Source of the DNA: Vibrio astriarenae
GTDB taxonomy: Bacteria > Pseudomonadota > Gammaproteobacteria > Enterobacterales > Vibrionaceae
Direction of reading: 5' to 3'
DNA: 64,000 nt
Assembly: GCF_010587385.1 (NCBI RefSeq)
Contig: NZ_CP047476.1
Span: 930,001-994,000 of the forward strand
Made by a program: the position numbers and the translations under genes. The notes below the pieces were generated by a model. It did not search any database and was not told where the DNA came from. It saw only the letters and a list, made by a program, of their open reading frames with translations. This document shows positions 1 through 64,000 of the stretch, in pieces. Numbering within the stretch: the first letter of the stretch is position 1; every line of letters starts with the position of its first letter.

Positions 1-2
1 CT

Positions 3-89
3 GGCCGATCTTCTGTAGAAGAGAGTCTAGAAAAAGTAGACGTAGAGTCATCTCGCCTACTACAGCGTTTTGCTCGTACCGTTAAGTAA
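3..89 (+). CDS. ugpB: C-terminal tail of glycerol-3-phosphate-binding protein UgpB (partial)
   Basis: An open frame enters from the window edge and ends at the TAA at 87-89, giving 28 residues that finish in SSRLLQRFARTVK. This resembles the C-terminal helix of E. coli UgpB, which ends in a GNQLLRRFEKSTKS-like tail. UgpB is the periplasmic binding protein of the sn-glycerol-3-phosphate ABC importer, and both permeases and the ATPase follow directly. A hairpin terminator separates it from ugpA, which is common after binding-protein genes that need more product than the membrane genes. The call rests on a short alignment from memory plus position; another family of binding protein is possible. 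Confidence 0.6.
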   Translation, partial: GRSSVEESLEKVDVESSRLLQRFARTVK

Positions 90-105
90 GTCAATTACTT
101 AAACC

Positions 106-143
106 AGCCCTCACCTCGGTGAGGGCTTTAGTGTTTGTTTTTC
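106..143 (+). terminator. Hairpin terminator/attenuator between ugpB and ugpA
   Basis: A perfect 10-bp stem (106-115 with 118-127, loop TC) is followed by a T-rich tract (TTAGTGTTTGTTTTT). It lies after the ugpB stop and before the ugpA start. Partial readthrough would give more binding protein than permease. Confidence 0.8.
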
Positions 144-159
144 ACGTTTGGAAGTTATT

Positions 160-1041
160 GTGAATCGTCGACAACAATTCAGCCACAGCCCGTTGGCTTA
201 TCTGCTCTTGGCTCCGCAAATCGCCATCATCGCAGTGTTCTTTATTTATCCAGCGGCTCAAGCCGTTTATTTGTCATTTATGCTTGAAGATCCATGGGGT
301 ATGTCCTCTACCTTCGTTGGTCTTGAGAACTATCAGATTTTGTTTGAGTCCCGAGACTATCGAGACTCGGTGATCTTTACCGTGCTGTTCGCCTTTACGG
401 TATCGTTGCTGTCTTTAAGCTTAGCTCTGCTGCTCGCAGTCAAAGCCGACAGTGTTTTACATGGTCAAGGCCCTTACAAAGTTACCCTGACTTGGGTATA
501 CGCGGTTGCGCCTGCAGTCGCTGGTATTATGGGTGCGTTTCTGTTTAACCCCCACTTTGGCACCCTAACCGAGCTTTTCTCAAAGATTGGTTGGAACTTT
601 AGTTTCCAAACCGATCCGGTTGATGCGACGTTAGCCCTTATCATCGTTTCCGTTTGGAAGCAGGTTTCCGTCAACTTTATTTACTTCTTAGCGGGTTTAC
701 AGTCGATTTCATACGCAGTGCGTGAAGCCGCGATGCTGGATTGTGTTTCAGACCGCAAACGTTTCTGGACAATTACTTTCCCACTCCTCGCCCCTACTGG
801 CTTTTTCTTGTTGGTGATTAACCTAACCTACGCCTTCTTCGACACGTTTGGTGTCATCGATACCATGACAAGTGGCGGCCCAGGTGGCAATACAACCTCT
901 TTGGTTTACAAGGTATACCGAGACGGTTTTGTTGGTGCAGACCTAGGTGGCAGCTCAGCCCAGTCTGTTGTTCTTCTGCTGTTGGTGTTAAGCCTAACCT
1001 ATCTGCAGTTCCGCTTTATTGAAAAGCGTGTTCACTACTGA
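160..1041 (+). CDS. ugpA: sn-Glycerol-3-phosphate ABC transporter permease UgpA
   Basis: About 293 residues with a MalF-type binding-protein-dependent permease fold: an N-terminal membrane segment (LLLAPQIAIIAVFFIYPA) and an EAA loop near residues 200-220 (REAAMLDCVSDRKRFWTITFPLL), which docks on the ATPase. With UgpE it would form the inner-membrane channel for glycerol-3-phosphate or glycerophosphodiesters. The frame is open from a TTG at 148, but the GTG at 160 has GGAAG five bases upstream and is preferred. ugpE follows after 38 bases. Family membership is clear. The substrate is inferred from ugpQ and the UgpB-like tail nearby; a general sugar permease is the alternative. Confidence 0.85.
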   Translation: MNRRQQFSHSPLAYLLLAPQIAIIAVFFIYPAAQAVYLSFMLEDPWGMSSTFVGLENYQILFESRDYRDSVIFTVLFAFTVSLLSLSLALLLAVKADSVLHGQGPYKVTLTWVYAVAPAVAGIMGAFLFNPHFGTLTELFSKIGWNFSFQTDPVDATLALIIVSVWKQVSVNFIYFLAGLQSISYAVREAAMLDCVSDRKRFWTITFPLLAPTGFFLLVINLTYAFFDTFGVIDTMTSGGPGGNTTSLVYKVYRDGFVGADLGGSSAQSVVLLLLVLSLTYLQFRFIEKRVHY

Positions 1042-1079
1042 TTATTCACTAAGAATACGAGTGAAAACGAGGAGTTACT

Positions 1080-1922
1080 ATGAAAACCAATAAAATCTCA
1101 GACCATATTATTCTGATACTTGGCGCGCTGTTTATGCTTGCGCCTATCTGGCTTATCTTTGCCAGTTCGACCCATCATCCAAATACTATCTTGACCGATG
1201 GTCTACAGATGACGATGGGCGATAACTTAGTCGGCATCTATTCAGAAGCATGGAATAACAGCCTTGGGTTTTCTGATGCTGTAACAGCAAAATCGATGAT
1301 CATGAACTCGATGATCATGGGTCTCGGCTTTGCCATCGGCAAAATTTTAATTGCGATTGTCGCGGCTTATGCGCTGGTCTATTTCCGCTTACCTTATGCG
1401 ACGGCATGGTTCTGGCTGATTTTCGTTACCTTATTATTGCCACTTGAGGTTCGTATCATCCCGTCTTACGAGATTGTGGCAAAAATGGGAATGCTCAACA
1501 GCTATTCAGGGCTGATTTTCCCGTTAATCGCCTCTGCCACCGCCACCTTCTTTTTCCGCCAGTTCTTTAAAACTATTCCTGATGAACTGATGGAAGCCGC
1601 TCAGTTAGACAATGCAGGCCCGATCCGCTTCTTAGTCGATATTGTTCTGCCGTTGTCAAAAACCATGATGGCAGCCATTTTCATCATCATGTTTGTCGAT
1701 GGTTGGAACCAGTATTTGTGGCCAATCATGATGACGACAGACGAAAGCTACAACACGATTGTGATGGGCATCAAACAGATCCTCAACAACATCAGTGAAT
1801 CAAGTTTACCTCGCTACGACTATGCGTTTGCCATGGTCATTCTTGCAATGCTACCACCTATTCTTGTGGTGGTGATCTTCCAACGTTGGTTTGTTAAAGG
1901 ACTCGTAGAAAGTGAAAAATAA
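1080..1922 (+). CDS. ugpE: sn-Glycerol-3-phosphate ABC transporter permease UgpE
   Basis: 280 residues of the MalG/UgpE permease family, with an N-terminal membrane helix (IILILGALFMLAPIWLIFASS) and an EAA loop (ELMEAAQLDNAGPIRFLVDIVLP) near residues 175-195. It pairs with UgpA to form the translocation pore. The DG(W)NQYLWP sequence near residue 210 is typical of UgpE-like sugar permeases. A GAGGAG ribosome site precedes the ATG. The 3' end overlaps the first possible start of ugpC, so the genes are probably translationally linked. Confidence 0.88.
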   Translation: MKTNKISDHIILILGALFMLAPIWLIFASSTHHPNTILTDGLQMTMGDNLVGIYSEAWNNSLGFSDAVTAKSMIMNSMIMGLGFAIGKILIAIVAAYALVYFRLPYATAWFWLIFVTLLLPLEVRIIPSYEIVAKMGMLNSYSGLIFPLIASATATFFFRQFFKTIPDELMEAAQLDNAGPIRFLVDIVLPLSKTMMAAIFIIMFVDGWNQYLWPIMMTTDESYNTIVMGIKQILNNISESSLPRYDYAFAMVILAMLPPILVVVIFQRWFVKGLVESEK

Positions 1923-1983
1923 TCAGCAACAGACTCATTCATCTCAGGTAATTAACATGACAAACAACCACGTAGAGGCAAGC

Positions 1984-3084
1984 ATGCTATCACTCAAAAG
2001 CCTGGTAAAAACGTATGAAAATGGTCACCAAGCCGTCAAGGGTGTTGACCTGAATATCAAAAAAGGCGAATTCCTCGTTTTAGTGGGCCCATCAGGTTGT
2101 GGTAAGTCCTCCATCTTACGCTCTATTGCGGGTCTTGAAAGCATCACGGGGGGTGAAATTCATCTCGGTGGACGTCGTGTTGACACCGAAAAACCGGCTC
2201 TACGTGACATTGCCATGGTGTTCCAGAACTACGCTCTGTACCCACACATGACCGTGTATGACAATCTGGCGTATGGCCTAAAAAACCGTGGGGTGGATAA
2301 AGCCACCATCAAGGACAAGATTGAGCAGGTTGCCAAGACACTGAAGATCGAAGAGTACTTAGACCGCAAGCCATCTAAACTGTCAGGTGGTCAGCGTCAA
2401 CGTGTGGCAATGGGACGCGCTATTGTTCGCTCCCCTCAACTGTTCCTTTTTGATGAGCCGCTGTCAAACCTCGATGCTGCGCTGCGTGCGCATATGCGTC
2501 TAGAAATCAAAAAGCTACAGCGAGAGCTTGGTGTGACAAGCGTTTACGTAACACATGATCAAGTAGAAGCAATGACGCTAGCAGATCGCATTGTGGTGCT
2601 CAACCAAGGTGAGATTGAGCAAGTGGGCACGCCTTCGGAGGTCTACCACCAGCCAGCAAGTCGTTTTGTGGCAAGCTTTATCGGCAGCCCAGCAATGAAC
2701 TTCTTACCAGCAAGCCTCAATCAAGGTCTGCTCACGGTGGGAACACACACTCTATTCCTGCCTGAATACGCACACTTGACGATGGAGAAGCTGAGTGTCG
2801 GCGTTCGACCAGAAAACGCGAGCCTTGACCGCGAAGATTGCACCCAGCTTGAGCTTGACATGGACATCAGCGTCATTGAACCGCTTGGGCCTAACCAACT
2901 TGTTCACGGCAAAGTGTATGGCGAGCAGTTCATTGCAGTGACTCCTGAGCTGGAAATCGACGCAAGCAAAGTCGTTCCTTTTTATGTGAGCATCGACAAT
3001 CTGCACCTGTTTGATGAACACGGTAAGCGTTTAACACCGGAAAACGACAATTCAATGACAGAGCCTAACAAGGCCATCGCTTAA
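1984..3084 (+). CDS. ugpC: ABC transporter ATP-binding protein UgpC
   Basis: A MalK/UgpC-type ATPase. It shows Walker A (GPSGCGKSS), the Q-loop (VFQNYALYPHMTVYDN), the signature LSGGQRQR, Walker B (LFLFDEPLSNLD) and the switch histidine (VTHDQ), then a C-terminal OB-type regulatory domain with a GVRPE motif. It powers uptake through UgpA/UgpE. The frame is open from a GTG at 1912 that overlaps ugpE. The ATG at 1984 has GAGG five bases upstream and gives the usual family N-terminus (MLSLKSLVKTY, 366 residues), so it is preferred; an ATG at 1957 with AGGT is also possible. Confidence 0.9.
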   Translation: MLSLKSLVKTYENGHQAVKGVDLNIKKGEFLVLVGPSGCGKSSILRSIAGLESITGGEIHLGGRRVDTEKPALRDIAMVFQNYALYPHMTVYDNLAYGLKNRGVDKATIKDKIEQVAKTLKIEEYLDRKPSKLSGGQRQRVAMGRAIVRSPQLFLFDEPLSNLDAALRAHMRLEIKKLQRELGVTSVYVTHDQVEAMTLADRIVVLNQGEIEQVGTPSEVYHQPASRFVASFIGSPAMNFLPASLNQGLLTVGTHTLFLPEYAHLTMEKLSVGVRPENASLDREDCTQLELDMDISVIEPLGPNQLVHGKVYGEQFIAVTPELEIDASKVVPFYVSIDNLHLFDEHGKRLTPENDNSMTEPNKAIA

Positions 3085-3098
3085 TCAGGAGAGAAGTC

Positions 3099-3893
3099 AT
3101 GCTGTCGGCAAGACAAAAAGAGATACTCTCATTTTTAGGAGAAACGCATGGGGTGCTATCAAGCACCCTACTCTCTGAGCGATTTGCAGTATCGGTGCAA
3201 ACCATTCGCAAAGATATGAATGACCTGAGCGATAAAGGTATGGTAAGACGTGTTCACGGAGGCATCACACTCCCAACCGATAACGACAACTTATCATTCA
3301 CCAATCGAGAAGTCGTCAATTTACCTGCAAAGCAATCCATCGCCCGACGAATCGTTGCAGAGCTTCCTGAGGGAACCAGCATCTTTCTAGGTATTGGCAC
3401 AACGCCGAAGCAAGTTGCCCATGCACTGCTCGATCACCCGGGCCTCACCGTGGTGACCAACAACATCAATGCTGCCTCGATTCTTAGCCGCAACCCGAAT
3501 CTATCGGTACATCTGGCGGGAGGACAAGTCCGTTCATCTGACGAAGATACCGTAGGTGAATGTGCCACCAACTTCTATCGCCGTTTTTACATTAAGATTG
3601 GCATTTTTGGTGTCGGGGGTTTAACGGAAGATGGACAGCTGCTTGATTTTACGCCTGAAGAAGCCGATCTTTCACGCGCTATTATCGAGCAAAGTCACCA
3701 CTGCTGGCTGATTGCCGACAAAACGAAATTAGGTCGCTATGCGCCTATTGTGAGTGGTAAACTCGCGGAAATGGATCGATTATTCGTCGATGAGCCCACG
3801 GATGACATCCAACGCTTATGCAAAATCAATCAAGTTGAATTGGTCACCGCTTTGCACCCCACAGCGGCAACACCATTACAAAGGGAACAATAA
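3099..3893 (+). CDS. DeoR-family transcriptional regulator of the ugp operon
   Basis: 264 residues. The N-terminal DeoR helix-turn-helix (residues 1-57, LSERFAVSVQTIRKDMNDLSDKGMVRRVHGG) is followed by a DeoRC sugar-phosphate sensor domain with the typical GIGTTPKQVAHAL phosphate-binding loop. GlpR-type members respond to glycerol-3-phosphate, which fits this operon. It starts 14 bases after ugpC with a strong AGGAGA site and is followed immediately by ugpQ. It is probably an autoregulatory repressor of the transport operon. Family is certain; effector and targets are inferred. Confidence 0.85.
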   Translation: MLSARQKEILSFLGETHGVLSSTLLSERFAVSVQTIRKDMNDLSDKGMVRRVHGGITLPTDNDNLSFTNREVVNLPAKQSIARRIVAELPEGTSIFLGIGTTPKQVAHALLDHPGLTVVTNNINAASILSRNPNLSVHLAGGQVRSSDEDTVGECATNFYRRFYIKIGIFGVGGLTEDGQLLDFTPEEADLSRAIIEQSHHCWLIADKTKLGRYAPIVSGKLAEMDRLFVDEPTDDIQRLCKINQVELVTALHPTAATPLQREQ

Positions 3894-4604
3894 ATGGCGC
3901 CAATGATTGTAGGCCACCGCGGCGTTGCGGGGCACTACCCTGAAAATACCAAAGTGAGCATTCAAGCCGCGATAGACTTGGGCTTAAAGTGGGTTGAGAT
4001 TGATGTTCAACCAACCAAAGACAACGTTTTAGTAGTCTGCCATGACCATACTATTGATCGTTGCAGCAATGGTCGTGGGCGAGTCGATGCCTACACCCTC
4101 GATGAGCTTCAAGCGTTCGATTTTGGCGGCTGGTTTGCTCCTCAGTTCAAGGGCGAACCTATCTTTACGTTGCAAGAGCTGCTAGAGCTTGCCGCCAAGC
4201 ATGACGTCGGGCTCAACATCGAAGTCAAAGTCGATAACCATGATGTTGCCGAGGTAGCGAGTCAGCTAAAAAATCAACTAGATAATAGCCCGCTTGCACA
4301 AGAAAAAATCATCCTATCGAGCTTTAGTCACGACATCATGCGCTTATTGCATCAACATTGCCCTGGGTACAAACTCGGTGTCTTGAGTGAGCGCCTGCGT
4401 AAAAAAGACTGGGTTTTACTCGAAGAAATTAGCGCATTCAGTTGCCATTTAAACTTCCGTTGGACAGCAAAGCGCCATGTTGAAAAGTTAAAGCAAGCGG
4501 GGTATCAAGTCTGGTGTTACACCGTCAATAACCCGCGAAAGCTCAAATACCTAGATAATCTTGATGCGGTATTTAGTGACTTTCCAAGTCGGTTTATCAA
4601 ATAA
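3894..4604 (+). CDS. ugpQ: Glycerophosphodiester phosphodiesterase UgpQ
   Basis: 236 residues of the GDPD family. The active-site motif (GHRGVAGHYPENT, residues 7-19) and the metal-ligand stretch (WVEIDVQPTKDNVLVVCHD) are present, and there is no signal peptide, so it is cytoplasmic like E. coli UgpQ. It hydrolyses glycerophosphodiesters to glycerol-3-phosphate and an alcohol, which suits a transporter that imports these diesters. The ATG follows the preceding stop codon without a gap, indicating coupled translation, and this is the last gene of the operon. Confidence 0.9.
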   Translation: MAPMIVGHRGVAGHYPENTKVSIQAAIDLGLKWVEIDVQPTKDNVLVVCHDHTIDRCSNGRGRVDAYTLDELQAFDFGGWFAPQFKGEPIFTLQELLELAAKHDVGLNIEVKVDNHDVAEVASQLKNQLDNSPLAQEKIILSSFSHDIMRLLHQHCPGYKLGVLSERLRKKDWVLLEEISAFSCHLNFRWTAKRHVEKLKQAGYQVWCYTVNNPRKLKYLDNLDAVFSDFPSRFIK

Positions 4605-4647
4605 GTACATCTAGCTTTAACTTCTTCTCGTTTTTAGGATATGTAAC

Positions 4648-4673
4648 AGTGACTTGATGTATTTCAAGTCACT
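4648..4673 (+). terminator. Inverted repeat downstream of ugpQ
   Basis: A perfect 10-bp stem (AGTGACTTGA at 4648-4657 with its complement at 4664-4673, 6-base loop). No clear T-tract follows, so termination is possible but not certain. The rest of 4605-4839 is AT-rich with no gene seen. Confidence 0.45.
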
Positions 4674-4839
4674 TATTCACTCACCAAAGTTAATGTAAAA
4701 TCAGATACCTCTTAAGCTGCTTTAGTTTTGTTGCACCACGTTTGAGCATATCTGGCTCTAAATTATAATAAAACTGCCCCTATTGAACTAATAACCACAC
4801 TGCTAACGTGACTTTAGTTCACCTTAATAGGAGAGTGAT

Positions 4840-6255
4840 ATGGAAAGCACCTTTCACGGCGTGATAGCCTTCGCCTTACTTTCAATGATGCTTATATTGG
4901 GTAACATCATTAGAAGCAAAGTCCCCTTCATAAAAAACAATCTGATTCCCTCAAGCTTAGTCGCTGGCGTCTTGGGATTTATCCTTTTGAACTCTGGAGT
5001 ACTCACCTCCTTTTCTTCCGAAGATTTTATACCGATTACCTTTCACTTTTTTACCCTAAGTTTCATGTCGCTATGTCTGTGCGGAGGATTGAAGAAGAAA
5101 AAGCAGCCCGGATCAAATCCAATTAAAGTTGTCCGCGGCGGGTTGTGGCTAACTTCTGCATGGTCGCTATCATTAGGGTTACAAGGTTTAATCGGCCTTG
5201 GAGTATTGCTACTGTTCAATGCAATTACTGGAGGTCAGTTAAGTTATTTTCTGGGCTCCATCGTAACCCATGGTTTCACTCAAGGTCCCGGGCAAGCACT
5301 CACGTACGGCAGTATCTGGCAAGAGAAGTATGGCATCATCAATGCGGCACAGGTTGGGGTGATTTATGCTTCACTTGGTTTCGTTGTGGCTTTTGTCGTG
5401 GGGATCCCGATGGCTCGTTATTTTCTGGGTAAGAACCTAAACACAAATAAGGAATCACAGCTCGATACGCACTATATCAATGGCTTATTTGACGATAAGT
5501 CTAAACCTGATAGCGGTAAGCTTGTTACCCACTCTGCAAACCTTGATTCTCTTGCTTATCACATTGGTTTATTGGGCACGGCCTACGTTATTACCTATCT
5601 CTGGCTTACCTATATTCAGGGGGTCGTTTCAGGCGTTCAAATCGCTGGAATCGACTTTAGCGTACTGTTCAGTTTTAACATGTTCTTTATTCACGGATTT
5701 ACAACCTGCCTGATTCTAAGAACCACAATGAATAAGTTGGGTCTTTGTAAAACGGTTGATGATGAGACGCTAAAGCGTATCACCGGCTCTTCTGTCGATT
5801 TCATGGTGACAGGTACCATCATGAGCATCAAACTGTCAGTTTTGACGGCTTTGTTAGTACCCATTCTTCTCGTCGCAGTGGCCACATCAATAGTCACAAC
5901 CTTAGTCTGTGTGATCATTGGTAAATTTAGTGGTCAGTTAGGGCCTGAGCGCACCGTCACCGCCTTTGGGTGTTGCTGTGGTTCCACTGGTACTGGCTTA
6001 TTGCTACTGCGCATGCTCGATTCAAACTTTAATACTGACGTCGCCAAAGAGCTTGCGTTTTTTAACGTTGCCATTGTACTGGTCAACTTCCCTATCTTAA
6101 TGATATTCACCCCTATTGCTCCATCTCTGTCTTTTGTTGGCTACATCAGTCTACTTAGCTCCGGAGTGTTGATGTCGCTACTCATTATGTTTGCACTTGT
6201 TGCCACCAGTAAAAAACGTTCAACCACAACCTTTCAGGTAGCAGAAAATGGATAA
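4840..6255 (+). CDS. GltS-family sodium:glutamate-type symporter
   Basis: 471 residues, hydrophobic throughout, with about 10-12 membrane segments. The glycine-rich loop ITHGFTQGPGQALTYG-like stretch (residues about 145-165) and the second-half equivalent CCCGSTGTGLLLLRML match the GltS/ESS family, which imports glutamate with sodium. It is longer than E. coli GltS (about 400 residues), with an extra hydrophilic loop near residues 195-235. A GGAG site precedes the ATG. Its end overlaps the next gene by 8 bases, so it probably imports a compound that the amidohydrolase then cleaves. The substrate is not known. Confidence 0.75.
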   Translation: MESTFHGVIAFALLSMMLILGNIIRSKVPFIKNNLIPSSLVAGVLGFILLNSGVLTSFSSEDFIPITFHFFTLSFMSLCLCGGLKKKKQPGSNPIKVVRGGLWLTSAWSLSLGLQGLIGLGVLLLFNAITGGQLSYFLGSIVTHGFTQGPGQALTYGSIWQEKYGIINAAQVGVIYASLGFVVAFVVGIPMARYFLGKNLNTNKESQLDTHYINGLFDDKSKPDSGKLVTHSANLDSLAYHIGLLGTAYVITYLWLTYIQGVVSGVQIAGIDFSVLFSFNMFFIHGFTTCLILRTTMNKLGLCKTVDDETLKRITGSSVDFMVTGTIMSIKLSVLTALLVPILLVAVATSIVTTLVCVIIGKFSGQLGPERTVTAFGCCCGSTGTGLLLLRMLDSNFNTDVAKELAFFNVAIVLVNFPILMIFTPIAPSLSFVGYISLLSSGVLMSLLIMFALVATSKKRSTTTFQVAENG

Positions 6256-7879
6256 ATCACTCAAAGCGTTCAGCGCCAAAAAAATCATCACGATGAACCC
6301 TTCTCTGCCATCCAGTGAAGTCGTTGTATTTGACGGCGATAAGATTATTGCTACTGGACCAATGAGTATATTGGCAGATTACCCAGGAGTAGAGCTCGAT
6401 AAACAGTTCCAAGATCACGTTATCGTTCCTGGCTTTGTTGAGGGCCACTGTCACGCCATGGAGGGCTCCGTCTGGAAGTATCAATATCTCGGATATTTTT
6501 CCCGGCTTGACCCAAATGGTGTTGAGCAAAAAGGGGTATCGAGTTACGAAGAGTTAAAGCAAAAAATATCTGAAGTAGCCCAGAGTAAAGGTAACGACGA
6601 CGCGATCATTTGCTGGGGATTCGATCCTATCTACTTTTCTGATGACAGGCTAAGTCGACGTGAACTTGATGAAGCCTGCAGCCATCTGCCTGTTGTCGTC
6701 ATACACGCTAACTTTCATGTCATGACGGTTAACTCGGCCATGCTGGAAAAAATAGGCATGTCAAAGTTAGAAGCAACGGAAGGCGTTCTCAAAGATAACG
6801 AAGGTTACCCAAACGGGGAGCTACTCGAAATGGCAGCGATGGGGCTTGTATTCCAAGAGCTCAACGAAACGATTTTCGATACCTCGAATGATCCTGATGC
6901 GTTGAACATGTTTGCTAAGTCTGCCAATAACAAAGGGATTACCACCATTACTGACCTTTTTAACCCGTTAACTGACGAAACCTTATCAATATTGAAAGAG
7001 GTGACGAGTGACGACAGCTTTAGTGTCCGCCTCGTTCCTGCCATGAGCACACACAATTGGAGTATTGCTGAGGGTACAGAGCGTTTTTTGTCATTAAAGG
7101 AACAAGGCAACAATAAGCTACATTTCCCCATCGTAAAATTAATGACTGACGGCAGTATTCAAGGCTACACCGCTCGGTTGCTTGAGCCTGGCTATCATGA
7201 CGGACATGAAAATGGCCTTTGGAACTGTCCGTTGCAAGAGGTCTCTGAACTATTCACCGCTTATCACAATATTGGAGCGACCATACATGTTCATACTAAT
7301 GGTGACGAAGCAGTAGAAGTGATGCTGGATACTATCGAGCAGGCCATCAGTCAATTTCCAGCCCCCGACCATCGACACACACTGCAACATTGTCAAATGA
7401 TCAACCACGCTCAAATGCGCCGCGCGTCCAAGCTTGGTATGTGTCTCAATATGTTTATCAACCATATCTACTATTGGGGCGATATCCACCGAGAACTAAC
7501 GCTCGGCTATGAGCGAGTTCAACGGCTCGAGCCTGTCAATACCTCAATGAAGCACGGTATTGTCACCGCAGTACATAGTGATGCTCCGGTAACCCCTTTA
7601 GGCCCACTTTTCTCGATGTGGTGTGCAACAAACCGAGAAACTGCCACCCAACAATTACTAGGAGAACATGAAAAAGTAACGGCATATCAAGCGTTAGAGA
7701 TGGTCACGCTTAATCCAGCTTATACGTTAAAGCTAGATCATCTGGTCGGCTCTATAGAGGCTGGTAAATATGCCGATTTTGCCGTGCTCGACCAAGATCC
7801 ACTAGAGGTAGATTGTTCGACTCTGAAGGATATCAACGTAGCAGCGACAATCATTGGCGGTGTCATTGTAAAGCACTAA
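6248..7879 (+). CDS. Amidohydrolase (YtcJ-like, amidohydrolase 3 family)
   Basis: 543 residues of the metal-dependent amidohydrolase superfamily. The N-terminal beta domain ends in VPGFVEGHCHAMEG (metal ligands H-x-H near residue 62). HVHTNGDEAVE (about 345) and HSDAPVTPLGP (about 443) carry further ligands, and the C-terminus closes with the usual GKYADFAVLDQDPL. It probably hydrolyses an amide or related bond of a small molecule in the cytoplasm. Translational overlap with the GltS-type carrier suggests a shared substrate, perhaps an N-acyl or amide derivative of an acidic amino acid; that is inference. Confidence 0.8.
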   Translation: MDKSLKAFSAKKIITMNPSLPSSEVVVFDGDKIIATGPMSILADYPGVELDKQFQDHVIVPGFVEGHCHAMEGSVWKYQYLGYFSRLDPNGVEQKGVSSYEELKQKISEVAQSKGNDDAIICWGFDPIYFSDDRLSRRELDEACSHLPVVVIHANFHVMTVNSAMLEKIGMSKLEATEGVLKDNEGYPNGELLEMAAMGLVFQELNETIFDTSNDPDALNMFAKSANNKGITTITDLFNPLTDETLSILKEVTSDDSFSVRLVPAMSTHNWSIAEGTERFLSLKEQGNNKLHFPIVKLMTDGSIQGYTARLLEPGYHDGHENGLWNCPLQEVSELFTAYHNIGATIHVHTNGDEAVEVMLDTIEQAISQFPAPDHRHTLQHCQMINHAQMRRASKLGMCLNMFINHIYYWGDIHRELTLGYERVQRLEPVNTSMKHGIVTAVHSDAPVTPLGPLFSMWCATNRETATQQLLGEHEKVTAYQALEMVTLNPAYTLKLDHLVGSIEAGKYADFAVLDQDPLEVDCSTLKDINVAATIIGGVIVKH

Positions 7880-7911
7880 CAAACACAACCATTAAACGGT
7901 GGAGCATTCAA

Positions 7912-8052
7912 AGTGAATTGCTCCACTTTTTTCATGTTACTAAAGATTTAAGTATCCCCTCGAGAGACGTATTACTAAAAGCGATAAGTCGATTGGAATA
8001 TCAAACAACACAAGGTTCTAAAGTTATTCGTCGATATGGGTTACCCTATTGA
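7912..8052 (+). pseudogene. Decayed LysR-type regulator N-terminal fragment
   Basis: The frame reads ELLHFFHVTKDLSIPS, then LLKAISRLEYQTTQGSKVIRR, then stops. This matches the start of LysR regulators (LxxFxxVAexgSft...SQPALSKAIxRLExxLGxxLFxR) with part of the recognition-helix region missing and no effector domain following. It lies just upstream of the EamA gene, where a LysR neighbour would be ordinary. It reads as a remnant of a deleted regulator. The match is short and made by eye, so chance resemblance is possible. Confidence 0.4.
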
Positions 8053-8077
8053 TAAATAGAATACTTTTGTCGTCACT

Positions 8078-8926
8078 ATGCCCACTTTCATTCAAATCAG
8101 TCTCGTTATGTTTGCGTTTGCCGCCAACTCTCTTCTTTGTAGGATGGCGTTAGCACAGGAACTCATCGACCCAGCGAGTTTCACGATGATTCGCGTTATC
8201 GCTGGAGCGACCATGTTAGTGTCATTAAGCTTATTAGGACGACAGAGCGTCTCTAGCATATTTAAACTCAACGGCGCCTCAGTGTTAATCGGTGTTAGCT
8301 TGTTCTGCTATGCCGCTTGTTTTTCTTTTGCTTACACGATGCTCTCCACAGGAACTGGCGCACTCCTGCTGTTTGGTACGGTCCAATTGAGTCTTATTTC
8401 TTGGTCATACTATCAAGGACAACGGTTTTCATCTATCGAGTGGGCGGGTATTAGCCTCTCCTCTGTCGGGTTTGCAATACTAGTATTGCCCTCAGCAGAA
8501 CAACCTTCTCTCTTAAGCGCCCTACTAATGGTTCTTTCCGGTTTATCTTGGGCAGTGTTCACCTTGGTCGGAAAAAAGCAATCATCGGGGTTACTCTCAG
8601 TCACGCAGGGGTTTGTTGGTGCGAGCATTTTAAGTTTACTTTTGATTCCTTGGCTCATCCCAAATCATAGTCTCACCTTTGATGGAGTGTGGCTTGCCGT
8701 ATTGTCGGGAGCAATAACCTCCGGTCTAGGTTATTACCTTTGGTATAACGTCCTACCAAAGATCAGTACCCTCAAAGCCTCTATTTCTCAACTTAGCGTG
8801 CCAGCAATCGCCATGTTACTCGGTAGTTTTGTGCTAAATGAGCCCCTAACTCTTCACACGCTTGCTCTGTCAGCAATGATTTTGCTCGGGATTGCAATGA
8901 CGTTTTGGGGTAAAAGAAAAACCTAG
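8078..8926 (+). CDS. EamA/DMT-superfamily transporter
   Basis: 282 residues with about ten predicted membrane helices in two EamA repeats (residues about 5-135 and 145-275). The second repeat holds the common GLGYYLWYNVLPKISTLKAS stretch. These proteins are inner-membrane metabolite or drug exporters of the drug/metabolite superfamily. No clear ribosome site was seen, and the LysR remnant directly upstream may once have regulated it. The substrate cannot be told. Confidence 0.85.
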   Translation: MPTFIQISLVMFAFAANSLLCRMALAQELIDPASFTMIRVIAGATMLVSLSLLGRQSVSSIFKLNGASVLIGVSLFCYAACFSFAYTMLSTGTGALLLFGTVQLSLISWSYYQGQRFSSIEWAGISLSSVGFAILVLPSAEQPSLLSALLMVLSGLSWAVFTLVGKKQSSGLLSVTQGFVGASILSLLLIPWLIPNHSLTFDGVWLAVLSGAITSGLGYYLWYNVLPKISTLKASISQLSVPAIAMLLGSFVLNEPLTLHTLALSAMILLGIAMTFWGKRKT

Positions 8927-9016
8927 ACCTACTGTTTTTAATTTAGTTTGTCATAAAGATTGAACAATGAGCCTTTACATTTCAGCCTCATACAGTCTAT
9001 TTACAGTTCGCTTAAT

Positions 9017-9406
9017 ATGAAAACTTCCTTATATTTATCTTTGGTCTTGACCAGTTTTTCTGCATCATCAACTCCCTACCTTCCCTCTCCTGAGCAGATG
9101 ATGTTTGAGCTAACAGAAGAAGCGACATGCATCGCTGCAGCAAACTATCTAGAGCTAGAGCGCTTAGAGGTACATCAACGAAATTTCAAAACGTTAGTCT
9201 CTGAGTACTTTGTTCCAGAGGAGACAGAAAGCAATATTCTAGATATGACCCGACAGCAATACATGCATTTCATCAAAAGAGCCAACAAACGTTACGACAA
9301 GGATATTCTCCCATCGATGCTGATTTCAGCCTACACACATCGTTGTGAGTTTATGAATGGATTCGAAGCTCGCAAAGAATTTGATAGTGAACCTCCGACA
9401 ATCTAA
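9017..9406 (+). CDS. Small secreted protein of unknown function
   Basis: About 129 residues from the ATG at 9017. The frame is open from a TTG at 8960, but the later start gives a clean signal peptide (MKTSLYLSLVLTSFSASS). The mature part is acidic and helical, with two cysteines (in EEATCIAAA and THRCEFMNG) that could form a disulfide in the periplasm. No family was recognised. It stands alone, with a strong terminator after it. Confidence 0.6.
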   Translation: MKTSLYLSLVLTSFSASSTPYLPSPEQMMFELTEEATCIAAANYLELERLEVHQRNFKTLVSEYFVPEETESNILDMTRQQYMHFIKRANKRYDKDILPSMLISAYTHRCEFMNGFEARKEFDSEPPTI

Positions 9407-9422
9407 CTAGCTCATTAGCTGC

Positions 9423-9451
9423 AAAAAGCTCAGTACTTCCTGAGCTTTTTT
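9423..9451 (+). terminator. Intrinsic terminator
   Basis: A perfect 11-bp stem (9423-9433 with 9440-9450, loop TACTTC) with A-runs and T-runs on both sides, so it may work in both directions. From here to 9705 no other gene was seen. Confidence 0.85.
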
Positions 9452-9705
9452 ACTTTCAAACTCAAACAAAATCAGAGGTTGTTTGTCTCAATATATTGAA
9501 CCTGCAATGTAAATGAAACCTTTGTTTAGCGATAAAAATCACATCTTTCACTCAACTGGTCCATACCAATAAAAATACAAAGAAACTGCAACACAACTTT
9601 CATACAGCCCTCCTAACCTGCCTCGCATCGGTGGCTACTGAAAACAGCAAAGCCAACTTATCAAAAACATTAAAAATCACGACACAATCAAAACTTGGTT
9701 TAACT

Positions 9706-11700
9706 ATGAAAAGCAGTACTTTTAAACGCTCTATTTTAGCAATGGGCATTACAGCCATTATCGCTGGCTGTAATAGCTCAAACACGGAAGACGAAAACAC
9801 CAACCCTTCTCAACCTTCGGGTTCAGTTAAGGTTGGCCTACTCCCTGATACGCAGGGTGGCGGTTGGAATGTGGCCGTCCACCCAATGGAAGCCGTTCTT
9901 GCTAAGCACAAAGAAGAAGGTGTCAACGTTGTCATCCCTGTGGGCGATTTGACGGATAACGGCTCAACACATGAGTGGGAACAGTGGGTTGGTGTGGCTC
10001 AGAAATACCGTGACGCTGGCATTGAGTTTCTCCCGGTGATGGGTAACCACGAAACAAGTTGGGCTTATACCGTTGAGTGGATCGAAAACATGCGTCACTT
10101 TATTCCTGAAGACGCAAAGCACATGCCATCTGCCGAGTGGCTAAACTACTACGTGGTGCGTGAGAACGTCTTGATGATTGGCCTAGCCTACTATAACTTG
10201 CCTATCGCTTTTGGTTGGATTAAAGAAGTGTTAGCAGATGAGGAAGGCAACTTTGACCACGTTGTCATTGCCAGCCATGATGGTCTTGTGGGCGCCAAAT
10301 ACGGTGAAACTCGCGAGCAAATCGTTGAAGGGGTGAAAGACGATAATCGCCTTTTCGACATCCACAAAGAGATCCGCGAAACGTTTGCCGAGCACGATGT
10401 CATTTGGGTTCAAGGCCACGAGCACATGTACCAACGCTCACAAATCCACGCACGCACCTACGGCTCAAATGATCCAGGTGGTCGCAGCAACGTTGATACG
10501 CTCGCTTCTACACCAAGCGGCGGTAACCACCGCATGCCTTCTTACACGCAAATTGTCAGCGGTAACGCGTCATACAAAGGCTATGAATATCGCTATGGTG
10601 AGCGTGAGCTGATTCAAGACGTGATTCATCATAAGATGGATACGATGGACAATGGTTCTGAGCACTACGATGCCAACGCACCTATATTGACGTTTGATGG
10701 TCAACGTATCGATTACCACGCGTACTCTGCTCCACATACCATTAAACATAATGATGATGGTCCAAAAGAGCTTGCAGACCCACAATGGATCATGATGGAT
10801 ACCTTTAGCCGTACCCTTGACCGTTGTGAAGCGCTTATCTACCCTAACTCGATTCCTGAAGATCAGCGTCCAATTCTGAATCATATCGTTGAGTACAAAA
10901 CCGCTTCTTGTGTGGGTACCGATGGCTCATCGGCTCAGTTAGTGGGTGGCACAAACAATACCTTCAACCGCGTGGACACAACACAGCGCACACTGAGCTT
11001 CCATGAAGGCTTCAAGCGCGCTGAAACCATGAATGACTTAACGCGTCTAGCGTATCAGTTCCTGTTTACTCAAAACAAAGCTTGGGATCCAAACCTAAAC
11101 TCTGCGCAACGCATTCATGATGGTGAACAAGAGGCGGATGAGACAGGTGCAATGAAAGGTAATATCGTCGTGCCTGCTACCACCATCGACATGAAGAAAC
11201 ACGTCACTCTGAGCTGGATGCCTAAGCTTGCTCAAACTGAATCAGACGTGCTGATCGTGAGCGGTATGCAAGTACACGGTGGTACTTATCAAAACTCACA
11301 TGGCGGTGCGAAAGACATCACGACAGAAACTGGTGAACCTGGTTCACAACCGGATGGCACAGCCAAAGGCCCACATACATCGCTTCCTGCTACAGCAACC
11401 AAAGGCTGGGATGTTGAGCAGATCATTGGTGACCATTACGGTGTTCAATTTACTGCCGATGATTCAATCAACGCAGATAACGTAACACTGGGACAATACA
11501 CAGACGGCGAGTGGCGCGCTATCGCCCCAGAGAATTGTGTTCTAGACATAGCTTGGGATGAAAGCTTTGCTAACGGAGTAACACCACAGCGCCCAGCGGG
11601 CTGTGATGCGTATCCGGTTGTCGGTTATGACCGTAACTACGAAAATCGTTGGTGGCTTGTTGCTGACAAAGACATCGAAATAGCTCTAGTCAGCAAATAG
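9706..11700 (+). CDS. Calcineurin-like metallophosphoesterase lipoprotein
   Basis: About 664 residues from the ATG at 9706, which gives a lipoprotein signal ending in IIAGC (Cys22). The frame opens earlier at 9631 without a plausible signal. Metallophosphoesterase motifs are in order: D48 in LLPDTQGG, GDLTDNG (80-86), GNHE (113-116), SHDG (190-193) and GHEHMYQRS (237-245). The C-terminal 350 residues are unassigned. It is probably membrane-anchored and may free phosphate from an organic ester outside the cytoplasm, which would match the PhoX-type and ugp genes in the same window. The substrate is unknown. Confidence 0.8.
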   Translation: MKSSTFKRSILAMGITAIIAGCNSSNTEDENTNPSQPSGSVKVGLLPDTQGGGWNVAVHPMEAVLAKHKEEGVNVVIPVGDLTDNGSTHEWEQWVGVAQKYRDAGIEFLPVMGNHETSWAYTVEWIENMRHFIPEDAKHMPSAEWLNYYVVRENVLMIGLAYYNLPIAFGWIKEVLADEEGNFDHVVIASHDGLVGAKYGETREQIVEGVKDDNRLFDIHKEIRETFAEHDVIWVQGHEHMYQRSQIHARTYGSNDPGGRSNVDTLASTPSGGNHRMPSYTQIVSGNASYKGYEYRYGERELIQDVIHHKMDTMDNGSEHYDANAPILTFDGQRIDYHAYSAPHTIKHNDDGPKELADPQWIMMDTFSRTLDRCEALIYPNSIPEDQRPILNHIVEYKTASCVGTDGSSAQLVGGTNNTFNRVDTTQRTLSFHEGFKRAETMNDLTRLAYQFLFTQNKAWDPNLNSAQRIHDGEQEADETGAMKGNIVVPATTIDMKKHVTLSWMPKLAQTESDVLIVSGMQVHGGTYQNSHGGAKDITTETGEPGSQPDGTAKGPHTSLPATATKGWDVEQIIGDHYGVQFTADDSINADNVTLGQYTDGEWRAIAPENCVLDIAWDESFANGVTPQRPAGCDAYPVVGYDRNYENRWWLVADKDIEIALVSK

Positions 11701-11740
11701 CATTTAAGTTCAAACAACGCTTAATATGCCATTAAATTAC

Positions 11741-11776
11741 AAAGCCCACTCTTGGTAAGCCATGAGTGGGCTTTTT
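11741..11776 (+). terminator. Intrinsic terminator between convergent genes
   Basis: An 11-bp stem (11741-11751 with 11764-11774) is followed by T's. It ends the metallophosphoesterase gene, and its A-rich left flank could also serve modA from the other side. Confidence 0.85.
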
Positions 11777-11810
11777 GATCTTTGATGGTAATAGGGATCG
11801 CAATATGAAA

Positions 11811-12566
11811 CTAATCAACCTTAAAACCATATTGCGCCATCACCTTCTTTGCTTCTGAACTAATAAGATACTGATAGAACGACTCTGCAGCATCGCTATC
11901 TCTTCCTACCACTTTGGCAATGGGATAGCGGATAGCTTCATGAGAGGCTTCTGGAAACTGACCGATAATGGCGACTTTATCAGACACCATGGCATCAGTT
12001 TTATACACAACGCCTGCATTGGCCTCGCCTCGCTCAACCCAAAGCAGTGCGGATCGAACGTTGTTCGCTCTAGCAAGGTGAGACTGAAGATCATTCCACA
12101 TCCCCAGCGACTCAAACGCTTGCTGAGTATAGATGCCTGCTGGCACGTGCTTAGGATCACCCACTGCTAATCGAGTACCTTGCAGGAGTTTCAATATGGT
12201 GGATGCAGAATCAATGTCTATCTCTTGCGATTCGCCACGATAAGGCATGACAAGGACAAGCTGGTTTTCCACTAAAGACACAACGGAACCTGCCACCACA
12301 GCCTTCTGCTCAAGTAAATAGTCCATCCAGCGTTCATTCGCCGAGATATAAATGTCTGCAGGCGCCCCTTGCGCGATTTGTCTCGCAAGTACCGAAGAAG
12401 AGGCGTACGAACGTTTTACTGTCACCCCAGTTTGCTGCTCAAACTCTGTCGCGATGACGTCCAAAGCATCGGTCATCGACGCGGCGGCGAAAACAGTCAC
12501 GCTTTGCTGTGCTATTGCAGGTATTGAGACAAGAAGAGAAAGACAAACAAGTAATCTAGATAGCAT
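11811..12566 (-). CDS. modA: Molybdate-binding periplasmic protein ModA
   Basis: 251 residues with a signal peptide (MLSRLLVCLSLLVSIPAIAQ). The ModA pattern follows: VFAAASMTDALDVI, YASSSVLARQIAQGAPADIYISAN and, later, GDPKHVPAGIYTQQA. It would capture molybdate or tungstate in the periplasm for an ABC importer. Unusually, neither modB nor modC lies beside it: its 3' neighbour is convergent and its 5' neighbour is a phosphatase with its own terminator. It either works with ModBC encoded elsewhere or binds another oxyanion. Confidence 0.85.
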   Translation of the reverse strand: MLSRLLVCLSLLVSIPAIAQQSVTVFAAASMTDALDVIATEFEQQTGVTVKRSYASSSVLARQIAQGAPADIYISANERWMDYLLEQKAVVAGSVVSLVENQLVLVMPYRGESQEIDIDSASTILKLLQGTRLAVGDPKHVPAGIYTQQAFESLGMWNDLQSHLARANNVRSALLWVERGEANAGVVYKTDAMVSDKVAIIGQFPEASHEAIRYPIAKVVGRDSDAAESFYQYLISSEAKKVMAQYGFKVD

Positions 12567-12623
12567 GAATTAAGGTACTCAATCATATTGTTGGCCTGAT
12601 AATATCATGCATAAAGCACAGAT

Positions 12624-12647
12624 GAAAAAGCCCTGCTCGGCAGGGCT
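12624..12647 (-). terminator. Terminator of the PhoX-type gene
   Basis: On the minus strand a 7-bp GC-rich stem (AGCCCTG, 5-base loop, CAGGGCT; arms 12629-12635 and 12641-12647) is followed by TTTTTC, 30 bases after the stop codon of the phosphatase. Confidence 0.85.
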
Positions 12648-12677
12648 CAATAACACGATCCAATGATCTAGCACTAC

Positions 12678-14576
12678 CTAAGAACCAATGAGACCGCCAT
12701 CTTCCTTGGTGATCACCAACACTGAAGAGCGAGGTATGCTGTCACCGCCTTGCGGGAAGTGAGACGGCGCAAGATCTTCCCCTGGATGCTGAACCCCGAC
12801 AAACATCGATTTGTAATCAGGAGAGAAAGTTAAACCGGTGATTTCGCACGCAATAGGGCCAGTCATAAATCGGCGAATCTCACCTGTCTCTGGGTCGCTA
12901 CACAACATCTGGTTGTTGCCCATACCAGCGAAGTCTCCTTTGTTTGAGTACTTGCCATCCGTTTGTATCCATAGACGGCCAAAGCGATCGAAGCCGATAC
13001 CATCAGGGCTGTTGAACATATTGTCAGCGTTAATATTATCGCTACCCGCCATGAGCCCAGAGGGATGAACGTCAGGATTGCCTGCCATCACAAAGATGTC
13101 CCACTCGAAGGTTGCGGCTGTATGGTCTGAGCCAGTCGGCTGCCAGCGCACAATGTGTCCGTATAGGTTTTTCTCTCTTGGGTTCGCAGCATTGATTGGC
13201 TGGTTCTCTTTCACACCACGGTTTTTGTTGTTGGTGAGTGTCACAAACACAGAGTGTAACTCCGGATGAACCGCTACCCACTCAGGGCGATCCATGGTCG
13301 TTGCGCCCACTTGTGTCGTCGCTAAGCGTGCAAACACCATCACAGACGCCGCATCTGGGAAACCATTCTCTGGTGTTAATCCATTCTTACCCCAAGTAAG
13401 CTCCAACCATTCCCCCTTACCTTTGAGCTCACCTTCAACACCCGTAAATTTAGCCACATAGAGCGTGCCTTCTTCAAGCAGATCTCTATTGGTATCACTA
13501 CCCGGCTGATACTTGTTCTTAGAAACAAACTTATAGAGGTGCTCACCACGCTCATCGTCGCCAAGATAAACCACGACATGACCACTCTTATCCAACATCA
13601 AAGCGGCGTTTTCATGCTTAAAGCGACCTAGCGCCGTGAGCTTTTTAGGGGTGGAATTCGGGTTCATTGGGTCGATTTCCACCACCCAACCGTGTCGATG
13701 TGGCTCATTCGGCTCAATGCCCATATCAAAACGGTCATCGTGTTTATACCAATCATAGCCTCGGTCTTTCGCACCTAAACCATAGCGAGCATAGGTCTCG
13801 CCTAACTCTTTGCCTTTCGAGTCAGCGAAGTAGCCATTAAAATTTTCTTCACACGTGAGATAAGTGCCCCAAGGCGTCTCACCATTTGCGCAGTTATTGA
13901 ATGTGCCGAGTACCTTGCGGCCTGATGCGTCCTTGGAGGTTTTCAGCAAGCTATGACCAGCCGCTGGGCCCGTCAGTTCCATTTCGGTGTAAGCGGTAAT
14001 ACGTCGGTTGAGTCGTCCATCTGGGTTGACTCTCCATTGGCCGTCTTGCTTTACAAGCTCAACCACAGACACGCCATGAGCGGCTTGGCCTTTCAACGCA
14101 TCATCGGCGGTAATCGCTTTACCCTGATGAGAATAGAGATACTCGTTGTTGGTATATTCGTTATTGACCGCAAGCACCGCTCGCTCATCACTGATGGGAA
14201 AGAACGTCATACCATCGTTATTGTCACCAAACTGCATGGCTTGTGCTTTCGCATCATTATTCTGATTAAAAGTAGGTGCGCCTTTAACAACCTCGTCACC
14301 CCAAGAGATCAACACATCCGCACGATAACCCTTTGGCACGTTCACCGTGTCTTGCGTAGAAATCGAAATCGCCTCAAAGCCTAATAGGTTCGATGGGTTT
14401 TTCACTGTTGATGCCAGTGCTTGGCTAACAGGGCTGGCAGCGAAAAAGCCCACTGTACCCGCTGCACCTGTCGCTTTCAAAAAACCGCGGCGTGACAATG
14501 CGGCATCGACAAACTGGTTGGACTCAGGCTCTTGCTCAAGTGGACGTTGATCTGTGTGGTCATCAAAATTGCTCAT
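12678..14576 (-). CDS. PhoX-family (DUF839) alkaline phosphatase, Tat-exported
   Basis: 632 residues. A twin-arginine signal (SRRGFLK at 28-34, then a hydrophobic stretch ending VSQALA) indicates folded export to the periplasm. The body is a DUF839/PhoX propeller, with typical segments TPWGTYLTCEENFNGYF, HGWVVEIDP, ENAALML and SPDGIGFDRFGRLWIQTDG. PhoX enzymes are calcium- and iron-dependent phosphomonoesterases used under phosphate limitation. No clear pho box was identified upstream. Family is secure; the physiological substrate is inferred. Confidence 0.88.
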   Translation of the reverse strand: MSNFDDHTDQRPLEQEPESNQFVDAALSRRGFLKATGAAGTVGFFAASPVSQALASTVKNPSNLLGFEAISISTQDTVNVPKGYRADVLISWGDEVVKGAPTFNQNNDAKAQAMQFGDNNDGMTFFPISDERAVLAVNNEYTNNEYLYSHQGKAITADDALKGQAAHGVSVVELVKQDGQWRVNPDGRLNRRITAYTEMELTGPAAGHSLLKTSKDASGRKVLGTFNNCANGETPWGTYLTCEENFNGYFADSKGKELGETYARYGLGAKDRGYDWYKHDDRFDMGIEPNEPHRHGWVVEIDPMNPNSTPKKLTALGRFKHENAALMLDKSGHVVVYLGDDERGEHLYKFVSKNKYQPGSDTNRDLLEEGTLYVAKFTGVEGELKGKGEWLELTWGKNGLTPENGFPDAASVMVFARLATTQVGATTMDRPEWVAVHPELHSVFVTLTNNKNRGVKENQPINAANPREKNLYGHIVRWQPTGSDHTAATFEWDIFVMAGNPDVHPSGLMAGSDNINADNMFNSPDGIGFDRFGRLWIQTDGKYSNKGDFAGMGNNQMLCSDPETGEIRRFMTGPIACEITGLTFSPDYKSMFVGVQHPGEDLAPSHFPQGGDSIPRSSVLVITKEDGGLIGS

Positions 14577-14736
14577 AGTGCTTCCTTTACTTTCAATATG
14601 AGCCCTATAGTGAGCTCTTAGAATAATAACTTGGCACTATATTGGCGCTAGCAAATGACGTTTTAGTTACAGTTTATTAACACCCTGCTGACCAAAAGAT
14701 CATCACCAATGTAAGTAAAGGTTTCCATTCGTGTCA

Positions 14737-15279
14737 TTATTTATGCGGATAACTAATAATACAGTGAAAAACCACTGACTCTGAACTGGCTTTGTAGGCG
14801 TGGTTTTGATCCGCAAAGAAGCGGTAGCGGTCACCGCTTAGCAGCTGATGCCATTCTTCGCCGCACTTGAGTGCGAGCTCCCCTTCAATAACGTGAATGT
14901 GCTCAACCACACCGTGTTCATGCGGCGTCGAATCCTGCTGATGAAAGTCATTTAGTGTAATTTCAAACACCTCAATACCGGTATCGCTCTGAAAAGGAAA
15001 CAGGGTTTTTACTTGCATCTTGAGATCATCAGGAAACGTCATCGCGCTTTCCTGTAAAGAGGGCTGTGTGGCGAAGAATGCGGAAAAGGATGTCTCTAGC
15101 CCACTGGCGATCTTCCACAGCGTTGAAATGGTCGGGTTAGACTCCTCGCGTTCTATTTGCCCTAACATCGCTTTTGATACGCCCGTCAGCTTAGAGGTGG
15201 CATCCAAACTCAAGCCCTTTTGCTGACGCACTGATTTCAACCGCTTAGCGATTTCTGATTTAAATTGGGTTTCCGACAC
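14737..15279 (-). CDS. SutR/YdcN-like XRE regulator with cupin domain
   Basis: About 180 residues. An XRE helix-turn-helix (IAKRLKSVRQQKGLSLDATSKLTGVSKAMLGQIEREESNPT) is followed by a C-terminal cupin fold (HEHGVVEHIHVIEGELAL). The longest frame starts at a GTG at 15321, but that codon lies inside a palindromic operator. The GTG at 15279 has GAGGGA nine bases upstream and is preferred. E. coli ydcN (sutR) sits next to the BenE-type gene ydcO, as here. It probably represses itself and benE through the two palindromes. Confidence 0.8.
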   Translation of the reverse strand: MSETQFKSEIAKRLKSVRQQKGLSLDATSKLTGVSKAMLGQIEREESNPTISTLWKIASGLETSFSAFFATQPSLQESAMTFPDDLKMQVKTLFPFQSDTGIEVFEITLNDFHQQDSTPHEHGVVEHIHVIEGELALKCGEEWHQLLSGDRYRFFADQNHAYKASSESVVFHCIISYPHK

Positions 15280-15305
15280 CTTAGTTATTCCCTCAATTCG
15301 CACTT

Positions 15306-15321
15306 GTGCGTTATAGCGCAC
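15306..15321. promoter_or_regulatory. Palindromic operator 1 (GTGCGTTATAGCGCAC)
   Basis: A near-perfect 16-bp palindrome with one mismatched pair in the sutR-benE divergent spacer. It matches a second copy whose start lies 34 bases to the right, about three helical turns away, so both would lie on one face of the DNA. It is probably bound by the XRE regulator. Confidence 0.75.
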
Positions 15322-15339
15322 GGTGCTATGTTTCTATTT

Positions 15340-15355
15340 GTGCGCTATAGCGCAC
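15340..15355. promoter_or_regulatory. Palindromic operator 2 (GTGCGCTATAGCGCAC)
   Basis: A perfect 16-bp palindrome, second of a pair, 42 bases upstream of the benE start. Its identity with copy 1 at 15 of 16 positions marks both as binding sites of one dimeric regulator. Confidence 0.8.
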
Positions 15356-15396
15356 GACTCAAAGTAAAGAATAGCAGGGTAGATAAGGATTTCGCA

Positions 15397-16602
15397 ATGC
15401 TCAAGATCGACCACCTCACCTCTGGACTCACCGCCGTGATTGTTGGCTATACCAGCGCAATGATCATTGTCATACAGGCTGCTGAAGCATTGGGGGCAAC
15501 CAGTGCGCAAATCGAAAGCTGGTGCCTCGCGTTAGGCTTGGGGATGGGTGTGGTCAGCATACTGCTATCCATCTATTATAAGGTTCCTATTTTGATCGCC
15601 TGGTCTACCCCTGGAGCCGCACTGCTTATCTCTCTGGATGGCGGATATACCATGGCGCAAGCAATTCCCGCATTTACCGTGGTTGGAGTGCTCATTGCCA
15701 TCACGGGGCTCATCCCTACCCTGAACCGTGCCATCAATTCGATACCCTCACCACTGGCCTCTGCTATGTTAGCCGCCATCTTGCTGCCCTTCTGTATCAA
15801 GGCATTTACGCCAGCAGCCACTCAGCCGCTCCTGTTTCTCACCATGTTCTTTACCTTCATGATCGCGAAAGTGGTAATATCGAAATTCGCTATGCTGATA
15901 TTGCTCTTGGTGGGGGTGCTGTTTTCGTTAAACTCGGGGCAATTTGAATCCAATGTCTTAGAATTGAGCATCGCTAAGCCTGTTTGGATGGGTTGGGAGT
16001 GGGATATCAATGCCATCATCAATATTGGAGTGCCACTTTATCTCATCACCATGCTATCGCAGAACTTACCTGGCTTTGCGATGCTGAAAAACTATGACTA
16101 CCCGACGCCAAGTAAGCCCATTCTGATTTCAACCGGTTTAACCAATAGCGTGCTTGCGCCCATTGGCGGGTTTAGTTTCAATCTTGCGGCCATCACGGCG
16201 GCAATATGCATGAATGACAGCGTTGATGCGCAAAAAAGCAGACGCTATCTGGCCAGTGTGAGTGCAGGAGGCTTTTATATTATTGCAGGCTTGATGGGGA
16301 CAACAGTGGTGTCGTTATTCACCGCACTACCAAACGCGGTTTCTAGCATACTTGCTGGTTTAGCTCTGCTTGGAACGCTCGCATTGTGTTTAAAGAAATC
16401 ATTGTCAGAGAATGACAACGAGCCCGCTCTTGTCACGTTCTTAATCACCCTGTCGGGGATTTCTGTTTTGGGGATGAATTCAACGCTTTGGGGACTGGTT
16501 GGAGGGTTAAGCTGTCTTTGGCTAAAGCGACACCTTTCGGCGCCGCTCAACATAACCAAACTAATGACACAGCAAAGCTCTAGTAACGACGCTTCATCTT
16601 AA
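15397..16602 (+). CDS. BenE/YdcO-family transporter
   Basis: About 401 residues with 11-12 membrane segments. The ATG at 15397 has AAGGA seven bases upstream; the frame opens earlier at 15265 but would run through the operators. BenE signatures are visible, including [12 protein letters not shown] and the [16 protein letters not shown] stretch near residue 255. The family was named for benzoate:proton symport, but the SutR-linked enterobacterial members have no firm substrate. The divergent sutR-like gene probably controls it. It overlaps the 3' end of the convergent ACR3 gene by 23 bases. Confidence 0.8.
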
Positions 16603-17638
16603 GGGCGACATTCACCAAGGCAATAAGCACAGGCACTTCAACCAACGGCCCAATAACCCCAGCAAACGCTTGGTCAGAGTTCAAACCGAACACCGCGATA
16701 GAGACAGCGATGGCTAACTCAAAGTTGTTACCAGAAGACGTGAATGCGATTGACGCATTTTGGTCATAAGGAAGGCCCAGTTTCTTACCCGCATAGTAGC
16801 TAATAAAGAACATGCTCAAGAAATAGATGACCAGTGGGACAGAAACCAAAAGCACATCCCCTGGAAGCTCAAAGATCATTTCGCCTTTTAAGCTAAACAT
16901 CAACACAATCGTCGCCAGAAGTGCAATCAGCGTGATCGGAGAAATGCGAGGGATAAAGACTTCTTGATACCACTGCTCACCTTTCGCCGCCACCAGCCAT
17001 TTGCGGCTCAAATAGCCAGCCAAGAATGGAATACCAAGGTAGATCAAGACACTTTCTGCAATATCTAGAATAGTAATATCAACCTCAAAGCCCTGCAGGC
17101 CCAACATCGGTGGCAATACCGTAATGAATAGCCATGCTAAGAAACTGTAAGTGACGATTTGGAAGCCACTATTGAGGGCCACCAGCGCCGCGCCATACTC
17201 CTTGTTGCCACCGCCAATGTCATTCCATACTAAAACCATAGCAATACAGCGAGCGAGACCAATCAGTATCACCCCCACCATATAACCGGGATGATCACGC
17301 AGGAAAATCACCGCCAAAGTGAACATCAAAATCGGCCCGACGATCCAGTTCATCACCAACGACAGAGTGATTGCACGGCGATCTTTCGTTACTTTGCCGA
17401 GCAGGCTGTAGTTCACCTTCGCCAGCGGTGGATACATCATTAAAATCAAGCCAATCGCGAGAGGGATATTAGTAGTACTCACCGTCATCGCTTCATTCCA
17501 ATCACCCACTTGAGGAAACAACACCCCTATCCCTACACCAACGGCCATGGCTAAGAAAATCCAAACCGTTAGATAACGGTCAAGAAAACTCATCTTCTTG
17601 GCGGCTGTTTGATTCATTTCAATTGATTCCGTGCTCAT
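16580..17638 (-). CDS. ACR3-family arsenite efflux carrier
   Basis: About 352 residues from the ATG at 17638; a GTG at 17662 lies within tandem repeats and is less likely. The protein has about ten membrane helices and ACR3 motifs (YPPLAKVNY near residue 75, [17 protein letters not shown] with the conserved Cys, and [19 protein letters not shown]). It exports arsenite or antimonite from the cytoplasm. No arsR or arsC adjoins it, so its regulator must be elsewhere. A family bile-acid/sodium-symporter fold is shared, but the motifs favour ACR3. Confidence 0.88.
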
Positions 17639-17642
17639 CACT

Positions 17643-17706
17643 TCACTCTCGACTTTGTTCACTCTCGACTTTGTTCACTCTCGACTTTGTTCACTCTAGA
17701 CCTTGT
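17643..17706. repeat. Four tandem 16-bp repeats at the start of the ACR3 gene
   Basis: The unit TCACTCTCGACTTTGT occurs at 17643, 17659 and 17675 exactly, and at 17691 with two changes. On the gene strand each unit carries GTGAACAAAGTC, so one unit supplies a possible GTG start. Sixteen is not a multiple of three, so a change in copy number would alter the leader and the frame of that start. Confidence 0.9.
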
Positions 17707-17744
17707 TCAATCTGGTCATCTGCTGTTGTCACATCAGAAGATAC

Positions 17745-17793
17745 TACATATACGAAAATGCATATATACGCAAAATCATATATTTATTAATCG
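17745..17793. promoter_or_regulatory. AT-rich repeat region, possible operator/promoter of ACR3
   Basis: CATATACGAAAATGCATATATACGCAAAATCATATAT forms an imperfect direct repeat of CATATA(TA)CG(C)AAAAT. ArsR/SmtB repressors often bind AT-rich sites like this, but no such regulator is in the window. Low certainty. Confidence 0.35.
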
Positions 17794-17838
17794 ATGTGTC
17801 AATAGGTTTCATAAAAAGATCACAAATTCAAATAACCC

Positions 17839-18255
17839 TCACGTACGATCAGAAGGATGATTTACCCCATCATTGACGACAATATCGGTGAGTTCGTAGG
17901 GGTTGATACCTTCTAAGCATCCAATGTTGTACCCATACTCTGTGGGGTCCGAACGCCTTTGATGATGGGTGTATATGCCACAGTTCGAGCAAAAGTAGTG
18001 CTTTGCCGTATACGTATTGAATTGATAGAGCTTGAGACTCTCTGCACCTTTGATGATCTTAATCCCATCCAGCTTCACGGAGCCAACAATCGCCCCTTTT
18101 CTGCGGCACATAGAACAATCACACCGACGCGGTTTCTCTATACCACTCGGCAAATGTAACTCAAGTTGTACCGCTCCACAGTGACATGATGCGCGATGAC
18201 GCACCTTCACTTGAACTCCCCCTACCGATTTGATCATTGGCCGCTCCTTTGCCAT
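17839..18255 (-). CDS. GFA family (glutathione-dependent formaldehyde-activating enzyme-like) protein
   Basis: 138 residues with the zinc-binding cysteines of the GFA/CENP-V fold: CHCGAVQLE near 24-32, CDCSMCRRKGAIVG near 39-52 and HYFCSNCGIYTHH near 86-98. The founding member was proposed to condense glutathione with formaldehyde, but most relatives have no proven role. It is divergent from acpH and has no operon partner. The family is clear; function is open. Confidence 0.8.
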   Translation of the reverse strand: MAKERPMIKSVGGVQVKVRHRASCHCGAVQLELHLPSGIEKPRRCDCSMCRRKGAIVGSVKLDGIKIIKGAESLKLYQFNTYTAKHYFCSNCGIYTHHQRRSDPTEYGYNIGCLEGINPYELTDIVVNDGVNHPSDRT

Positions 18256-18346
18256 ATCGCTGCTTATCGTTCATTGCTTATAGAGCATGTATTATACTCA
18301 AATAATGACAAACCTTTCACTTGCCCACCAACAATCTAACACGCCA

Positions 18347-18925
18347 ATGAATTTTCTTGCTCACCTACACATCGCTGATCACTGCCAAAGTAGTCTACTA
18401 GGTAACCTTCTTGGTGACTTCGTTAAGGGAGATCCCGATAAGCAGTATCCACAAGCAATTGCAAACGGTATACGTCTGCACCGATTTGTTGATTCTTATA
18501 CCGATTCGCACACTATCGTCAAAAGCAGCAAGCAATGGTTTGAGAAAGAGCAGCGACGCTTTGCGCCCATCGCGTTGGATATGTTTTGGGATCACTGCTT
18601 GGCAAAGCATTGGGGGGAGTTCCATCCAGCGCCATTGAGGGATTTTGTTGAATACTCCGAGCTAATTGTTACGCGGTCACATAAACCATTACCGGAGCGC
18701 TTTACTCAAGTCACGCAACACATGTGGCGAGGACGCTGGCTAGAGTCGTATGCAGATTTTGATAATATTGCTTACGCGCTGCAGCGAATGTCTCAAAGAA
18801 GCCTGAGAATGGGGGTACTGGCCAACTGCGCCGATGGACTCAGTGACCATTATGATCAGCTAGAAGAACAATTTTTCCCGCTTTATCGAGATGTGTTGCA
18901 GCAATCTAAACTGACCCTTCTGTAA
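18347..18925 (+). CDS. acpH: Acyl carrier protein phosphodiesterase AcpH
   Basis: About 192 residues from the ATG at 18347 (MNFLAHLHIAD), which matches the family start and the length of E. coli AcpH; the longer frame from 18287 is unlikely. Visible family features are the GNLLGDFVKG stretch, HRFVDSYTD (metal-binding HD-like motif) and FWDHCLAKHW. The enzyme removes 4'-phosphopantetheine from acyl carrier protein. It overlaps the 3' end of the next gene, which is convergent. Confidence 0.9.
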   Translation: MNFLAHLHIADHCQSSLLGNLLGDFVKGDPDKQYPQAIANGIRLHRFVDSYTDSHTIVKSSKQWFEKEQRRFAPIALDMFWDHCLAKHWGEFHPAPLRDFVEYSELIVTRSHKPLPERFTQVTQHMWRGRWLESYADFDNIAYALQRMSQRSLRMGVLANCADGLSDHYDQLEEQFFPLYRDVLQQSKLTLL

Positions 18926-19190
18926 TTTGGTAGTCGCGTTTGACATGTGTTGTCACTTGACCCCAGACTGAGTGACGCACGCGCTCTTGGTGAGCTTCAA
19001 ACGCTTCTGGAGACGAAAACTCTTCATAGACACTGTAACGATAACGATTCTCTGAACATGGCTCCACTTTGAAAACCAAACACCCTGTTTCTTGTCGAGT
19101 CAGCCTGATATGTTCAGGCAGCTCCCTCAAGACTTGTTCATAGCAAGCGGCTGGAATTTCAATGCTGCCCTGCAAAATCACTTTCGTCAT
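18906..19190 (-). CDS. Antibiotic biosynthesis monooxygenase (ABM) domain protein
   Basis: About 94 residues. The ATG at 19190 follows a strong AGGGAGA site and is preferred over the open frame from 19250. A single ABM ferredoxin-like domain is seen (VILQGSIEIPAACYEQVL, the ETGCLVFKVEP core, and YSVYEEFSSPEAFEAHQ near the C-terminus). Small proteins of this type are quinol monooxygenases or heme-degrading enzymes, but many are uncharacterised. It lies 3' of the cupin gene on the same strand and may share its transcript. Confidence 0.75.
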   Translation of the reverse strand: MTKVILQGSIEIPAACYEQVLRELPEHIRLTRQETGCLVFKVEPCSENRYRYSVYEEFSSPEAFEAHQERVRHSVWGQVTTHVKRDYQITEGSV

Positions 19191-19215
19191 ACTCTCTCCC
19201 TGAAATATGCTAACC

Positions 19216-19533
19216 CTAGTAGAAAACCGCAAGCCAAACCGTTGGCTCATCCAGTGCTGTTGCTAATACCTTATGTCTGGTATGCGCAGGAATGTTGATT
19301 GCATCTCCCGCTTTCAAATGAACCGTTCCACCCTCTTCGAAATCCAAAACACCGTGGCCACTCAACACCATTACCCACTCATGTTCCTCCTGATCATACC
19401 AACCCAACTCTGGTGAGGTGTGCCCGAGTGAAACAATGCGCTCAATCCTCACCTTATCGGAAGTGACAATATTTTCAATCACTTCCAAAGAAAGATCAGT
19501 TGGTAACTGCTCTAATAGATTGTTTGCTTTCAT
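19216..19533 (-). CDS. Small cupin-domain protein
   Basis: About 105 residues from the ATG at 19533. An ATG at 19569 is also in frame but lies in an inverted repeat. A single cupin fold is seen: HTSPELGWYDQEEHEWVMVLSGHGVLDF with possible metal ligands, followed by GDAINIPAHTRHKV. The family includes small dioxygenases and sensors; no specific role can be assigned. An ABM-fold gene follows on the same strand after about 25 bases. Confidence 0.7.
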   Translation of the reverse strand: MKANNLLEQLPTDLSLEVIENIVTSDKVRIERIVSLGHTSPELGWYDQEEHEWVMVLSGHGVLDFEEGGTVHLKAGDAINIPAHTRHKVLATALDEPTVWLAVFY

Positions 19534-19543
19534 ACCTATGCTC

Positions 19544-19563
19544 TCGCTAAAGTCTTTTAGCGA
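19544..19563. promoter_or_regulatory. Inverted repeat overlapping the cupin gene start
   Basis: Arms TCGCTAAA (19544-19551) and TTTAGCGA (19556-19563) surround a 4-base centre. It sits between the two candidate starts of the cupin gene and could be an operator or a leader hairpin. Its role is unknown. Confidence 0.45.
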
Positions 19564-19654
19564 AAGCATAGTCAATAAACGGCAGGTGTAGGGTAAAGAA
19601 TCGCAGGACTTTACGAGATCTAACGTAGAGAAAAAAAGATCCTAATTGATCAAT

Positions 19655-20608
19655 TTACACTGTTAATTGTGTTTTCTCAGCGACTTGTTTGACCGTCTGC
19701 TTGATACTCAGAGAAATTGTGTTAAGCGTCTCTAACTCATCGACAGTAAATGGGTGTTTGAGCACGGTTTCTGCACCGTTGCGTCCAATCACCATAGGAA
19801 GGCTTAACACGACGTTATCCAAACCATACTCTCCTTGAAGCAGCTTCGCAACCGGCAAAACCGATCGCTCGTTGATACTGATCGCCTGAATGATTCGGAA
19901 TACACTCGCGGCAATGCCATGCGTCGTGTTCTGTTTACGCTTGAAGATCTCATATCCTGCCTGCTTTACCGACTCAAGTAGATCATCGGCGTCAATGCGT
20001 GGAATATGTTGGGTATCGCAGTAATAATCTGCGGGCTGGCCCGCGATTGAAATCAGACTTTTCGGGGTAAAACAGTTGCTACCATGTTCGCCAAGAACAT
20101 AACCAAAGACATTTTTCGGATCCAAGTCGACACGATTGGCGACGATGGTCATTAGGCGCGCCGTATCGATTACACAGCCACTGCTGATCACTTTTGAAGG
20201 AACAAAACTTGTATTCTGCGTGATGAAGTGCGCCACGATATCGCAAGGGTTGCTCACCACGATCAAAATAGCGTTAGGCGCGACTTTCTCGATTTGCTTA
20301 GCGATATCGACACCAATTTTACTGTTCACTTCAGCCAGATCTAAACGCGTTTGGCCCTGCTTAATCTGCGCACCGGCGGTAATCACCACAATATCGGCTT
20401 GAACCAATGCCATGTAGTCATCGGTTGGCACAATATGCGTGTTTTTTGAGAAAGTGAGTGCTGCGGTATGACGGAAGTCGAAGACCTCTCCTTCAGCACG
20501 CTTGAGATTGTTGTCTAGTAAGACAAGCTCACTGACACTTCCCATTGTCAGCAAGTAGTTACAAATGCCAACACCCACGGCACCAGCGCCAATAACCCCA
20601 ATTTTCAT
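19655..20608 (-). CDS. Lactate/malate dehydrogenase family 2-hydroxyacid dehydrogenase
   Basis: About 317 residues from the ATG at 20608, which has AGGGA seven bases upstream. It shows the NAD-binding GAGAVGVG (7-14), an Asp at the end of strand 2 (VLLDNN), a substrate loop AGAQIKQGQTRLDL (78-91), catalytic His175 in GEHGSN, and Asp148/Arg151-like residues in CVIDTARL. The loop position that is Gln in lactate dehydrogenase and Arg in malate dehydrogenase is Ile82 here. It is therefore probably an L-2-hydroxyacid dehydrogenase of other specificity, perhaps hydroxyisocaproate-like. Cytoplasmic; stands alone. Confidence 0.75.
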   Translation of the reverse strand: MKIGVIGAGAVGVGICNYLLTMGSVSELVLLDNNLKRAEGEVFDFRHTAALTFSKNTHIVPTDDYMALVQADIVVITAGAQIKQGQTRLDLAEVNSKIGVDIAKQIEKVAPNAILIVVSNPCDIVAHFITQNTSFVPSKVISSGCVIDTARLMTIVANRVDLDPKNVFGYVLGEHGSNCFTPKSLISIAGQPADYYCDTQHIPRIDADDLLESVKQAGYEIFKRKQNTTHGIAASVFRIIQAISINERSVLPVAKLLQGEYGLDNVVLSLPMVIGRNGAETVLKHPFTVDELETLNTISLSIKQTVKQVAEKTQLTV

Positions 20609-20677
20609 GAATCTATCCCTGATTACTTTATGTAGAACATCATGGTAACACATTGCCGGATGGGTGCTATTAATCAC

Positions 20678-21027
20678 TGGTTATTCGCATAATTTACGAG
20701 CGAATAGTCTGATTAATTGTATCGGAAGAGGTAAATAGGTAAATAAAATGAGCATTTGACCAACACAAAACACACCTCTAATTAACAATGTATTTGCAAG
20801 CTATGAAACTGGAAAAAATTTTAAATTTAGTTAAATGCACTACCCCAGGGGCAAAATGTTAGATAAATAGACCAAAATTGATTGCCATCACACTTTTAAA
20901 CTAGAAGCAATTATCGTTCTGTGTAGCACAATGCTTCACAACGAATGGCCTCGTACTATTTTACTAGTACGGATATTCCTGTTAGGTTTCGCACTTCCTG
21001 TTAAAAATGTTGTACGGAGACACCATT
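20678..21027. other. Intergenic region upstream of abgT
   Basis: About 350 AT-rich bases between divergent genes with no open frame worth calling. It holds an inverted repeat at about 20951-20970 (CGTACT...AGTACG), and the final bases carry the abgT ribosome site. Promoters for both genes must lie here, but none was resolved with confidence. Confidence 0.5.
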
Positions 21028-22593
21028 GTGAGTGATGCACAAGCACAAGCGCAACCACAGCCTAGCAGTTCGGGCGTGATTGGCTTTATTGAAAGAGCTG
21101 GTAAAAAAATCCCTGATCCCGTGATCATCTTCATGTTCCTATTTGCATTTAGCATTGTGCTAACAGCAATGATCGGCGGCCTTCAGTTTGAAGCGCTCGG
21201 TGCAGATGGCGGTATGATTCAGTACTCGATCAAGAGCATGACTGACACAGAGAGCGTCCGTTGGTTGTTCGACAACGCGATTCTAGCCAACTGGTTGGGC
21301 TTCGGTGGCGGCGTATTGGGTGTCATCCTAATCGTGATGCTGGGTGTGGGTGTGGCTGAGAACTCAGGCATGCTAGCTGCTGTGATCAAGAAAGTCGGTC
21401 TTCGCATCAATGACAAATACCTTCCAGTTTTAGTTGTCTTTTTGGGTATTATGAGCTCGATTGCGACTGACGCAGGCTATCTTGTTCTTATCCCTCTAGC
21501 AGGTATGCTCTACGCAGGCCTTGGCAAGAACCCACTTATCGGTATGGCTGCAGCATTCGCAGGTGTATCAGCGGGTTTCAGTGCTAACCTAATTCCAGCG
21601 ACACCTGTCGATGTCATTATCGGTGCAAACGCTCGCATCTTTGCAGAAGCACAAGGTATTCCGTTTGAAGCTGCAGATGGTCGTGAACTCAACCCTGCGA
21701 CGATGCACTATTACTTTATCCTGATATCTACATTCCTGCTAGCAGGTGTCGGTGCGTGGGTAACAGCAAAATTTGTTGCTCCTCGCCTTGAAAAAATGGA
21801 ATACACGATTCCTGAAGATATCGGTTTAGAGAACTTTGCAGTAAGCGATGCTGAAAATCGTGGCCTAAAAGCAGCTGGTATCGGCCTTATCGTCTCTCTT
21901 CTGATTATTGCTGGACTTGCTATCGGGCCCCTTGCGACTTACACCAACGAAGCAGGTCGTGAAGTAACCCCATACTTGGACAACGTAATCATTCTTATTG
22001 CACTTGTATTTACGATCGTGGGTGCATTCTATGGCTTCGCTGTAGGTAAGTTTAAGAATGTTCAAGATGTTGTAACCTCAATGGTTAAGCAAATGAACAC
22101 GATGGGTTACGTTTTGGTTCTAACGTTCTTCTGTTATAACTTCCTTGCGTTGATGAGTTACTCAGGTCTTGGTACCTATGTCACTTACTTAGGTGCTAGC
22201 TTCCTAGAGATGCTTGGTCTACAACAGTTCCCTATTTTGCTGATCATCGGTTTCATTGTAGTAACGGGTATCATCAACTTGTTCGTAGGCGGCCTAACTT
22301 CAAAGTGGATGCTTCTTGGTCCAATCTTTGTACCGATGCTATACCAAGTAAACCCAGATATGACGCCTGACATGGTAGCAGCAGCTTACCGCGTAGCGGA
22401 TTCATCCACCAACATCATCACACCAATGATGACGTATGCGGGTGTTATCCTAGCGTTCATGCGTAAATACAAGCCAGAGCTAAGCTTTGGTGACGTTATC
22501 GCGATGATGGTGCCGTACTCAGTGGCATTCCTACTGTCTTGGACAGCACTACTTATCGGTTTCTTCACATTCGGTATCCCACTAGGTTTCTAA
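21028..22593 (+). CDS. abgT: AbgT-family transporter
   Basis: About 521 residues from the GTG at 21028, which has CGGAGA seven bases upstream; an ATG at 21007 is the alternative. It is a multi-helix protein with AbgT hallmarks: IERAGKKIPDPVIIFMFLFAF at the N-terminus, SSIATDAGYLVLIPLAGMLYAGLGKNP, and the GVSAGFSANLIPATPVDVIIGANA hairpin. E. coli AbgT imports p-aminobenzoyl-glutamate, and some relatives export sulfonamides. No abgA or abgB hydrolase genes adjoin it, so the substrate is uncertain. A strong terminator follows. Confidence 0.88.
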   Translation: MSDAQAQAQPQPSSSGVIGFIERAGKKIPDPVIIFMFLFAFSIVLTAMIGGLQFEALGADGGMIQYSIKSMTDTESVRWLFDNAILANWLGFGGGVLGVILIVMLGVGVAENSGMLAAVIKKVGLRINDKYLPVLVVFLGIMSSIATDAGYLVLIPLAGMLYAGLGKNPLIGMAAAFAGVSAGFSANLIPATPVDVIIGANARIFAEAQGIPFEAADGRELNPATMHYYFILISTFLLAGVGAWVTAKFVAPRLEKMEYTIPEDIGLENFAVSDAENRGLKAAGIGLIVSLLIIAGLAIGPLATYTNEAGREVTPYLDNVIILIALVFTIVGAFYGFAVGKFKNVQDVVTSMVKQMNTMGYVLVLTFFCYNFLALMSYSGLGTYVTYLGASFLEMLGLQQFPILLIIGFIVVTGIINLFVGGLTSKWMLLGPIFVPMLYQVNPDMTPDMVAAAYRVADSSTNIITPMMTYAGVILAFMRKYKPELSFGDVIAMMVPYSVAFLLSWTALLIGFFTFGIPLGF

Positions 22594-22619
22594 TCTAGTT
22601 ACAAATACCTGATGAAAAC

Positions 22620-22654
22620 AAAGCCCTCGACTTCGCAAGAAGTGAGGGCTTTTT
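22620..22654 (+). terminator. Intrinsic terminator after abgT
   Basis: The stem AAAGCCCTC (22620-22628) pairs with 22644-22652. An inner ACTTC/GAAGT stem with a GCAA tetraloop and a trailing T-run complete it. Confidence 0.9.
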
Positions 22655-22683
22655 CGTTTAGTATTTACGAAGAATATCGAAAT

Positions 22684-23526
22684 CTATTTGCTAGAGGCAC
22701 AATAGCCAAACCTGGCAAGGTAATGCCAAACCTTTTTCACATCCTGCTCATCGTAACCTTGTCTGGTCACCGCTAATCCTATGAGCAGTGGGTTTACAAC
22801 CCCTTCACTAGCAATCTCTTTCGCCAATTCAATATACTGCTGCCCACGATAGTCTGGATGGGCGCTCATCTCATCGATACTCAGCTCGAAACCTTGATGC
22901 CAACGAACTGGGACACCTAATTGGCGTGCGTGCTTCTCAATATCTGTTCCTCGGTAGACAGGATCAAGCACCACGCACGCGATGTCATCTTTCACAGAGA
23001 CTTCACCATGGATATGCGCCTCAATGTAATCATCCAACCTGTCTTGATCGTCCGAGAGGGCCTTCTCTATCAAAACATCAAGCCCCCTTGATACCGCAAA
23101 ATCTTCTGGCTCAAAGAAGCTATCCGGATAACAAAATGTTGTACGCTCCAATACTTGAGGTTTTAGCTCAAAATACGCCGAGCCAAATCTTGGGGATGCT
23201 CCCATACCATACTGGCGATAGTTCAGCGCCCCATATTTAGGCCTCAAACACTCTGCGGCTTGGTCATAAGCACCATCAAACACTCGCTGTTCCCAAAGCC
23301 AGCGCTCTCCACCTTGATACGCTGTCAGGCCACCATTGCTGGTTCCGGTTTCAAATTGAGATTTTAGAAAGCCATCGTCAGCGATTGCTGCCAGCAAAGG
23401 CTTACCTGTAGCAGTCAACCTATCAGGGTGGAAATTTATGGTGACACTGTGACCTTTCGAGTATTCACCTCCCACTGATTTACTCTTAATATTCGCTAAC
23501 GCTTGTTCCACCGCATTTTGACTCAT
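22684..23526 (-). CDS. DUF3626 domain protein
   Basis: 280 residues matching the DUF3626 family, with the conserved segments VTINFHPDRL (near 27-36), FETGTSNGGLTAYQGGERWLWEQRVF (57-82) and YGALNYRQYGMGASPRFGSAYFEL (104-127). The family is soluble, without signal or membrane segments, and its function is unknown. An AGGAGA site precedes the ATG. The NFHPDR and GGxRxxWE residues suggest a nucleotide- or ADP-ribose-related enzyme, but this is only an impression. It is followed on the same strand by a DUF3147 gene upstream of it by 23 bases. Confidence 0.75.
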   Translation of the reverse strand: MSQNAVEQALANIKSKSVGGEYSKGHSVTINFHPDRLTATGKPLLAAIADDGFLKSQFETGTSNGGLTAYQGGERWLWEQRVFDGAYDQAAECLRPKYGALNYRQYGMGASPRFGSAYFELKPQVLERTTFCYPDSFFEPEDFAVSRGLDVLIEKALSDDQDRLDDYIEAHIHGEVSVKDDIACVVLDPVYRGTDIEKHARQLGVPVRWHQGFELSIDEMSAHPDYRGQQYIELAKEIASEGVVNPLLIGLAVTRQGYDEQDVKKVWHYLARFGYCASSK

Positions 23527-23549
23527 TCATTCTCCTAAGCTGCTAAAAA

Positions 23550-23903
23550 TCATAAGATTAGATCAACACCAAATGAACGCGCAACCACTACCACCACCCA
23601 AAAACAAAACAGTGAGACAAACGCACAGACAAATAGGCTAAACCAAAAAGATAACTTTCCTAGCAGATAGGGAAACAACAAAAACATCGGTAGGGTTGGT
23701 ATGACATACCAAAAGGTATAGTAGGCGTGATTTGCCAGCTTCTCTTGCCCTTGGCCCTCTATATACATCCAAATTAACGCTAAAATGGTGACCATAGGCA
23801 ACGCCGCCACCAGAGCGCCCAACTTATCGCTGCGCTTAGCAATCTCCGAAACTAAAACAATAATCGATGCAGTCGCAAACAGCTTAATTACAATCCAAAG
23901 CAT
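23550..23903 (-). CDS. DUF3147 family membrane protein
   Basis: 117 residues with four predicted membrane helices (residues about 3-20, 27-47, 62-83 and 87-110). The start MLWIVIKLFATASIIVLVSEIAKRSDKLGALVAALP matches the DUF3147 family of small inner-membrane proteins of unknown role. The DUF3626 gene begins 23 bases after its stop, so the two are probably co-transcribed. Confidence 0.75.
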   Translation of the reverse strand: MLWIVIKLFATASIIVLVSEIAKRSDKLGALVAALPMVTILALIWMYIEGQGQEKLANHAYYTFWYVIPTLPMFLLFPYLLGKLSFWFSLFVCAFVSLFCFWVVVVVARSFGVDLIL

Positions 23904-23996
23904 GCCGCCTCCAATAACGTTTGAGTCTCTTCTATTGTAGGAGAAGGGGCTCTATTATTTGAGAAACAGCGGATGTAAGGTTCTGAGAACATTAAT

Positions 23997-24027
23997 AACC
24001 CGATGACTTTGGTTCGGTCATCGGGTT
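23997..24027. terminator. Terminator after the iolG gene
   Basis: An 11-bp stem (23997-24007 with 24017-24027; AACCCGATGAC) with a 9-base loop. On the minus strand it is followed by ATTAAT, giving a modest terminator 11 bases beyond the iolG stop. Confidence 0.7.
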
Positions 24028-24037
24028 GTCTCTTTGC

Positions 24038-25027
24038 TTATGAGACAATAACCGTCTGTTTTGTCGTCATAGAATCAAGCGCTTTTTCAGCAAGGTTGAG
24101 GGCGAGCTCGCCATCTAATCCAGTGCAGCTTGGTGCAGCACCGTTCAACACATCAACAAAGTGCTGCCATTCAGAGACGTAGGCTTGATGATAACGCTGC
24201 AAAAAGAAGTGTTCAGGGTTCGCTCGCTGCTGCCCTTGCTCGGCACTCAGTGTTACAAGATTCTCCAAAGCGTTTCCAACTTGGAGCATGCCCTTTTCTC
24301 CATGGACTTCGACACGTTGATCATAACCGTAGCCAGAGCGGCGACTATTGTGAATCGTCGCCATCGCGCCTGACGGAAATTCCATCACAATGACGCTAGT
24401 ATCTATGTCTCCCACTTCTCCAATTTCTGGGTCGACCATACAACTACCATGAGCAGAAATTGAAACGGGATCCTCGCCGAGAATAAACCGAGCCATATCT
24501 AAATCATGAATCGACATGTCTCTGAACATGCCACCGGACGTCTTAGCGTATTGTGCTGGCGGTGGCGCCGGATCTCGCGAAGTAATAATGACACTAGCAG
24601 GAGCACCAATCTTTCCGTTATTTAACGCCTTTTTAAGCGCGTTGAACTGTGGATCAAAACGGCGGTTAAAGCCCAGTAAAAATGGAACTTGATGTTCCTC
24701 GACCACGCCAAGACAATCTCGTACTCGACTTAAATCGAGATCAATCGGCTTTTCACAGAAGATAGCTTTACCGGCTTTTGCAGCCATTTCGATATAGTCT
24801 GCGTGAGTGTCGGTTGCAGAGCAAATAGCCACTGCATCCACCTTCGGATCATCAAAGGCTTGTTCGACAGTCTGACGTATAACACCGGGGTATTCATGGC
24901 AGAACTGCTCAGCAAACACATCGTAAGGCTCAACTAATGAATAGAGACAAGTGTTGGGATGATTAGCAATGTTAGTAGCATGCACTTGACCGATACGGCC
25001 AGCACCAAACAGTGCGATATTAAACAT
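24038..25027 (-). CDS. iolG: Inositol 2-dehydrogenase IolG
   Basis: 329 residues of the Gfo/Idh/MocA family. The N-terminal Rossmann motif GAGRIGQVHA (8-17), the conserved CEKPIDLD (90-97) and the catalytic region DMSIHDLDMARFI are visible. It oxidises myo-inositol to 2-keto-myo-inositol (scyllo-inosose) with NAD, the first step of inositol breakdown. An AGGAG site lies eight bases before the ATG. The isomerase gene starts upstream on the same strand. A second family member at 29967-31142 may act on another inositol stereoisomer, so the assignment of the two could be exchanged. Confidence 0.85.
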   Translation of the reverse strand: MFNIALFGAGRIGQVHATNIANHPNTCLYSLVEPYDVFAEQFCHEYPGVIRQTVEQAFDDPKVDAVAICSATDTHADYIEMAAKAGKAIFCEKPIDLDLSRVRDCLGVVEEHQVPFLLGFNRRFDPQFNALKKALNNGKIGAPASVIITSRDPAPPPAQYAKTSGGMFRDMSIHDLDMARFILGEDPVSISAHGSCMVDPEIGEVGDIDTSVIVMEFPSGAMATIHNSRRSGYGYDQRVEVHGEKGMLQVGNALENLVTLSAEQGQQRANPEHFFLQRYHQAYVSEWQHFVDVLNGAAPSCTGLDGELALNLAEKALDSMTTKQTVIVS

Positions 25028-25125
25028 AGGATGCTCCTATTTTAAGGCTATTTGGGACGTTAATATTTTCTAATACCGAACAGTACTCACGTCCTACGGT
25101 TCAAATTAAATCAATAAATTAACCT

Positions 25126-25950
25126 TTAGAATAGGCGTTTCATCCCCGCTAGCATGTCACTTGCGATATCGTGATAATCCCCTTCCCATAACTGGTCATT
25201 GAGGTATTCTCCTGAGTAAAATCCCTCATAACCCGTCTGACGAATCGCATCAACCCACTCTTTTAGTGGGATCTCTCCTTGCCCAATAATATGGCCACGC
25301 AACTCTCGCTCATCAGGCCAAGCTTCTGATTCAGCAGGGCGAGCACCATCCGAAATATGCACGTTGTAGATCAGTGAGGGGTCAATCGCGGCCACCTGCT
25401 CTAAAGAGGCGCCCCTACATGCCCAGAGATGCCAAGTATCAAGAACAAATCCAAAGTTATCGCGCCCAACGGCATCATGCAGGCGGTAATAGTCCTCAAG
25501 CTTAGCGATAGGTGTCCAAGCGGCACCTTCATATTGAAAGCGGATCCCGAAATTTTTCCCAATATCAGCAATTTGACGGATGTTCTGAGCCGTCAATTCG
25601 ATATTTTGTTGTTTAGTCAGCCCATTTAGCCCCTCAAACGCGTTCAGTTGTATGGTAGGAGCACCCACTTCATTGGCAAAACGACACAGAAATTCCGTAT
25701 CAGAAAATAGCTTGGCTTTACGCTCCTTGTCGGTCACTTCTATCGCCCCGATAATGTCGATCGCAGTCGCCTCAATGCCAAACTCCTCCATTCTCAATCG
25801 AAGCTGAGAAGCCGTTAGTCCGGCATTGATATAGCGCCAAAGCTTTTCCGTATGGATCTCTAAACCTTGATAACCCGTTTCTTTCGCTAAACGAACATCA
25901 GAAAGGATATTGCTGTGCAGTGAGCACATTCCGTGAAGTGCAAAACGCAT
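25126..25950 (-). CDS. Sugar-phosphate isomerase/epimerase family protein (IolI/IolH-like)
   Basis: About 274 residues from the ATG at 25950, which has AGAGG seven bases upstream. An AP-endonuclease-2-type TIM barrel is indicated by GYQGLEIHTEKLW near the start, NFGFVLDTWHLW in the middle, NVHISDG (about 195), and the closing GYEGFYSGEYLN. In inositol clusters such proteins are inosose isomerases (IolI) or accessory enzymes (IolH). It shares the strand with iolG and is probably transcribed with it from the operator-bearing region at 26011. Confidence 0.75.
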   Translation of the reverse strand: MRFALHGMCSLHSNILSDVRLAKETGYQGLEIHTEKLWRYINAGLTASQLRLRMEEFGIEATAIDIIGAIEVTDKERKAKLFSDTEFLCRFANEVGAPTIQLNAFEGLNGLTKQQNIELTAQNIRQIADIGKNFGIRFQYEGAAWTPIAKLEDYYRLHDAVGRDNFGFVLDTWHLWACRGASLEQVAAIDPSLIYNVHISDGARPAESEAWPDERELRGHIIGQGEIPLKEWVDAIRQTGYEGFYSGEYLNDQLWEGDYHDIASDMLAGMKRLF

Positions 25951-26010
25951 GGGGGTAACCTCTTTGTTTGCCCTCTCGCACATTAAATCAAAATAGTGTG
26001 AATCTATTTC

Positions 26011-26026
26011 TTAAAATGCATTTTCA
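26011..26026. promoter_or_regulatory. Candidate IolR operator (TTAAAATGCATTTTCA)
   Basis: A 16-bp near-palindrome with a perfect 12-bp core, upstream of the isomerase-iolG unit. It fits the TGAAAA-N4-TTTTCA pattern repeated three times upstream of iolE and the transporter, which suggests one regulator for both. Confidence 0.55.
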
Positions 26027-26171
26027 GGCTTTATTGTTTAAATAAAAGCCGAACGAAACCCCAGCCCTATTCTTCAATAGTACTCATTAGCGGTTTAACG
26101 GGGAGAGTTGCCAATATAGAATTTAAACTGACAACTTGATCTTGGTTCCCAAAATTTCGTTCAGATGGAGT

Positions 26172-27008
26172 TTACTTTACTTCTTGGCAAATAAGACTAA
26201 CGGCTAGAGTTTGCGCTAAATACATCGAAGCACTCAACGAACGGAAGCCCATTAACTCACCTTCTTGTACCTCAAAACAGACTTCCATTTTACTGCCATG
26301 TGGCGTCATCTGATTATCGGTGATGCATACGATAGGTACGTTCTTTTGACACGCTTCATCGATGAGCTCACTGGTCTCTTGTGCATAAGGGGCGTAGGTG
26401 ATCGCGAAAAGCACGTCATTTTCATTCATGCGGCGTGTCAGGGGTGAAAGCATTCCCCCGTGATCATCCAATAGCACTACGTCTTTGTCAGACTTCATTA
26501 GAGCGTACCAAAGATAAAATGCAACAGGGTAAGCGCGGCGTGTACCTTGGATGTAGATAGTCTTGGCTTTATCCATAACGGCCACTGCACGCTCGAGTTT
26601 CTGCGGTGAAACCGACAATTGCAGTTGCTCTAGCGCTTCAATATTGGCATGCCCGAAGTCTTGGAAGATCGCCTGTGGCGCATCTTGAGGCACATCTTCC
26701 ATTTCACGAGCTTTACGAACTCGCTCTTTATAATCTCTAGGTCGATTTAAGTACTGCTCACGGAATAAGGCCTGCATGGAAGAAAAACCATCAAAGCCCA
26801 TCGCATTGGAAAAGCGGCTCAACGTGGAAAGCGGCACATTCGCTTGCTTTGCAATCGTCGCCATCGTTTCAACAGCAACGAGCATAGGCTGCTCGGTAAC
26901 AAAATTGGCGACTTGTTGTAAACGGCTACTTAATCCATCGTAGCGCTTAGAAATTAACTCTTTAAGAGTATCTAAGTCTTGCGGTGCACCCACTTCTAAA
27001 TCCATCAT
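26172..27008 (-). CDS. RpiR-family regulator of inositol catabolism (IolR type)
   Basis: 278 residues. An N-terminal RpiR helix-turn-helix (residues about 10-85, with TMATIAKQANVPLSTLSRFSNAMGFDGFSSMQ) is followed by a SIS sugar-phosphate-binding domain (about 120-260, KTIYIQGTRRAYPVAFYLWYALMK). Proteobacterial iol clusters are often controlled by RpiR-type IolR, which senses a phosphorylated intermediate of the pathway. Located inside the cluster, it is the obvious candidate to bind the repeated palindromes. Unrelated to the DeoR-type IolR of Bacillus. Confidence 0.85.
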   Translation of the reverse strand: MMDLEVGAPQDLDTLKELISKRYDGLSSRLQQVANFVTEQPMLVAVETMATIAKQANVPLSTLSRFSNAMGFDGFSSMQALFREQYLNRPRDYKERVRKAREMEDVPQDAPQAIFQDFGHANIEALEQLQLSVSPQKLERAVAVMDKAKTIYIQGTRRAYPVAFYLWYALMKSDKDVVLLDDHGGMLSPLTRRMNENDVLFAITYAPYAQETSELIDEACQKNVPIVCITDNQMTPHGSKMEVCFEVQEGELMGFRSLSASMYLAQTLAVSLICQEVK

Positions 27009-27047
27009 TTAAACTGCTCTCCCTTATATTACCGAATGCAGCGAATA

Positions 27048-27083
27048 AATAAACTGTCCCCAATCAAAGCGTTGGGGACTTTA
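27048..27083 (-). terminator. Terminator after iolJ
   Basis: On the minus strand an 8-bp stem (GTCCCCAA, arms 27056-27063 and 27072-27079) with an 8-base loop is followed by AGTTTATTTATT. It separates iolJ from the regulator gene. Confidence 0.8.
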
Positions 27084-27085
27084 TT

Positions 27086-27913
27086 TTAAAATAGCAGTTC
27101 AAAATTACGAATTGCTTCCTGTTTCACATGTGGCATGGCTTTACGCATGAAGTAAATGCGATCAAATTTATCACTCTCTTCATTCATGTAATCGCGCAGG
27201 TTATGCCCTAGCGCTTGGCGCAAACACGTGCCGATATTGAACTTCGATACGCGGCTGAGCTTTAGTTTGATAATATCCTCATCGCGGATACCACTTGTAC
27301 CGTGAATCACCAACGGGGTCGAAACCTCACTTGCAATACGATCAAGACGACCAAAATCGATGCTACTTGTTGGCTCAGTTAAACGATGCACATTGCCCAC
27401 TGAAATAGCGACGCCATCCACACCCGTTTCTTTGGCAAAACGCGCCGCATCTTCTGGTTCAGTGAAGATTGATTTAATGTGATCACGTCCCTCTTCATAA
27501 GGCACTGAGCCAATTTCACCTTCCACTGACGCACCCAATGCATGAGCAACTTCAACCACTTTACGTGTACGTGCAATATTCTCGTCTAGCGTTAATTGTG
27601 AACCATCAAACATCACCGAACTGAAACCAGCTTTAAGTGCGCGATAAACGATATCCTCTTCATAGGTGTGGTCAAGGTGCAAGCAAACAGGCACGGATGC
27701 GTTATTCGCTAGGTTCAGAAACATCGCTGCTGCGGTTTCAACGCCATAAAAATCTGCAACATCCTTGTTGCATGCGAGGATAACGGGTTTGTTTACTTCC
27801 TCTGCAGCTTCTACGACTGCTCGGGCGTCTTCGTAACCAAACACATTAAAACACGGTACAGCATAGTTTGAACTCGCGGCCTCAGGCAGCAATTCTTTTA
27901 ATGAAACAAGCAT
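27086..27913 (-). CDS. iolJ: Class II aldolase IolJ (5-dehydro-2-deoxyphosphogluconate aldolase)
   Basis: About 275 residues from the ATG at 27913, where AGGGG has proper spacing; the ATG at 27919 abuts that site. Class II fructose-bisphosphate aldolase family motifs are clear: the zinc-ligand segment HLDHTYEED, VEGEIGSVPYEEG, DGVAISVGNVH and PLVIHGTSGI. In inositol breakdown IolJ splits 2-deoxy-5-keto-gluconate 6-phosphate into dihydroxyacetone phosphate and malonate semialdehyde. iolB lies just upstream (9 bases), so the two are coupled. Confidence 0.85.
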   Translation of the reverse strand: MLVSLKELLPEAASSNYAVPCFNVFGYEDARAVVEAAEEVNKPVILACNKDVADFYGVETAAAMFLNLANNASVPVCLHLDHTYEEDIVYRALKAGFSSVMFDGSQLTLDENIARTRKVVEVAHALGASVEGEIGSVPYEEGRDHIKSIFTEPEDAARFAKETGVDGVAISVGNVHRLTEPTSSIDFGRLDRIASEVSTPLVIHGTSGIRDEDIIKLKLSRVSKFNIGTCLRQALGHNLRDYMNEESDKFDRIYFMRKAMPHVKQEAIRNFELLF

Positions 27914-27922
27914 AGTCATCCC

Positions 27923-28792
27923 CTATTTAAACTTAGCGATCATGTCTTTGATGCCAGGGATTGTTTCGACTTGATACTCATGGTGAGGGTCGAAATGCTG
28001 AATCAAAGATTTTTCTGTTTTGCCAACAATGATAGTGAAGTAGTACATCTCATAACCAGGCGCTGCAACGCTTGGGTGATAGCCTTTATCAATCGCAATC
28101 ACTGACCCTGTTTTCACATGGTAGACTGGGCCGCAATCATCTTCGTGCTCATACAGGAACTGAGCGCCAAAACCGAAATCTGGATTGAAGCGGAACTGGT
28201 ATACCTCTTCATATAAGGTTTCTTTGCTGCCATCTTCTTTGATACGATCTTCATCGTGCTTATGTGGTGGGAAACCAGACCAACCCCCAGCACCTACAGT
28301 GAAGAGTTCACTAACCAATAGACGCCCACGCTTTTCAGAGTTTGACTGACCGAGTACATGCTTGATCTTACGGTGTGTTTTGGTTTCATCCGAGCCATAT
28401 TGCACGATATCAACAGTATCTTCACGTACACAGAATGGTTCTAGTGATGCTTCAAATTTACCGCCCGCGATCATAATGTCAGCATTATCGCTGACACATG
28501 AGATTTCAGCAGTATAACCAAGTGGAACGTATACCGCTTCAGGGTTAGCATCCCACACTGACTTACGCTTACCAATATTATCGAATGTTTCGCTGCTTCC
28601 GTCTTTTGAAACCGTGATACAACAGGTGCCACCAGCAAGAACGATCACGGTTTCGTATCCTTCAACGCTGTGGTCAAATTTTTCATTTTGTTTTAAGAAG
28701 ACTTGGTTGAAATAGCAAAGCGGCGTGACGTCATCATTTGCGCCAACAATTGCTTCATTCTTGTTATCAAAAGGGGGAATATGTTTACCCAT
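27923..28792 (-). CDS. iolB: 5-deoxy-glucuronate isomerase IolB
   Basis: About 289 residues from the ATG at 28792, with GAGGA eight bases upstream; the longer frame from 28807 is less likely. The IolB bicupin fold is recognisable from GAGGWSGFPPHKHDE (metal-binding histidines), EEVYQFRFNPDFGFGAQFLY and YHPSVAAPGYEMYYFTIIVG. It converts 5-deoxy-glucuronate to 2-deoxy-5-keto-gluconate between IolD and IolC. The 160-base spacer to iolC contains strong secondary structure, so iolB expression may be partly separate. Confidence 0.92.
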   Translation of the reverse strand: MGKHIPPFDNKNEAIVGANDDVTPLCYFNQVFLKQNEKFDHSVEGYETVIVLAGGTCCITVSKDGSSETFDNIGKRKSVWDANPEAVYVPLGYTAEISCVSDNADIMIAGGKFEASLEPFCVREDTVDIVQYGSDETKTHRKIKHVLGQSNSEKRGRLLVSELFTVGAGGWSGFPPHKHDEDRIKEDGSKETLYEEVYQFRFNPDFGFGAQFLYEHEDDCGPVYHVKTGSVIAIDKGYHPSVAAPGYEMYYFTIIVGKTEKSLIQHFDPHHEYQVETIPGIKDMIAKFK

Positions 28793-28810
28793 TATCGTTT
28801 TCCTCACTAG

Positions 28811-28828
28811 AGCCTTAATGCTAAGGCT
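28811..28828. promoter_or_regulatory. Small hairpin just upstream of iolB
   Basis: AGCCTTA (28811-28817) pairs with TAAGGCT (28822-28828) around a 4-base loop, immediately 5' of the iolB ribosome site. It could affect translation or transcript processing; no T-tract follows. Confidence 0.4.
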
Positions 28829-28930
28829 GCAAAATCCGTCATTAACCTGCTTGGTATAAAAAACCGGGCCACGATGGTGTGCACATCATTATCAGTTCCC
28901 CTCAAACGATATACCGACCCGGGAGACATA

Positions 28931-28967
28931 GGGTCGAGGCGTCAGTGCCGGACACACTGACTGACCC
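28931..28967 (-). terminator. Structured spacer / possible attenuator between iolC and iolB
   Basis: A nested inverted repeat: GTCAGTG (28941-28947) with CACTGAC (28955-28961), enclosed by GGGTC (28931-28935) and GACCC (28963-28967). Further along on the minus strand, GGCCCGGTTTTTTAT near 28860 could pair with CCCGGG at about 28918-28923 and end transcripts. Together these may reduce transcription from iolC into iolB. Confidence 0.5.
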
Positions 28968-28968
28968 C

Positions 28969-29955
28969 TTAACTTCTCGTCTCAATAAAATCGAATAACT
29001 GCTCTTTAGTTGGCATTGCCTCAGTACAGCTGTCGCTGCTGACATTGATCGCTGCGGCTGCTGTGCCGTTGCGCACCCCCTCTTCGAGTGACCCGCCTGT
29101 CGTTAACGTCCAGATAAGCCCACCCGCAAATGAGTCTCCTGAGCCGAATGGCTTATTGGCTTCAACTCGGAAGATGCCTTGCTCAAATCTATGTCCATCA
29201 CAGCAGTAAACCTTGGAGCCAAACTCACCGGCCTTAATCACCACAATTTGAGTGTTCTCGCATAAAAAGCGCTCTGCTGTTTGATCATCATCGGTATTAC
29301 CCGGGGCAAGTACCGTCTCCATCATGTCGAACTCTTCACGATTGCCAATCACAATGTCTGAGAGGCCAGCAGCAATACCGTAGTAAATTGAAGCATCCGT
29401 ATCCGTACGCCATGAATAAGGACGGTAATCAACATCCAGCACAACCAATGTGTTGCTACGACGAGCATGTTGCATCGCAATTAATGTTGCTTCACGGCTT
29501 GGGCTTTCGGAAAGCGCTGTTCCTGTAACAACAAGCACCTTTGATTTTGCGATGTAATCTGGATCAATCTCTTCTGGTTTGATCGTTAAATCAGACGCAT
29601 TGTTGCGATAGATGATCACCGTGCAGTCTTTCGGCTTCATCTCTGTAAACGCAACCGATGTACGCGAGCCAGAAGCATCCGATTTCATGCCATCAAGGTT
29701 GATACCCTGTCCCGACATGTACTGCTTGACGTAGTCACCAAAAGAGTCTTGAGCGACACAACCAATAAAACCAACTTTTCCGCCTAGCTTGCTCACTGCC
29801 ACTGCGATATTTGCTGCTGAGCCACCAACAAACTTGTTAAAGCCTGAGATATCTGCCATATCTGTTTTTGACTCACGAGCGTAGAGATCTACGCCCGCTC
29901 GTCCCAAAACGATGGCATCCAACGGTCTATTTTGTTGAAGTGCAATTTTTGTCAT
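28969..29955 (-). CDS. iolC: 5-dehydro-2-deoxygluconokinase IolC
   Basis: 328 residues of the PfkB/ribokinase family. The first signature (GGSAANIAVAVSKLGGKVGFIGCV) and the second signature (NKPFGSGDSFAGGLIWTL, with the catalytic Asp) are present. IolC phosphorylates 2-deoxy-5-keto-gluconate, giving the substrate of IolJ and, in many bacteria, the inducer of the pathway. The length is that of a stand-alone kinase; there is no C-terminal DUF2090 fusion, in keeping with a separate iolJ. The second dehydrogenase gene ends 11 bases upstream. Confidence 0.9.
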   Translation of the reverse strand: MTKIALQQNRPLDAIVLGRAGVDLYARESKTDMADISGFNKFVGGSAANIAVAVSKLGGKVGFIGCVAQDSFGDYVKQYMSGQGINLDGMKSDASGSRTSVAFTEMKPKDCTVIIYRNNASDLTIKPEEIDPDYIAKSKVLVVTGTALSESPSREATLIAMQHARRSNTLVVLDVDYRPYSWRTDTDASIYYGIAAGLSDIVIGNREEFDMMETVLAPGNTDDDQTAERFLCENTQIVVIKAGEFGSKVYCCDGHRFEQGIFRVEANKPFGSGDSFAGGLIWTLTTGGSLEEGVRNGTAAAAINVSSDSCTEAMPTKEQLFDFIETRS

Positions 29956-29966
29956 CGTCTTTCCTA

Positions 29967-31142
29967 CTATTTGTATTCAACCCAAGCCGCACCTTGATCG
30001 GCTGACTCGACACATTTTTCACACAAGCGCACGCCTTCGATGCCCGCATCAATACCAGGGAACCAAATGTCCGCTAGTGCTGCTTGGTCATCGCGATTTG
30101 CCGCATCAAATGCCATTGCAAAGCGGTGATAAAGGTTTGCCCATGACTCGAAGTAACCTTCTGCGTGTCCGCCACCCACTCGGTTTGAAGCCACACCTTC
30201 AGCATCTTGGTAGAGATATCCCATACCACGCTCCAGTACGCGTGGTGCTTCACCTTGAACCTCATAGCGAAGTTGGTTTGGATACTCATCCCACCATTCG
30301 ATAGACGCTTTTGAGCCTACAATGCGGATTTTCTGTTGGTGCATTGAGCCTGCGTTAACCGCTGATGCCCATAGTGTGCCCACTGCACCGCCTTTAAACT
30401 GCATCATGATGTGGGCGTTATCTTCGAGTGGTGCACGTGACTCGATGAAGCTTTGACGCATACAAGCTAGACGGTCGATTTCTAGCCCTGTCATCACTTC
30501 GCTCAGGTAAAAAGCATGAGTACCGATATCACCGAGTACATACGTTGGGCCTGAAACTTCTGGGCTGACACGCCATTTCAAACCTGGGTCATTCTTTTCG
30601 TACTCTTCATTGTGGAAACCATGAGCGAACTGCATGTTCACAACACGAATCTCGCCTAAATCACCGCGCTTGACCATTTCACGTGCCTGCTGCACCATCG
30701 GGAAACCCGTGTAGCCATACATCACGCCAATCACGCGATTGCGCTCTGCAGCGATCAGTTTTAGCTCTTCAGCCTCTTCTGTTGTGAAAGTAATAGGCTT
30801 TTCACAAACCACGTGAAGGTTCGCCTCTAACGCTGCTTTACAAATCTCATAATGCGTTGAGTTTGGCGTTGCAATAGAGACGGCTTGAATACCGTCTTCA
30901 CGCTGAGCTTCTTGCTCAAACATCTCTTTATAGCTTGCATAACAGCGGTTGCCATCGACACCTAAGTTTTCGCCGAAATCACGGCAACGCTGTGGGTCTA
31001 GGTCAAACGCTCCCGCTACCAATTTGAACAAACCGTCACGTGTTGCTGCATTACGGTGTGAGTAACCGATTTGACTTCCACGGCCGCCGCCGACCATTGC
31101 CCAGCGAATTGGTTGTTCAAAATGACGTTCTTCATTAAACAT
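29967..31142 (-). CDS. Second Gfo/Idh/MocA dehydrogenase of the inositol cluster
   Basis: 391 residues. The Rossmann motif is VGGGRGSQIGYSHR (residues 18-31), with CEKPITF near 113-119 and DIGTHAFYLSEVMTG in the catalytic half. It is about 60 residues longer than IolG. Similar proteins in enteric and rhizobial iol loci act on scyllo-inositol or other stereoisomers. AAGGAG precedes the ATG. It lies between iolC and iolD on one strand, so it is part of the catabolic operon. The exact substrate is not determined. Confidence 0.8.
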   Translation of the reverse strand: MFNEERHFEQPIRWAMVGGGRGSQIGYSHRNAATRDGLFKLVAGAFDLDPQRCRDFGENLGVDGNRCYASYKEMFEQEAQREDGIQAVSIATPNSTHYEICKAALEANLHVVCEKPITFTTEEAEELKLIAAERNRVIGVMYGYTGFPMVQQAREMVKRGDLGEIRVVNMQFAHGFHNEEYEKNDPGLKWRVSPEVSGPTYVLGDIGTHAFYLSEVMTGLEIDRLACMRQSFIESRAPLEDNAHIMMQFKGGAVGTLWASAVNAGSMHQQKIRIVGSKASIEWWDEYPNQLRYEVQGEAPRVLERGMGYLYQDAEGVASNRVGGGHAEGYFESWANLYHRFAMAFDAANRDDQAALADIWFPGIDAGIEGVRLCEKCVESADQGAAWVEYK

Positions 31143-31210
31143 GTCAGACTCCTTGGTGGGCTCTTTCGAGCCCTATTAATATTTGATTTAATCTTCAAGA
31201 AAATTTGGTT

Positions 31211-33082
31211 TTAAACACCAGCACGTTGAGTCGAGCGGCCTTCTTCCCAGTCCGCCACTTTCTGAGCGGTGTTGTCATTACGAGTCACCTCAGGGAGGCC
31301 AACTTCCCACCAGCAGTCACACTTAGACCAAGCCGCCGGGGATACTGGGTCAATGTCCAACACAATAACGTAGGTACGATCAGCTTCTTTGGCGCGAAGG
31401 AATGCAGCGTCAAGCTCATCAACAGAAGTCAGTTTTTCACTGATAGCACCTTGCGCTTCCGCATGTTTTGCGAAATCAACTCTCGCGACTTCACCATCAG
31501 GGCGGCGACAGTCTTCTAGCAGGTTGTTGAATGATTCATTACCGGTGTTGTTTTGAAGCTTGTTAATAACCGCAAAGCCGCCGTTATCACACACCACGAC
31601 AATCATCTTATGGCCAGTCAGCACAGAAGAGTAAATGTCTGAATTTTGGATGAGGTAAGAGCCATCGCCCACAAGTACCACCACATCATTATCAGGGTTT
31701 GCGACTTTCGCGCCCCACCCTCCAGCGATTTCATAACCCATGCATGAGAAGCCGAATTCAACATCAAACTTACCAATCTGGTAGTTCTGCCAGTTCATCG
31801 CCAGCTCTGCAGGCAGGCCGCCAGCAGCGGTTAATACTGTATCTCCAGGCTCCATTGCCTTGTTCAATTTGCCAATAACTTGAGCATAAGACGTTAAACC
31901 CGGTAGCAATTCGCCCGCTTGAGGATTTGTACGGCGATGAACTAATGCTTTCCACTCGTCTGCTTGGGCTTTCGCGGTTGACGCCCACTCATCACCACTG
32001 CGGAAATCACCCAGTAACTTCGACAGTTCAACGAGACCACGCTTAGCGTCCGCTTTAACTGGAATAGCACGGTGCTTAATCGCATCGAAACGTGCTGTAT
32101 TGATAGTGACTAGCTTCATGTTTGGATTTTTGAATACGCTCCAAGAGCCCGTCGTAAAATCTTGCAGGCGCGTACCAATTGCTAAAACCACATCAGCATG
32201 CGCAGCCATGTAATTAGCAGAATCTGAACCTGTGACACCAATAGGGCCTGCGTTTAGCGGATTGTCCTGCAACATAGTGGCGCGACCCGCAATGGTTTCA
32301 ACCACTGGAATATTGTGTTTTTTAGCGAAAGCAGCCAGCTCGTCGGTTGCCAGTGAGTAGTGCACACCACCACCTGAGATAACCAATGGTTTTTCTGCGC
32401 TCAAAAGCGCCGCTTTTGCATCTTCTAGGTCTGCCTGCTCAGGCTCTGGACGACGAATACGATGGACTTTCTCTGCGAAGAAAACTTCTGGGAAATCATA
32501 AGCCACACCTTGTATGTCTTGAGGCAGGCCAATGAATGCAGGGCCACACGTTTCTGGATCAAGCATGGTATCAATCGCTTGAGGTAGTGAGTGCATTAGC
32601 TGTGTAGGAGAAATAATGCGATCCCAGTAGCGAGTCAAAGGCTTAAAAGTATCATTACATGTAATTGATGGATCGTAGAAGTTCTCTGGTTGCTGAAGAA
32701 CAGGGTCTGGCAATCGGCTAACATAAGCGTCGCCAGCAATAAGAAGAACCGGAAGACGGTTAGTGTGTGCAATACCAGCGGCCGTCACCATGTTGGTTGC
32801 CCCCGGGCCGATAGAACTGGTTGCGATACCGATACGCTGGCGTTTATTCGCTTTAGCGTAAGCAATTGCCGCAGTCGCCATAGACTGTTCATTCTGGCCA
32901 CGCCAAGTTGGAATTTTGTCTTCGATATTTTTGAGTTGCTGCCCAAAACAAGTTACATTGCCGTGGCCAAAGATGGCAAATGCAGCACCAAAAAGCTGCT
33001 CTTTTTTGCCATCAACTTCGATCATTTGCGCTGCTAGGTATTGTGCTAATGCTTCTGCAACAGTTAAACGTACAGTATTCAT
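31211..33082 (-). CDS. iolD: 3D-(3,5/4)-trihydroxycyclohexane-1,2-dione hydrolase IolD
   Basis: About 623 residues from the ATG at 33082, with GGGGAAG upstream; an earlier in-frame start at 33100 is unlikely. It is a thiamine-diphosphate enzyme of the acetolactate-synthase type: N-terminal pyrimidine-binding domain (GQNEQSMATAAIAYAKA), central domain (LVISGGGVHYS), and C-terminal ThDP motif VLVGDGSYLIQNSDIYSS ending in a conserved Asn region. It opens the ring of the diketone made by IolE to give 5-deoxy-glucuronate. iolE is upstream on the same strand. Confidence 0.93.
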   Translation of the reverse strand: MNTVRLTVAEALAQYLAAQMIEVDGKKEQLFGAAFAIFGHGNVTCFGQQLKNIEDKIPTWRGQNEQSMATAAIAYAKANKRQRIGIATSSIGPGATNMVTAAGIAHTNRLPVLLIAGDAYVSRLPDPVLQQPENFYDPSITCNDTFKPLTRYWDRIISPTQLMHSLPQAIDTMLDPETCGPAFIGLPQDIQGVAYDFPEVFFAEKVHRIRRPEPEQADLEDAKAALLSAEKPLVISGGGVHYSLATDELAAFAKKHNIPVVETIAGRATMLQDNPLNAGPIGVTGSDSANYMAAHADVVLAIGTRLQDFTTGSWSVFKNPNMKLVTINTARFDAIKHRAIPVKADAKRGLVELSKLLGDFRSGDEWASTAKAQADEWKALVHRRTNPQAGELLPGLTSYAQVIGKLNKAMEPGDTVLTAAGGLPAELAMNWQNYQIGKFDVEFGFSCMGYEIAGGWGAKVANPDNDVVVLVGDGSYLIQNSDIYSSVLTGHKMIVVVCDNGGFAVINKLQNNTGNESFNNLLEDCRRPDGEVARVDFAKHAEAQGAISEKLTSVDELDAAFLRAKEADRTYVIVLDIDPVSPAAWSKCDCWWEVGLPEVTRNDNTAQKVADWEEGRSTQRAGV

Positions 33083-33151
33083 TGTCTTCCCCGGTATCAT
33101 TATTATTTATTGCTCATCAGCTACGGTTATTGAGGGTATATGTAGCTTGAT

Positions 33152-33175
33152 AAAATGGGGGGATTAACTCCCCCC
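33152..33175 (-). terminator. Terminator-like hairpin between iolE and iolD
   Basis: A 7-bp G/C-only stem (GGGGGGA 33057-type arm at 33157-33163, TCCCCCC at 33169-33175, loop of 5), followed on the minus strand by ATTTTATC. It lies just after the iolE stop, so it may lower transcription into iolD. Confidence 0.7.
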
Positions 33176-33184
33176 TATAGAGAC

Positions 33185-34078
33185 TTATAGGCCGTACTTG
33201 TTCGCGTAGCCTGTGATGTTTTCGTATGCCGTTTTAGCGTATGTCAGAGGATGTGCTTTTGCAGGGTCCTGCTCTGCCTCGACTAATAGCCAACCTGAAT
33301 AGTTACGAGCTTTCAGTGCAGCAAACACGTCATCGTAGTCAACGTCACCTGTACCCGGCACGGTGAATACACCGTCTAACACAGCGTTAAGGAATGACTT
33401 GTCTGCATCACGCGCTGTTTTCATTACGTCTAAACGCAAATCTTTAAAGTGCATGTGACCGATGCGATGACCCCAACGCTCGATCATGGTGACTGGGTTG
33501 CCACCACCGTAGGTGATGTGGCCAGTATCTAGAGTTAGGTGAACCGCTTCGCCAGAAAACTCCATCAGCAGATTGATGTCATCTTCTGTCTCACAAATCG
33601 TGCCTACGTGATGATGGAAAGAGAGCTTGATGTCATGCTCATTTAGAAGATACTCAGCAACTGTGGTCAGCTTCTCACAATAGGTCTTCCACTGATCCAT
33701 GGTTAGAATAACGCGTTGAGAGAGTGGTGTGTTGATGTCTCCATGAACCGTGTTGCTCACCTCACCAAATACCATTGCCTTGCAACCTGCTGCTTTCAAA
33801 AGCTTGATATGCTCTTGCATTGCCGCGATTTCTTCCTCCGCAGATAACGTCATCAGATTGCCGCTATACCAGCCTGATGCCAGAACTAAACCGTGTTGTT
33901 CAAGTAACGGGATAAGTACTTCAGGCTCGCGAGGGTATTTTGTACCTAGTTCAGTACCAGTGAAGCCAGCTTCTGCCATTTCGCTTAAACACGTTTCCAA
34001 TGGGATATCGCCGCCAAGTTCTGGCATGTCATCGTTTGTCCAAGTCAGTGGGCTAATTCCGTATTGCACGTTTCTCAT
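33185..34078 (-). CDS. iolE: Myo-inosose-2 dehydratase IolE
   Basis: 297 residues of the AP-endonuclease-2 TIM-barrel superfamily with the IolE pattern: GISPLTWTNDDMPELGGDIPLE at the start, MAEAGFTGTELGTKYP, SFHHHVGTICETEDD (about 151-165), LTLDTGHITYGGGNP and HMHFKDLR. It dehydrates 2-keto-myo-inositol to the trihydroxycyclohexane dione. It is the first gene of the minus-strand catabolic unit and is transcribed away from the inositol transporter, with repeated palindromes between them. Confidence 0.93.
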   Translation of the reverse strand: MRNVQYGISPLTWTNDDMPELGGDIPLETCLSEMAEAGFTGTELGTKYPREPEVLIPLLEQHGLVLASGWYSGNLMTLSAEEEIAAMQEHIKLLKAAGCKAMVFGEVSNTVHGDINTPLSQRVILTMDQWKTYCEKLTTVAEYLLNEHDIKLSFHHHVGTICETEDDINLLMEFSGEAVHLTLDTGHITYGGGNPVTMIERWGHRIGHMHFKDLRLDVMKTARDADKSFLNAVLDGVFTVPGTGDVDYDDVFAALKARNYSGWLLVEAEQDPAKAHPLTYAKTAYENITGYANKYGL

Positions 34079-34201
34079 TTTTATTCTCCAACGAAGGTAT
34101 TTTATTTAGGGAGGTGAAATAAAAGTGTTAGTGATTGTGGAGCACTTTATTTTCACAAATTGTGTTTCACTGGAAATTACAATAACCAAAAAAACCAAAC
34201 T

Positions 34202-34217
34202 TGAAAAATATTTTTCA
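34202..34217. promoter_or_regulatory. Candidate IolR operator copy 1 (TGAAAAATATTTTTCA)
   Basis: A perfect 16-bp palindrome. It is the best copy of the motif repeated at 34354 and 34463, about 130 bases from the iolE start. Confidence 0.6.
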
Positions 34218-34353
34218 CTCGAGATTTCATTTGTTAACTTTGTGTCAGAAAGTAAAAAAAGCTATATATAACGGGGCTTTCAAGCTTGATTTGATGTAGA
34301 TCTCAAAAAAATAATATTTATTAAAATCATTGCTTTATGTAAATTGTCTGATT

Positions 34354-34369
34354 TGAAAAATGTTTTCCA
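34354..34369. promoter_or_regulatory. Candidate IolR operator copy 2 (TGAAAAATGTTTTCCA)
   Basis: Matches copy 1 at 14 of 16 positions (differences at positions 9 and 14) and keeps the dyad arms. Confidence 0.55.
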
Positions 34370-34462
34370 TACTTTGATAGAGATAACACTTTTCGCTATT
34401 AGAGCAATTGCACCTCTAGTCTTACTTCTCATCTCCCCCTATGATAAATATCGCCAACGCAA

Positions 34463-34478
34463 TGAAAAATAATTTCCA
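34463..34478. promoter_or_regulatory. Candidate IolR operator copy 3 (TGAAAAATAATTTCCA)
   Basis: Shares TGAAAAAT and TTTCCA with copy 2. It is the copy nearest the transporter start, about 140 bases upstream. Confidence 0.55.
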
Positions 34479-34615
34479 CACCAATAAATCAATATAAGCG
34501 TGGCTATATAGATACCCAATACACGTACCCTACAAACGCGGTATTGGCCATTACCCAACTGGCACTGATTCGATGGTTAAGTAAAAGTCTGGGGAATCTA
34601 ATAAAGGAAAATAAA

Positions 34616-36058
34616 ATGGAAGCAACCTCCAATGCCGAAGTACGAAAACATAATATTGCCTATATTGTCAGAATCTGTTGTATCGCAGCCCTTGGTGGGA
34701 TACTCCTCGGATATGATACGGCAGTAATTTCGGGTGCTATCGGCCCCATTAGAGAATACTTTGGGCTTACCCCCGCTCAAACAGGTTGGGCAGTCTCCAG
34801 CGTCGTTTTAGGTAGTATCATTGGCGCTGTCAGCGCTGGTTGGGCCGCATTAAAATACGGTCGTCGTAACACTCTCTTCATCGCAGCAATACTCTTTATC
34901 ATTTCTGCCATTGGTTCAGCCTTTGCTCCAACATTTACGTTCTATGTCATGCTGCGTATCGTTGGTGGTGTTGCAGTAGGCCTTGCCTGCGTCGTGTCGC
35001 CAATGTACATGTCTGAAGTCGCACCAAAAGACTTCCGCGGCCGAGCAGTCAGCATGTTCCAACAATCAGCGGTTATTGGCCAAACCGGCGTGTTCTACGT
35101 CAACTACCTTATCGCAAAAGGCATGTCAGAAGCATGGCTAGTGGATTTAGGCTGGCGTTGGATGTTGGGCTCAGAAGTGATTCCAGCCGCTATTTTTGCA
35201 GCGCTTTTATTTATCATTCCAGAATCTCCTCGCTGGTTGGTACTCAAAGGTCGCGTTTCCGAAGCGAAAGCAACGCTATCACGCATTTCTAATCCTAAAC
35301 ACGCTGACCGTCTAATCTCTGAAATCCAAGATTCGTTGAAAGAAGCCGCAGGTTCAAAAGGCAATAAAGTTAGCCTTCGCTCACCACTACTGTTTGCCAT
35401 CTTGGTTATTGGTACGTTCGTTGCGGCCGCTCAGCAGTTGACGGGTATTAACGTGATCATGTACTACACGCCAGAGATCCTAAAACCAATTACTGGTTCT
35501 ACAGAAAACGCTCTATTCCAAACGACGTTTGTTGGTCTGGTATTCATCGGTGGTAATGCGCTAGGTATGTACTTAATCGACAAAGTCGGCCGTCTGCCGT
35601 TAATGAAATACGGTACGTTAGGTTGTGCGCTAGGTATGTTTGTCGTGGGTCACGTTCTCTATAACCAAACTGAAGGTTATGCGGCGCTATTCGCATTGTG
35701 TTTGTATGTGGTTTCTTATGCGACTTCTTGGGGCTGTGCATGTTGGACGATGATCTCTGAAATCTTCCCAAACAGCATTCGCTCAAGAGCAATGGCTATC
35801 GCAGTAGGTGCACAATGGTTTACAGGTTTCCTAGTCACTCAGTCTTTCCCAATGATCAACGATAATGCCTACTTACAAGAGAACTTCAACGGCGCCTTTG
35901 CCTTCTGGTTGTTCGCAGTCCTCTCTCTCATTTGTATGGTTATCGTAGTGAAATACGTTCCTGAAACTAAAGGCGTTTCACTTGAGAAAATGGAAGAAGC
36001 GATGGCGAAGAAACTGGGTAAAGAAGTGCCAGAAAAGCACTCTGAAGCTCATGCTTAA
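34616..36058 (+). CDS. MFS sugar-porter, myo-inositol transporter (IolT-like)
   Basis: About 480 residues from the ATG at 34616, with AAAGGA upstream; the frame opens at 34544 but without a ribosome site. Twelve membrane helices and sugar-porter signatures are present: GYDTAVISGAIG (helix 1), KYGRRNTLF after helix 2, PESPRWLVLKGR before the central loop, QQLTGINVIMYY (helix 7) and VPETKG at the end. In Salmonella and Bacillus close relatives (IolT) take up myo-inositol with protons. Position opposite iolE supports that substrate. Confidence 0.88.
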   Translation: MEATSNAEVRKHNIAYIVRICCIAALGGILLGYDTAVISGAIGPIREYFGLTPAQTGWAVSSVVLGSIIGAVSAGWAALKYGRRNTLFIAAILFIISAIGSAFAPTFTFYVMLRIVGGVAVGLACVVSPMYMSEVAPKDFRGRAVSMFQQSAVIGQTGVFYVNYLIAKGMSEAWLVDLGWRWMLGSEVIPAAIFAALLFIIPESPRWLVLKGRVSEAKATLSRISNPKHADRLISEIQDSLKEAAGSKGNKVSLRSPLLFAILVIGTFVAAAQQLTGINVIMYYTPEILKPITGSTENALFQTTFVGLVFIGGNALGMYLIDKVGRLPLMKYGTLGCALGMFVVGHVLYNQTEGYAALFALCLYVVSYATSWGCACWTMISEIFPNSIRSRAMAIAVGAQWFTGFLVTQSFPMINDNAYLQENFNGAFAFWLFAVLSLICMVIVVKYVPETKGVSLEKMEEAMAKKLGKEVPEKHSEAHA

Positions 36059-36075
36059 TTTCCACTATTAGATTC

Positions 36076-36109
36076 AAAAAGGAACAGGGCTCCCTTCTGT
36101 TCCTTTTTT
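36076..36109 (+). terminator. Intrinsic terminator after the inositol transporter
   Basis: AAAAAGGAACAG pairs with CTGTTCCTTTTTT around a 9-base loop; the T-run is strong. Confidence 0.92.
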
Positions 36110-36141
36110 GCTTTGTAAACCCTATATTCGAGGAAAGCAGT

Positions 36142-37032
36142 ATGCTCGATAAAATGGCGTTCTTTGTTCATGTCATCCGTTCGGGGTCAATTTCATCAGC
36201 TGCCCGGCTATCAAATATCTCAGTGTCGGCAGGAAGCCGCTGGCTACAAGACTTAGAGCAGCACTTTGATACCACATTATGCCGTCGTTCTAACCGCTTG
36301 TTAGAAGCAACCCAAGCGGGACAAACCCTGTTTGAAGAGTTCTCCCCTTTGGTGGATTCAGCAGAGCGTATCAGCCGAAAACTTGAAGGTTTCCAGGACC
36401 ATGAAAGAGGACACATCACAATTGCCTGCACGCCAGTGTATGCTAACCACTTTCTAATGGATAGAGTCGCTGAATATTCCAGACTCAACCCGTTGGTCAC
36501 TTTTAATATCAACGTCACACCATGGGCACTCGATCATGCGAGTACTTGTGACCTTATGATCAGTGCCAATGCACACTTCCAAGGCTATCGAGAAAAAGAC
36601 CTTTTGTTAGTGAAGCGAGAATTAATGCAGTGTCCTTTTGTGGTTGTCGCCTCCCCCAGCTATATTGAAAAACGCTCACGCCCCTCGCATCCTCAGGAGC
36701 TGAGTCAACACTCTTGCCTTATGGCCACTACATTAACTGGCAGCAATGATTGGATCTTCCGCAAAGATCTTGAAAATATGATGTTGAAGGTACCTAAAAC
36801 GATTGAAGTGAATGATAGTGACTTGTTGCTGGATGGCGCTTTAAAAAACGCGGGCGTTGCCTATTTGCCTGAATTTGTTGTGAAGAAAGCAATCGATGAA
36901 GGGCAACTTGAACCGCTGCTTGAGGAGTATGAGACCAGTATTTGGAGTTTAAATCTTTACTATCACTCTCAAAAAAATGCGTCCGCTGTGGCGACTCGAT
37001 TTAAAGAATTTTTACTCGATAGTGTCAATTAA
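36142..37032 (+). CDS. LysR-family transcriptional regulator
   Basis: 296 residues. The N-terminal winged helix (residues 1-60, FVHVIRSGSISSAARLSNISVSAGSRWLQDLEQHF) is of the CrgA/DsdC-like subgroup, followed by a periplasmic-binding-protein-like effector domain (residues 90-290). AGGAAA precedes the ATG. It lies between the inositol transporter and a convergent TauE gene and is the only regulator near the isomerase-TauE and thiolase-CoA transferase genes, so it may control one of those units. Effector unknown. Confidence 0.85.
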   Translation: MLDKMAFFVHVIRSGSISSAARLSNISVSAGSRWLQDLEQHFDTTLCRRSNRLLEATQAGQTLFEEFSPLVDSAERISRKLEGFQDHERGHITIACTPVYANHFLMDRVAEYSRLNPLVTFNINVTPWALDHASTCDLMISANAHFQGYREKDLLLVKRELMQCPFVVVASPSYIEKRSRPSHPQELSQHSCLMATTLTGSNDWIFRKDLENMMLKVPKTIEVNDSDLLLDGALKNAGVAYLPEFVVKKAIDEGQLEPLLEEYETSIWSLNLYYHSQKNASAVATRFKEFLLDSVN

Positions 37033-37784
37033 ACCAGCATCGACGATAAACCGTCGAAGCTCAGCTTTAAGCCAGATAGGAACAGAAATAGATAACAGAG
37101 CTGATAGATTCGCTCTTGGCTCACTCGATGCAGTAAATAAACCCCTAGTTTAACGCCGACAGGCGCTAGAGGCATCAGAACTAACGCGGTCATCAAATTA
37201 GTCTTATCAAACTCACCTAAAGCGATATACGGGATAAGTTTGGCGACATTAATGATCCCAAACAGAACTGCCATCGTCGCTATCAACGTCACTTTAGGCA
37301 GTTTCAACGGCAATAGGTAAATACTTGCTGGACCACCTCCAGCATGAATAGCGGTGCTGGAAAAACCACTTAACGTACTCCAAACCCACGCAGATAAACG
37401 GCTCGGAGCGCCATTCGGTTTTGATTGACCGAACCAATATTGTAAACAAAAGAACAGTGATAATAATCCAACCGTGATTTTCAAACCGGCTTCTGGAGTG
37501 ACACTCAAAAACAAGCCCGCAAGCAGTACACCCAGCATTGCACCGGGTAACATCTGTTTTATCACCCCATAATTCGCGTTTTTGTAATGATGACGAATCG
37601 CAAAGCCATCCATGACTAATAATATTGGCAACAATATGGCCGCCGCTTGAGTGGGAGAAACCACCATTGCCATCATCGGTACAGAAAGGATGCCAAGCGC
37701 TCCCCCTAATCCCCCTTTACCTATCGCATAGATTAGCACCGAAGGAATGGCCAAAAAATAAAACCAAGGATCACCTAGCATCAC
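37029..37784 (-). CDS. TauE/SafE-family membrane transporter
   Basis: 251 residues with about eight membrane segments. The family pattern GKGGLGGALGILSVPMMAMVVSPTQAAAILLPILL near the N-terminus and STAIHAGGGPASIYLLPL in the second half are typical of TauE/SafE (DUF81) exporters of sulfoacetate, sulfite or other organic anions. Its 3' end overlaps the LysR gene by four bases in convergent orientation. The TIM-barrel gene ends 12 bases upstream on the same strand, making a two-gene unit. Confidence 0.85.
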   Translation of the reverse strand: MMLGDPWFYFLAIPSVLIYAIGKGGLGGALGILSVPMMAMVVSPTQAAAILLPILLVMDGFAIRHHYKNANYGVIKQMLPGAMLGVLLAGLFLSVTPEAGLKITVGLLSLFFCLQYWFGQSKPNGAPSRLSAWVWSTLSGFSSTAIHAGGGPASIYLLPLKLPKVTLIATMAVLFGIINVAKLIPYIALGEFDKTNLMTALVLMPLAPVGVKLGVYLLHRVSQERIYQLCYLFLFLSGLKLSFDGLSSMLV

Positions 37785-37795
37785 TTACACCTCTA

Positions 37796-38683
37796 TCATG
37801 CGATTGCTTGTGTCAGAAACTCACGACTGCGTTTGAGATCATAAGTCACAGAGCTTAGCTCAGCGTTACTATGCTCATGTTCTACCACTAGCCATCCTTC
37901 ATAGTCGATCGCTTTTAGTACCTCTATCACTTTTTTGAGCTTCATATCACCGTCTCCAAGCGGCGTAATCAAGCCTTCACTGTACGCGTCCACCCACTCC
38001 ATTTTATCGCGTATGGCGATACGCAGCTTCTCTGTATTAACATCCTTCAAATGAATATGCTGAATGCGTTTCCCATACTGTCGAATCATGGCGATAGGGT
38101 CCATACCGTCGAGAAAGACATGCCCTACATCCAAACACAAGCCCAAACGACAGGCTGAAATCTGGTGCATCACAAACTCAATCTCGTCTTTATAAGTGAT
38201 ATAGCCCCCAATACCTGGGTGCAGTAAGCAGCGCAAACCATATCCGTTGGCAATCTCTATAATGCTATTTAACTGTACGACCATCTGATGCTTTCTCTCT
38301 AAAGACAAACGCGGTGCGGTCACACTTTGGCCAATATGGCAATATCTTTCGCTGTGAATACCTTCCATGATCAGGAGTTTATCGACCCCCAGTCCAGCCA
38401 GATTTCTACATACATTTTCTGCCTCTTTTAATACGCTTTCACTTCGTTTTCCATCAGCAAAAGGCAGTTCAACTTTACCGGCACAAATTTGCAATCCACG
38501 CACGCGGCAAGCACTCTGCAATAAGCCAGATTGTTGTGGGAAGAAACCATCAGGCCCTAACTCTATGCCTCGATAACCAGCCTCGCTTGCCTCCATCAAC
38601 ACTTTACCCCAGCTTGGGTTAGTTTGGTCAGTCGCTTGTTCAATACCCCAGCAGCAAGGGGCACACGCTACTCGATTCAGCAT
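37796..38683 (-). CDS. TIM-barrel sugar isomerase/epimerase (IolE/IolI-like)
   Basis: About 295 residues from the ATG at 38683, preceded by AGGAGA. AP-endonuclease-2-type motifs are visible: CCWGIEQATDQTNPSWGKVL at the start (similar to IolE openings), GYRGIELGPDGFFP, LRCLLHPGIGGYITYKDE, LGLCLDVGHVFLDG, and QHIHLKDV. It is probably an inosose dehydratase/isomerase-type enzyme for a cyclitol or sugar acid. With the TauE carrier downstream it forms a unit next to the main inositol cluster. The substrate is not known. Confidence 0.75.
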   Translation of the reverse strand: MLNRVACAPCCWGIEQATDQTNPSWGKVLMEASEAGYRGIELGPDGFFPQQSGLLQSACRVRGLQICAGKVELPFADGKRSESVLKEAENVCRNLAGLGVDKLLIMEGIHSERYCHIGQSVTAPRLSLERKHQMVVQLNSIIEIANGYGLRCLLHPGIGGYITYKDEIEFVMHQISACRLGLCLDVGHVFLDGMDPIAMIRQYGKRIQHIHLKDVNTEKLRIAIRDKMEWVDAYSEGLITPLGDGDMKLKKVIEVLKAIDYEGWLVVEHEHSNAELSSVTYDLKRSREFLTQAIA

Positions 38684-38862
38684 AGTTTTCTCTCCTAAGT
38701 TGGTATGTAGCAACCTTAATTTTTCTTCACTAGGAAGTGTGTGATTTGCCGCTCGATTGGTGTTTGCATTTTCGCAAAGCGGGTTTGAATTTCTGCCTAT
38801 ATCGAACTTGCACTCCCCTTCTTAAACTGGGTTTAACGACTATTTCACCGGAGTAACTCTAC

Positions 38863-40068
38863 ATGGAACGAATCTTTATTGTTGCCGCTAAACGCACCCC
38901 AATTGGCAGCTTCAATGGCGCCCTTGCCTCTTTATCTGCTATCGACCTGGGTGTGTGTGCAATCAAAGCAGCGCTTGAGTCTATTGACCTGCCTGTTGAC
39001 CAAATTGACGAAGTCATCGTGGGGAATGTTCTTACCGGGGGCACAGGGATGGGTCCGGGCCGTCAAGCTGCGATCAAGGCTGGCATTCCTGAATCCGTTC
39101 CCGCCTATACCCTCAACATGATTTGTGGCAGTGGCATGAAAGCAATTATGGATGGAGCCAGTCATATCCGTGCTGGCGATGCAGAGATTGTACTCACCGC
39201 GGGAATGGAAAGTATGTCCAATGCAGCGTATGTCTCCCCAGGTCAAATTCGCAGAGGCTACCGTATGGGTCATCAAACGATGGAAGACAGCATCATCAAA
39301 GACGGCTTAACAGATGCCTTTCACCATTACCACATGGGGATCACTGCAGAAAACATTGCAAAGCAGTTTAGCTTAACCCGCGAAGAGCAAGATGCTTTTG
39401 CTCTCCAGAGCCAACACAAAGCTGCAGCCGCTCTTGAAGCGGGTTATTTTGATGATGAAATCGCTCCCGTTTCAGTCAGGCAGCGTAAGCGTCAAGTCGA
39501 AGTCTCGACGGATGAATACCCTAAGCAGGACTGCACTTTTGAAGCACTGCAAGCTCTTCGACCTGCTTTTGAAAAGGAAGGCACTGTCACGGCCGGTAAT
39601 GCGTCAGGAATCAACGATGGAGCGTCTGCTATTCTGCTTGCCTCTGAGAGCGCGGTGAAAAGACACAACCTAACTCCTTTAGCTGAACTCATCGAATATG
39701 GACAAGGGGCTCTTGCACCTGAAGTTATGGGATTAGGCCCTGTATCTGCTATTGCTAACACACTCACCAAAGCAAACATGTCAATTGATGAGATTGAACT
39801 ATTTGAACTCAATGAAGCCTTTGCCGCGCAAGCACTCGGTGTGGTGCGTTCTTTAACTCAGCAACACCATATTGATGAAGCTTGGTTACTCGAGCGTTGC
39901 AACATTGCCGGCGGAGCAATCGCGCTCGGTCACCCAATTGGCGCTTCAGGCAACCGTGTGGTGACCACCTTAGTCCACCAGCTTAGACGTACACGTCAAG
40001 ACTACGGTCTCGCCTCTCTGTGTATTGGTGGCGGTATGGGAACCGCGCTGATCATCAAACGTTGTTAA
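38863..40068 (+). CDS. Acetyl-CoA C-acetyltransferase (thiolase)
   Basis: 401 residues of the thiolase family. The acyl-accepting Cys88 lies in NMICGSGMKA, His357 in ALGHPIGASG and the general-base Cys387 in LCIGGGMGTA. NEAFAAQALGV is also present. It interconverts two acetyl-CoA and acetoacetyl-CoA. It is the first gene of an operon with the two CoA-transferase subunits, as expected for acetoacetate or short-chain fatty acid use (AtoB role). PcaF-type 3-oxoadipyl thiolase is less likely because no aromatic-pathway genes are near. Confidence 0.9.
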   Translation: MERIFIVAAKRTPIGSFNGALASLSAIDLGVCAIKAALESIDLPVDQIDEVIVGNVLTGGTGMGPGRQAAIKAGIPESVPAYTLNMICGSGMKAIMDGASHIRAGDAEIVLTAGMESMSNAAYVSPGQIRRGYRMGHQTMEDSIIKDGLTDAFHHYHMGITAENIAKQFSLTREEQDAFALQSQHKAAAALEAGYFDDEIAPVSVRQRKRQVEVSTDEYPKQDCTFEALQALRPAFEKEGTVTAGNASGINDGASAILLASESAVKRHNLTPLAELIEYGQGALAPEVMGLGPVSAIANTLTKANMSIDEIELFELNEAFAAQALGVVRSLTQQHHIDEAWLLERCNIAGGAIALGHPIGASGNRVVTTLVHQLRRTRQDYGLASLCIGGGMGTALIIKRC

Positions 40069-40080
40069 TGGAGAATGACT

Positions 40081-40737
40081 ATGAAAAAAGCAGCGACTTC
40101 ACAACAACTTGAAGCGCTACTTCATGATGGTATGTCCATCATGATTGGTGGATTTATGGCAACGGGAGCGCCTGAAAAGCTGATCGACCTCCTGATTGAA
40201 AAAGACATTAAAGACATTACCTTGATCAGTACAGATACTGGCTCGCCTGGCAAAGGAGCCAGCCGATTGATTGCTCAAAAACGAGTAAAGAAACTCTATG
40301 CTTCTCATATTGGCACCAATCCCGAAACCGGTAGGCAAATGAACGAAGGCACTCTTGAAGTTGAACTCGTTCCACAAGGGACACTAGCGGAACGAATTCG
40401 CAGTGCTGGAGCGGGTTTAGGTGGAGTACTCACCCCAACAGGATTGGGCACAATCGTTGCTGAAGGAAAGAAGGTCATAGAAGTTGATGGCCAATCGTAT
40501 CTGCTAGAGAAGCCACTAAAAGCGGATCTTGCTTTTATTCGAGGCTCTAAAGTCGATCAACGAGGCAATGTGTTTTACAACAAAACAACTCAAAATTTTA
40601 ACCCCCTCATGGCGACGGCTGCCGACAAGGTTGTCGTTGAAGCAAAGCAAATCGTCGAACTTGGTGATATTCATCCCGAATCGGTACACACACCCAGTCT
40701 TTATGTCGATTACATTTTGGTGGAGGCGCAAGCATGA
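40081..40737 (+). CDS. atoD: Acetate/acetoacetate CoA-transferase alpha subunit AtoD
   Basis: About 218 residues. The ATG at 40081 has GGAG at proper distance, while the ATG at 40075 abuts it. Family I CoA-transferase alpha features are seen: MIGGFMATGAPEKLIDLL (oxyanion/CoA region), NPETGRQMNEGTLEVELVPQGTLAERIRSAGAGLGGVLTP and DLAFIRGSKVDQRGNV. With AtoA it moves CoA from acetyl-CoA to acetoacetate. Its end overlaps atoA by four bases. Confidence 0.9.
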   Translation: MKKAATSQQLEALLHDGMSIMIGGFMATGAPEKLIDLLIEKDIKDITLISTDTGSPGKGASRLIAQKRVKKLYASHIGTNPETGRQMNEGTLEVELVPQGTLAERIRSAGAGLGGVLTPTGLGTIVAEGKKVIEVDGQSYLLEKPLKADLAFIRGSKVDQRGNVFYNKTTQNFNPLMATAADKVVVEAKQIVELGDIHPESVHTPSLYVDYILVEAQA

Positions 40738-41441
40738 CTGCTCAATTAGAAAGTACGCAACTCACTAACATTCAATTAGATAAAAACACTATCCGTCGCC
40801 GTATCGCATGGCGTGTTGCACAAGAGATGGATGACGGAGATATTGTGAACCTCGGGATTGGCCTTCCAACCCTAGTCGCAAATGAAGTAGATAAAGATGT
40901 CGAGCTATTACTGCAAGCTGAAAATGGCCTGCTAGGGATTGACAGTTTAGCCATAGAACAACAGAGCGACGAAGACCTTGTTAACGCAGGTGGCCAACAC
41001 ATAACCGCTATAAAGGGGGCATGTTACTTTAACAGTGCTGATTCATTTGCCATTATCCGTGGCGGTCATGTTGATGCAACCGTGCTTGGTGCACTTCAAG
41101 TTGACCAGAAAGGAAATCTTGCCAACTGGATCATTCCCGGAAAAATGGTTCCTGGCATGGGTGGTGCTATGGACCTAGTCGTTGGGGCCAAAAGAGTGAT
41201 TGTCGCGATGGAGCATACTGTAAAAGGAAATCCCAAGTTACTTGAGGAATGCACCCTTCCTCTCACTGCCACCGGACAAGTGGATTTAATCATAACGGAA
41301 ATGGGTGTATTCGAGATTACGCCAGAAGGGATGGTTATGATTGAGCTCGCACCTGAGTTTTCAATTGAAGATGTGCAGAAAGCTACTAGCGCGCGTTTAA
41401 TTATCTCTTCGAACCTCATCACTATGCCGACTCGTTGTTAG
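40734..41441 (+). CDS. atoA: Acetate/acetoacetate CoA-transferase beta subunit AtoA
   Basis: 235 residues. The beta-subunit motifs are GIGLPT (41-46) and the catalytic Glu63 in QAENGLLGI, then GMGGAMDLVVGAKRVIVAMEHT near 140-160. Starts within the atoD stop (ATGA overlap), so it is translationally coupled. Together with the thiolase it converts acetoacetate to two acetyl-CoA. Two strong hairpins follow. Confidence 0.9.
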   Translation: MTAQLESTQLTNIQLDKNTIRRRIAWRVAQEMDDGDIVNLGIGLPTLVANEVDKDVELLLQAENGLLGIDSLAIEQQSDEDLVNAGGQHITAIKGACYFNSADSFAIIRGGHVDATVLGALQVDQKGNLANWIIPGKMVPGMGGAMDLVVGAKRVIVAMEHTVKGNPKLLEECTLPLTATGQVDLIITEMGVFEITPEGMVMIELAPEFSIEDVQKATSARLIISSNLITMPTRC

Positions 41442-41457
41442 GCTGGCTAGCGACACA

Positions 41458-41509
41458 TTTTACCAACTGAGAAAGTTAGTAAACGATAAAGTTTTCTCAG
41501 TTGGTAAAA
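41458..41509. terminator. Long inverted repeat after atoA
   Basis: A perfect 17-bp inverted repeat (41458-41474 with 41493-41509) with an 18-base loop. It starts 16 bases past the atoA stop and precedes a second terminator. Confidence 0.8.
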
Positions 41510-41523
41510 ATGATTCAAATACA

Positions 41524-41549
41524 AAAAAGACGTCCAAGGACGTCTTTTT
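41524..41549. terminator. Bidirectional terminator between convergent genes
   Basis: A perfect 12-bp stem (AAAAAGACGTCC with GGACGTCTTTTT, loop AA) with A and T runs on both strands. Confidence 0.9.
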
Positions 41550-41670
41550 ATATAGAAAGTAAATTAAATATTCACACTACCTTTCATATATCTTTCCATA
41601 AGTATCAGAGCATATTTATAAGACTATATCGTTGAGCACTGTAATTACATAACCTCTTTAGTTAATCAGA

Positions 41671-42465
41671 CTAGAAGAACCACTTAACGCCAATTTCAGC
41701 CTTTAGCTCAACATCTCCTTCGTATTCTTTGCCATCAGGAGTTACGATGTCTGCACTTCCGTATTGCAGCTTAGTCATTAGCCACTGAGTACGATTTTGC
41801 TTGATTGGCGCGTTAAACATCAGATTAAATGCCTTAGACTCCATCTCAACCACATCGCCTGTAACTTTAAAGTACTCAGGCCACGCTTGAATGAACGCAC
41901 CTGCGTCGCCAATTGGCTGAGTCACAAATAGGTTCGCCATGAAACCATCTGCCGATTTACCCATAACATTACCCGTCGTGTAAGCTAGGTTTGGGAACAC
42001 CATCGCACCAAAGGTGTACTTTGGATTGATCAAAGCGATCGCACCAATCGACAACAAGGTTGTATCATCAAAACCACTGCCTTTAAGCTCACCGGCTTCA
42101 CCGTTCATGTGGATTAGATCGGTTGAAATGCCCACGCGTGGCATTAGCGGATTGTCCATCGCGTGAACTTGGAAGTATTGAGCACGACCATTTTGGTAAT
42201 CTAAACCAAGCTTGTCTTTACCCTCTACCTTAGCTTTGTCATTACCAAAGTTACCCTCAACAAAACCCGCAAACTGAATATCCTCTGTCCAAGCGCCGGT
42301 GAACATTGCCGATGCACGCATGTCAGCATCAGAGGTAACAAACAATGCAGCTTGCGTATATACACGGGTTAGGTCTGATGGGTCGATTACATCAGACTCT
42401 TCAGCAAATGCTACTGGAGCCGCTAGAGCAGCCAACATAGAAGTTGTAATAAGTTGCTTTTTCAT
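41671..42465 (-). CDS. Predicted outer-membrane beta-barrel protein
   Basis: 264 residues. A signal peptide (MKKQLITTSMLAALAAPVAFA) precedes a mature part rich in alternating polar and aromatic/hydrophobic residues, and the C-terminus ends in a phenylalanine (GVKWFF), the usual outer-membrane barrel ending. No named family was recognised; a porin-like or OmpW/nucleoside-channel-like barrel is possible. It is a single-gene unit between the ato operon and the RND efflux operon; a functional link to either is unproven. Confidence 0.65.
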   Translation of the reverse strand: MKKQLITTSMLAALAAPVAFAEESDVIDPSDLTRVYTQAALFVTSDADMRASAMFTGAWTEDIQFAGFVEGNFGNDKAKVEGKDKLGLDYQNGRAQYFQVHAMDNPLMPRVGISTDLIHMNGEAGELKGSGFDDTTLLSIGAIALINPKYTFGAMVFPNLAYTTGNVMGKSADGFMANLFVTQPIGDAGAFIQAWPEYFKVTGDVVEMESKAFNLMFNAPIKQNRTQWLMTKLQYGSADIVTPDGKEYEGDVELKAEIGVKWFF

Positions 42466-42615
42466 AATTTTACCTTAAAAAATACGACTACTATGAATCC
42501 TTTCGCGCAGTACTTTGTTTATATTTTTTTCCTGATTTTTAAATACACTGTTTAAAACAGGGTACTTATAGGAACCACTAATTACTGTGAACGTATTTTT
42601 CCACAGTAGATAAAT

Positions 42616-42669
42616 CCTCCTTAGCCAAACATGAACATATATTTAAAGCTCAACTAATGACTAAGGAGG
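42616..42669 (-). terminator. Possible terminator of the RND efflux operon
   Basis: CCTCCTTAG (42616-42624) and CTAAGGAGG (42661-42669) can pair, with a 36-base loop, just beyond the RND gene stop. The large loop makes it a weak candidate. Confidence 0.4.
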
Positions 42670-42677
42670 CTGCTTAA

Positions 42678-45600
42678 TTAACCACGTGATTTAAATTTTT
42701 CACGCAGGGTTTGGAACACAGCGTAGAAACCCGGGGTCATCACCGAGCCCACCACAAGCACCACCATCATGCCGCCTAGCAGTGCAAGGCCGGTCGTGTT
42801 CTGAGAGATCGCACCAGCACCTTCGGCAAATACCAGCGGTAAAATACCCAAGATAAATGACCAAGAAGTCATGTTTACCGCTCTAAAGCGCATCTTACCG
42901 CCCTGAATTGCCGCCTCTTCAATCGATAGCTGCTCGTCTTCACGCTTGATCTTCGAGAACTCAACCATCAAGATGGCGTTTTTCGCGGCTAGAGAGATCA
43001 ACAGGATCAAACCTATCTGACCGTAGATCGACAGTGCTTGACCACCTAGCAGCAGCGCAGCGTACGTACCTACAGCCGCCGTTGGCGCAACGATAATGAT
43101 CGCGGCTGGCAGAGCCCAAGATTCATACTGAGCCACAAGGAACAGGTAGATAAACACCAGTGCAAGAATCAAAGCAATCTGCGCCGTGTTACCCGCTTGC
43201 TTCTCTTGGAATGCCATATTGGTCCATTCGTAGGTGTAACCTGCGCTCAATAACTCTTCTGCCACGCGCTCCATAGCCGCGATAGCTTCACCTGATGAAT
43301 AACCAGGCGCTGGGTTTAGCTGCAGACGTGCCGCTGGCAGCATGTTGTAGCTGGTCACTAGATCCGGCTCAAGCGTTGGCTTGATTGAGGCAAATGTAGA
43401 GAGTGCGACTTGCTCACCAAAGGTTGATGGCACATGAATGCGCAACACATCGTCAAGGTCATCACGTTGCTCGCCTTTCGCCTGAACAAACACGCGGTAG
43501 CTACGACCATTTAGCGCGAAGTCATTGACATAGGCTGAGGCCAAGTGAGTTGCCATTGCATCGTTAATTGCACCTAGCGTCACACCCATTTGACGTGCTT
43601 TCTCACGGTCAATTTCAACACTGTAGTGCGGCACGTTGGCACGGTATGTGGTCATCGCATTGGTGATCTCTGGTGCTTCGTTTGCCGCAGCCATCAATGC
43701 GTAAGTCATGCTCGCAAGATCTTGTGCGCTGCCACCTGACGTATCTTGAACCATGAACTCTAACGCATCACCCACACCGATACCTGGAATTGGCGGCAGA
43801 CCCATGGTAATACTCATCGCCTTATCAATTGCAAACAACTGACGGTTTAGGCGCTGAACCACATCTGCTTGAGTATGATCACCTTCCATTGCTAGGCGCT
43901 CGTCCCAGTGTTTCAGGTTGATAAACATGGTGGCAGAGTTTGATGCCAGACCACCCGTCAGCGCGTTAAAGCCGATAGCACCCGCATAGTTTTCAATTGC
44001 TGGATCATTATTAAGAATGTCTTCAGCTTTCTTAATCAACTCGTGAGTACGTTCTTTCGATGCGTTATCCGGCAAGAACATCGCCATTGCTAGCACGCCT
44101 TTGTCCTCTGACGGAACAAATGCCGTGGGTAGGCGCTCGTTCATCACGACAACCGATGCGATTGCTACCGCAAACGTGATCACAAGTACTGCGACTTTGC
44201 GAACCATCAAGGTTACTGCTTTGCCATAAACGTTAGTGACTTTATCAAAGCCTTTGTTAAACAGCTGGAACCATTTCGCTGGAGTCTCGTTACGCTTCAT
44301 TACCATCGCACACAGTGCAGGCGACAGAGTTAGTGCATTGACTGCAGAGAGTACCAATGCAATACAGATAGTGATCGAGAACTGAGCGAACATCAGACCA
44401 GTGATGCCTGGTAGCAGTGCCACTGGGATAAATACCGCCAGCATGACCAAGGTCGAGGCGATAATCGGGCCCGTCACCTCTTTCATTGCTTGCACAGTGG
44501 ATTGCTTCGCGCTCCACTGAGGGTTTTCTTCAAGGATACGTTCAACGTTTTCAACCACCAGAATGGCGTTGTCTACCACGATACCGATTGCTAGGATCAT
44601 GCCAAACAAAGTCACCGTATTGATACTAAAGCCACCCATTTGCATAAAGGCAAAAGTACCAATTAGTGAAACGGGAATAGCGACAACGGGTGCCAATGTT
44701 GCGCGCATATTACCTAAGAACAGGTACGTTACTGCAACAACCAGAAACACCGCGACAAACAAGGTCTCAACGATACTCTTGATCGATGCATCAACTGACA
44801 ACGTGGTGTCGTAAGGGATCGCATAGGTCATATCAGCCGGCAACAGATCTTCAATCTCTTCCAGAACCGCTTTGACTGCCGCGCCAGTATCCAGTGCGTT
44901 CGCATCAGGGTTAGCCTGCATACTTACCAAGGCTGCTGGACCACCGTTATAAAGCGCGTACGCGTCATAGATCTGCGCACCGATCTCAATTTTTGCCACG
45001 TCACCAAGGTACACATGAGAGCCATTTGGCATAGTTCGAACAATGATCTGCTCAAACTCTTCAGCAGAGTTAAGGCGACCTTGAGTGATCAAGTTAAACT
45101 GCAGCGCGCTGTTCTCGCGACTTGGTCCCTGACCAATACGGCCCGCTGGGGAAACTGCGTTTTGCTCACGAATCGCGTTCTTAACCTCAACCGTGCTTAC
45201 ACCAAGCGCAGCCATACGATCGATATCAAGCCATACACGCATACCATAGGTCGCACCGATCAGTTCGCTGTTCGCAAGACCAGGAACACGTGCAATTCGC
45301 TCCATGAAGTTAGCTTCAACCCAAGTGTTCATCTCTAGTTCAGAGATCGAATCAGAAGGCGAATAAAAAGCGATCGCAAGCAAGTCATCCGGTGAGGCTT
45401 TGCGGATACGTACACCACGCGCACGCACATCGAATGGCAACATGTTTTCAGCAACCGCGACGCGGTTTGACACGTTGACCATCGCCATATCTGAATCGAC
45501 ACTGTTGTCAAAGGTAATGTTAAGGAAGTAACGACCATCATTGGTCGAGCGCGACTGCATGTAAACCATGCCGTCAACACCGTTCACTTCTTCCTCGATT

Positions 45601-45794
45601 GGGTTACCAATCACCTCTTTAACGGTTTCCGCACTCGCACCTGGCATAAAGGCCACAACACGCACCTGTGGCGGAGTCACACTTGGGTACTCCGCGATCG
45701 GCATGGTTTTGATGGCGATCAGACCGATTAAGGTCAGAAATATCGAGATAACAAACGCAAATTTAGGGCGTTCAATAAAAAATTTACTTAGCAT
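42678..45794 (-). CDS. RND-family multidrug efflux pump inner-membrane subunit (HAE1/AcrB type)
   Basis: 1038 residues, the normal length for AcrB-like pumps. The N-terminal [23 protein letters not shown] helix and the proton-relay Asp pair in [14 protein letters not shown] (helix 4) are present, as are large periplasmic loops and a matching C-terminal half ([13 protein letters not shown]). It exports drugs, detergents or bile salts with proton drive. It is the last gene of a three-gene operon with its adaptor 5 bases upstream and a TolC-type channel first. Specific substrates are not deducible. Confidence 0.93.
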
Positions 45795-45799
45795 CGACC

Positions 45800-46882
45800 C
45801 TACTCCGCGATCACCACGAGATCACCCTCGCGAATACGCTGTAAGCCACCGGTGATCACGGTATCTTGTGGCTCTAGACCAGCGGTAATAAACACGTCTT
45901 GCTCAAGTCGATCTGTTACCTCAACCTCAACCTTGGTTGCGGTGCCGTTATCGACAATAAAGACGTACTGAGACAAGGCATCTTGGTATACGGCTTTATG
46001 AGGAACCGTTACGCCCACCACAGGCTCACTTGGTCTTAGGCCAACACGCACGTATTGATTCGGGCGGTATGCCATATCATCGTTAGCAAACTCAGCCGCC
46101 ACTTCAATTGCACCCGTCGATGGGTTGATTTTGTTATCAACAAAGCTGATTTCGCCGAGATCAAATTCTTCCTGACCATCAAGATGCAAGCTAACTAGGT
46201 CACGGTCTTCTGCTTGAAGTTTATGACGAGCCAGATCAGTCTCTTTAATTGAGAAGCTTGCCTCAATTGGGTGAATTTGCACAATGTCGGTTAGAGGGCC
46301 AAAGTTCGGACCAACCATGTCACCAATCGAGAAGTTGGTCTTACCCAACTGGCCACTGTAAGGCGCGCGAACCTTGGTTTGTTCAAGGTTATCTTGTTGC
46401 ACGACTAGGTTGGCTTTCGCAGACTGAACACGTGATTTCGCCATTGACAACTCAGCAGCGCTTACGTCCAGTTGCGCCTGCGAGATACCGCCAGTTTGCA
46501 GCATATTTTGGTTACGTTTGTGGTTAAGCTCGGTCAACGCTAGCGCCGCTGTCGCTTCTTCCAGTGTTGCACGTGCAGCATCAAGCGCCGCCTCGTAAGA
46601 GGTTGGGTCAATTTCAAACAGAACATCGCCTTTCTCTACCATGGCACCATCTTCAAAGCGCTTGCTTAATAAGTAGCCAGTCGTGCGTGGGGTTAACTTA
46701 GCAGACTCAATCGCCTGCATACGACCAACAAAGTGATGGGTTGGGCTATGTTCAAAGGCTTGCGACTTAACGACAGTAACCGGTTTAGCCGCAGGAGCAG
46801 CCGCTTGCGATGCGCTGTCAGAAGAGTCACCACAGCCAGTAAGAAGTAATGCCGTTGCTAAATACAAGGGGCGTAATTTCAT
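45800..46882 (-). CDS. RND efflux periplasmic adaptor lipoprotein
   Basis: 360 residues. A lipoprotein signal ends in LLLTGC. A split biotinyl-lipoyl domain ([30 protein letters not shown] and [22 protein letters not shown]) flanks a helical hairpin rich in Ala, followed by beta-barrel and membrane-proximal domains. It is the membrane-fusion protein linking the RND pump to the outer-membrane channel. The stop lies 5 bases before the pump start. Confidence 0.92.
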
Positions 46883-46914
46883 TTTCTATCTCTTTTATTC
46901 ACTTGTTGTTGCCA

Positions 46915-48270
46915 CTAAAGGGCTTTTTGTGATGTCAGTGCATTCACGTCAATAAGGTCTTGCTCTGTCAGCTCGCCAGCAAGAAAACGCAGTTGTAAAG
47001 AGGCGATCAAGAAGTCAATCTGCGAGTTACTTAATTGCTGCCTTGCTTGGTACAACTGGGTGGTGGCATTCAGCACATCAACAATGGTGCGGTTGCCAAC
47101 CTCAAAGCCTTGCTCGGTTGCGACCAGTGCTGATTTCGCAGAGCGAACCGCCTGCTGGTAGGCACGTTCCGCACTTTCTAATGCGCGAAGATCTTTTTCA
47201 GTGCTGCGGATATCTCGCGTAACTTCACGCCAGGTTTGCTCTTGCAGTTGCAAAGATTGCTGGTATTGAATATTGGCTTGTTCAACCTTGCTGGTGGTGG
47301 CACCGCCGCGGTATACCGGCAGGCTCATCGCGATGCCGGCAAATAGGGTTGAGTTGTTATCAAGGTCGTTAAAGTCGCCCTTGCTGTCATTCATGCCGTT
47401 TGAGCGAGACTGTGAAGCGAATGCATAGCGGTACTCCGCGACGAGACCAAGGGTTGGCATATGACCCGCTTCAGCTAAAGCAATCTGCTCACGAGAAAGT
47501 GACACAAGCTGCTGTTGGATCTGCATCTGTGGATTTGCCTTCTGAGCTTTCTGTTCCCACTGACTGAATGTGGCTTTTGGTGCCTCAAACTGCACTTGCT
47601 CAAGGGCAAGTGGCAATACTGAGTCGTAGCTTTTTCCGGTCAGCTCATACAGCGCATCGAGGGCTTTATCGACACTATTTTCAGCAAAGATCACCGATGT
47701 CAACGACAGGTCATACTGAGCCTGAGTCTCTTTAACATCGTTCTCTGGCACTAGGCCATTAGCAAATCGGTGCTTCATCTGAGCCAGTTGCTCACCAATC
47801 GCCTCGAGATTGGCCTGCGCCTGTTTCAGACTTTCTTGCTGCTTAAATGCGTTTAGATAGCTAGCTGCCACATTGAGCTTTAGCCCTTCTAAGGCAACTT
47901 GATAGCTTACTTGAGTTAGCTGAGTGGTTTGCTCCGCCAAACGTGCGCTAGCATTGAGCTCGGAGTTATAAAGGTTTTGCCCTGCACGCAGTGATGCCTC
48001 AGCGCCTTGACCATCGGTTTCATTCATTGTGGTCCAATCGTTACGCAATGCGCCGTATTGCAGACCGGCATCGACTTGTGGTCGGTACAATCCTGAGATT
48101 TGCTCTTGCTGACGTTGCGCTCGTTCGATTTCGTAGGCTGCCGACTTTAGCTCTGGATTATTCTCCAGTGAGTCTTTATACAAGCTCGACAGGTTCACCG
48201 CGCTCGCATTCGCGTTAGCACAAAAGAGGGTCAAACTAATGCACAGAGACAAGATGTTTTTGTTGTTCAT
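46915..48270 (-). CDS. TolC-family outer-membrane efflux channel
   Basis: 451 residues with a signal peptide (MNNKNILSLCISLTLFCANANA). Two TolC-type repeats are rich in Ala/Gln coiled helices (SLYKDSLENNPELKSAAYEIERAQRQQEQISG near the start; VEQANIQYQQSLQLQEQTWREV in the second repeat), with GNRTIVDVLNATTQLYQAR near the end. It forms the trimeric exit duct. It is the first gene of the operon; no local repressor of the TetR type was found. Confidence 0.9.
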   Translation of the reverse strand: MNNKNILSLCISLTLFCANANASAVNLSSLYKDSLENNPELKSAAYEIERAQRQQEQISGLYRPQVDAGLQYGALRNDWTTMNETDGQGAEASLRAGQNLYNSELNASARLAEQTTQLTQVSYQVALEGLKLNVAASYLNAFKQQESLKQAQANLEAIGEQLAQMKHRFANGLVPENDVKETQAQYDLSLTSVIFAENSVDKALDALYELTGKSYDSVLPLALEQVQFEAPKATFSQWEQKAQKANPQMQIQQQLVSLSREQIALAEAGHMPTLGLVAEYRYAFASQSRSNGMNDSKGDFNDLDNNSTLFAGIAMSLPVYRGGATTSKVEQANIQYQQSLQLQEQTWREVTRDIRSTEKDLRALESAERAYQQAVRSAKSALVATEQGFEVGNRTIVDVLNATTQLYQARQQLSNSQIDFLIASLQLRFLAGELTEQDLIDVNALTSQKAL

Positions 48271-48427
48271 ACTGGTCGCCCATTTGGTGGTCTTGTATTC
48301 ATCAACCCATAGAGATTGATAAAAATGCTGGGCTATTTTTGCTTTTTGACCCGAAGAGCGAGAGTTTATGTGGAGCGTATTTTGTTTTTGATCATGAATT
48401 GACTGTGAAATGTGGCAAAATCGTGGA

Positions 48428-48445
48428 CAAGGTCCAGCTACCTTG
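48428..48445. repeat. Short inverted repeat in the divergent spacer
   Basis: CAAGGT-CCAGCT-ACCTTG, a 6-bp dyad between the TolC-type gene and the cold-shock-like gene; perhaps an operator. It lies about 33 bases before the latter's start. Confidence 0.35.
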
Positions 48446-48477
48446 GTATTTAATTAATTACTTATTAATTGAATTGA

Positions 48478-48693
48478 ATGAACATGTACCAGTTAAAAGC
48501 CCAAGTGACTTGGTTCAATCAGCAAAAGGGGTTCGGCTTTGCCGCGCCAGATATTGTCGCTATCGACGTGCTCATTGATGTGAGTTCGTTAGATACTCCA
48601 GACCTACAACTTTATGCGGGAGACCGTGTCTACGTTGAGGTTTCAAAGGATCACGATGGCCGCTTTCAAGCACATCGAGTCATCTTGCTTTAG
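48478..48693 (+). CDS. Divergent cold-shock-domain protein
   Basis: 71 residues with the outline of a cold-shock domain: VTWFNQQKGFGFAAPD contains RNP1 (KGFGF), and VLIDVSSLDTP replaces the canonical RNP2 (VFVHFS). The last strand (VYVEVSKDHDGRFQAHRVILL) also fits. It could bind RNA or single-stranded DNA. It has no strong ribosome site and opens a group of AT-rich genes; the AT-hook-like protein begins 12 bases after it, so they are probably co-transcribed. The family match is by eye. Confidence 0.65.
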   Translation: MNMYQLKAQVTWFNQQKGFGFAAPDIVAIDVLIDVSSLDTPDLQLYAGDRVYVEVSKDHDGRFQAHRVILL

Positions 48694-48705
48694 AACGGAA
48701 TTATT

Positions 48706-49695
48706 ATGACTACTATCGCAAAGCGAGGCCGTCCAAAACTGACAGAAACCGTCAAATTAGAACGAAAAGTAGCTTGTCAGTACATTAAGTTGATAGAACT
48801 ACGTAATCAATTCAATGTCAGCGTGCCTAAGTTGCATCCAACTTTGACTCCTAGTCAACAAAAAGCTCTTATCCAGCCAATATTTTCAGTAGCAGAAGAG
48901 TACAGATTTTGGTCTCAACTAGATAATGATTTACTGGCTATCCAACGGCACTCTTGCCCAAAAACTCGCTTCGATCAGTCGAGTGTTGAGATCTTGGCGC
49001 GACTGGACCAACTTATAATCAGCTATGAGCTGGTTATTTCGTCACGCCAACAGTTAGAGCAGCAAAGTTCACTTGCAGTACCTAATGATTTTGAGCTGTG
49101 GATTGAGCTTGTCAATCAGTTGAAACTTCAACCATTTGATACACAGACCCATCAACTATATCAGTTAGCCCGCTTTTTATATGGCTTACTGTATCCATCG
49201 TTTCAAATTGACCAAGTAAAACAGATTCGTACCATCATCCGTACCGTATTAGACCTAATTAAACACCATCGCTTGAGCATGGTTTATCACATTACCCCGC
49301 CTAATGTGACAGGTCGGCCTACGATTCCTTTACCAATACAGGTTGTTAGAGCAGAAGAAGAATTGATCACCCAGTTTAATAAGTTGAGTACTCTGTATAA
49401 GTTTCATCAACTTAAAATTCCAACCCCAAAATCGATCGCAGCTAAATATAGTGACGCACAGTTATCGACACTCGGACGTCCCAAGTTAAGTGAGCGCCAG
49501 AAACTTGAGCAAGCCATATTGAGAAGGGAAAAAGAGCTGATAGACCTGACTGACAAACACTCAGCTCAACCAGAACTTCAAAAAGTAACTGCGGCAAGAA
49601 GAGGCAGAAAACCAATGACCTACCAGGAAAGACACAAGAAACTGACTCAACAAATCACAACTTTAAAAACTCAACTACACCTTTTGCTAAAGTAA
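48706..49695 (+). CDS. Protein with four AT-hook-like motifs, function unknown
   Basis: 329 residues, basic, with no known domain recognised. Four GRP/GRK cores are spread along it: KRGRPKLTE (6-14), VTGRPTIPL (201-209), TLGRPKLSE (255-263) and ARRGRKPMT (297-305). Each is followed by a charged helix, and two are nearly identical (GRPKL[TS]E..KLE). Residues 15-195 are helical. AT-hooks bind the minor groove of AT-rich DNA, so a nucleoid- or silencing-type role is plausible. It is co-oriented with a cold-shock-like gene 12 bases upstream and the ToxR-like gene downstream. Confidence 0.6.
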   Translation: MTTIAKRGRPKLTETVKLERKVACQYIKLIELRNQFNVSVPKLHPTLTPSQQKALIQPIFSVAEEYRFWSQLDNDLLAIQRHSCPKTRFDQSSVEILARLDQLIISYELVISSRQQLEQQSSLAVPNDFELWIELVNQLKLQPFDTQTHQLYQLARFLYGLLYPSFQIDQVKQIRTIIRTVLDLIKHHRLSMVYHITPPNVTGRPTIPLPIQVVRAEEELITQFNKLSTLYKFHQLKIPTPKSIAAKYSDAQLSTLGRPKLSERQKLEQAILRREKELIDLTDKHSAQPELQKVTAARRGRKPMTYQERHKKLTQQITTLKTQLHLLLK

Positions 49696-49857
49696 GTCGA
49701 TATACCACACAAATGTGGAGGTATAAACTGAGGAGCGTGAGTTGTTTATAGACCACTAAAACAATCAACATATTGACGTACTAATAACATTCTATATTAT
49801 TAGCCAACTTCTGTGGGCAATCGCAAATAAATAACACTCTACTGAATATTAGATCCA

Positions 49858-50589
49858 ATGAGCTATTACTTGTTAAACCAGTCAGTTATCTATGATGGAC
49901 TTACAGGGAAGCTTGTATCACTAAGGAATGGTCAACATCATCAACTACGCTCTAACGAGTGGAAGTTGTTACAACTGCTCATTGACAATGCTGGACTCGA
50001 CATGACTGTCCCACAGATCTTAGAGTCTGTTTGGAAAGGCAGACGCGCTAAATCCAGTGTTGTTACTGCAATCAAGAACCTGCGTCATCAACTAGATGAT
50101 AGAGTTGATTCCCCTAGTTTCATTCAAACTCAGGTAATGTCCGGTTATGTATTTATCGCTCAGGCGGAAATAATAACTCAGCGAGATGTAAAGCGATTAC
50201 TGGCTCCACATCGCTCACACTGGATTCGTATTGTCTCACGCTTTCATCATATCCGATGGCAATTGGCTTGTTATTTGGCTAATGCCGCATGTCTAGCTGT
50301 CATCGTGCTTACCAGCCTGTCTCTATTTCGTCTAGGTGCATTTGATCAATATGTTACGATGAGGCAAAGCACAAGGGTAGTTCCAATGATAATCGCTACG
50401 CCGAACGGTGAAGCACCAAACAAACGAGCCATTAGGATATGTAACTCATTGCTTTTCGACGCAGAGCAAACATCTCGGTTATACCAATTACCGGTAGCAC
50501 CCGAAATTACCTCACCTCACCCAAGTTTGACTTGGTCTACTCATAATCGTGATTTATTAAAATGCCATCTACCACACATAAATTCATAA
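49858..50589 (+). CDS. ToxR/VtrA-like membrane-bound winged-helix regulator
   Basis: 243 residues. An N-terminal OmpR/ToxR-type winged helix (about 5-103: LLNQSVIYDGLTGKLVSL, then LRSNEWKLLQLLIDNAG, then SSVVTAIKNLRHQLDD and SGYVFIA) is followed by a linker and one membrane segment (about 135-157). A short periplasmic domain (160-243) has two cysteines (195 and 236) that could form a disulfide, as in ToxR. The next gene overlaps by 28 bases and encodes a ToxS-like partner. It probably senses an envelope signal and binds DNA while in the membrane. Targets are unknown; the nearby porin is the first candidate. Confidence 0.8.
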   Translation: MSYYLLNQSVIYDGLTGKLVSLRNGQHHQLRSNEWKLLQLLIDNAGLDMTVPQILESVWKGRRAKSSVVTAIKNLRHQLDDRVDSPSFIQTQVMSGYVFIAQAEIITQRDVKRLLAPHRSHWIRIVSRFHHIRWQLACYLANAACLAVIVLTSLSLFRLGAFDQYVTMRQSTRVVPMIIATPNGEAPNKRAIRICNSLLFDAEQTSRLYQLPVAPEITSPHPSLTWSTHNRDLLKCHLPHINS

Positions 50590-51113
50590 CCATATTGCTG
50601 TTTCTGGTTGCAATTGGCTTATGTATCTTTAATGAGGCTTATCGTAGTGCTCATCCTCTTTCCAAGGTCAATGTTGGCACCACATGGGGCTTTGTTCATC
50701 GTGGCTATCCTAGCCAGTTTGGTTATTTGAGTAATTATTGGGATCTGAGGGTCGTTGAAACTCATGGTCAAATCTATATTGATACCGACACGCGAATTTA
50801 TGCTCTTGCTTTTAAACTGTATAACTCTGAGAAAATGATTGGCGAGTTTTCCATACAATTTAACGTTGATTGGGAACTTAAAGAAAATTACCTTTACGTG
50901 TCAGTTCTGGAGCAGAGTATCCAAATCAACTATGTATCTGAAGGCTTTGATATTGAGCCAGTTCGAGGAATGTTGATCGATTTCATCCATGATATTTCTA
51001 AGTCCCCTAGAGAGCTGATTTCCAAGACCAATCAGGAACTGGTTTTCGATATTCCATACTTGGGTATAACTCGAACTAAGCGACTTCCTGAACCAACGTT
51101 GATCCAATTTTAA
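50562..51113 (+). CDS. ToxS/VtrC-like periplasmic partner protein
   Basis: 183 residues with an N-terminal membrane anchor (residues 8-24, FITILLFLVAIGLCIFN) and a periplasmic domain. The stretch FNVDWELKENYLYVSVLEQSIQI resembles the ToxS segment GEWEVSDNYLLLTPTDFKDI, and FDIEPVRGMLIDFIHDISKSPRELI resembles its following helix. ToxS stabilises ToxR, and VtrC forms a bile-salt-binding barrel with VtrA. The 28-base overlap with the regulator gene is typical of such pairs. The match is from memory and by eye. Confidence 0.7.
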   Translation: MPSTTHKFITILLFLVAIGLCIFNEAYRSAHPLSKVNVGTTWGFVHRGYPSQFGYLSNYWDLRVVETHGQIYIDTDTRIYALAFKLYNSEKMIGEFSIQFNVDWELKENYLYVSVLEQSIQINYVSEGFDIEPVRGMLIDFIHDISKSPRELISKTNQELVFDIPYLGITRTKRLPEPTLIQF

Positions 51114-51142
51114 ACTCACCTACGCGTGAGTGTTTACTTATC
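51112..51142 (+). terminator. Weak terminator after the ToxS-like gene
   Basis: CTCAC-CTACGC-GTGAG with flanking A and T bases follows the stop codon at 51113. The stem is short, so this is tentative. Confidence 0.45.
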
Positions 51143-51523
51143 TCTATTACTATACAACTTCAATCAATTAGGAAAAATTTACCCTAGCAAACACACTAAC
51201 ACACTGTTAGTCATCTACTACTTTACTTTTACTTCGACCTTCCTCATTGTTTTCACCGGTGCGCAAAACCTCCCTTTTCTCTTGGCTATCACTTCCTCTT
51301 CTATCTTTCGATTGCTTCATTTTCTTACCCAATATTGCCAAATACATCACATAACTGTTCTTAGCAAATCGAACCAACGAGTGAAACGTCAAATAAAATA
51401 AATAAACTTAGATGAATGGCCATATAAAACAACAACATAAACACAAATATAAAAAAAAGTAATTTAGTTTTTCCGTGGCACATTACTTTAACCTGCCCCC
51501 CTAACTCCGGCTAGGTGACGTAT
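51143..51523. other. AT-rich intergenic stretch
   Basis: About 380 bases, very AT-rich, between the ToxS-like gene and the 172-residue protein. Short open frames exist on both strands, but none has a good ribosome site or family match. AGGTGA at 51513-51518 is the ribosome site of the next gene. Promoters are likely but were not resolved. Confidence 0.5.
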
Positions 51524-52042
51524 ATGTTTGTTTTAAATAGTCCCAAAGTTAGCGATCTCACTTGGCTAATGCAGGACATTATTCGTAGCGTCAGGGAAGA
51601 CCAAATAGCAATACTGCCCAAGGAACGGGTATCCATCACTGCACAAATTGACTCATTGATTGAGCAGACTGAGGGAGCTGAGCAATACCTTCATTCCGAT
51701 CTTAATAATGCTTTAAAGCTCTTAGAGCGGATCTCGATCGTGGTCAACTTACATCGATACGCTCACCTGGCTATCCAAATTAATCGGGCAAGAGCGCTGA
51801 TCAATTCGTTGATCGCTAATCAAGACACTAAACCGTCTGCATGTACCAACCTGCTGGCTGCCTATTTGAGTACTCACGGCATCATCACAAATCAGGCTGA
51901 ACTGTATTGTGGAAACAAAGCCAGTATCACATCAGCTTATCAGACCGGCACCCTCACACTCAGTGAAGCGATTGACGCCTTTGAGGCTATTGTCGCGTGC
52001 AGTAACAAATTACAGATAAGCCAATTATCTCGAGCTTGTTAG
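51524..52042 (+). CDS. Helical protein of unknown function upstream of the porin
   Basis: About 172 residues from the ATG at 51524, five bases after AGGTGA; the GTG at 51515 is part of that site. No signal peptide or membrane segment was seen. It is mostly helical (SDLTWLMQDIIRSVREDQIAIL; SDLNNALKLLERISIVVNLHRYAHLAIQINRARALINSL) with three cysteines in the last 65 residues. No family was recognised. The porin gene begins 25 bases after it, so the two are probably one transcript; a cytoplasmic regulatory or adaptor role is only a guess. Confidence 0.6.
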   Translation: MFVLNSPKVSDLTWLMQDIIRSVREDQIAILPKERVSITAQIDSLIEQTEGAEQYLHSDLNNALKLLERISIVVNLHRYAHLAIQINRARALINSLIANQDTKPSACTNLLAAYLSTHGIITNQAELYCGNKASITSAYQTGTLTLSEAIDAFEAIVACSNKLQISQLSRAC

Positions 52043-52067
52043 CTATCATATAAAAGGAAATTCACCC

Positions 52068-53258
52068 ATGACCAAAGCAGTTCGCTTTCTCCCCTTACCC
52101 CTTATCATCATGAGCGCTAGCAGTGTCGCTAGCACGGGCTTTAACCACACTCTCACCGGAGACTGGGCCGGTATACGCTCTGATCTAAATGCCAATGGCT
52201 TTAACTTCGATATCGAGTACACGAATACACTCCAATCTGTTGTTGCTGGTAGCGAGCAGAAGGATCTCAATAACTCTCATCGATTCGATATGATCACTAG
52301 CCTAGACCTTGAAAAAATGGGACTTTGGGAAGGTGGCAAGTTGACCACTCAATTGGTTGCACGCGGTGGCACAGCCAATGACTTCGGTTACACTGGCCTG
52401 TCAGCACCTAACGCTGGTCAATATGGTCACGATGAAGATGTGTTTATCTCCTCTTTGTTCTATACCCATCAGTTTTCGTCGGCAACTAACATGCACATCG
52501 GTAAAATCGATGCCTTTGAGCTGCTAAGAAATGCACCATTCTTTGGCGGAGCAACGCGTCATGGCTTTTTGAATCTTGCCTTTGCTGCGCCACCAAGTGG
52601 GGTTACACCTCCGTCTTTCGTCGGCGCGATTGCCAACCACACTATCGATAACTGGCGCCTTAGCGGAATGATTTACGATCCGCGTGACCGTTATACCGAT
52701 AGCCTTGATATGAGTGGTCTGTTTGAAGATGGGGTGAATGTCAACCTGTCTGCGACCTACAATACCGATTGGTTTAACCGCAGCAGCTCTATCTCAACCT
52801 CGCTTACCTACAGCACAGAAGAAGGCACCGACTTCAGTGATTTAAGTGCTACTGCCCAGTACAAGTACAACGCTCGTGTGCAGGTAAATCATAACCTGGT
52901 AGAGCGTGATGGCGACAGTTGGGGTTTATACCTGCGTGCTGCGCTGGCTGATGGCAATCCGAACATTATCGATGGTACCTTTGTTGGCGGCCTAGGTGGT
53001 AGTGCCCTGTTCTTCGATAGACCAATGGATACTTGGGGCCTAGGTTACTACTACTATGATCTTTCGAACGCTCTCCAAGATAGCATCAACCACATATCAC
53101 CGGAACTTGCTCAGGATGAAAGTGGCTTTGAAGCTTTCTACGCTTACCAAGCAATGCCGTGGCTTACGCTAACAGGTGACATCCAGTATGTTGTCCCAGC
53201 CCTAAGCACCGACTCAGCGGCATGGGTAGCAGGTCTGCGCACCAATATCCGTTTCTAA
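52068..53258 (+). CDS. OprB-family carbohydrate-selective porin
   Basis: 396 residues with a signal peptide (cleavage after about residue 22, SSVAS). The OprB pattern is clear: LTGDWAGIRSDLNANGFNFDIEYTN at the mature start, LEKMGLWEGGKLTTQL, and a final barrel strand ending in RTNIRF. OprB porins let sugars cross the outer membrane. It follows the 172-residue gene by 25 bases and ends in a strong terminator. Because ToxR controls porins in Vibrio, the upstream ToxR-like pair is a candidate regulator. Confidence 0.85.
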   Translation: MTKAVRFLPLPLIIMSASSVASTGFNHTLTGDWAGIRSDLNANGFNFDIEYTNTLQSVVAGSEQKDLNNSHRFDMITSLDLEKMGLWEGGKLTTQLVARGGTANDFGYTGLSAPNAGQYGHDEDVFISSLFYTHQFSSATNMHIGKIDAFELLRNAPFFGGATRHGFLNLAFAAPPSGVTPPSFVGAIANHTIDNWRLSGMIYDPRDRYTDSLDMSGLFEDGVNVNLSATYNTDWFNRSSSISTSLTYSTEEGTDFSDLSATAQYKYNARVQVNHNLVERDGDSWGLYLRAALADGNPNIIDGTFVGGLGGSALFFDRPMDTWGLGYYYYDLSNALQDSINHISPELAQDESGFEAFYAYQAMPWLTLTGDIQYVVPALSTDSAAWVAGLRTNIRF

Positions 53259-53285
53259 GGCTATTGGCTCAATCATAACCCATAT

Positions 53286-53313
53286 AGAGTGACCACACGG
53301 TCACTCTTTTTTT
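53286..53313 (+). terminator. Intrinsic terminator after the porin gene
   Basis: A perfect 9-bp stem (AGAGTGACC with GGTCACTCT, ACAC loop) followed by seven T's. Confidence 0.93.
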
Positions 53314-54169
53314 GGCTTGCTTCAAGCTTCCCCCTTTCAGCCTCAATGATCTTGCATTACCTAGAGCACTAGACCTGCCAATACACACGTTTTAGACTTG
53401 CTAGCATCGACTCTAGTGCCAATTAGCACTATTCATCATAGTAATTATGTTGCCGATGGAACTGTAGACACCTAAGTATATCACCTGAATCTAAACAACA
53501 TTTTAGGATTGAACTCTGAGTCCGTAAGCTAATTATTGACCAAGATTTTTTAGTAAGTAATTTAAAAACCCTAAAGTAATTACAATCTATATCACTGTAT
53601 TATCAAGTCAATGTTATTGCATTTTATTTCTATCAATAAACACATAATCATCTAGTACAAAAAACAATATCCAATCAACCCCTACATCTGTTCGCCGCTA
53701 GAAAATCAATATTATTTAGCACAATTAAAAAACAGCCCCACCATTAAAAACCCTTAGGTTAATCATCAAGATCATATTTATGACACATTTAATTATTTAC
53801 ATATTAAATCTTACGATAGATATATAGAAAAACACTCATCCCTGTTTAGTTACATTTGTTACACTTTCTTAGTGCATAACAATTCCGATATCTAAGATTT
53901 CACTATTGATAATAGTGAGCCGCCTCTCAGAATTACACAACAAATTCTGATGCAGCACACTTTTTACTCTGAGCAAAATTAGATCAAACCTTTTTACAAC
54001 AATAACTTATGTTAAGGCCTGGTTTGGTGGTGGATTTTTAAACCTATAGAATATTCGAATAACTATTTCGCTTTAACCGATGCAACCAAAGTCTTTGCTT
54101 ACAAATTATCACACTTTGACACAACTCTAAGGTATTAAATCCTGCTATTCGGACTAACCTAGGCATGTC

Positions 54170-54214
54170 TTGAATTAAGGCGGAATTTATCTCCACAATG
54201 CCATCTTAATTCAA
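54170..54214 (+). promoter_or_regulatory. Leader hairpin 1 upstream of the ATPase operon
   Basis: TTGAATTAAG (54170-54179) pairs perfectly with CTTAATTCAA (54205-54214). Bases inside the 25-base loop can pair further (GGA with TCC). No T-tract follows, so it is not a plain terminator. Confidence 0.5.
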
Positions 54215-54226
54215 TGACCAACTAAT

Positions 54227-54256
54227 CAGTTATTTTAATAACAAGCTAAATAACTG
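54227..54256 (+). promoter_or_regulatory. Leader hairpin 2 upstream of the ATPase operon
   Basis: CAGTTATTT (54227-54235) pairs perfectly with AAATAACTG (54248-54256) around a 12-base loop, ending about 25 bases before the ribosome site of the first ATPase gene. Confidence 0.5.
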
Positions 54257-54293
54257 AAAAACTCTTCCTTTAAGTAGTAATCAAGGAACTGTG

Positions 54294-55658
54294 ATGTCGC
54301 AGAGTCTTTTAAGATACACCAACATACTAAGTATTGTTGGTGATTTGATTAAGGTAGAAGTACCCAAACTTAATAGTGAAAATGCCACAGCCAAATATGG
54401 CGATCTTGCGATGATTGAGCAAGATGGTGAGAACTATTCATTAGCTCAAATCATTAAGATTGATAATGAAGAAGTCTCATTGCAGGTATTTGCAGGCTGT
54501 AAAGGTCTATCGACCAATGCCGCAGTCTGTTTTCTAGATCAGCCGATGAAGGTGACTTACTCACCGAACATTCTTGGTCGTATTTTCAACGGTGCAGGTC
54601 ATGCTATCGATAATGGACCTGAGCTCGAGACCGATCCCAAGGTTGAGATCGATGGCCCATCGGTCAACCCTGTCCGTCGTACACTGGCTTCACGTATGGT
54701 GCGAACCAACGTGCCAATGATTGACGTATTTAACACCCTCGTTGAATCACAGAAAATCCCAGTATTCTCGGTTGCGGGTGAGCCGTACAACAAGTTCCTA
54801 TCTCGAATTGCGATTCAGGCAGAAGCGGACGTGGTTGTGTTCGCAGGCATGGGTCTTATTTACGATGATTACCATTTCTTCAAAACCCAGTTTGAAGAGG
54901 CCGGTGTTTCCTCGCGCACAGTGATGTTTGTTAACCAAGCCTCCGACCCAACTGTTGAACGTCTGCTTGCTCCCGACATGGCGCTATCCGTGGCTGAACA
55001 CTTTGCAGTGGGTGAGAGCAAAAACGTGCTCGTTTTGCTTACCGATATGACCTCGTATGCGGATGCGATGAAAGAGATTGGTGTCTCTATGGACAAGATC
55101 CCTTCGAACCGCGGTTATATGGGTGATTTGTACTCACAGCTTGCTAAGCGTTACGAAAAAGCCTGTGACTACAAGGGCGCAGGCTCAGTGACTCTGCTTG
55201 CTGTTACGACGATGCCAGGCAACGACGTTACACACCCAGTACCAGATAACACCGGCTACATCACGGAAGGTCAGTTCTACCTTCACGATGGCGTCATTGA
55301 TCCGTTTGGCTCTCTATCTCGCCTGAAACAGATGGTTGTCGGTAAGCAGACTCGTGAAGATCACGGTGCGCTGATGGATGCCCTGATCCGCTTGTATTCT
55401 GAGGCCGTTGAAGCAAAGCAGAAAGAGGCGATGGCGTTTGAGCTTTCTGATTACGACCGCAAAACCCTTAAGTACGGCGATCTGTTCAAGAAAAACTTTA
55501 TGACGCTGGATGTCGATATGTCGCTGGAAGATGCCCTCGACCTTGGCTGGAAGATCCTTGCAGACTGCTTTGAAGCGGAAGAAACACTGATCAAAGACAG
55601 CTTGCTTGAGCACTACTGGCCATCAAACCAAACTTCCCCTGTTGAAGCGGAGGTTTAA
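54294..55658 (+). CDS. ntpB: V/A-type ATPase subunit B (regulatory, non-catalytic)
   Basis: About 454 residues from the ATG at 54294, six bases after AAGGA; an overlapping GTG at 54291 is less likely. It is a V/A-type B subunit: the P-loop is replaced by SVAGEPYNKFLSRI, as in non-catalytic subunits, and ILLTDMTSYADAMKEI-type and PDNTGYITEGQFYL stretches are conserved. It alternates with subunit A in the cytoplasmic hexamer. Here it is the first gene, whereas in chlamydial and spirochaetal operons it follows A. Confidence 0.93.
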   Translation: MSQSLLRYTNILSIVGDLIKVEVPKLNSENATAKYGDLAMIEQDGENYSLAQIIKIDNEEVSLQVFAGCKGLSTNAAVCFLDQPMKVTYSPNILGRIFNGAGHAIDNGPELETDPKVEIDGPSVNPVRRTLASRMVRTNVPMIDVFNTLVESQKIPVFSVAGEPYNKFLSRIAIQAEADVVVFAGMGLIYDDYHFFKTQFEEAGVSSRTVMFVNQASDPTVERLLAPDMALSVAEHFAVGESKNVLVLLTDMTSYADAMKEIGVSMDKIPSNRGYMGDLYSQLAKRYEKACDYKGAGSVTLLAVTTMPGNDVTHPVPDNTGYITEGQFYLHDGVIDPFGSLSRLKQMVVGKQTREDHGALMDALIRLYSEAVEAKQKEAMAFELSDYDRKTLKYGDLFKKNFMTLDVDMSLEDALDLGWKILADCFEAEETLIKDSLLEHYWPSNQTSPVEAEV

Positions 55659-55661
55659 TCG

Positions 55662-56285
55662 ATGTCCCAGGTAGCCTTGAACAAAAGCGCGTTAAACCAA
55701 GAAAAACGCAGCTTAAAGACATACAACCGCTACCTACCTGCGTTAGAGCTAAAGCGTCAACAATTGATGATTGAGCGTAAAAAAGCCGAGCAAGCATTGA
55801 GAGACGCAGAGCAGCGAGTCGCTGAGCTGCGCAGTATCGTCAAAGAAGCGATACCTATGCTGGCTTGCAAAGAGATTAGCGTGAACAACTTGATCAAAGT
55901 TCATAACGTTACACTCGATACGCAAAACATCGTTGGCTGTAAAGTGCCGGTGATCAAAGACATTGACTTTGAACTCACCCCTTACAGCTACTTAGCTCGC
56001 CCCCATTGGGTTGATAGTGTTGTGCGTCAATTGAAAGAGATGGTCCGCCTGCGTGTCGAACTGTCTGTTTTTCAAAAACGCTATGAGCTGATCAGTCATG
56101 CCACTCGCGTCACCAGTCAACGAGTGAATCTTTTCTCTAAGGTACTTATTCCACAGACAAAAGAGAACATTCGTCGTATCGGCATCTACTTGTCCGATCA
56201 AGACCGAGCCGCGGTAATGAATGCAAAACTGTCCAAGCAAAAAGTGTTAGCACAACAAGCCAAACAGCAGGGAGGTCAAGCATGA
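55662..56285 (+). CDS. ntpD: V/A-type ATPase subunit D (central stalk)
   Basis: 207 residues, predicted as two long helices (residues about 10-75 and 115-190), the shape of the central rotor shaft. The N-terminal LNKSALNQEKRSLKTYNRYLPALELKRQQLMIERKKAEQAL is typical of subunit D. It starts three bases after the B stop and overlaps subunit I by four bases, so translation of the three is coupled. No separate subunit F gene follows, as in the chlamydial-type operon. Confidence 0.9.
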   Translation: MSQVALNKSALNQEKRSLKTYNRYLPALELKRQQLMIERKKAEQALRDAEQRVAELRSIVKEAIPMLACKEISVNNLIKVHNVTLDTQNIVGCKVPVIKDIDFELTPYSYLARPHWVDSVVRQLKEMVRLRVELSVFQKRYELISHATRVTSQRVNLFSKVLIPQTKENIRRIGIYLSDQDRAAVMNAKLSKQKVLAQQAKQQGGQA

Positions 56286-58087
56286 GTATTAAATCACTAA
56301 AACGACTAACGCTTGGTGGCCAAGCCTCACGTCGTGAAGACATCCTCATTGCTTTGCAAGCGCTTGGTTGTATGCACCTGATTCCATTAAGTGAAGACAA
56401 TGCCAAAGTCAATCGTGCGATTGCTATGCAGCAGCCAACTGAGGCAAGTGAGGCACTCGCGTGGCTCAGTCGCCTCGAACGCCGTCGCCGTCCGGTCAAA
56501 GATAAAAGCTTGATCGATGTCGATGAGTTGGTGGCAGAGATCCTCGAGAACAAGCAGCGCATCCGCCAGCAACAAGATAAACGCGACCTACTCAAACAGC
56601 GTTTGCAACTGTTGCGTCCGTGGGGTGAGTTTGACTTGCCTGAGCTTGCTAGCATCCAAGGTCTGCGCTTTTGGTTTTATGTATTGCCACTGAAAAAGTC
56701 GGCAGCCCTGTCCAGCCTAGAGGTTCCTTGGCAGGAGATCTATCGCGACCAGAAAAATGCTTACATTATCGTGGTATCAGAAAACGAACCCGATAGCGGC
56801 ATTCTACCGGTTGAGCGCTCACGTGTTGGGCAAGATAGCTTATCCAAAGTTGAAGAGCATATCGAGATTGCCGAGCAGCACCTTGAAGACTTGTACGCCG
56901 AACGTGAAGCCTTGACTCGTTGGATTTATCCATTAAGTCAATCGCTTGCCGCAAGCCAGGATCATGCTGAGCTGTTGCTGGCATCATCTGGTGTTCAAGA
57001 TGAAGGGGAGTTCTTCCTCGTCCAAGGTTGGATGCCTGCCGATGCCGAAGAGGCGATTCTAGAGCTCAGCGAGGCCTTTGGCACCGCCGTGCTACTGGAA
57101 GAGCCGCAGGCTGACGACCAGCCGCCAACCTTGCTCGAAAACTCGGATCTGACCGGTGGTGGTGCAGAGGCGATGGGCTTCTTCCAAACCCCAAACTATC
57201 GTGCTTGGGACCCGGGTAATCTGGTGTTTTATTCATTCTCATTGTTCTTTGCCATGATTATGAATGACGCCATGTACTCGGCCATCTTTGGTGTGATTGT
57301 TCTGTTGTTTAGAGACAAGTTTGAGCAAAGCATCGAAGGACAGCGACTTAAGAACCTTGGCCTGTTTATGTCAGGACTTGGGGTGGCTTGGGGCATCTTA
57401 GCCGGTAGTTACTTTGGTGTAACACCGAGCGAGGGCAGCCTATTAGGCTCGCTGAACATCATCGATATGAACGATTATTCGGCGATGATGAAGCTGTCTG
57501 TGTTTATTGGTGTCATGCACCTGATCATCGCCAACGTGATGACTGCTTACATCAACCGTACTCAAACTCGCGCGCTGGCACCACTTGGCTGGGCCGCGTT
57601 AATGTTTGGCGGCATGGTGTATTGGTTTGCCGAAACCGGTACGGTTTGGCAAGGCCTTGGCAAGTTTGTCGGCGTTGTCTGTGCGATTGGTGGTGCGGGC
57701 CTTGTCTGCGTCTTTAGCAGCAACCGTCCTATCGACACGCCGAAAGGTCTGGCGCTGCGCATACTCGATGGTGCTAAAGCTATCTATAACATCACTGGTG
57801 CGTTCGGTGACATTCTCAGCTACATGCGTCTATTCGCACTGGGTCTGTCGGGTGCGTCATTGGCGATGACATTTAACTCACTTGCAGGTCAAGCTATTGA
57901 AGCTAAACCCGTTTCCGGCGTGTTGTTCGCTGGCTTGATTCTGCTTCTCGGCCATGTCCTTAACTTCGCACTCTGTATTATGAGTGGCGTGGTTCACGGC
58001 ATGCGTCTCAATGTAATTGAATTTGTAAATTGGGGTCTATCCGACGAAGGATACCCATTCAAAGCGTTTCGTAAGAAAGAGGATTAA
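56282..58087 (+). CDS. ntpI: V/A-type ATPase subunit I (membrane stator, a-like)
   Basis: 601 residues. An N-terminal cytoplasmic half rich in coiled coil (residues 1-310) is followed by about seven membrane segments (315-600). A conserved arginine in the SYMRLFALGLSGASLAMTFN helix (near 520) is the residue facing the rotor. It forms the ion half-channels next to subunit K and anchors the peripheral stalk. It overlaps D and is followed after three bases by K. Confidence 0.93.
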   Translation: MSIKSLKRLTLGGQASRREDILIALQALGCMHLIPLSEDNAKVNRAIAMQQPTEASEALAWLSRLERRRRPVKDKSLIDVDELVAEILENKQRIRQQQDKRDLLKQRLQLLRPWGEFDLPELASIQGLRFWFYVLPLKKSAALSSLEVPWQEIYRDQKNAYIIVVSENEPDSGILPVERSRVGQDSLSKVEEHIEIAEQHLEDLYAEREALTRWIYPLSQSLAASQDHAELLLASSGVQDEGEFFLVQGWMPADAEEAILELSEAFGTAVLLEEPQADDQPPTLLENSDLTGGGAEAMGFFQTPNYRAWDPGNLVFYSFSLFFAMIMNDAMYSAIFGVIVLLFRDKFEQSIEGQRLKNLGLFMSGLGVAWGILAGSYFGVTPSEGSLLGSLNIIDMNDYSAMMKLSVFIGVMHLIIANVMTAYINRTQTRALAPLGWAALMFGGMVYWFAETGTVWQGLGKFVGVVCAIGGAGLVCVFSSNRPIDTPKGLALRILDGAKAIYNITGAFGDILSYMRLFALGLSGASLAMTFNSLAGQAIEAKPVSGVLFAGLILLLGHVLNFALCIMSGVVHGMRLNVIEFVNWGLSDEGYPFKAFRKKED

Positions 58088-58090
58088 AAA

Positions 58091-58540
58091 ATGGAACATT
58101 TCGTTATTGCACTAGGTTGGTTAGGCGCATTCGCTCCAGTAGCGCTTGGCGCAATTGGCTCAGCAATTGGTTGTTCAGTTGCAGGACAATCGGCGTGTGG
58201 CGCAATGCTGGATGTTGAGTCTGGCTACGGTAAATACATCGGTCTATCGGCGATGCCTTCTTCTCAGGTTATCTACGGCATCGTGATCATGTTTACCCTT
58301 TCGGGTATCGGTGTGACTGACGCAACTGCGGGTGGTCTGTTTGGTATCGGTCTGATGACAGGTCTTGCGCTACTTTTCTCGGCTATCTATCAAGGTCAAG
58401 CGGTATCCGCGGCGATCAATGCATCGAAGAACAAGCCAGAAGTATTTGGTCTATCAATCGCACCAGCGGCTATCGTTGAAGGCTTCTCTGTATTTGCTTT
58501 CGTTTTCGCTTTGGTAATGGGCGGCAACATCGCCGCTTAA
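58091..58540 (+). CDS. ntpK: V/A-type ATPase rotor subunit K (sodium-type ligands)
   Basis: 149 residues, four membrane helices in two hairpins. Possible ion ligands are S58 and Q59 in MPSSQVIY, Q101 in YQGQA, and E130 in IVEGF, with Y62 nearby. These match the sodium ligands T64, Q65, Q110 and E139 (and Y68) of Enterococcus hirae NtpK, with a conservative Thr-to-Ser change. The first hairpin lacks a carboxylate, as in duplicated V-type K subunits. It probably couples ATP to sodium movement; proton use is not excluded by sequence alone. Confidence 0.9.
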   Translation: MEHFVIALGWLGAFAPVALGAIGSAIGCSVAGQSACGAMLDVESGYGKYIGLSAMPSSQVIYGIVIMFTLSGIGVTDATAGGLFGIGLMTGLALLFSAIYQGQAVSAAINASKNKPEVFGLSIAPAAIVEGFSVFAFVFALVMGGNIAA

Positions 58541-58550
58541 GGAACGGATA

Positions 58551-59231
58551 ATGACTACAGAAACTCAACACACTCCGGTATCTGCTGGCATTAAGCAGCT
58601 GGTAGAGACATTACGTCAAGAGGGCGTAGAGGCTGGCCAGTTGGCAGCCGATAATATTCTTGCCGAGGCGCGCAAAGAATCCGCTGCGATCATTTCTGAG
58701 GCAGAGGCAAAAGCTGAGCTTATCCTCGCGGACGCGAAAAGAGAAGCTGACTTTGTCACTTCAGCGGGTAAGCAAGCGTTTGAAATGGCTAATCGCAATG
58801 CCATCTTAGAGCTAAAAAGCTTCCTGCAAGATGAGTTTGCTCAGCAGATCCAGGCTACAGTCGGCACTCAACTGACTGACCAAGCCTTGCTTAAACAGAT
58901 GATCTTGGAAATCGCTGGTCGCAACGACATTAGTCGCGATGAAGCGCTAGAAGTCATCCTGCCAACCAAGGTTGTGGGTCTGAGCGATCTGCAAAACAAC
59001 CCTGAAGAGCTCAAGGAAGGTACCTTGATGCACTTTGCGGTTGCGCAAGCGGCAGAAATGCTCCGTGATGGCGTCACGTTTAATGTCAATGACGACAACG
59101 ACAATGCTGTTGTATTCCGTCTTAAAGACAAAGACATTGAGGTTGCGCTTTCAGATGAGACCGTGACCAAGATGATGCTAAACCACCTTCAGCCTCGCTT
59201 CCGTGCGTTGCTAGAAGGGATTGTTAAATAA
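58551..59231 (+). CDS. ntpE: V/A-type ATPase subunit E (peripheral stalk)
   Basis: 226 residues. The first 100 residues form a long alanine/glutamate-rich helix (ADNILAEARKESAAIISEAEAKAELILADAKREAD), and the C-terminal part is a globular domain that contacts A/B, as in all V/A-type E subunits. It begins ten bases after K. In chlamydial-type operons E is the first gene; here it comes fifth. A hairpin lies between it and the next gene. Confidence 0.88.
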   Translation: MTTETQHTPVSAGIKQLVETLRQEGVEAGQLAADNILAEARKESAAIISEAEAKAELILADAKREADFVTSAGKQAFEMANRNAILELKSFLQDEFAQQIQATVGTQLTDQALLKQMILEIAGRNDISRDEALEVILPTKVVGLSDLQNNPEELKEGTLMHFAVAQAAEMLRDGVTFNVNDDNDNAVVFRLKDKDIEVALSDETVTKMMLNHLQPRFRALLEGIVK

Positions 59232-59237
59232 GCGCTG

Positions 59238-59260
59238 AAAGGCAGGCTTGCCCTGCCTTT
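59238..59260 (+). terminator. Hairpin inside the ATPase operon (E to DUF2764)
   Basis: A perfect 9-bp stem (AAAGGCAGG with CCTGCCTTT, loop of 5) followed by TCTTCC in the 48-base spacer. It may act as a weak attenuator or RNA-processing signal that sets subunit ratios. Confidence 0.65.
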
Positions 59261-59279
59261 TCTTCCACAAGGAGCGAAT

Positions 59280-59960
59280 ATGGCCGAAAAAGCTTACCAC
59301 AGCCTTTTGACGTCGCTGCCGCATATCGACTCTCTGTTTGACAGTCAGGTAACGCCTATTTCACGTTATCAGCTTGAGCGCCGTCTAAGCAGTTTGTCAT
59401 TCACAGAGCGAAAGCTGCTAAGTAAAATTGAGCGCTTGATGCACTGGGATTCAGCCAAAGACGATACCAGTGACGCCGAGCTGATCAAGTTTGCCACCCG
59501 CACCCGAGAACAAGTCAACAGCAAAGTCCTTACAGAGCTAATTGACTGGCGACTCGACATGCGCACGGTTGTTGCGGCATTGCGCCACAAACGTGCGGGC
59601 GCTGGCGCACCGTCAAAGCCACGCTGGAGCTTCGGTACGCGTTACGAGTTTATTCGTCGTAACTGGAACGTGCCGTACTTCAATTTGCAATTTACCTTTC
59701 CTTGGCTGCCCGATGTGGCCAGGTATATGGAAGCCGACCAGAGCTTTGAGCTTGAACAAGAGCTGCTCAAGGCGGTATGGCATGAGCTTGATCGTGTTGA
59801 AACCACACAACGCTTCAGTTTTGAAGCCGTCGTGATCTATGTGCTGCGTTGGAATCTTGTCTCTCGCTGGACGACATACAATAACGAGCTTGCTATCGAG
59901 CGCTTTGATCAGCTCGTAGAGAATGCACTGGGCGAGTTCGCCCATGATCTGCCTAATTAA
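59280..59960 (+). CDS. DUF2764 protein of the V/A-type ATPase operon
   Basis: 226 residues matching the DUF2764 family (YHSLLTSLPHIDSLFD start, PISRYQLERRLSSLSFTERKLL, NVPYFNLQFTFPWLPDVARYMEADQSFELEQELL). The family is found almost only between subunits E and A of chlamydial/spirochaetal-type V-ATPase operons, in which no standard subunit C is encoded, so it may replace that subunit. Soluble and mostly helical. AAGGAG precedes the ATG. The role in assembly is inferred. Confidence 0.85.
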   Translation: MAEKAYHSLLTSLPHIDSLFDSQVTPISRYQLERRLSSLSFTERKLLSKIERLMHWDSAKDDTSDAELIKFATRTREQVNSKVLTELIDWRLDMRTVVAALRHKRAGAGAPSKPRWSFGTRYEFIRRNWNVPYFNLQFTFPWLPDVARYMEADQSFELEQELLKAVWHELDRVETTQRFSFEAVVIYVLRWNLVSRWTTYNNELAIERFDQLVENALGEFAHDLPN

Positions 59961-59981
59961 GAAAACAAAACAGGTTGTTCA

Positions 59982-61817
59982 ATGAGCACTGAAACTACTA
60001 ACACTACACCGACTGCCCACGTAACCGCAGTCATTGGTGACACCCTAAAAATCCGTCTGAACCCAGAAACCAAGGGCGCCCTTATCAAGAATGAGGTGGT
60101 CTATGTTATTCCTAGCCGCAAGCAAACCGAGGGTGCCGATGAGCAGCTGATGGCCGAAGTGCTGCGCGTGAATGGCGATAGCGCTGACATCCAAGTTTAT
60201 GAAGATACCCGTGGTGTCGCAGTTGGCGATGACATTATTCAAACCGGCGAGATGCTGACGGTTGATTTGGGCCCGGGCATCTTGTCGCAAATCTATGATG
60301 GCCTGCAACAACCTCTAGAGCGCCTAGCGCAAATCCACGGCAAATTCCTAAAACGCGGCATGCACGTTGATGCGCTTGATAAGGCCGAGACTTGGGCATT
60401 TACTGCTAAAGTACGTCAGGGTGAAAAGCTACTGGCAGGACAATCGCTAGGTAGCGTGCAAGAAGGCCGCTTTACTCACCAGATTATGGTGCCTTTCCAC
60501 ATCAAAGGCGAAGTGGAAGTGACTTGGATTCAAGAGGGTAACTTTACCGTTGATACCGTCATCGCCCACATTGTTGATGCAAAAGGTAAAGAGCACAAGC
60601 TGACCATGGTGCAAAAATGGCCAGTGCGTCAGTCGATTGCCAACACCTTGTCAGTCAAAGGCAACACCACACGCCAGTTCCCTTCTGAGCCATTGGTGAC
60701 CACCACTCGTACCATCGATACCTTCTTCCCGATTGCGCGCGGCGGTACGGGCTGTGTTCCTGGTCCTTTCGGCTCAGGAAAAACCGTTCTGCAACACGGT
60801 ATCTCACGTTATTGTGATGCCGACATCGTTATCGTGGTTGCCTGTGGTGAGCGCGCTGGTGAGGTAGTAGAAACCATCGAAGAGTTCCCTCACCTACCCG
60901 ACCCTAAGCATGGTGGCACCCTGATTGATCGCACTGTGATCATCTGTAACACCTCATCCATGCCAGTTGCAGCGCGTGAAGCGTCTATCTACACCGGCCT
61001 CACCCTTGGTGAATACTACCGTCAGATGGGCTTTAACGTACTGGTGCTGGCTGACTCGACTTCGCGCTGGGCACAGGCGATGCGTGAAACCTCTAACCGC
61101 CTTGAGGAGATCCCAGGTGAAGAGGGCTTCCCAGCCTACCTAGACTCGTCAATCAAGGGCGTTTATGAGCGCTGTGGCGTGATCAACAACGAAGATGGCG
61201 TGAAAGGCTCACTGACTATGATTGGTTCGGTGTCACCAGCCGGTGGTAACTTCGAAGAGCCTGTGACTCAGTCTACCCTAAGTACGGTGAAAACCTTCTT
61301 GGGTCTGTCGTATGAGCGTGCGTACAAGCGCTTCTACCCGGCCATCGATCCATTGATCTCATGGTCTCGCTACCTTGATCAACTCGAGCCTTGGTATGCG
61401 GAAAACATCGGTCCACACTGGGTTCCGACCATCAAAGAGATGAAGCAGCTGCTCGTGACTGGCGATAGCATCAGTAAAATGATGCAGGTGACTGGTGAAG
61501 AAGGTATTTCACTCGATGACTACGTGACCTATCAAAAAGCCCTACTGGTGGATATGGTCTACCTGCAACAGAATGCCTTCGATGACGTCGATGCATCGTG
61601 TAGCTTCGAGCGCCAGCAGTTCATCTTCAATAAAGTGGTTAACATTGCGCGTAACACTTATGACTTTGAAGATAAAGCAGATGCTCGTAAGTTCTTTACC
61701 GCGATGACACGTTATTTCCGTAACTTCCACTTTGCGACGGAAAACTCGGCTGAGTACCATGATTACATTGAACGTATTGACCACTTGTTAGAAGAGACAA
61801 TGGCAGCTTCACACTAA
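59982..61817 (+). CDS. ntpA: V/A-type ATPase subunit A (catalytic)
   Basis: 611 residues with the catalytic-subunit features: the non-homologous insert (about 110-200, KGEVEVTWIQEGNFTVD), Walker A GPFGSGKTV (261-269), the catalytic-Glu region ACGERAGEVVETIEEFP (288-303), and VLADSTSRWAQAMRE. It hydrolyses or makes ATP in the cytoplasmic head. It is last here and is followed by a strong terminator. In the usual chlamydial-type order A is followed by B; here that junction is broken. Confidence 0.95.
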   Translation: MSTETTNTTPTAHVTAVIGDTLKIRLNPETKGALIKNEVVYVIPSRKQTEGADEQLMAEVLRVNGDSADIQVYEDTRGVAVGDDIIQTGEMLTVDLGPGILSQIYDGLQQPLERLAQIHGKFLKRGMHVDALDKAETWAFTAKVRQGEKLLAGQSLGSVQEGRFTHQIMVPFHIKGEVEVTWIQEGNFTVDTVIAHIVDAKGKEHKLTMVQKWPVRQSIANTLSVKGNTTRQFPSEPLVTTTRTIDTFFPIARGGTGCVPGPFGSGKTVLQHGISRYCDADIVIVVACGERAGEVVETIEEFPHLPDPKHGGTLIDRTVIICNTSSMPVAAREASIYTGLTLGEYYRQMGFNVLVLADSTSRWAQAMRETSNRLEEIPGEEGFPAYLDSSIKGVYERCGVINNEDGVKGSLTMIGSVSPAGGNFEEPVTQSTLSTVKTFLGLSYERAYKRFYPAIDPLISWSRYLDQLEPWYAENIGPHWVPTIKEMKQLLVTGDSISKMMQVTGEEGISLDDYVTYQKALLVDMVYLQQNAFDDVDASCSFERQQFIFNKVVNIARNTYDFEDKADARKFFTAMTRYFRNFHFATENSAEYHDYIERIDHLLEETMAASH

Positions 61818-61847
61818 TCATTGTATTAGTACGTCGTAAATGCTAAT

Positions 61848-61879
61848 AAAAGGAATCTACTTAAAGTAGATTCCTTTTT
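61848..61879 (+). terminator. Intrinsic terminator after the ATPase operon
   Basis: A perfect 13-bp stem (AAAAGGAATCTAC with its complement, loop TTAAA) ending in T's. Confidence 0.92.
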
Positions 61880-61920
61880 AACATTTGCTTTAACTACAAT
61901 TAGATTCAGTTGGCAACATA

Positions 61921-62415
61921 TTACTCATTTAGCCTTAATTGCCAGTAACCGACACTGCGCTTCTCACCAAACTTCAAGCCTATGTCGGAAAACTCACCCA
62001 CTTTTGTAAAACCAAGTCTTTCATGAACTCGGACGCTAGGATCGTTCGGTAATGCTATCGAGCCAATGACATTACAATACTGCTCCTGTTTAAGTCGCTC
62101 CAGCAGCGAGCCATAAAGCGTAGAACCTAACCCATTTCTCAAATAATCATGTGATATATAAACCGATGACTCGACGGTATAACGATAAGCACTGCGCGCT
62201 TTCCATGTACTCGCGTATGCATACCCTACAACAGCACCTTCAATTTCCACGACCAACTACGGCAAGCCATTACTACGAATACCGTTTATTCTTTTCGCCA
62301 TTTCAATCTCTGAAATAACTTCCTCTTCGAACGAAATAAAAGTTGACTCGACGTAATGGGTGTATATCTCTGATATTATTCTTGAGTCGGTTAACTCAAC
62401 ATCCCTGATTATCAT
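61921..62415 (-). pseudogene. Phosphinothricin-type GNAT acetyltransferase broken by an amber codon
   Basis: Reading from the ATG at 62415, the frame is MIIRDVELTDSRIISEIY through ...NGLP, then TAG (62257-62259), then LVVEIEGAVVGYAYASTW to the normal end, with no shift. Ignoring the stop it would be 164 residues, the family's usual size. PAT-family features are all present: TFISFEEEV, TVESSVYIS, RNGLGSTLY and NDPSVRVHERLGF. A single base change from a Tyr codon (TAC or TAT) would explain the stop. Translation could restart at the TTG at 62256, but that would lack the N-terminal third. Confidence 0.85.
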
Positions 62416-62553
62416 TTATCTTCCTTATTACTCAGCTTTATAGCAACTTAGGGCACTAGCTAACACAATGATACACCTCAAATGACAGACATTTAACTAC
62501 GCCTCACTAGCCATTGTACTGGTATCTTAGCAAATTGTTTTAGATAACTGATA

Positions 62554-62583
62554 GCTAAGAGAAGCCCTTAGGCTTCTCTTAGC
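62554..62583. terminator. Strong hairpin downstream of the DUF1501 gene
   Basis: A perfect 13-bp stem (GCTAAGAGAAGCC with its complement, 4-base loop) without a T-run, about 50 bases beyond the stop of the minus-strand gene. The rest of 62416-62631 shows nothing further. Confidence 0.6.
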
Positions 62584-62631
62584 ATGGGATTAACGTAACC
62601 GGGTTAAGGCTGCTACGTACACTTGATTGGA

Positions 62632-64000
62632 TTAATAGGCGAGAACAAGTTGTGGTGAATAATCACTACCTAGCTCTTTATTCGACAACTTAGTGTCACA
62701 CTGACCTTTACTATAATCATTAATTTTAAGGATTAATGTCACTTCACCTTGTATACCTAACAGTAAGTCTGAGATGTCGATATCAAGCCAACTACCTACC
62801 TGCTCAGCGTAAACTCGCTTGATGTTACCTAAAGTAATAACCTTAGGCTGAGTATTCCACGTAACGCTTGTTTCAGACCAACTTCCCTGACCGAGGCTGA
62901 CGCTAATATCACGCCAATCCGACGCCTTAGTCGAGTGAACACCAACAAAGTAGACTCTCAACATACTTTGTCGATGATTCGCATTAGGGAGGTTAAACTT
63001 AATCAAAGTATTTCTTTGATAATCCCCCCCTGCTTTTTTGAGGTATAAGACATCATCATGATAATTGTCATTCGCATAGCTGCCACTGCGCACATAGCTA
63101 CTTTCTGAAGCTAATAGTGCACCGCTACTGCCACCTTGCCCCATAAAATTAAGAGTTCGTTTTGCAAATGGCTTCTCACGATTGGGATTAAGCGCGGGGA
63201 AGACATAATCCATACCCGACGCAGACAAACCTATCCATTCGGCTAACGTTGCTGCCATTTGCTCGTGGGCTAGGGTTGGTTGGAACTTGTTAGAGCCCGA
63301 AAAGTTTGGGTAGTCCCCGTAGGCCCTTCCACCATTCACACTTTGCCCTAAAACGAACTGAACACCACCCCAGCCGTGATCGGTGCCGTTGTTGGCATTT
63401 TCTCTGACGGTGCGACCAAACTCTGACATCGTAAACGTAGTGACATTAGCTCCCAACCCACTATCATTAAGTGCTTGTTGGAAACTCCCCAACGCACTGT
63501 CTAGCTTAGCAAGTTGATTGGTGTTACTCCCTCGGTGACTATCCCAACCACCAAGACTAACAAAGAAGATTTGCCGCTCGTGGCCTAAATCATCTGCGGC
63601 CTCAATCATCTGTTTGACGACACGCAACTGGGACCCAAGAGAGTTATCAACAATGGTTTCATCAACTGGGTACTGGCTTAATATACTTTGGACATACTCT
63701 CCTTTAGTCATACCATCAATGCGCCGGATATCCACCTCCTGTTCAAACGGTGAAACAGCAGTGTCAGAATGATAATTCTCGTAGATAGCTTTCAGCTCAG
63801 GGAAGTTGGCTAATATTTCATCACCACTGATGTTATTACTCAGCCCAAGGGAGGGAGCATTGAAACCTCGCGTCCAAAGACTCCCTCCTTGCGCGATAGA
63901 CTCAGGTAGTATTTTGCTTGGATCATAGAGCAGATCCATCATCATACCAGCCCAGCCATAAGTATGATTGCGCTTACCTTCAGGATCGTAACTCTTACGC
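62632..64000 (-). CDS. DUF1501 protein with C-terminal DNRLRE domain (5' end beyond window)
   Basis: The frame is open to the window edge, so the start is missing; the first ATG cluster at 63945 lies inside the gene. The visible part has the DUF1501 C-terminal pattern (FVSLGGWDSHRGSNTNQLAKLDSALGSF, FTMSEFGRTVRENANNGTDHGWGGVQFVLG). Then a DNRLRE-type domain (about the last 150 residues: SYVRSGSYANDNYHDDVLYL, TLIKFNLPN, WSETSVTWNTQP) follows. DUF1501 proteins resemble sulfatases and are often Tat-exported; DNRLRE domains occur on secreted carbohydrate-active enzymes. It is probably a secreted or surface protein. Confidence 0.75.
   Translation of the reverse strand, partial: RKSYDPEGKRNHTYGWAGMMMDLLYDPSKILPESIAQGGSLWTRGFNAPSLGLSNNISGDEILANFPELKAIYENYHSDTAVSPFEQEVDIRRIDGMTKGEYVQSILSQYPVDETIVDNSLGSQLRVVKQMIEAADDLGHERQIFFVSLGGWDSHRGSNTNQLAKLDSALGSFQQALNDSGLGANVTTFTMSEFGRTVRENANNGTDHGWGGVQFVLGQSVNGGRAYGDYPNFSGSNKFQPTLAHEQMAATLAEWIGLSASGMDYVFPALNPNREKPFAKRTLNFMGQGGSSGALLASESSYVRSGSYANDNYHDDVLYLKKAGGDYQRNTLIKFNLPNANHRQSMLRVYFVGVHSTKASDWRDISVSLGQGSWSETSVTWNTQPKVITLGNIKRVYAEQVGSWLDIDISDLLLGIQGEVTLILKINDYSKGQCDTKLSNKELGSDYSPQLVLAY

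Follow-up and report, generated by a model that had tools for sequence, protein, structure and literature searches.

The window analysed here (64,000 nucleotides, C2:930001-994000 of a two-contig, 4.8-Mb genome) carries two overlapping genes on the plus strand, set among the genes of an efflux pump and a porin (Table 1). An earlier note, made from the letters of the same DNA, had read the two as a ToxR/ToxS-like or VtrA/VtrC-like membrane regulator pair outside the classic loci. The open reading frames and their 28-base overlap are as the note described them. Moreover, the same genome has a separate, full ToxRS at C1:850 kb, so that the pair does lie outside the classic loci.

Table 1. Features of the regulator pair and the surrounding island (positions in the window; residues for the parts of the regulator)
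Feature	Position	Strand	Basis or remark
264-aa presumed envelope protein	41671..42465	-	signal-peptide-like start by eye; no Pfam match
RND (AcrB-type) inner-membrane pump, 1038 aa	42678..45794	-	PF00873
RND pump membrane-fusion protein	45800..46882	-	PF16576, E 4e-10
Outer-membrane efflux protein, divergent from CSD-GRP-pair unit	46915..48270	-	PF02321, E 2.4e-52
Cold-shock-domain (CSD) protein, 71 aa	48478..48693	+	PF00313, E 3.7e-9
GRP protein, 329 aa, four conserved GR[P/K/R] motifs	48706..49695	+	12 nt after CSD gene
VtrA/ToxR-like membrane-anchored winged-helix regulator, 243 aa	49858..50589	+	ORF, Pfam, model
Parts of the regulator	winged helix (wHTH), about 1-105; transmembrane (TM) helix, about 133-158; periplasmic, 160-243		C195 and C236 in periplasmic part
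Gene overlap, 28 bases	50562..50589	+	sequence; same offset in 7/7 loci
VtrC/ToxS-like partner, 183 aa	50562..51113	+	ORF, model
Terminator-like stem, weak T tail, after pair	51114-51131
175-aa protein, upstream of OprB gene	51515..52042	+	same 11/227 genomes as GRP
OprB-family carbohydrate-selective porin, 396 aa	52068..53258	+	PF04966, E 8e-28
Terminator-like site after OprB gene	53286-53307

The regulator and the gene overlap

The longer product had been described as a winged helix, a TM segment and a short periplasmic domain with two cysteines, and this order was borne out. The Pfam profile PF00486 (Trans_reg_C) matches residues 26-99 with an E value of 4e-12, above its curated cut-off. 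One hydrophobic segment follows (best 19-residue window, 136-154; helix 133-158 in the predicted model), and the rest is periplasmic. Both periplasmic cysteines are invariant in the 16 aligned sequences, and they may form a disulfide. In the model, residues 177-237 form a strand, a helix and two strands (block pLDDT 68-86). The fold search with the regulator covered residues 1-102 and is uninformative on the periplasmic domain, which does not resemble the ToxR one in sequence (54 of 100 shuffles were as good).

The ATG of the partner gene (50562-50564) lies over the TGC codon of the regulator's C236 (50563-50565), with a one-base shift. At all seven pair loci the partner ATG starts at the third base of the codon preceding the last Cys codon; the DNA itself was read in four of them, the window among them. 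Several co-component cassettes are described as tending towards such a Met-over-Cys overlap (Kinch et al. 2022, PMC9214523). Because the overlapping arrangement is conserved in every one of the seven loci while the partner is only 28-39% identical to the window copy in five of the other six (G325 being the sixth), we take the pair to be more than a chance juxtaposition.

The partner and its likeness to ToxS

The 183-residue product is, as the note had it, an anchored periplasmic protein: a single N-terminal membrane segment (best hydropathy window starting at residue 8; model helix 4-30) precedes an entirely periplasmic remainder. The model predicts for this remainder a barrel of about eight strands with a helix at 132-147. 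Model and fold search agree with the proposed likeness to known partners, in that ToxS and VtrC gave the highest Z scores and were both among the top Foldseek matches; lower-ranked matches include lipid-binding lipocalins.

At the level of sequence, hhalign aligned the partner profile collinearly with that of ToxS, TM to TM, W42 to W37 and W104 to W101, in a match that is weak (E 0.04, probability 1.3%). Only 23 columns remain aligned when 12 partner sequences are used, so the W42-W37 pairing rests on the first run. The periplasmic part alone, again with 12 partners, aligned to ToxS over 48 columns, with a score that 9 of 200 column shuffles reach. W42 is present in 12/12 partners and W104 in 11 of the 12. 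Trp37, Gly99 and Trp101 of ToxS are reported to be fully conserved (PMC13042144), and the window partner has no counterpart of Gly99. The note had likened the partner's WELKENYL (104-111) to WEVSDNYL of ToxS. The stretch does align with ToxS around the invariant W101, where ToxS row L077 reads WELSDNYL, but the exact form WEVSDNYL occurs in none of 19 aligned ToxS sequences. We rejected the claim that homology to ToxS is proven from sequence alone, the hhalign result being borderline.

Sequence searches with the partner gave little else. Neither Pfam nor NCBIfam gave a match, and at E <= 10, under filters that drop weak matches, the ToxS family PF17323 did not appear among its hits. Neither the partner sequence nor its profile gave more than chance matches in the PDB, a comparison with YqeJ gave no match, and a search for related loci in the genome contigs found none. 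No cysteine is conserved among nine aligned partners. The alignments comprised eight of the ten partner matches (A3, leaving out P0001, the window itself, and P0010, a 113-aa fragment), 15 of 16 sequences (A4, leaving out P0018, the window's own), 19 of 27 ToxS rows (A5) and 16 ToxR sequences (A6); in the last two, near-copies and truncated sequences were dropped by eye.

In a tree of winged-helix domains, the family of the regulator forms a separate clade (support 98/88) from that of ToxR (85/85), a split from chromosomal ToxR that the note had proposed to look for; the pair neither groups with ToxR nor is the genome's own ToxRS. The tree was built without VtrA and CadC, the latter because its winged helix lies outside the aligned stretch. 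YqeI falls on a very long branch inside the ToxR group, and we do not trust this placement. Elsewhere, G158 carries a ToxRS paralog pair on its second contig (L085:1489-2866), in which a ToxR-like gene precedes an additional, diverged ToxS (E 3.3e-18).

The island

The surroundings were read in the window from 40001 on, in about 20 kb around the six other pairs and in 16-19.5 kb in six more genomes of the genus in which GRP or the 175-aa protein has a match. Twelve of these 13 neighbourhoods contain the RND pump with its fusion and outer-membrane components, together with the 264-aa, CSD, GRP and 175-aa genes; eleven of the twelve have an intact OprB gene, and G126 has a remnant of it. The best-scoring solved relative of the pump is CmeB (PDB 5t0o_A, E 2.5e-246). 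The CSD gene is presumed to be the first gene of the CSD-GRP-pair unit. The GRP protein has no Pfam match, and its four motifs stand at matching places in 12/12 islands, each time with the CSD gene adjoining. By eye, the motifs resemble AT-hook cores. In the thirteenth neighbourhood, G065 (L049:7998-8603), the island has collapsed: a 201-aa hybrid begins like the 175-aa protein and continues with the middle of GRP, and no pump gene was seen within the 18 kb read. BLAST clustering had placed GRP and the 175-aa protein in one family; we discarded this grouping, as the link came from the hybrid gene. Direct comparison of the two proteins (four by five sequences) found no real similarity (best E 0.097).

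Across Vibrio and two further genera of the family, the pair comes after the GRP gene in 7/7 loci. Four of these loci have the regulator gene beginning no more than 22 nt from the GRP gene or sharing one base with it, an arrangement suggestive of a single transcript; 162-365 nt separate the two genes in the remaining three, the window included. Downstream, the 175-aa and OprB genes come after the pair in five of the seven, with other genes intervening in G038 and G203. Since a terminator-like stem follows the pair in the window, the 175-aa and OprB genes may form a separate unit. The 264-aa gene lies beside the pump in the seven pair-bearing islands and beside the 175-aa gene in the pairless ones.

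Five islands keep the pump, CSD, GRP and 175-aa genes without the pair (OprB is intact in four), and the pair is therefore not essential for the island. In the pump tree these five form one clade (100/100) nested among pair-bearing islands, with the two other genera outside. A single loss of the pair is the simplest reading, one that depends on the midpoint root. A tblastn search of six pairless stretches found no remnant of the pair (best match, E 0.27).

In two close genomes, G038 and G203, a LysR gene and a gene of the choloylglycine hydrolase family come after the pair; members of the choloylglycine hydrolase/penicillin acylase family lie at L016:7103-8170, L017:11077-12144 and L049:4424-5461 (called by Pfam for the L017 copy and by BLAST family for the other two). 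Such neighbors would fit, if weakly, bile- or acyl-amide-like compounds. Other neighbourhoods have amidohydrolase, M20 peptidase and beta-lactamase-family genes. In the window itself, inositol-catabolism-like genes and a transporter (29967-36058, by eye) and a thiolase (Pfam) with two CoA-transferase-like subunits (38863-41441, by eye) lie upstream. Just downstream is a V/A-type ATPase operon (54291-61817; D, A and c ring by Pfam, the rest by eye). Its 455-aa subunit occurs in 1/227 genus genomes (E <= 1e-60), so the operon may have been acquired. We considered it as a target and rejected it, since this distribution places it outside the conserved locus.

Distribution of the pair

The partner was found in 5/227 genus genomes, and a search of about 5.8 billion proteins returned 10 relatives, the window's own and one fragment included. 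The regulator profile matched in at least 7 of 329 family genomes, in 3 of 13 genera, a lower bound because at most eight candidates per genome were scored. Named relatives of the pair come from V. splendidus, V. chagasii, V. atlanticus and Vibrio sp., and regulator-only matches from V. ishigakensis and Enterovibrio makurazakiensis; their annotation is either winged helix-turn-helix or hypothetical protein. The GRP and 175-aa genes share the same 11 carriers among the 227 genus genomes, one of which (G065) has just the hybrid remnant, and none of the 216 genomes without them had a partner match. The setting of the pair is the same in two further genera of the family. OprB of the window type is found in 10/227 genomes (E <= 1e-40), nine of them island carriers, and relatives of the 264-aa protein in 45/227 (E <= 1e-20), a wider range than that of the island.

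DNA motifs

Seven bases before the CSD gene lies an AT-rich element, TTAATTAATTACTTATTAATT (48450-48470), which recurs in exact form nowhere else in the genome. Its 18-base core recurs with at most two mismatches in 11 of the 12 islands, all five pairless ones included; in the twelfth, G325, it has five mismatches, a level reached by 5.5% of that island's shuffles. A one-mismatch copy lies at C1:2225455, between RpiB-like and GntR-like genes (by eye). The element was rejected as a pair-specific operator: because pairless islands carry it, it is no evidence for binding by the pair. It may instead be used by the CSD or GRP protein, or help to translate the CSD gene. A promoter scan found no excess of sites (11, against 11.4 in shuffles), and no shared pair-specific motif was seen among the intergenic regions, those off the CSD promoter being judged by reading.

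Discussion

The two genes almost certainly encode a co-component transmembrane transcription regulator of the ToxRS/VtrAC kind, as the earlier note proposed; domain order, overlap signature and partner fold all speak for this. The regulator has an N-terminal winged helix of the OmpR/PhoB or CadC type, a single TM helix between it and the periplasmic domain, and a conserved cysteine pair with one member near the C terminus. The adjacent or overlapping downstream gene encodes, in the predicted model, a membrane-anchored, lipocalin-like broken barrel. With its relatives the pair makes up a small family, new among ToxRS-type sensor pairs, that lies beside an efflux pump and a porin, not virulence genes.

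We think it probable that this sensor controls the efflux and uptake genes of its own island. The partner barrel would most likely bind a hydrophobic molecule (a bile-like acid, a fatty acid or another RND-pump substrate) and pair with the periplasmic domain of the regulator. Pairing would change the activity or stability of the cytoplasmic winged helix, which would bind DNA while tethered to the membrane. From synteny, the main targets most likely lie in the island itself, namely the divergent RND pump operon, OprB and the 264-aa gene, and the cell would thereby match its efflux and its uptake across the outer membrane to how much of the compound is in the periplasm. Both VtrC and ToxS use this barrel to bind bile salts, each in its own way (PMC9214523, PMC13042144), and RND substrates activate ToxR upon efflux failure (PMC10225521).

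How much of the regulon lies in the island is a separate matter; that it is the main regulon is somewhat favored. The pair could be a true co-component sensor that the island merely carries, with its main targets elsewhere (host-association or virulence genes, or other porins). ToxR, TcpP and VtrA act on genes that are not their neighbors (PMC9214523), ToxR acts on porins (PMC10225521), and the island persists without the pair in five genomes. We nevertheless hold such distant targets to be unlikely, given that no partner match occurs among the 216 genus genomes that have neither GRP nor 175-aa gene, that the setting recurs in two further genera and that no virulence gene was recognised next to the pair.

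A lesser prospect, and a rather improbable one, is that the partner mainly stabilises or chaperones the regulator and is no ligand sensor, the output running through regulator abundance or C195-C236 redox state. ToxS has been likened to periplasmic chaperones (PMC13042144), TcpH inhibits proteolysis of TcpP (PMC11323476), and the regulator's cysteines are invariant; against this, VtrC and ToxS bind their ligands with this barrel fold (PMC13042144), and the lipocalins among the lower fold matches bind lipids. As for the pair being a diverged and relocated ortholog of ToxRS or VtrAC, the regulator's winged-helix profile does align to ToxR (E 1.9e-16). The genome's full ToxRS, the separate clade (in a tree without VtrA) and the absence of PF17323 from the filtered partner matches make such an origin very hard to credit.

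Returning to control of the island by the pair, a bolder and tentative version, which we rate as possible but not probable, is that evolution made the sensor a dedicated controller for a self-contained transport island, gauging the pump's own substrate in the periplasm and balancing RND efflux, OprB/264-aa uptake and the CSD-GRP module. The latter, a cold-shock domain with a four-GR[P/K/R]-motif protein, may act on RNA or DNA. If such a dedicated controller is real, the co-component design is primarily one of envelope homeostasis, reused by pathogens, and not a virulence device. The locus is compact and lets one test directly whether RND efflux substrates and ToxRS-like sensing are linked, as has been proposed. 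In Vibrio and two other genera the pair adjoins an efflux pump and a porin, apart from the same cell's ToxRS. Annotation easily misses such a partner, which matches nothing in Pfam or NCBIfam and, where it has a name at all, is called "hypothetical protein".

Comparison with known systems

Listed co-component pairs are found in enteric bacteria and tied to virulence (PMC9214523). No published report of the pair is among the matches listed, nor does it appear in passages on known regulators in PMC10269533; supplements and most subscription papers lay outside the search. With ToxR/ToxS the pair shares a winged helix-TM-periplasmic regulator with two invariant cysteines, one near the C terminus, and an anchored barrel partner; these are its nearest winged helix and nearest barrel by fold, with two core Trp residues in register. 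It differs in its separate clade, in coexisting with the genome's own ToxRS, in a shorter stretch between winged helix and TM helix than in ToxR and in its efflux and porin island. The genes of the window pair overlap, whereas Table 1 of PMC9214523 does not mark ToxR/ToxS as overlapping. VtrA of V. parahaemolyticus is described as having no conserved disulfide (PMC9214523), whereas the window family has two invariant cysteines; no T3SS2 was recognised near the window pair, and its barrel is nearer ToxS than VtrC by Z score and Foldseek E value. The nine aligned partners, having no conserved cysteine, have no FidL-type disulfide in the barrel. The pair is absent from the cassettes listed in Table 1 of PMC9214523; it shares with TcpP/TcpH, PsaE/PsaF, STM0344/STM0345 and other overlapping cassettes a partner start codon placed over the last Cys codon of the regulator with a one-base shift.
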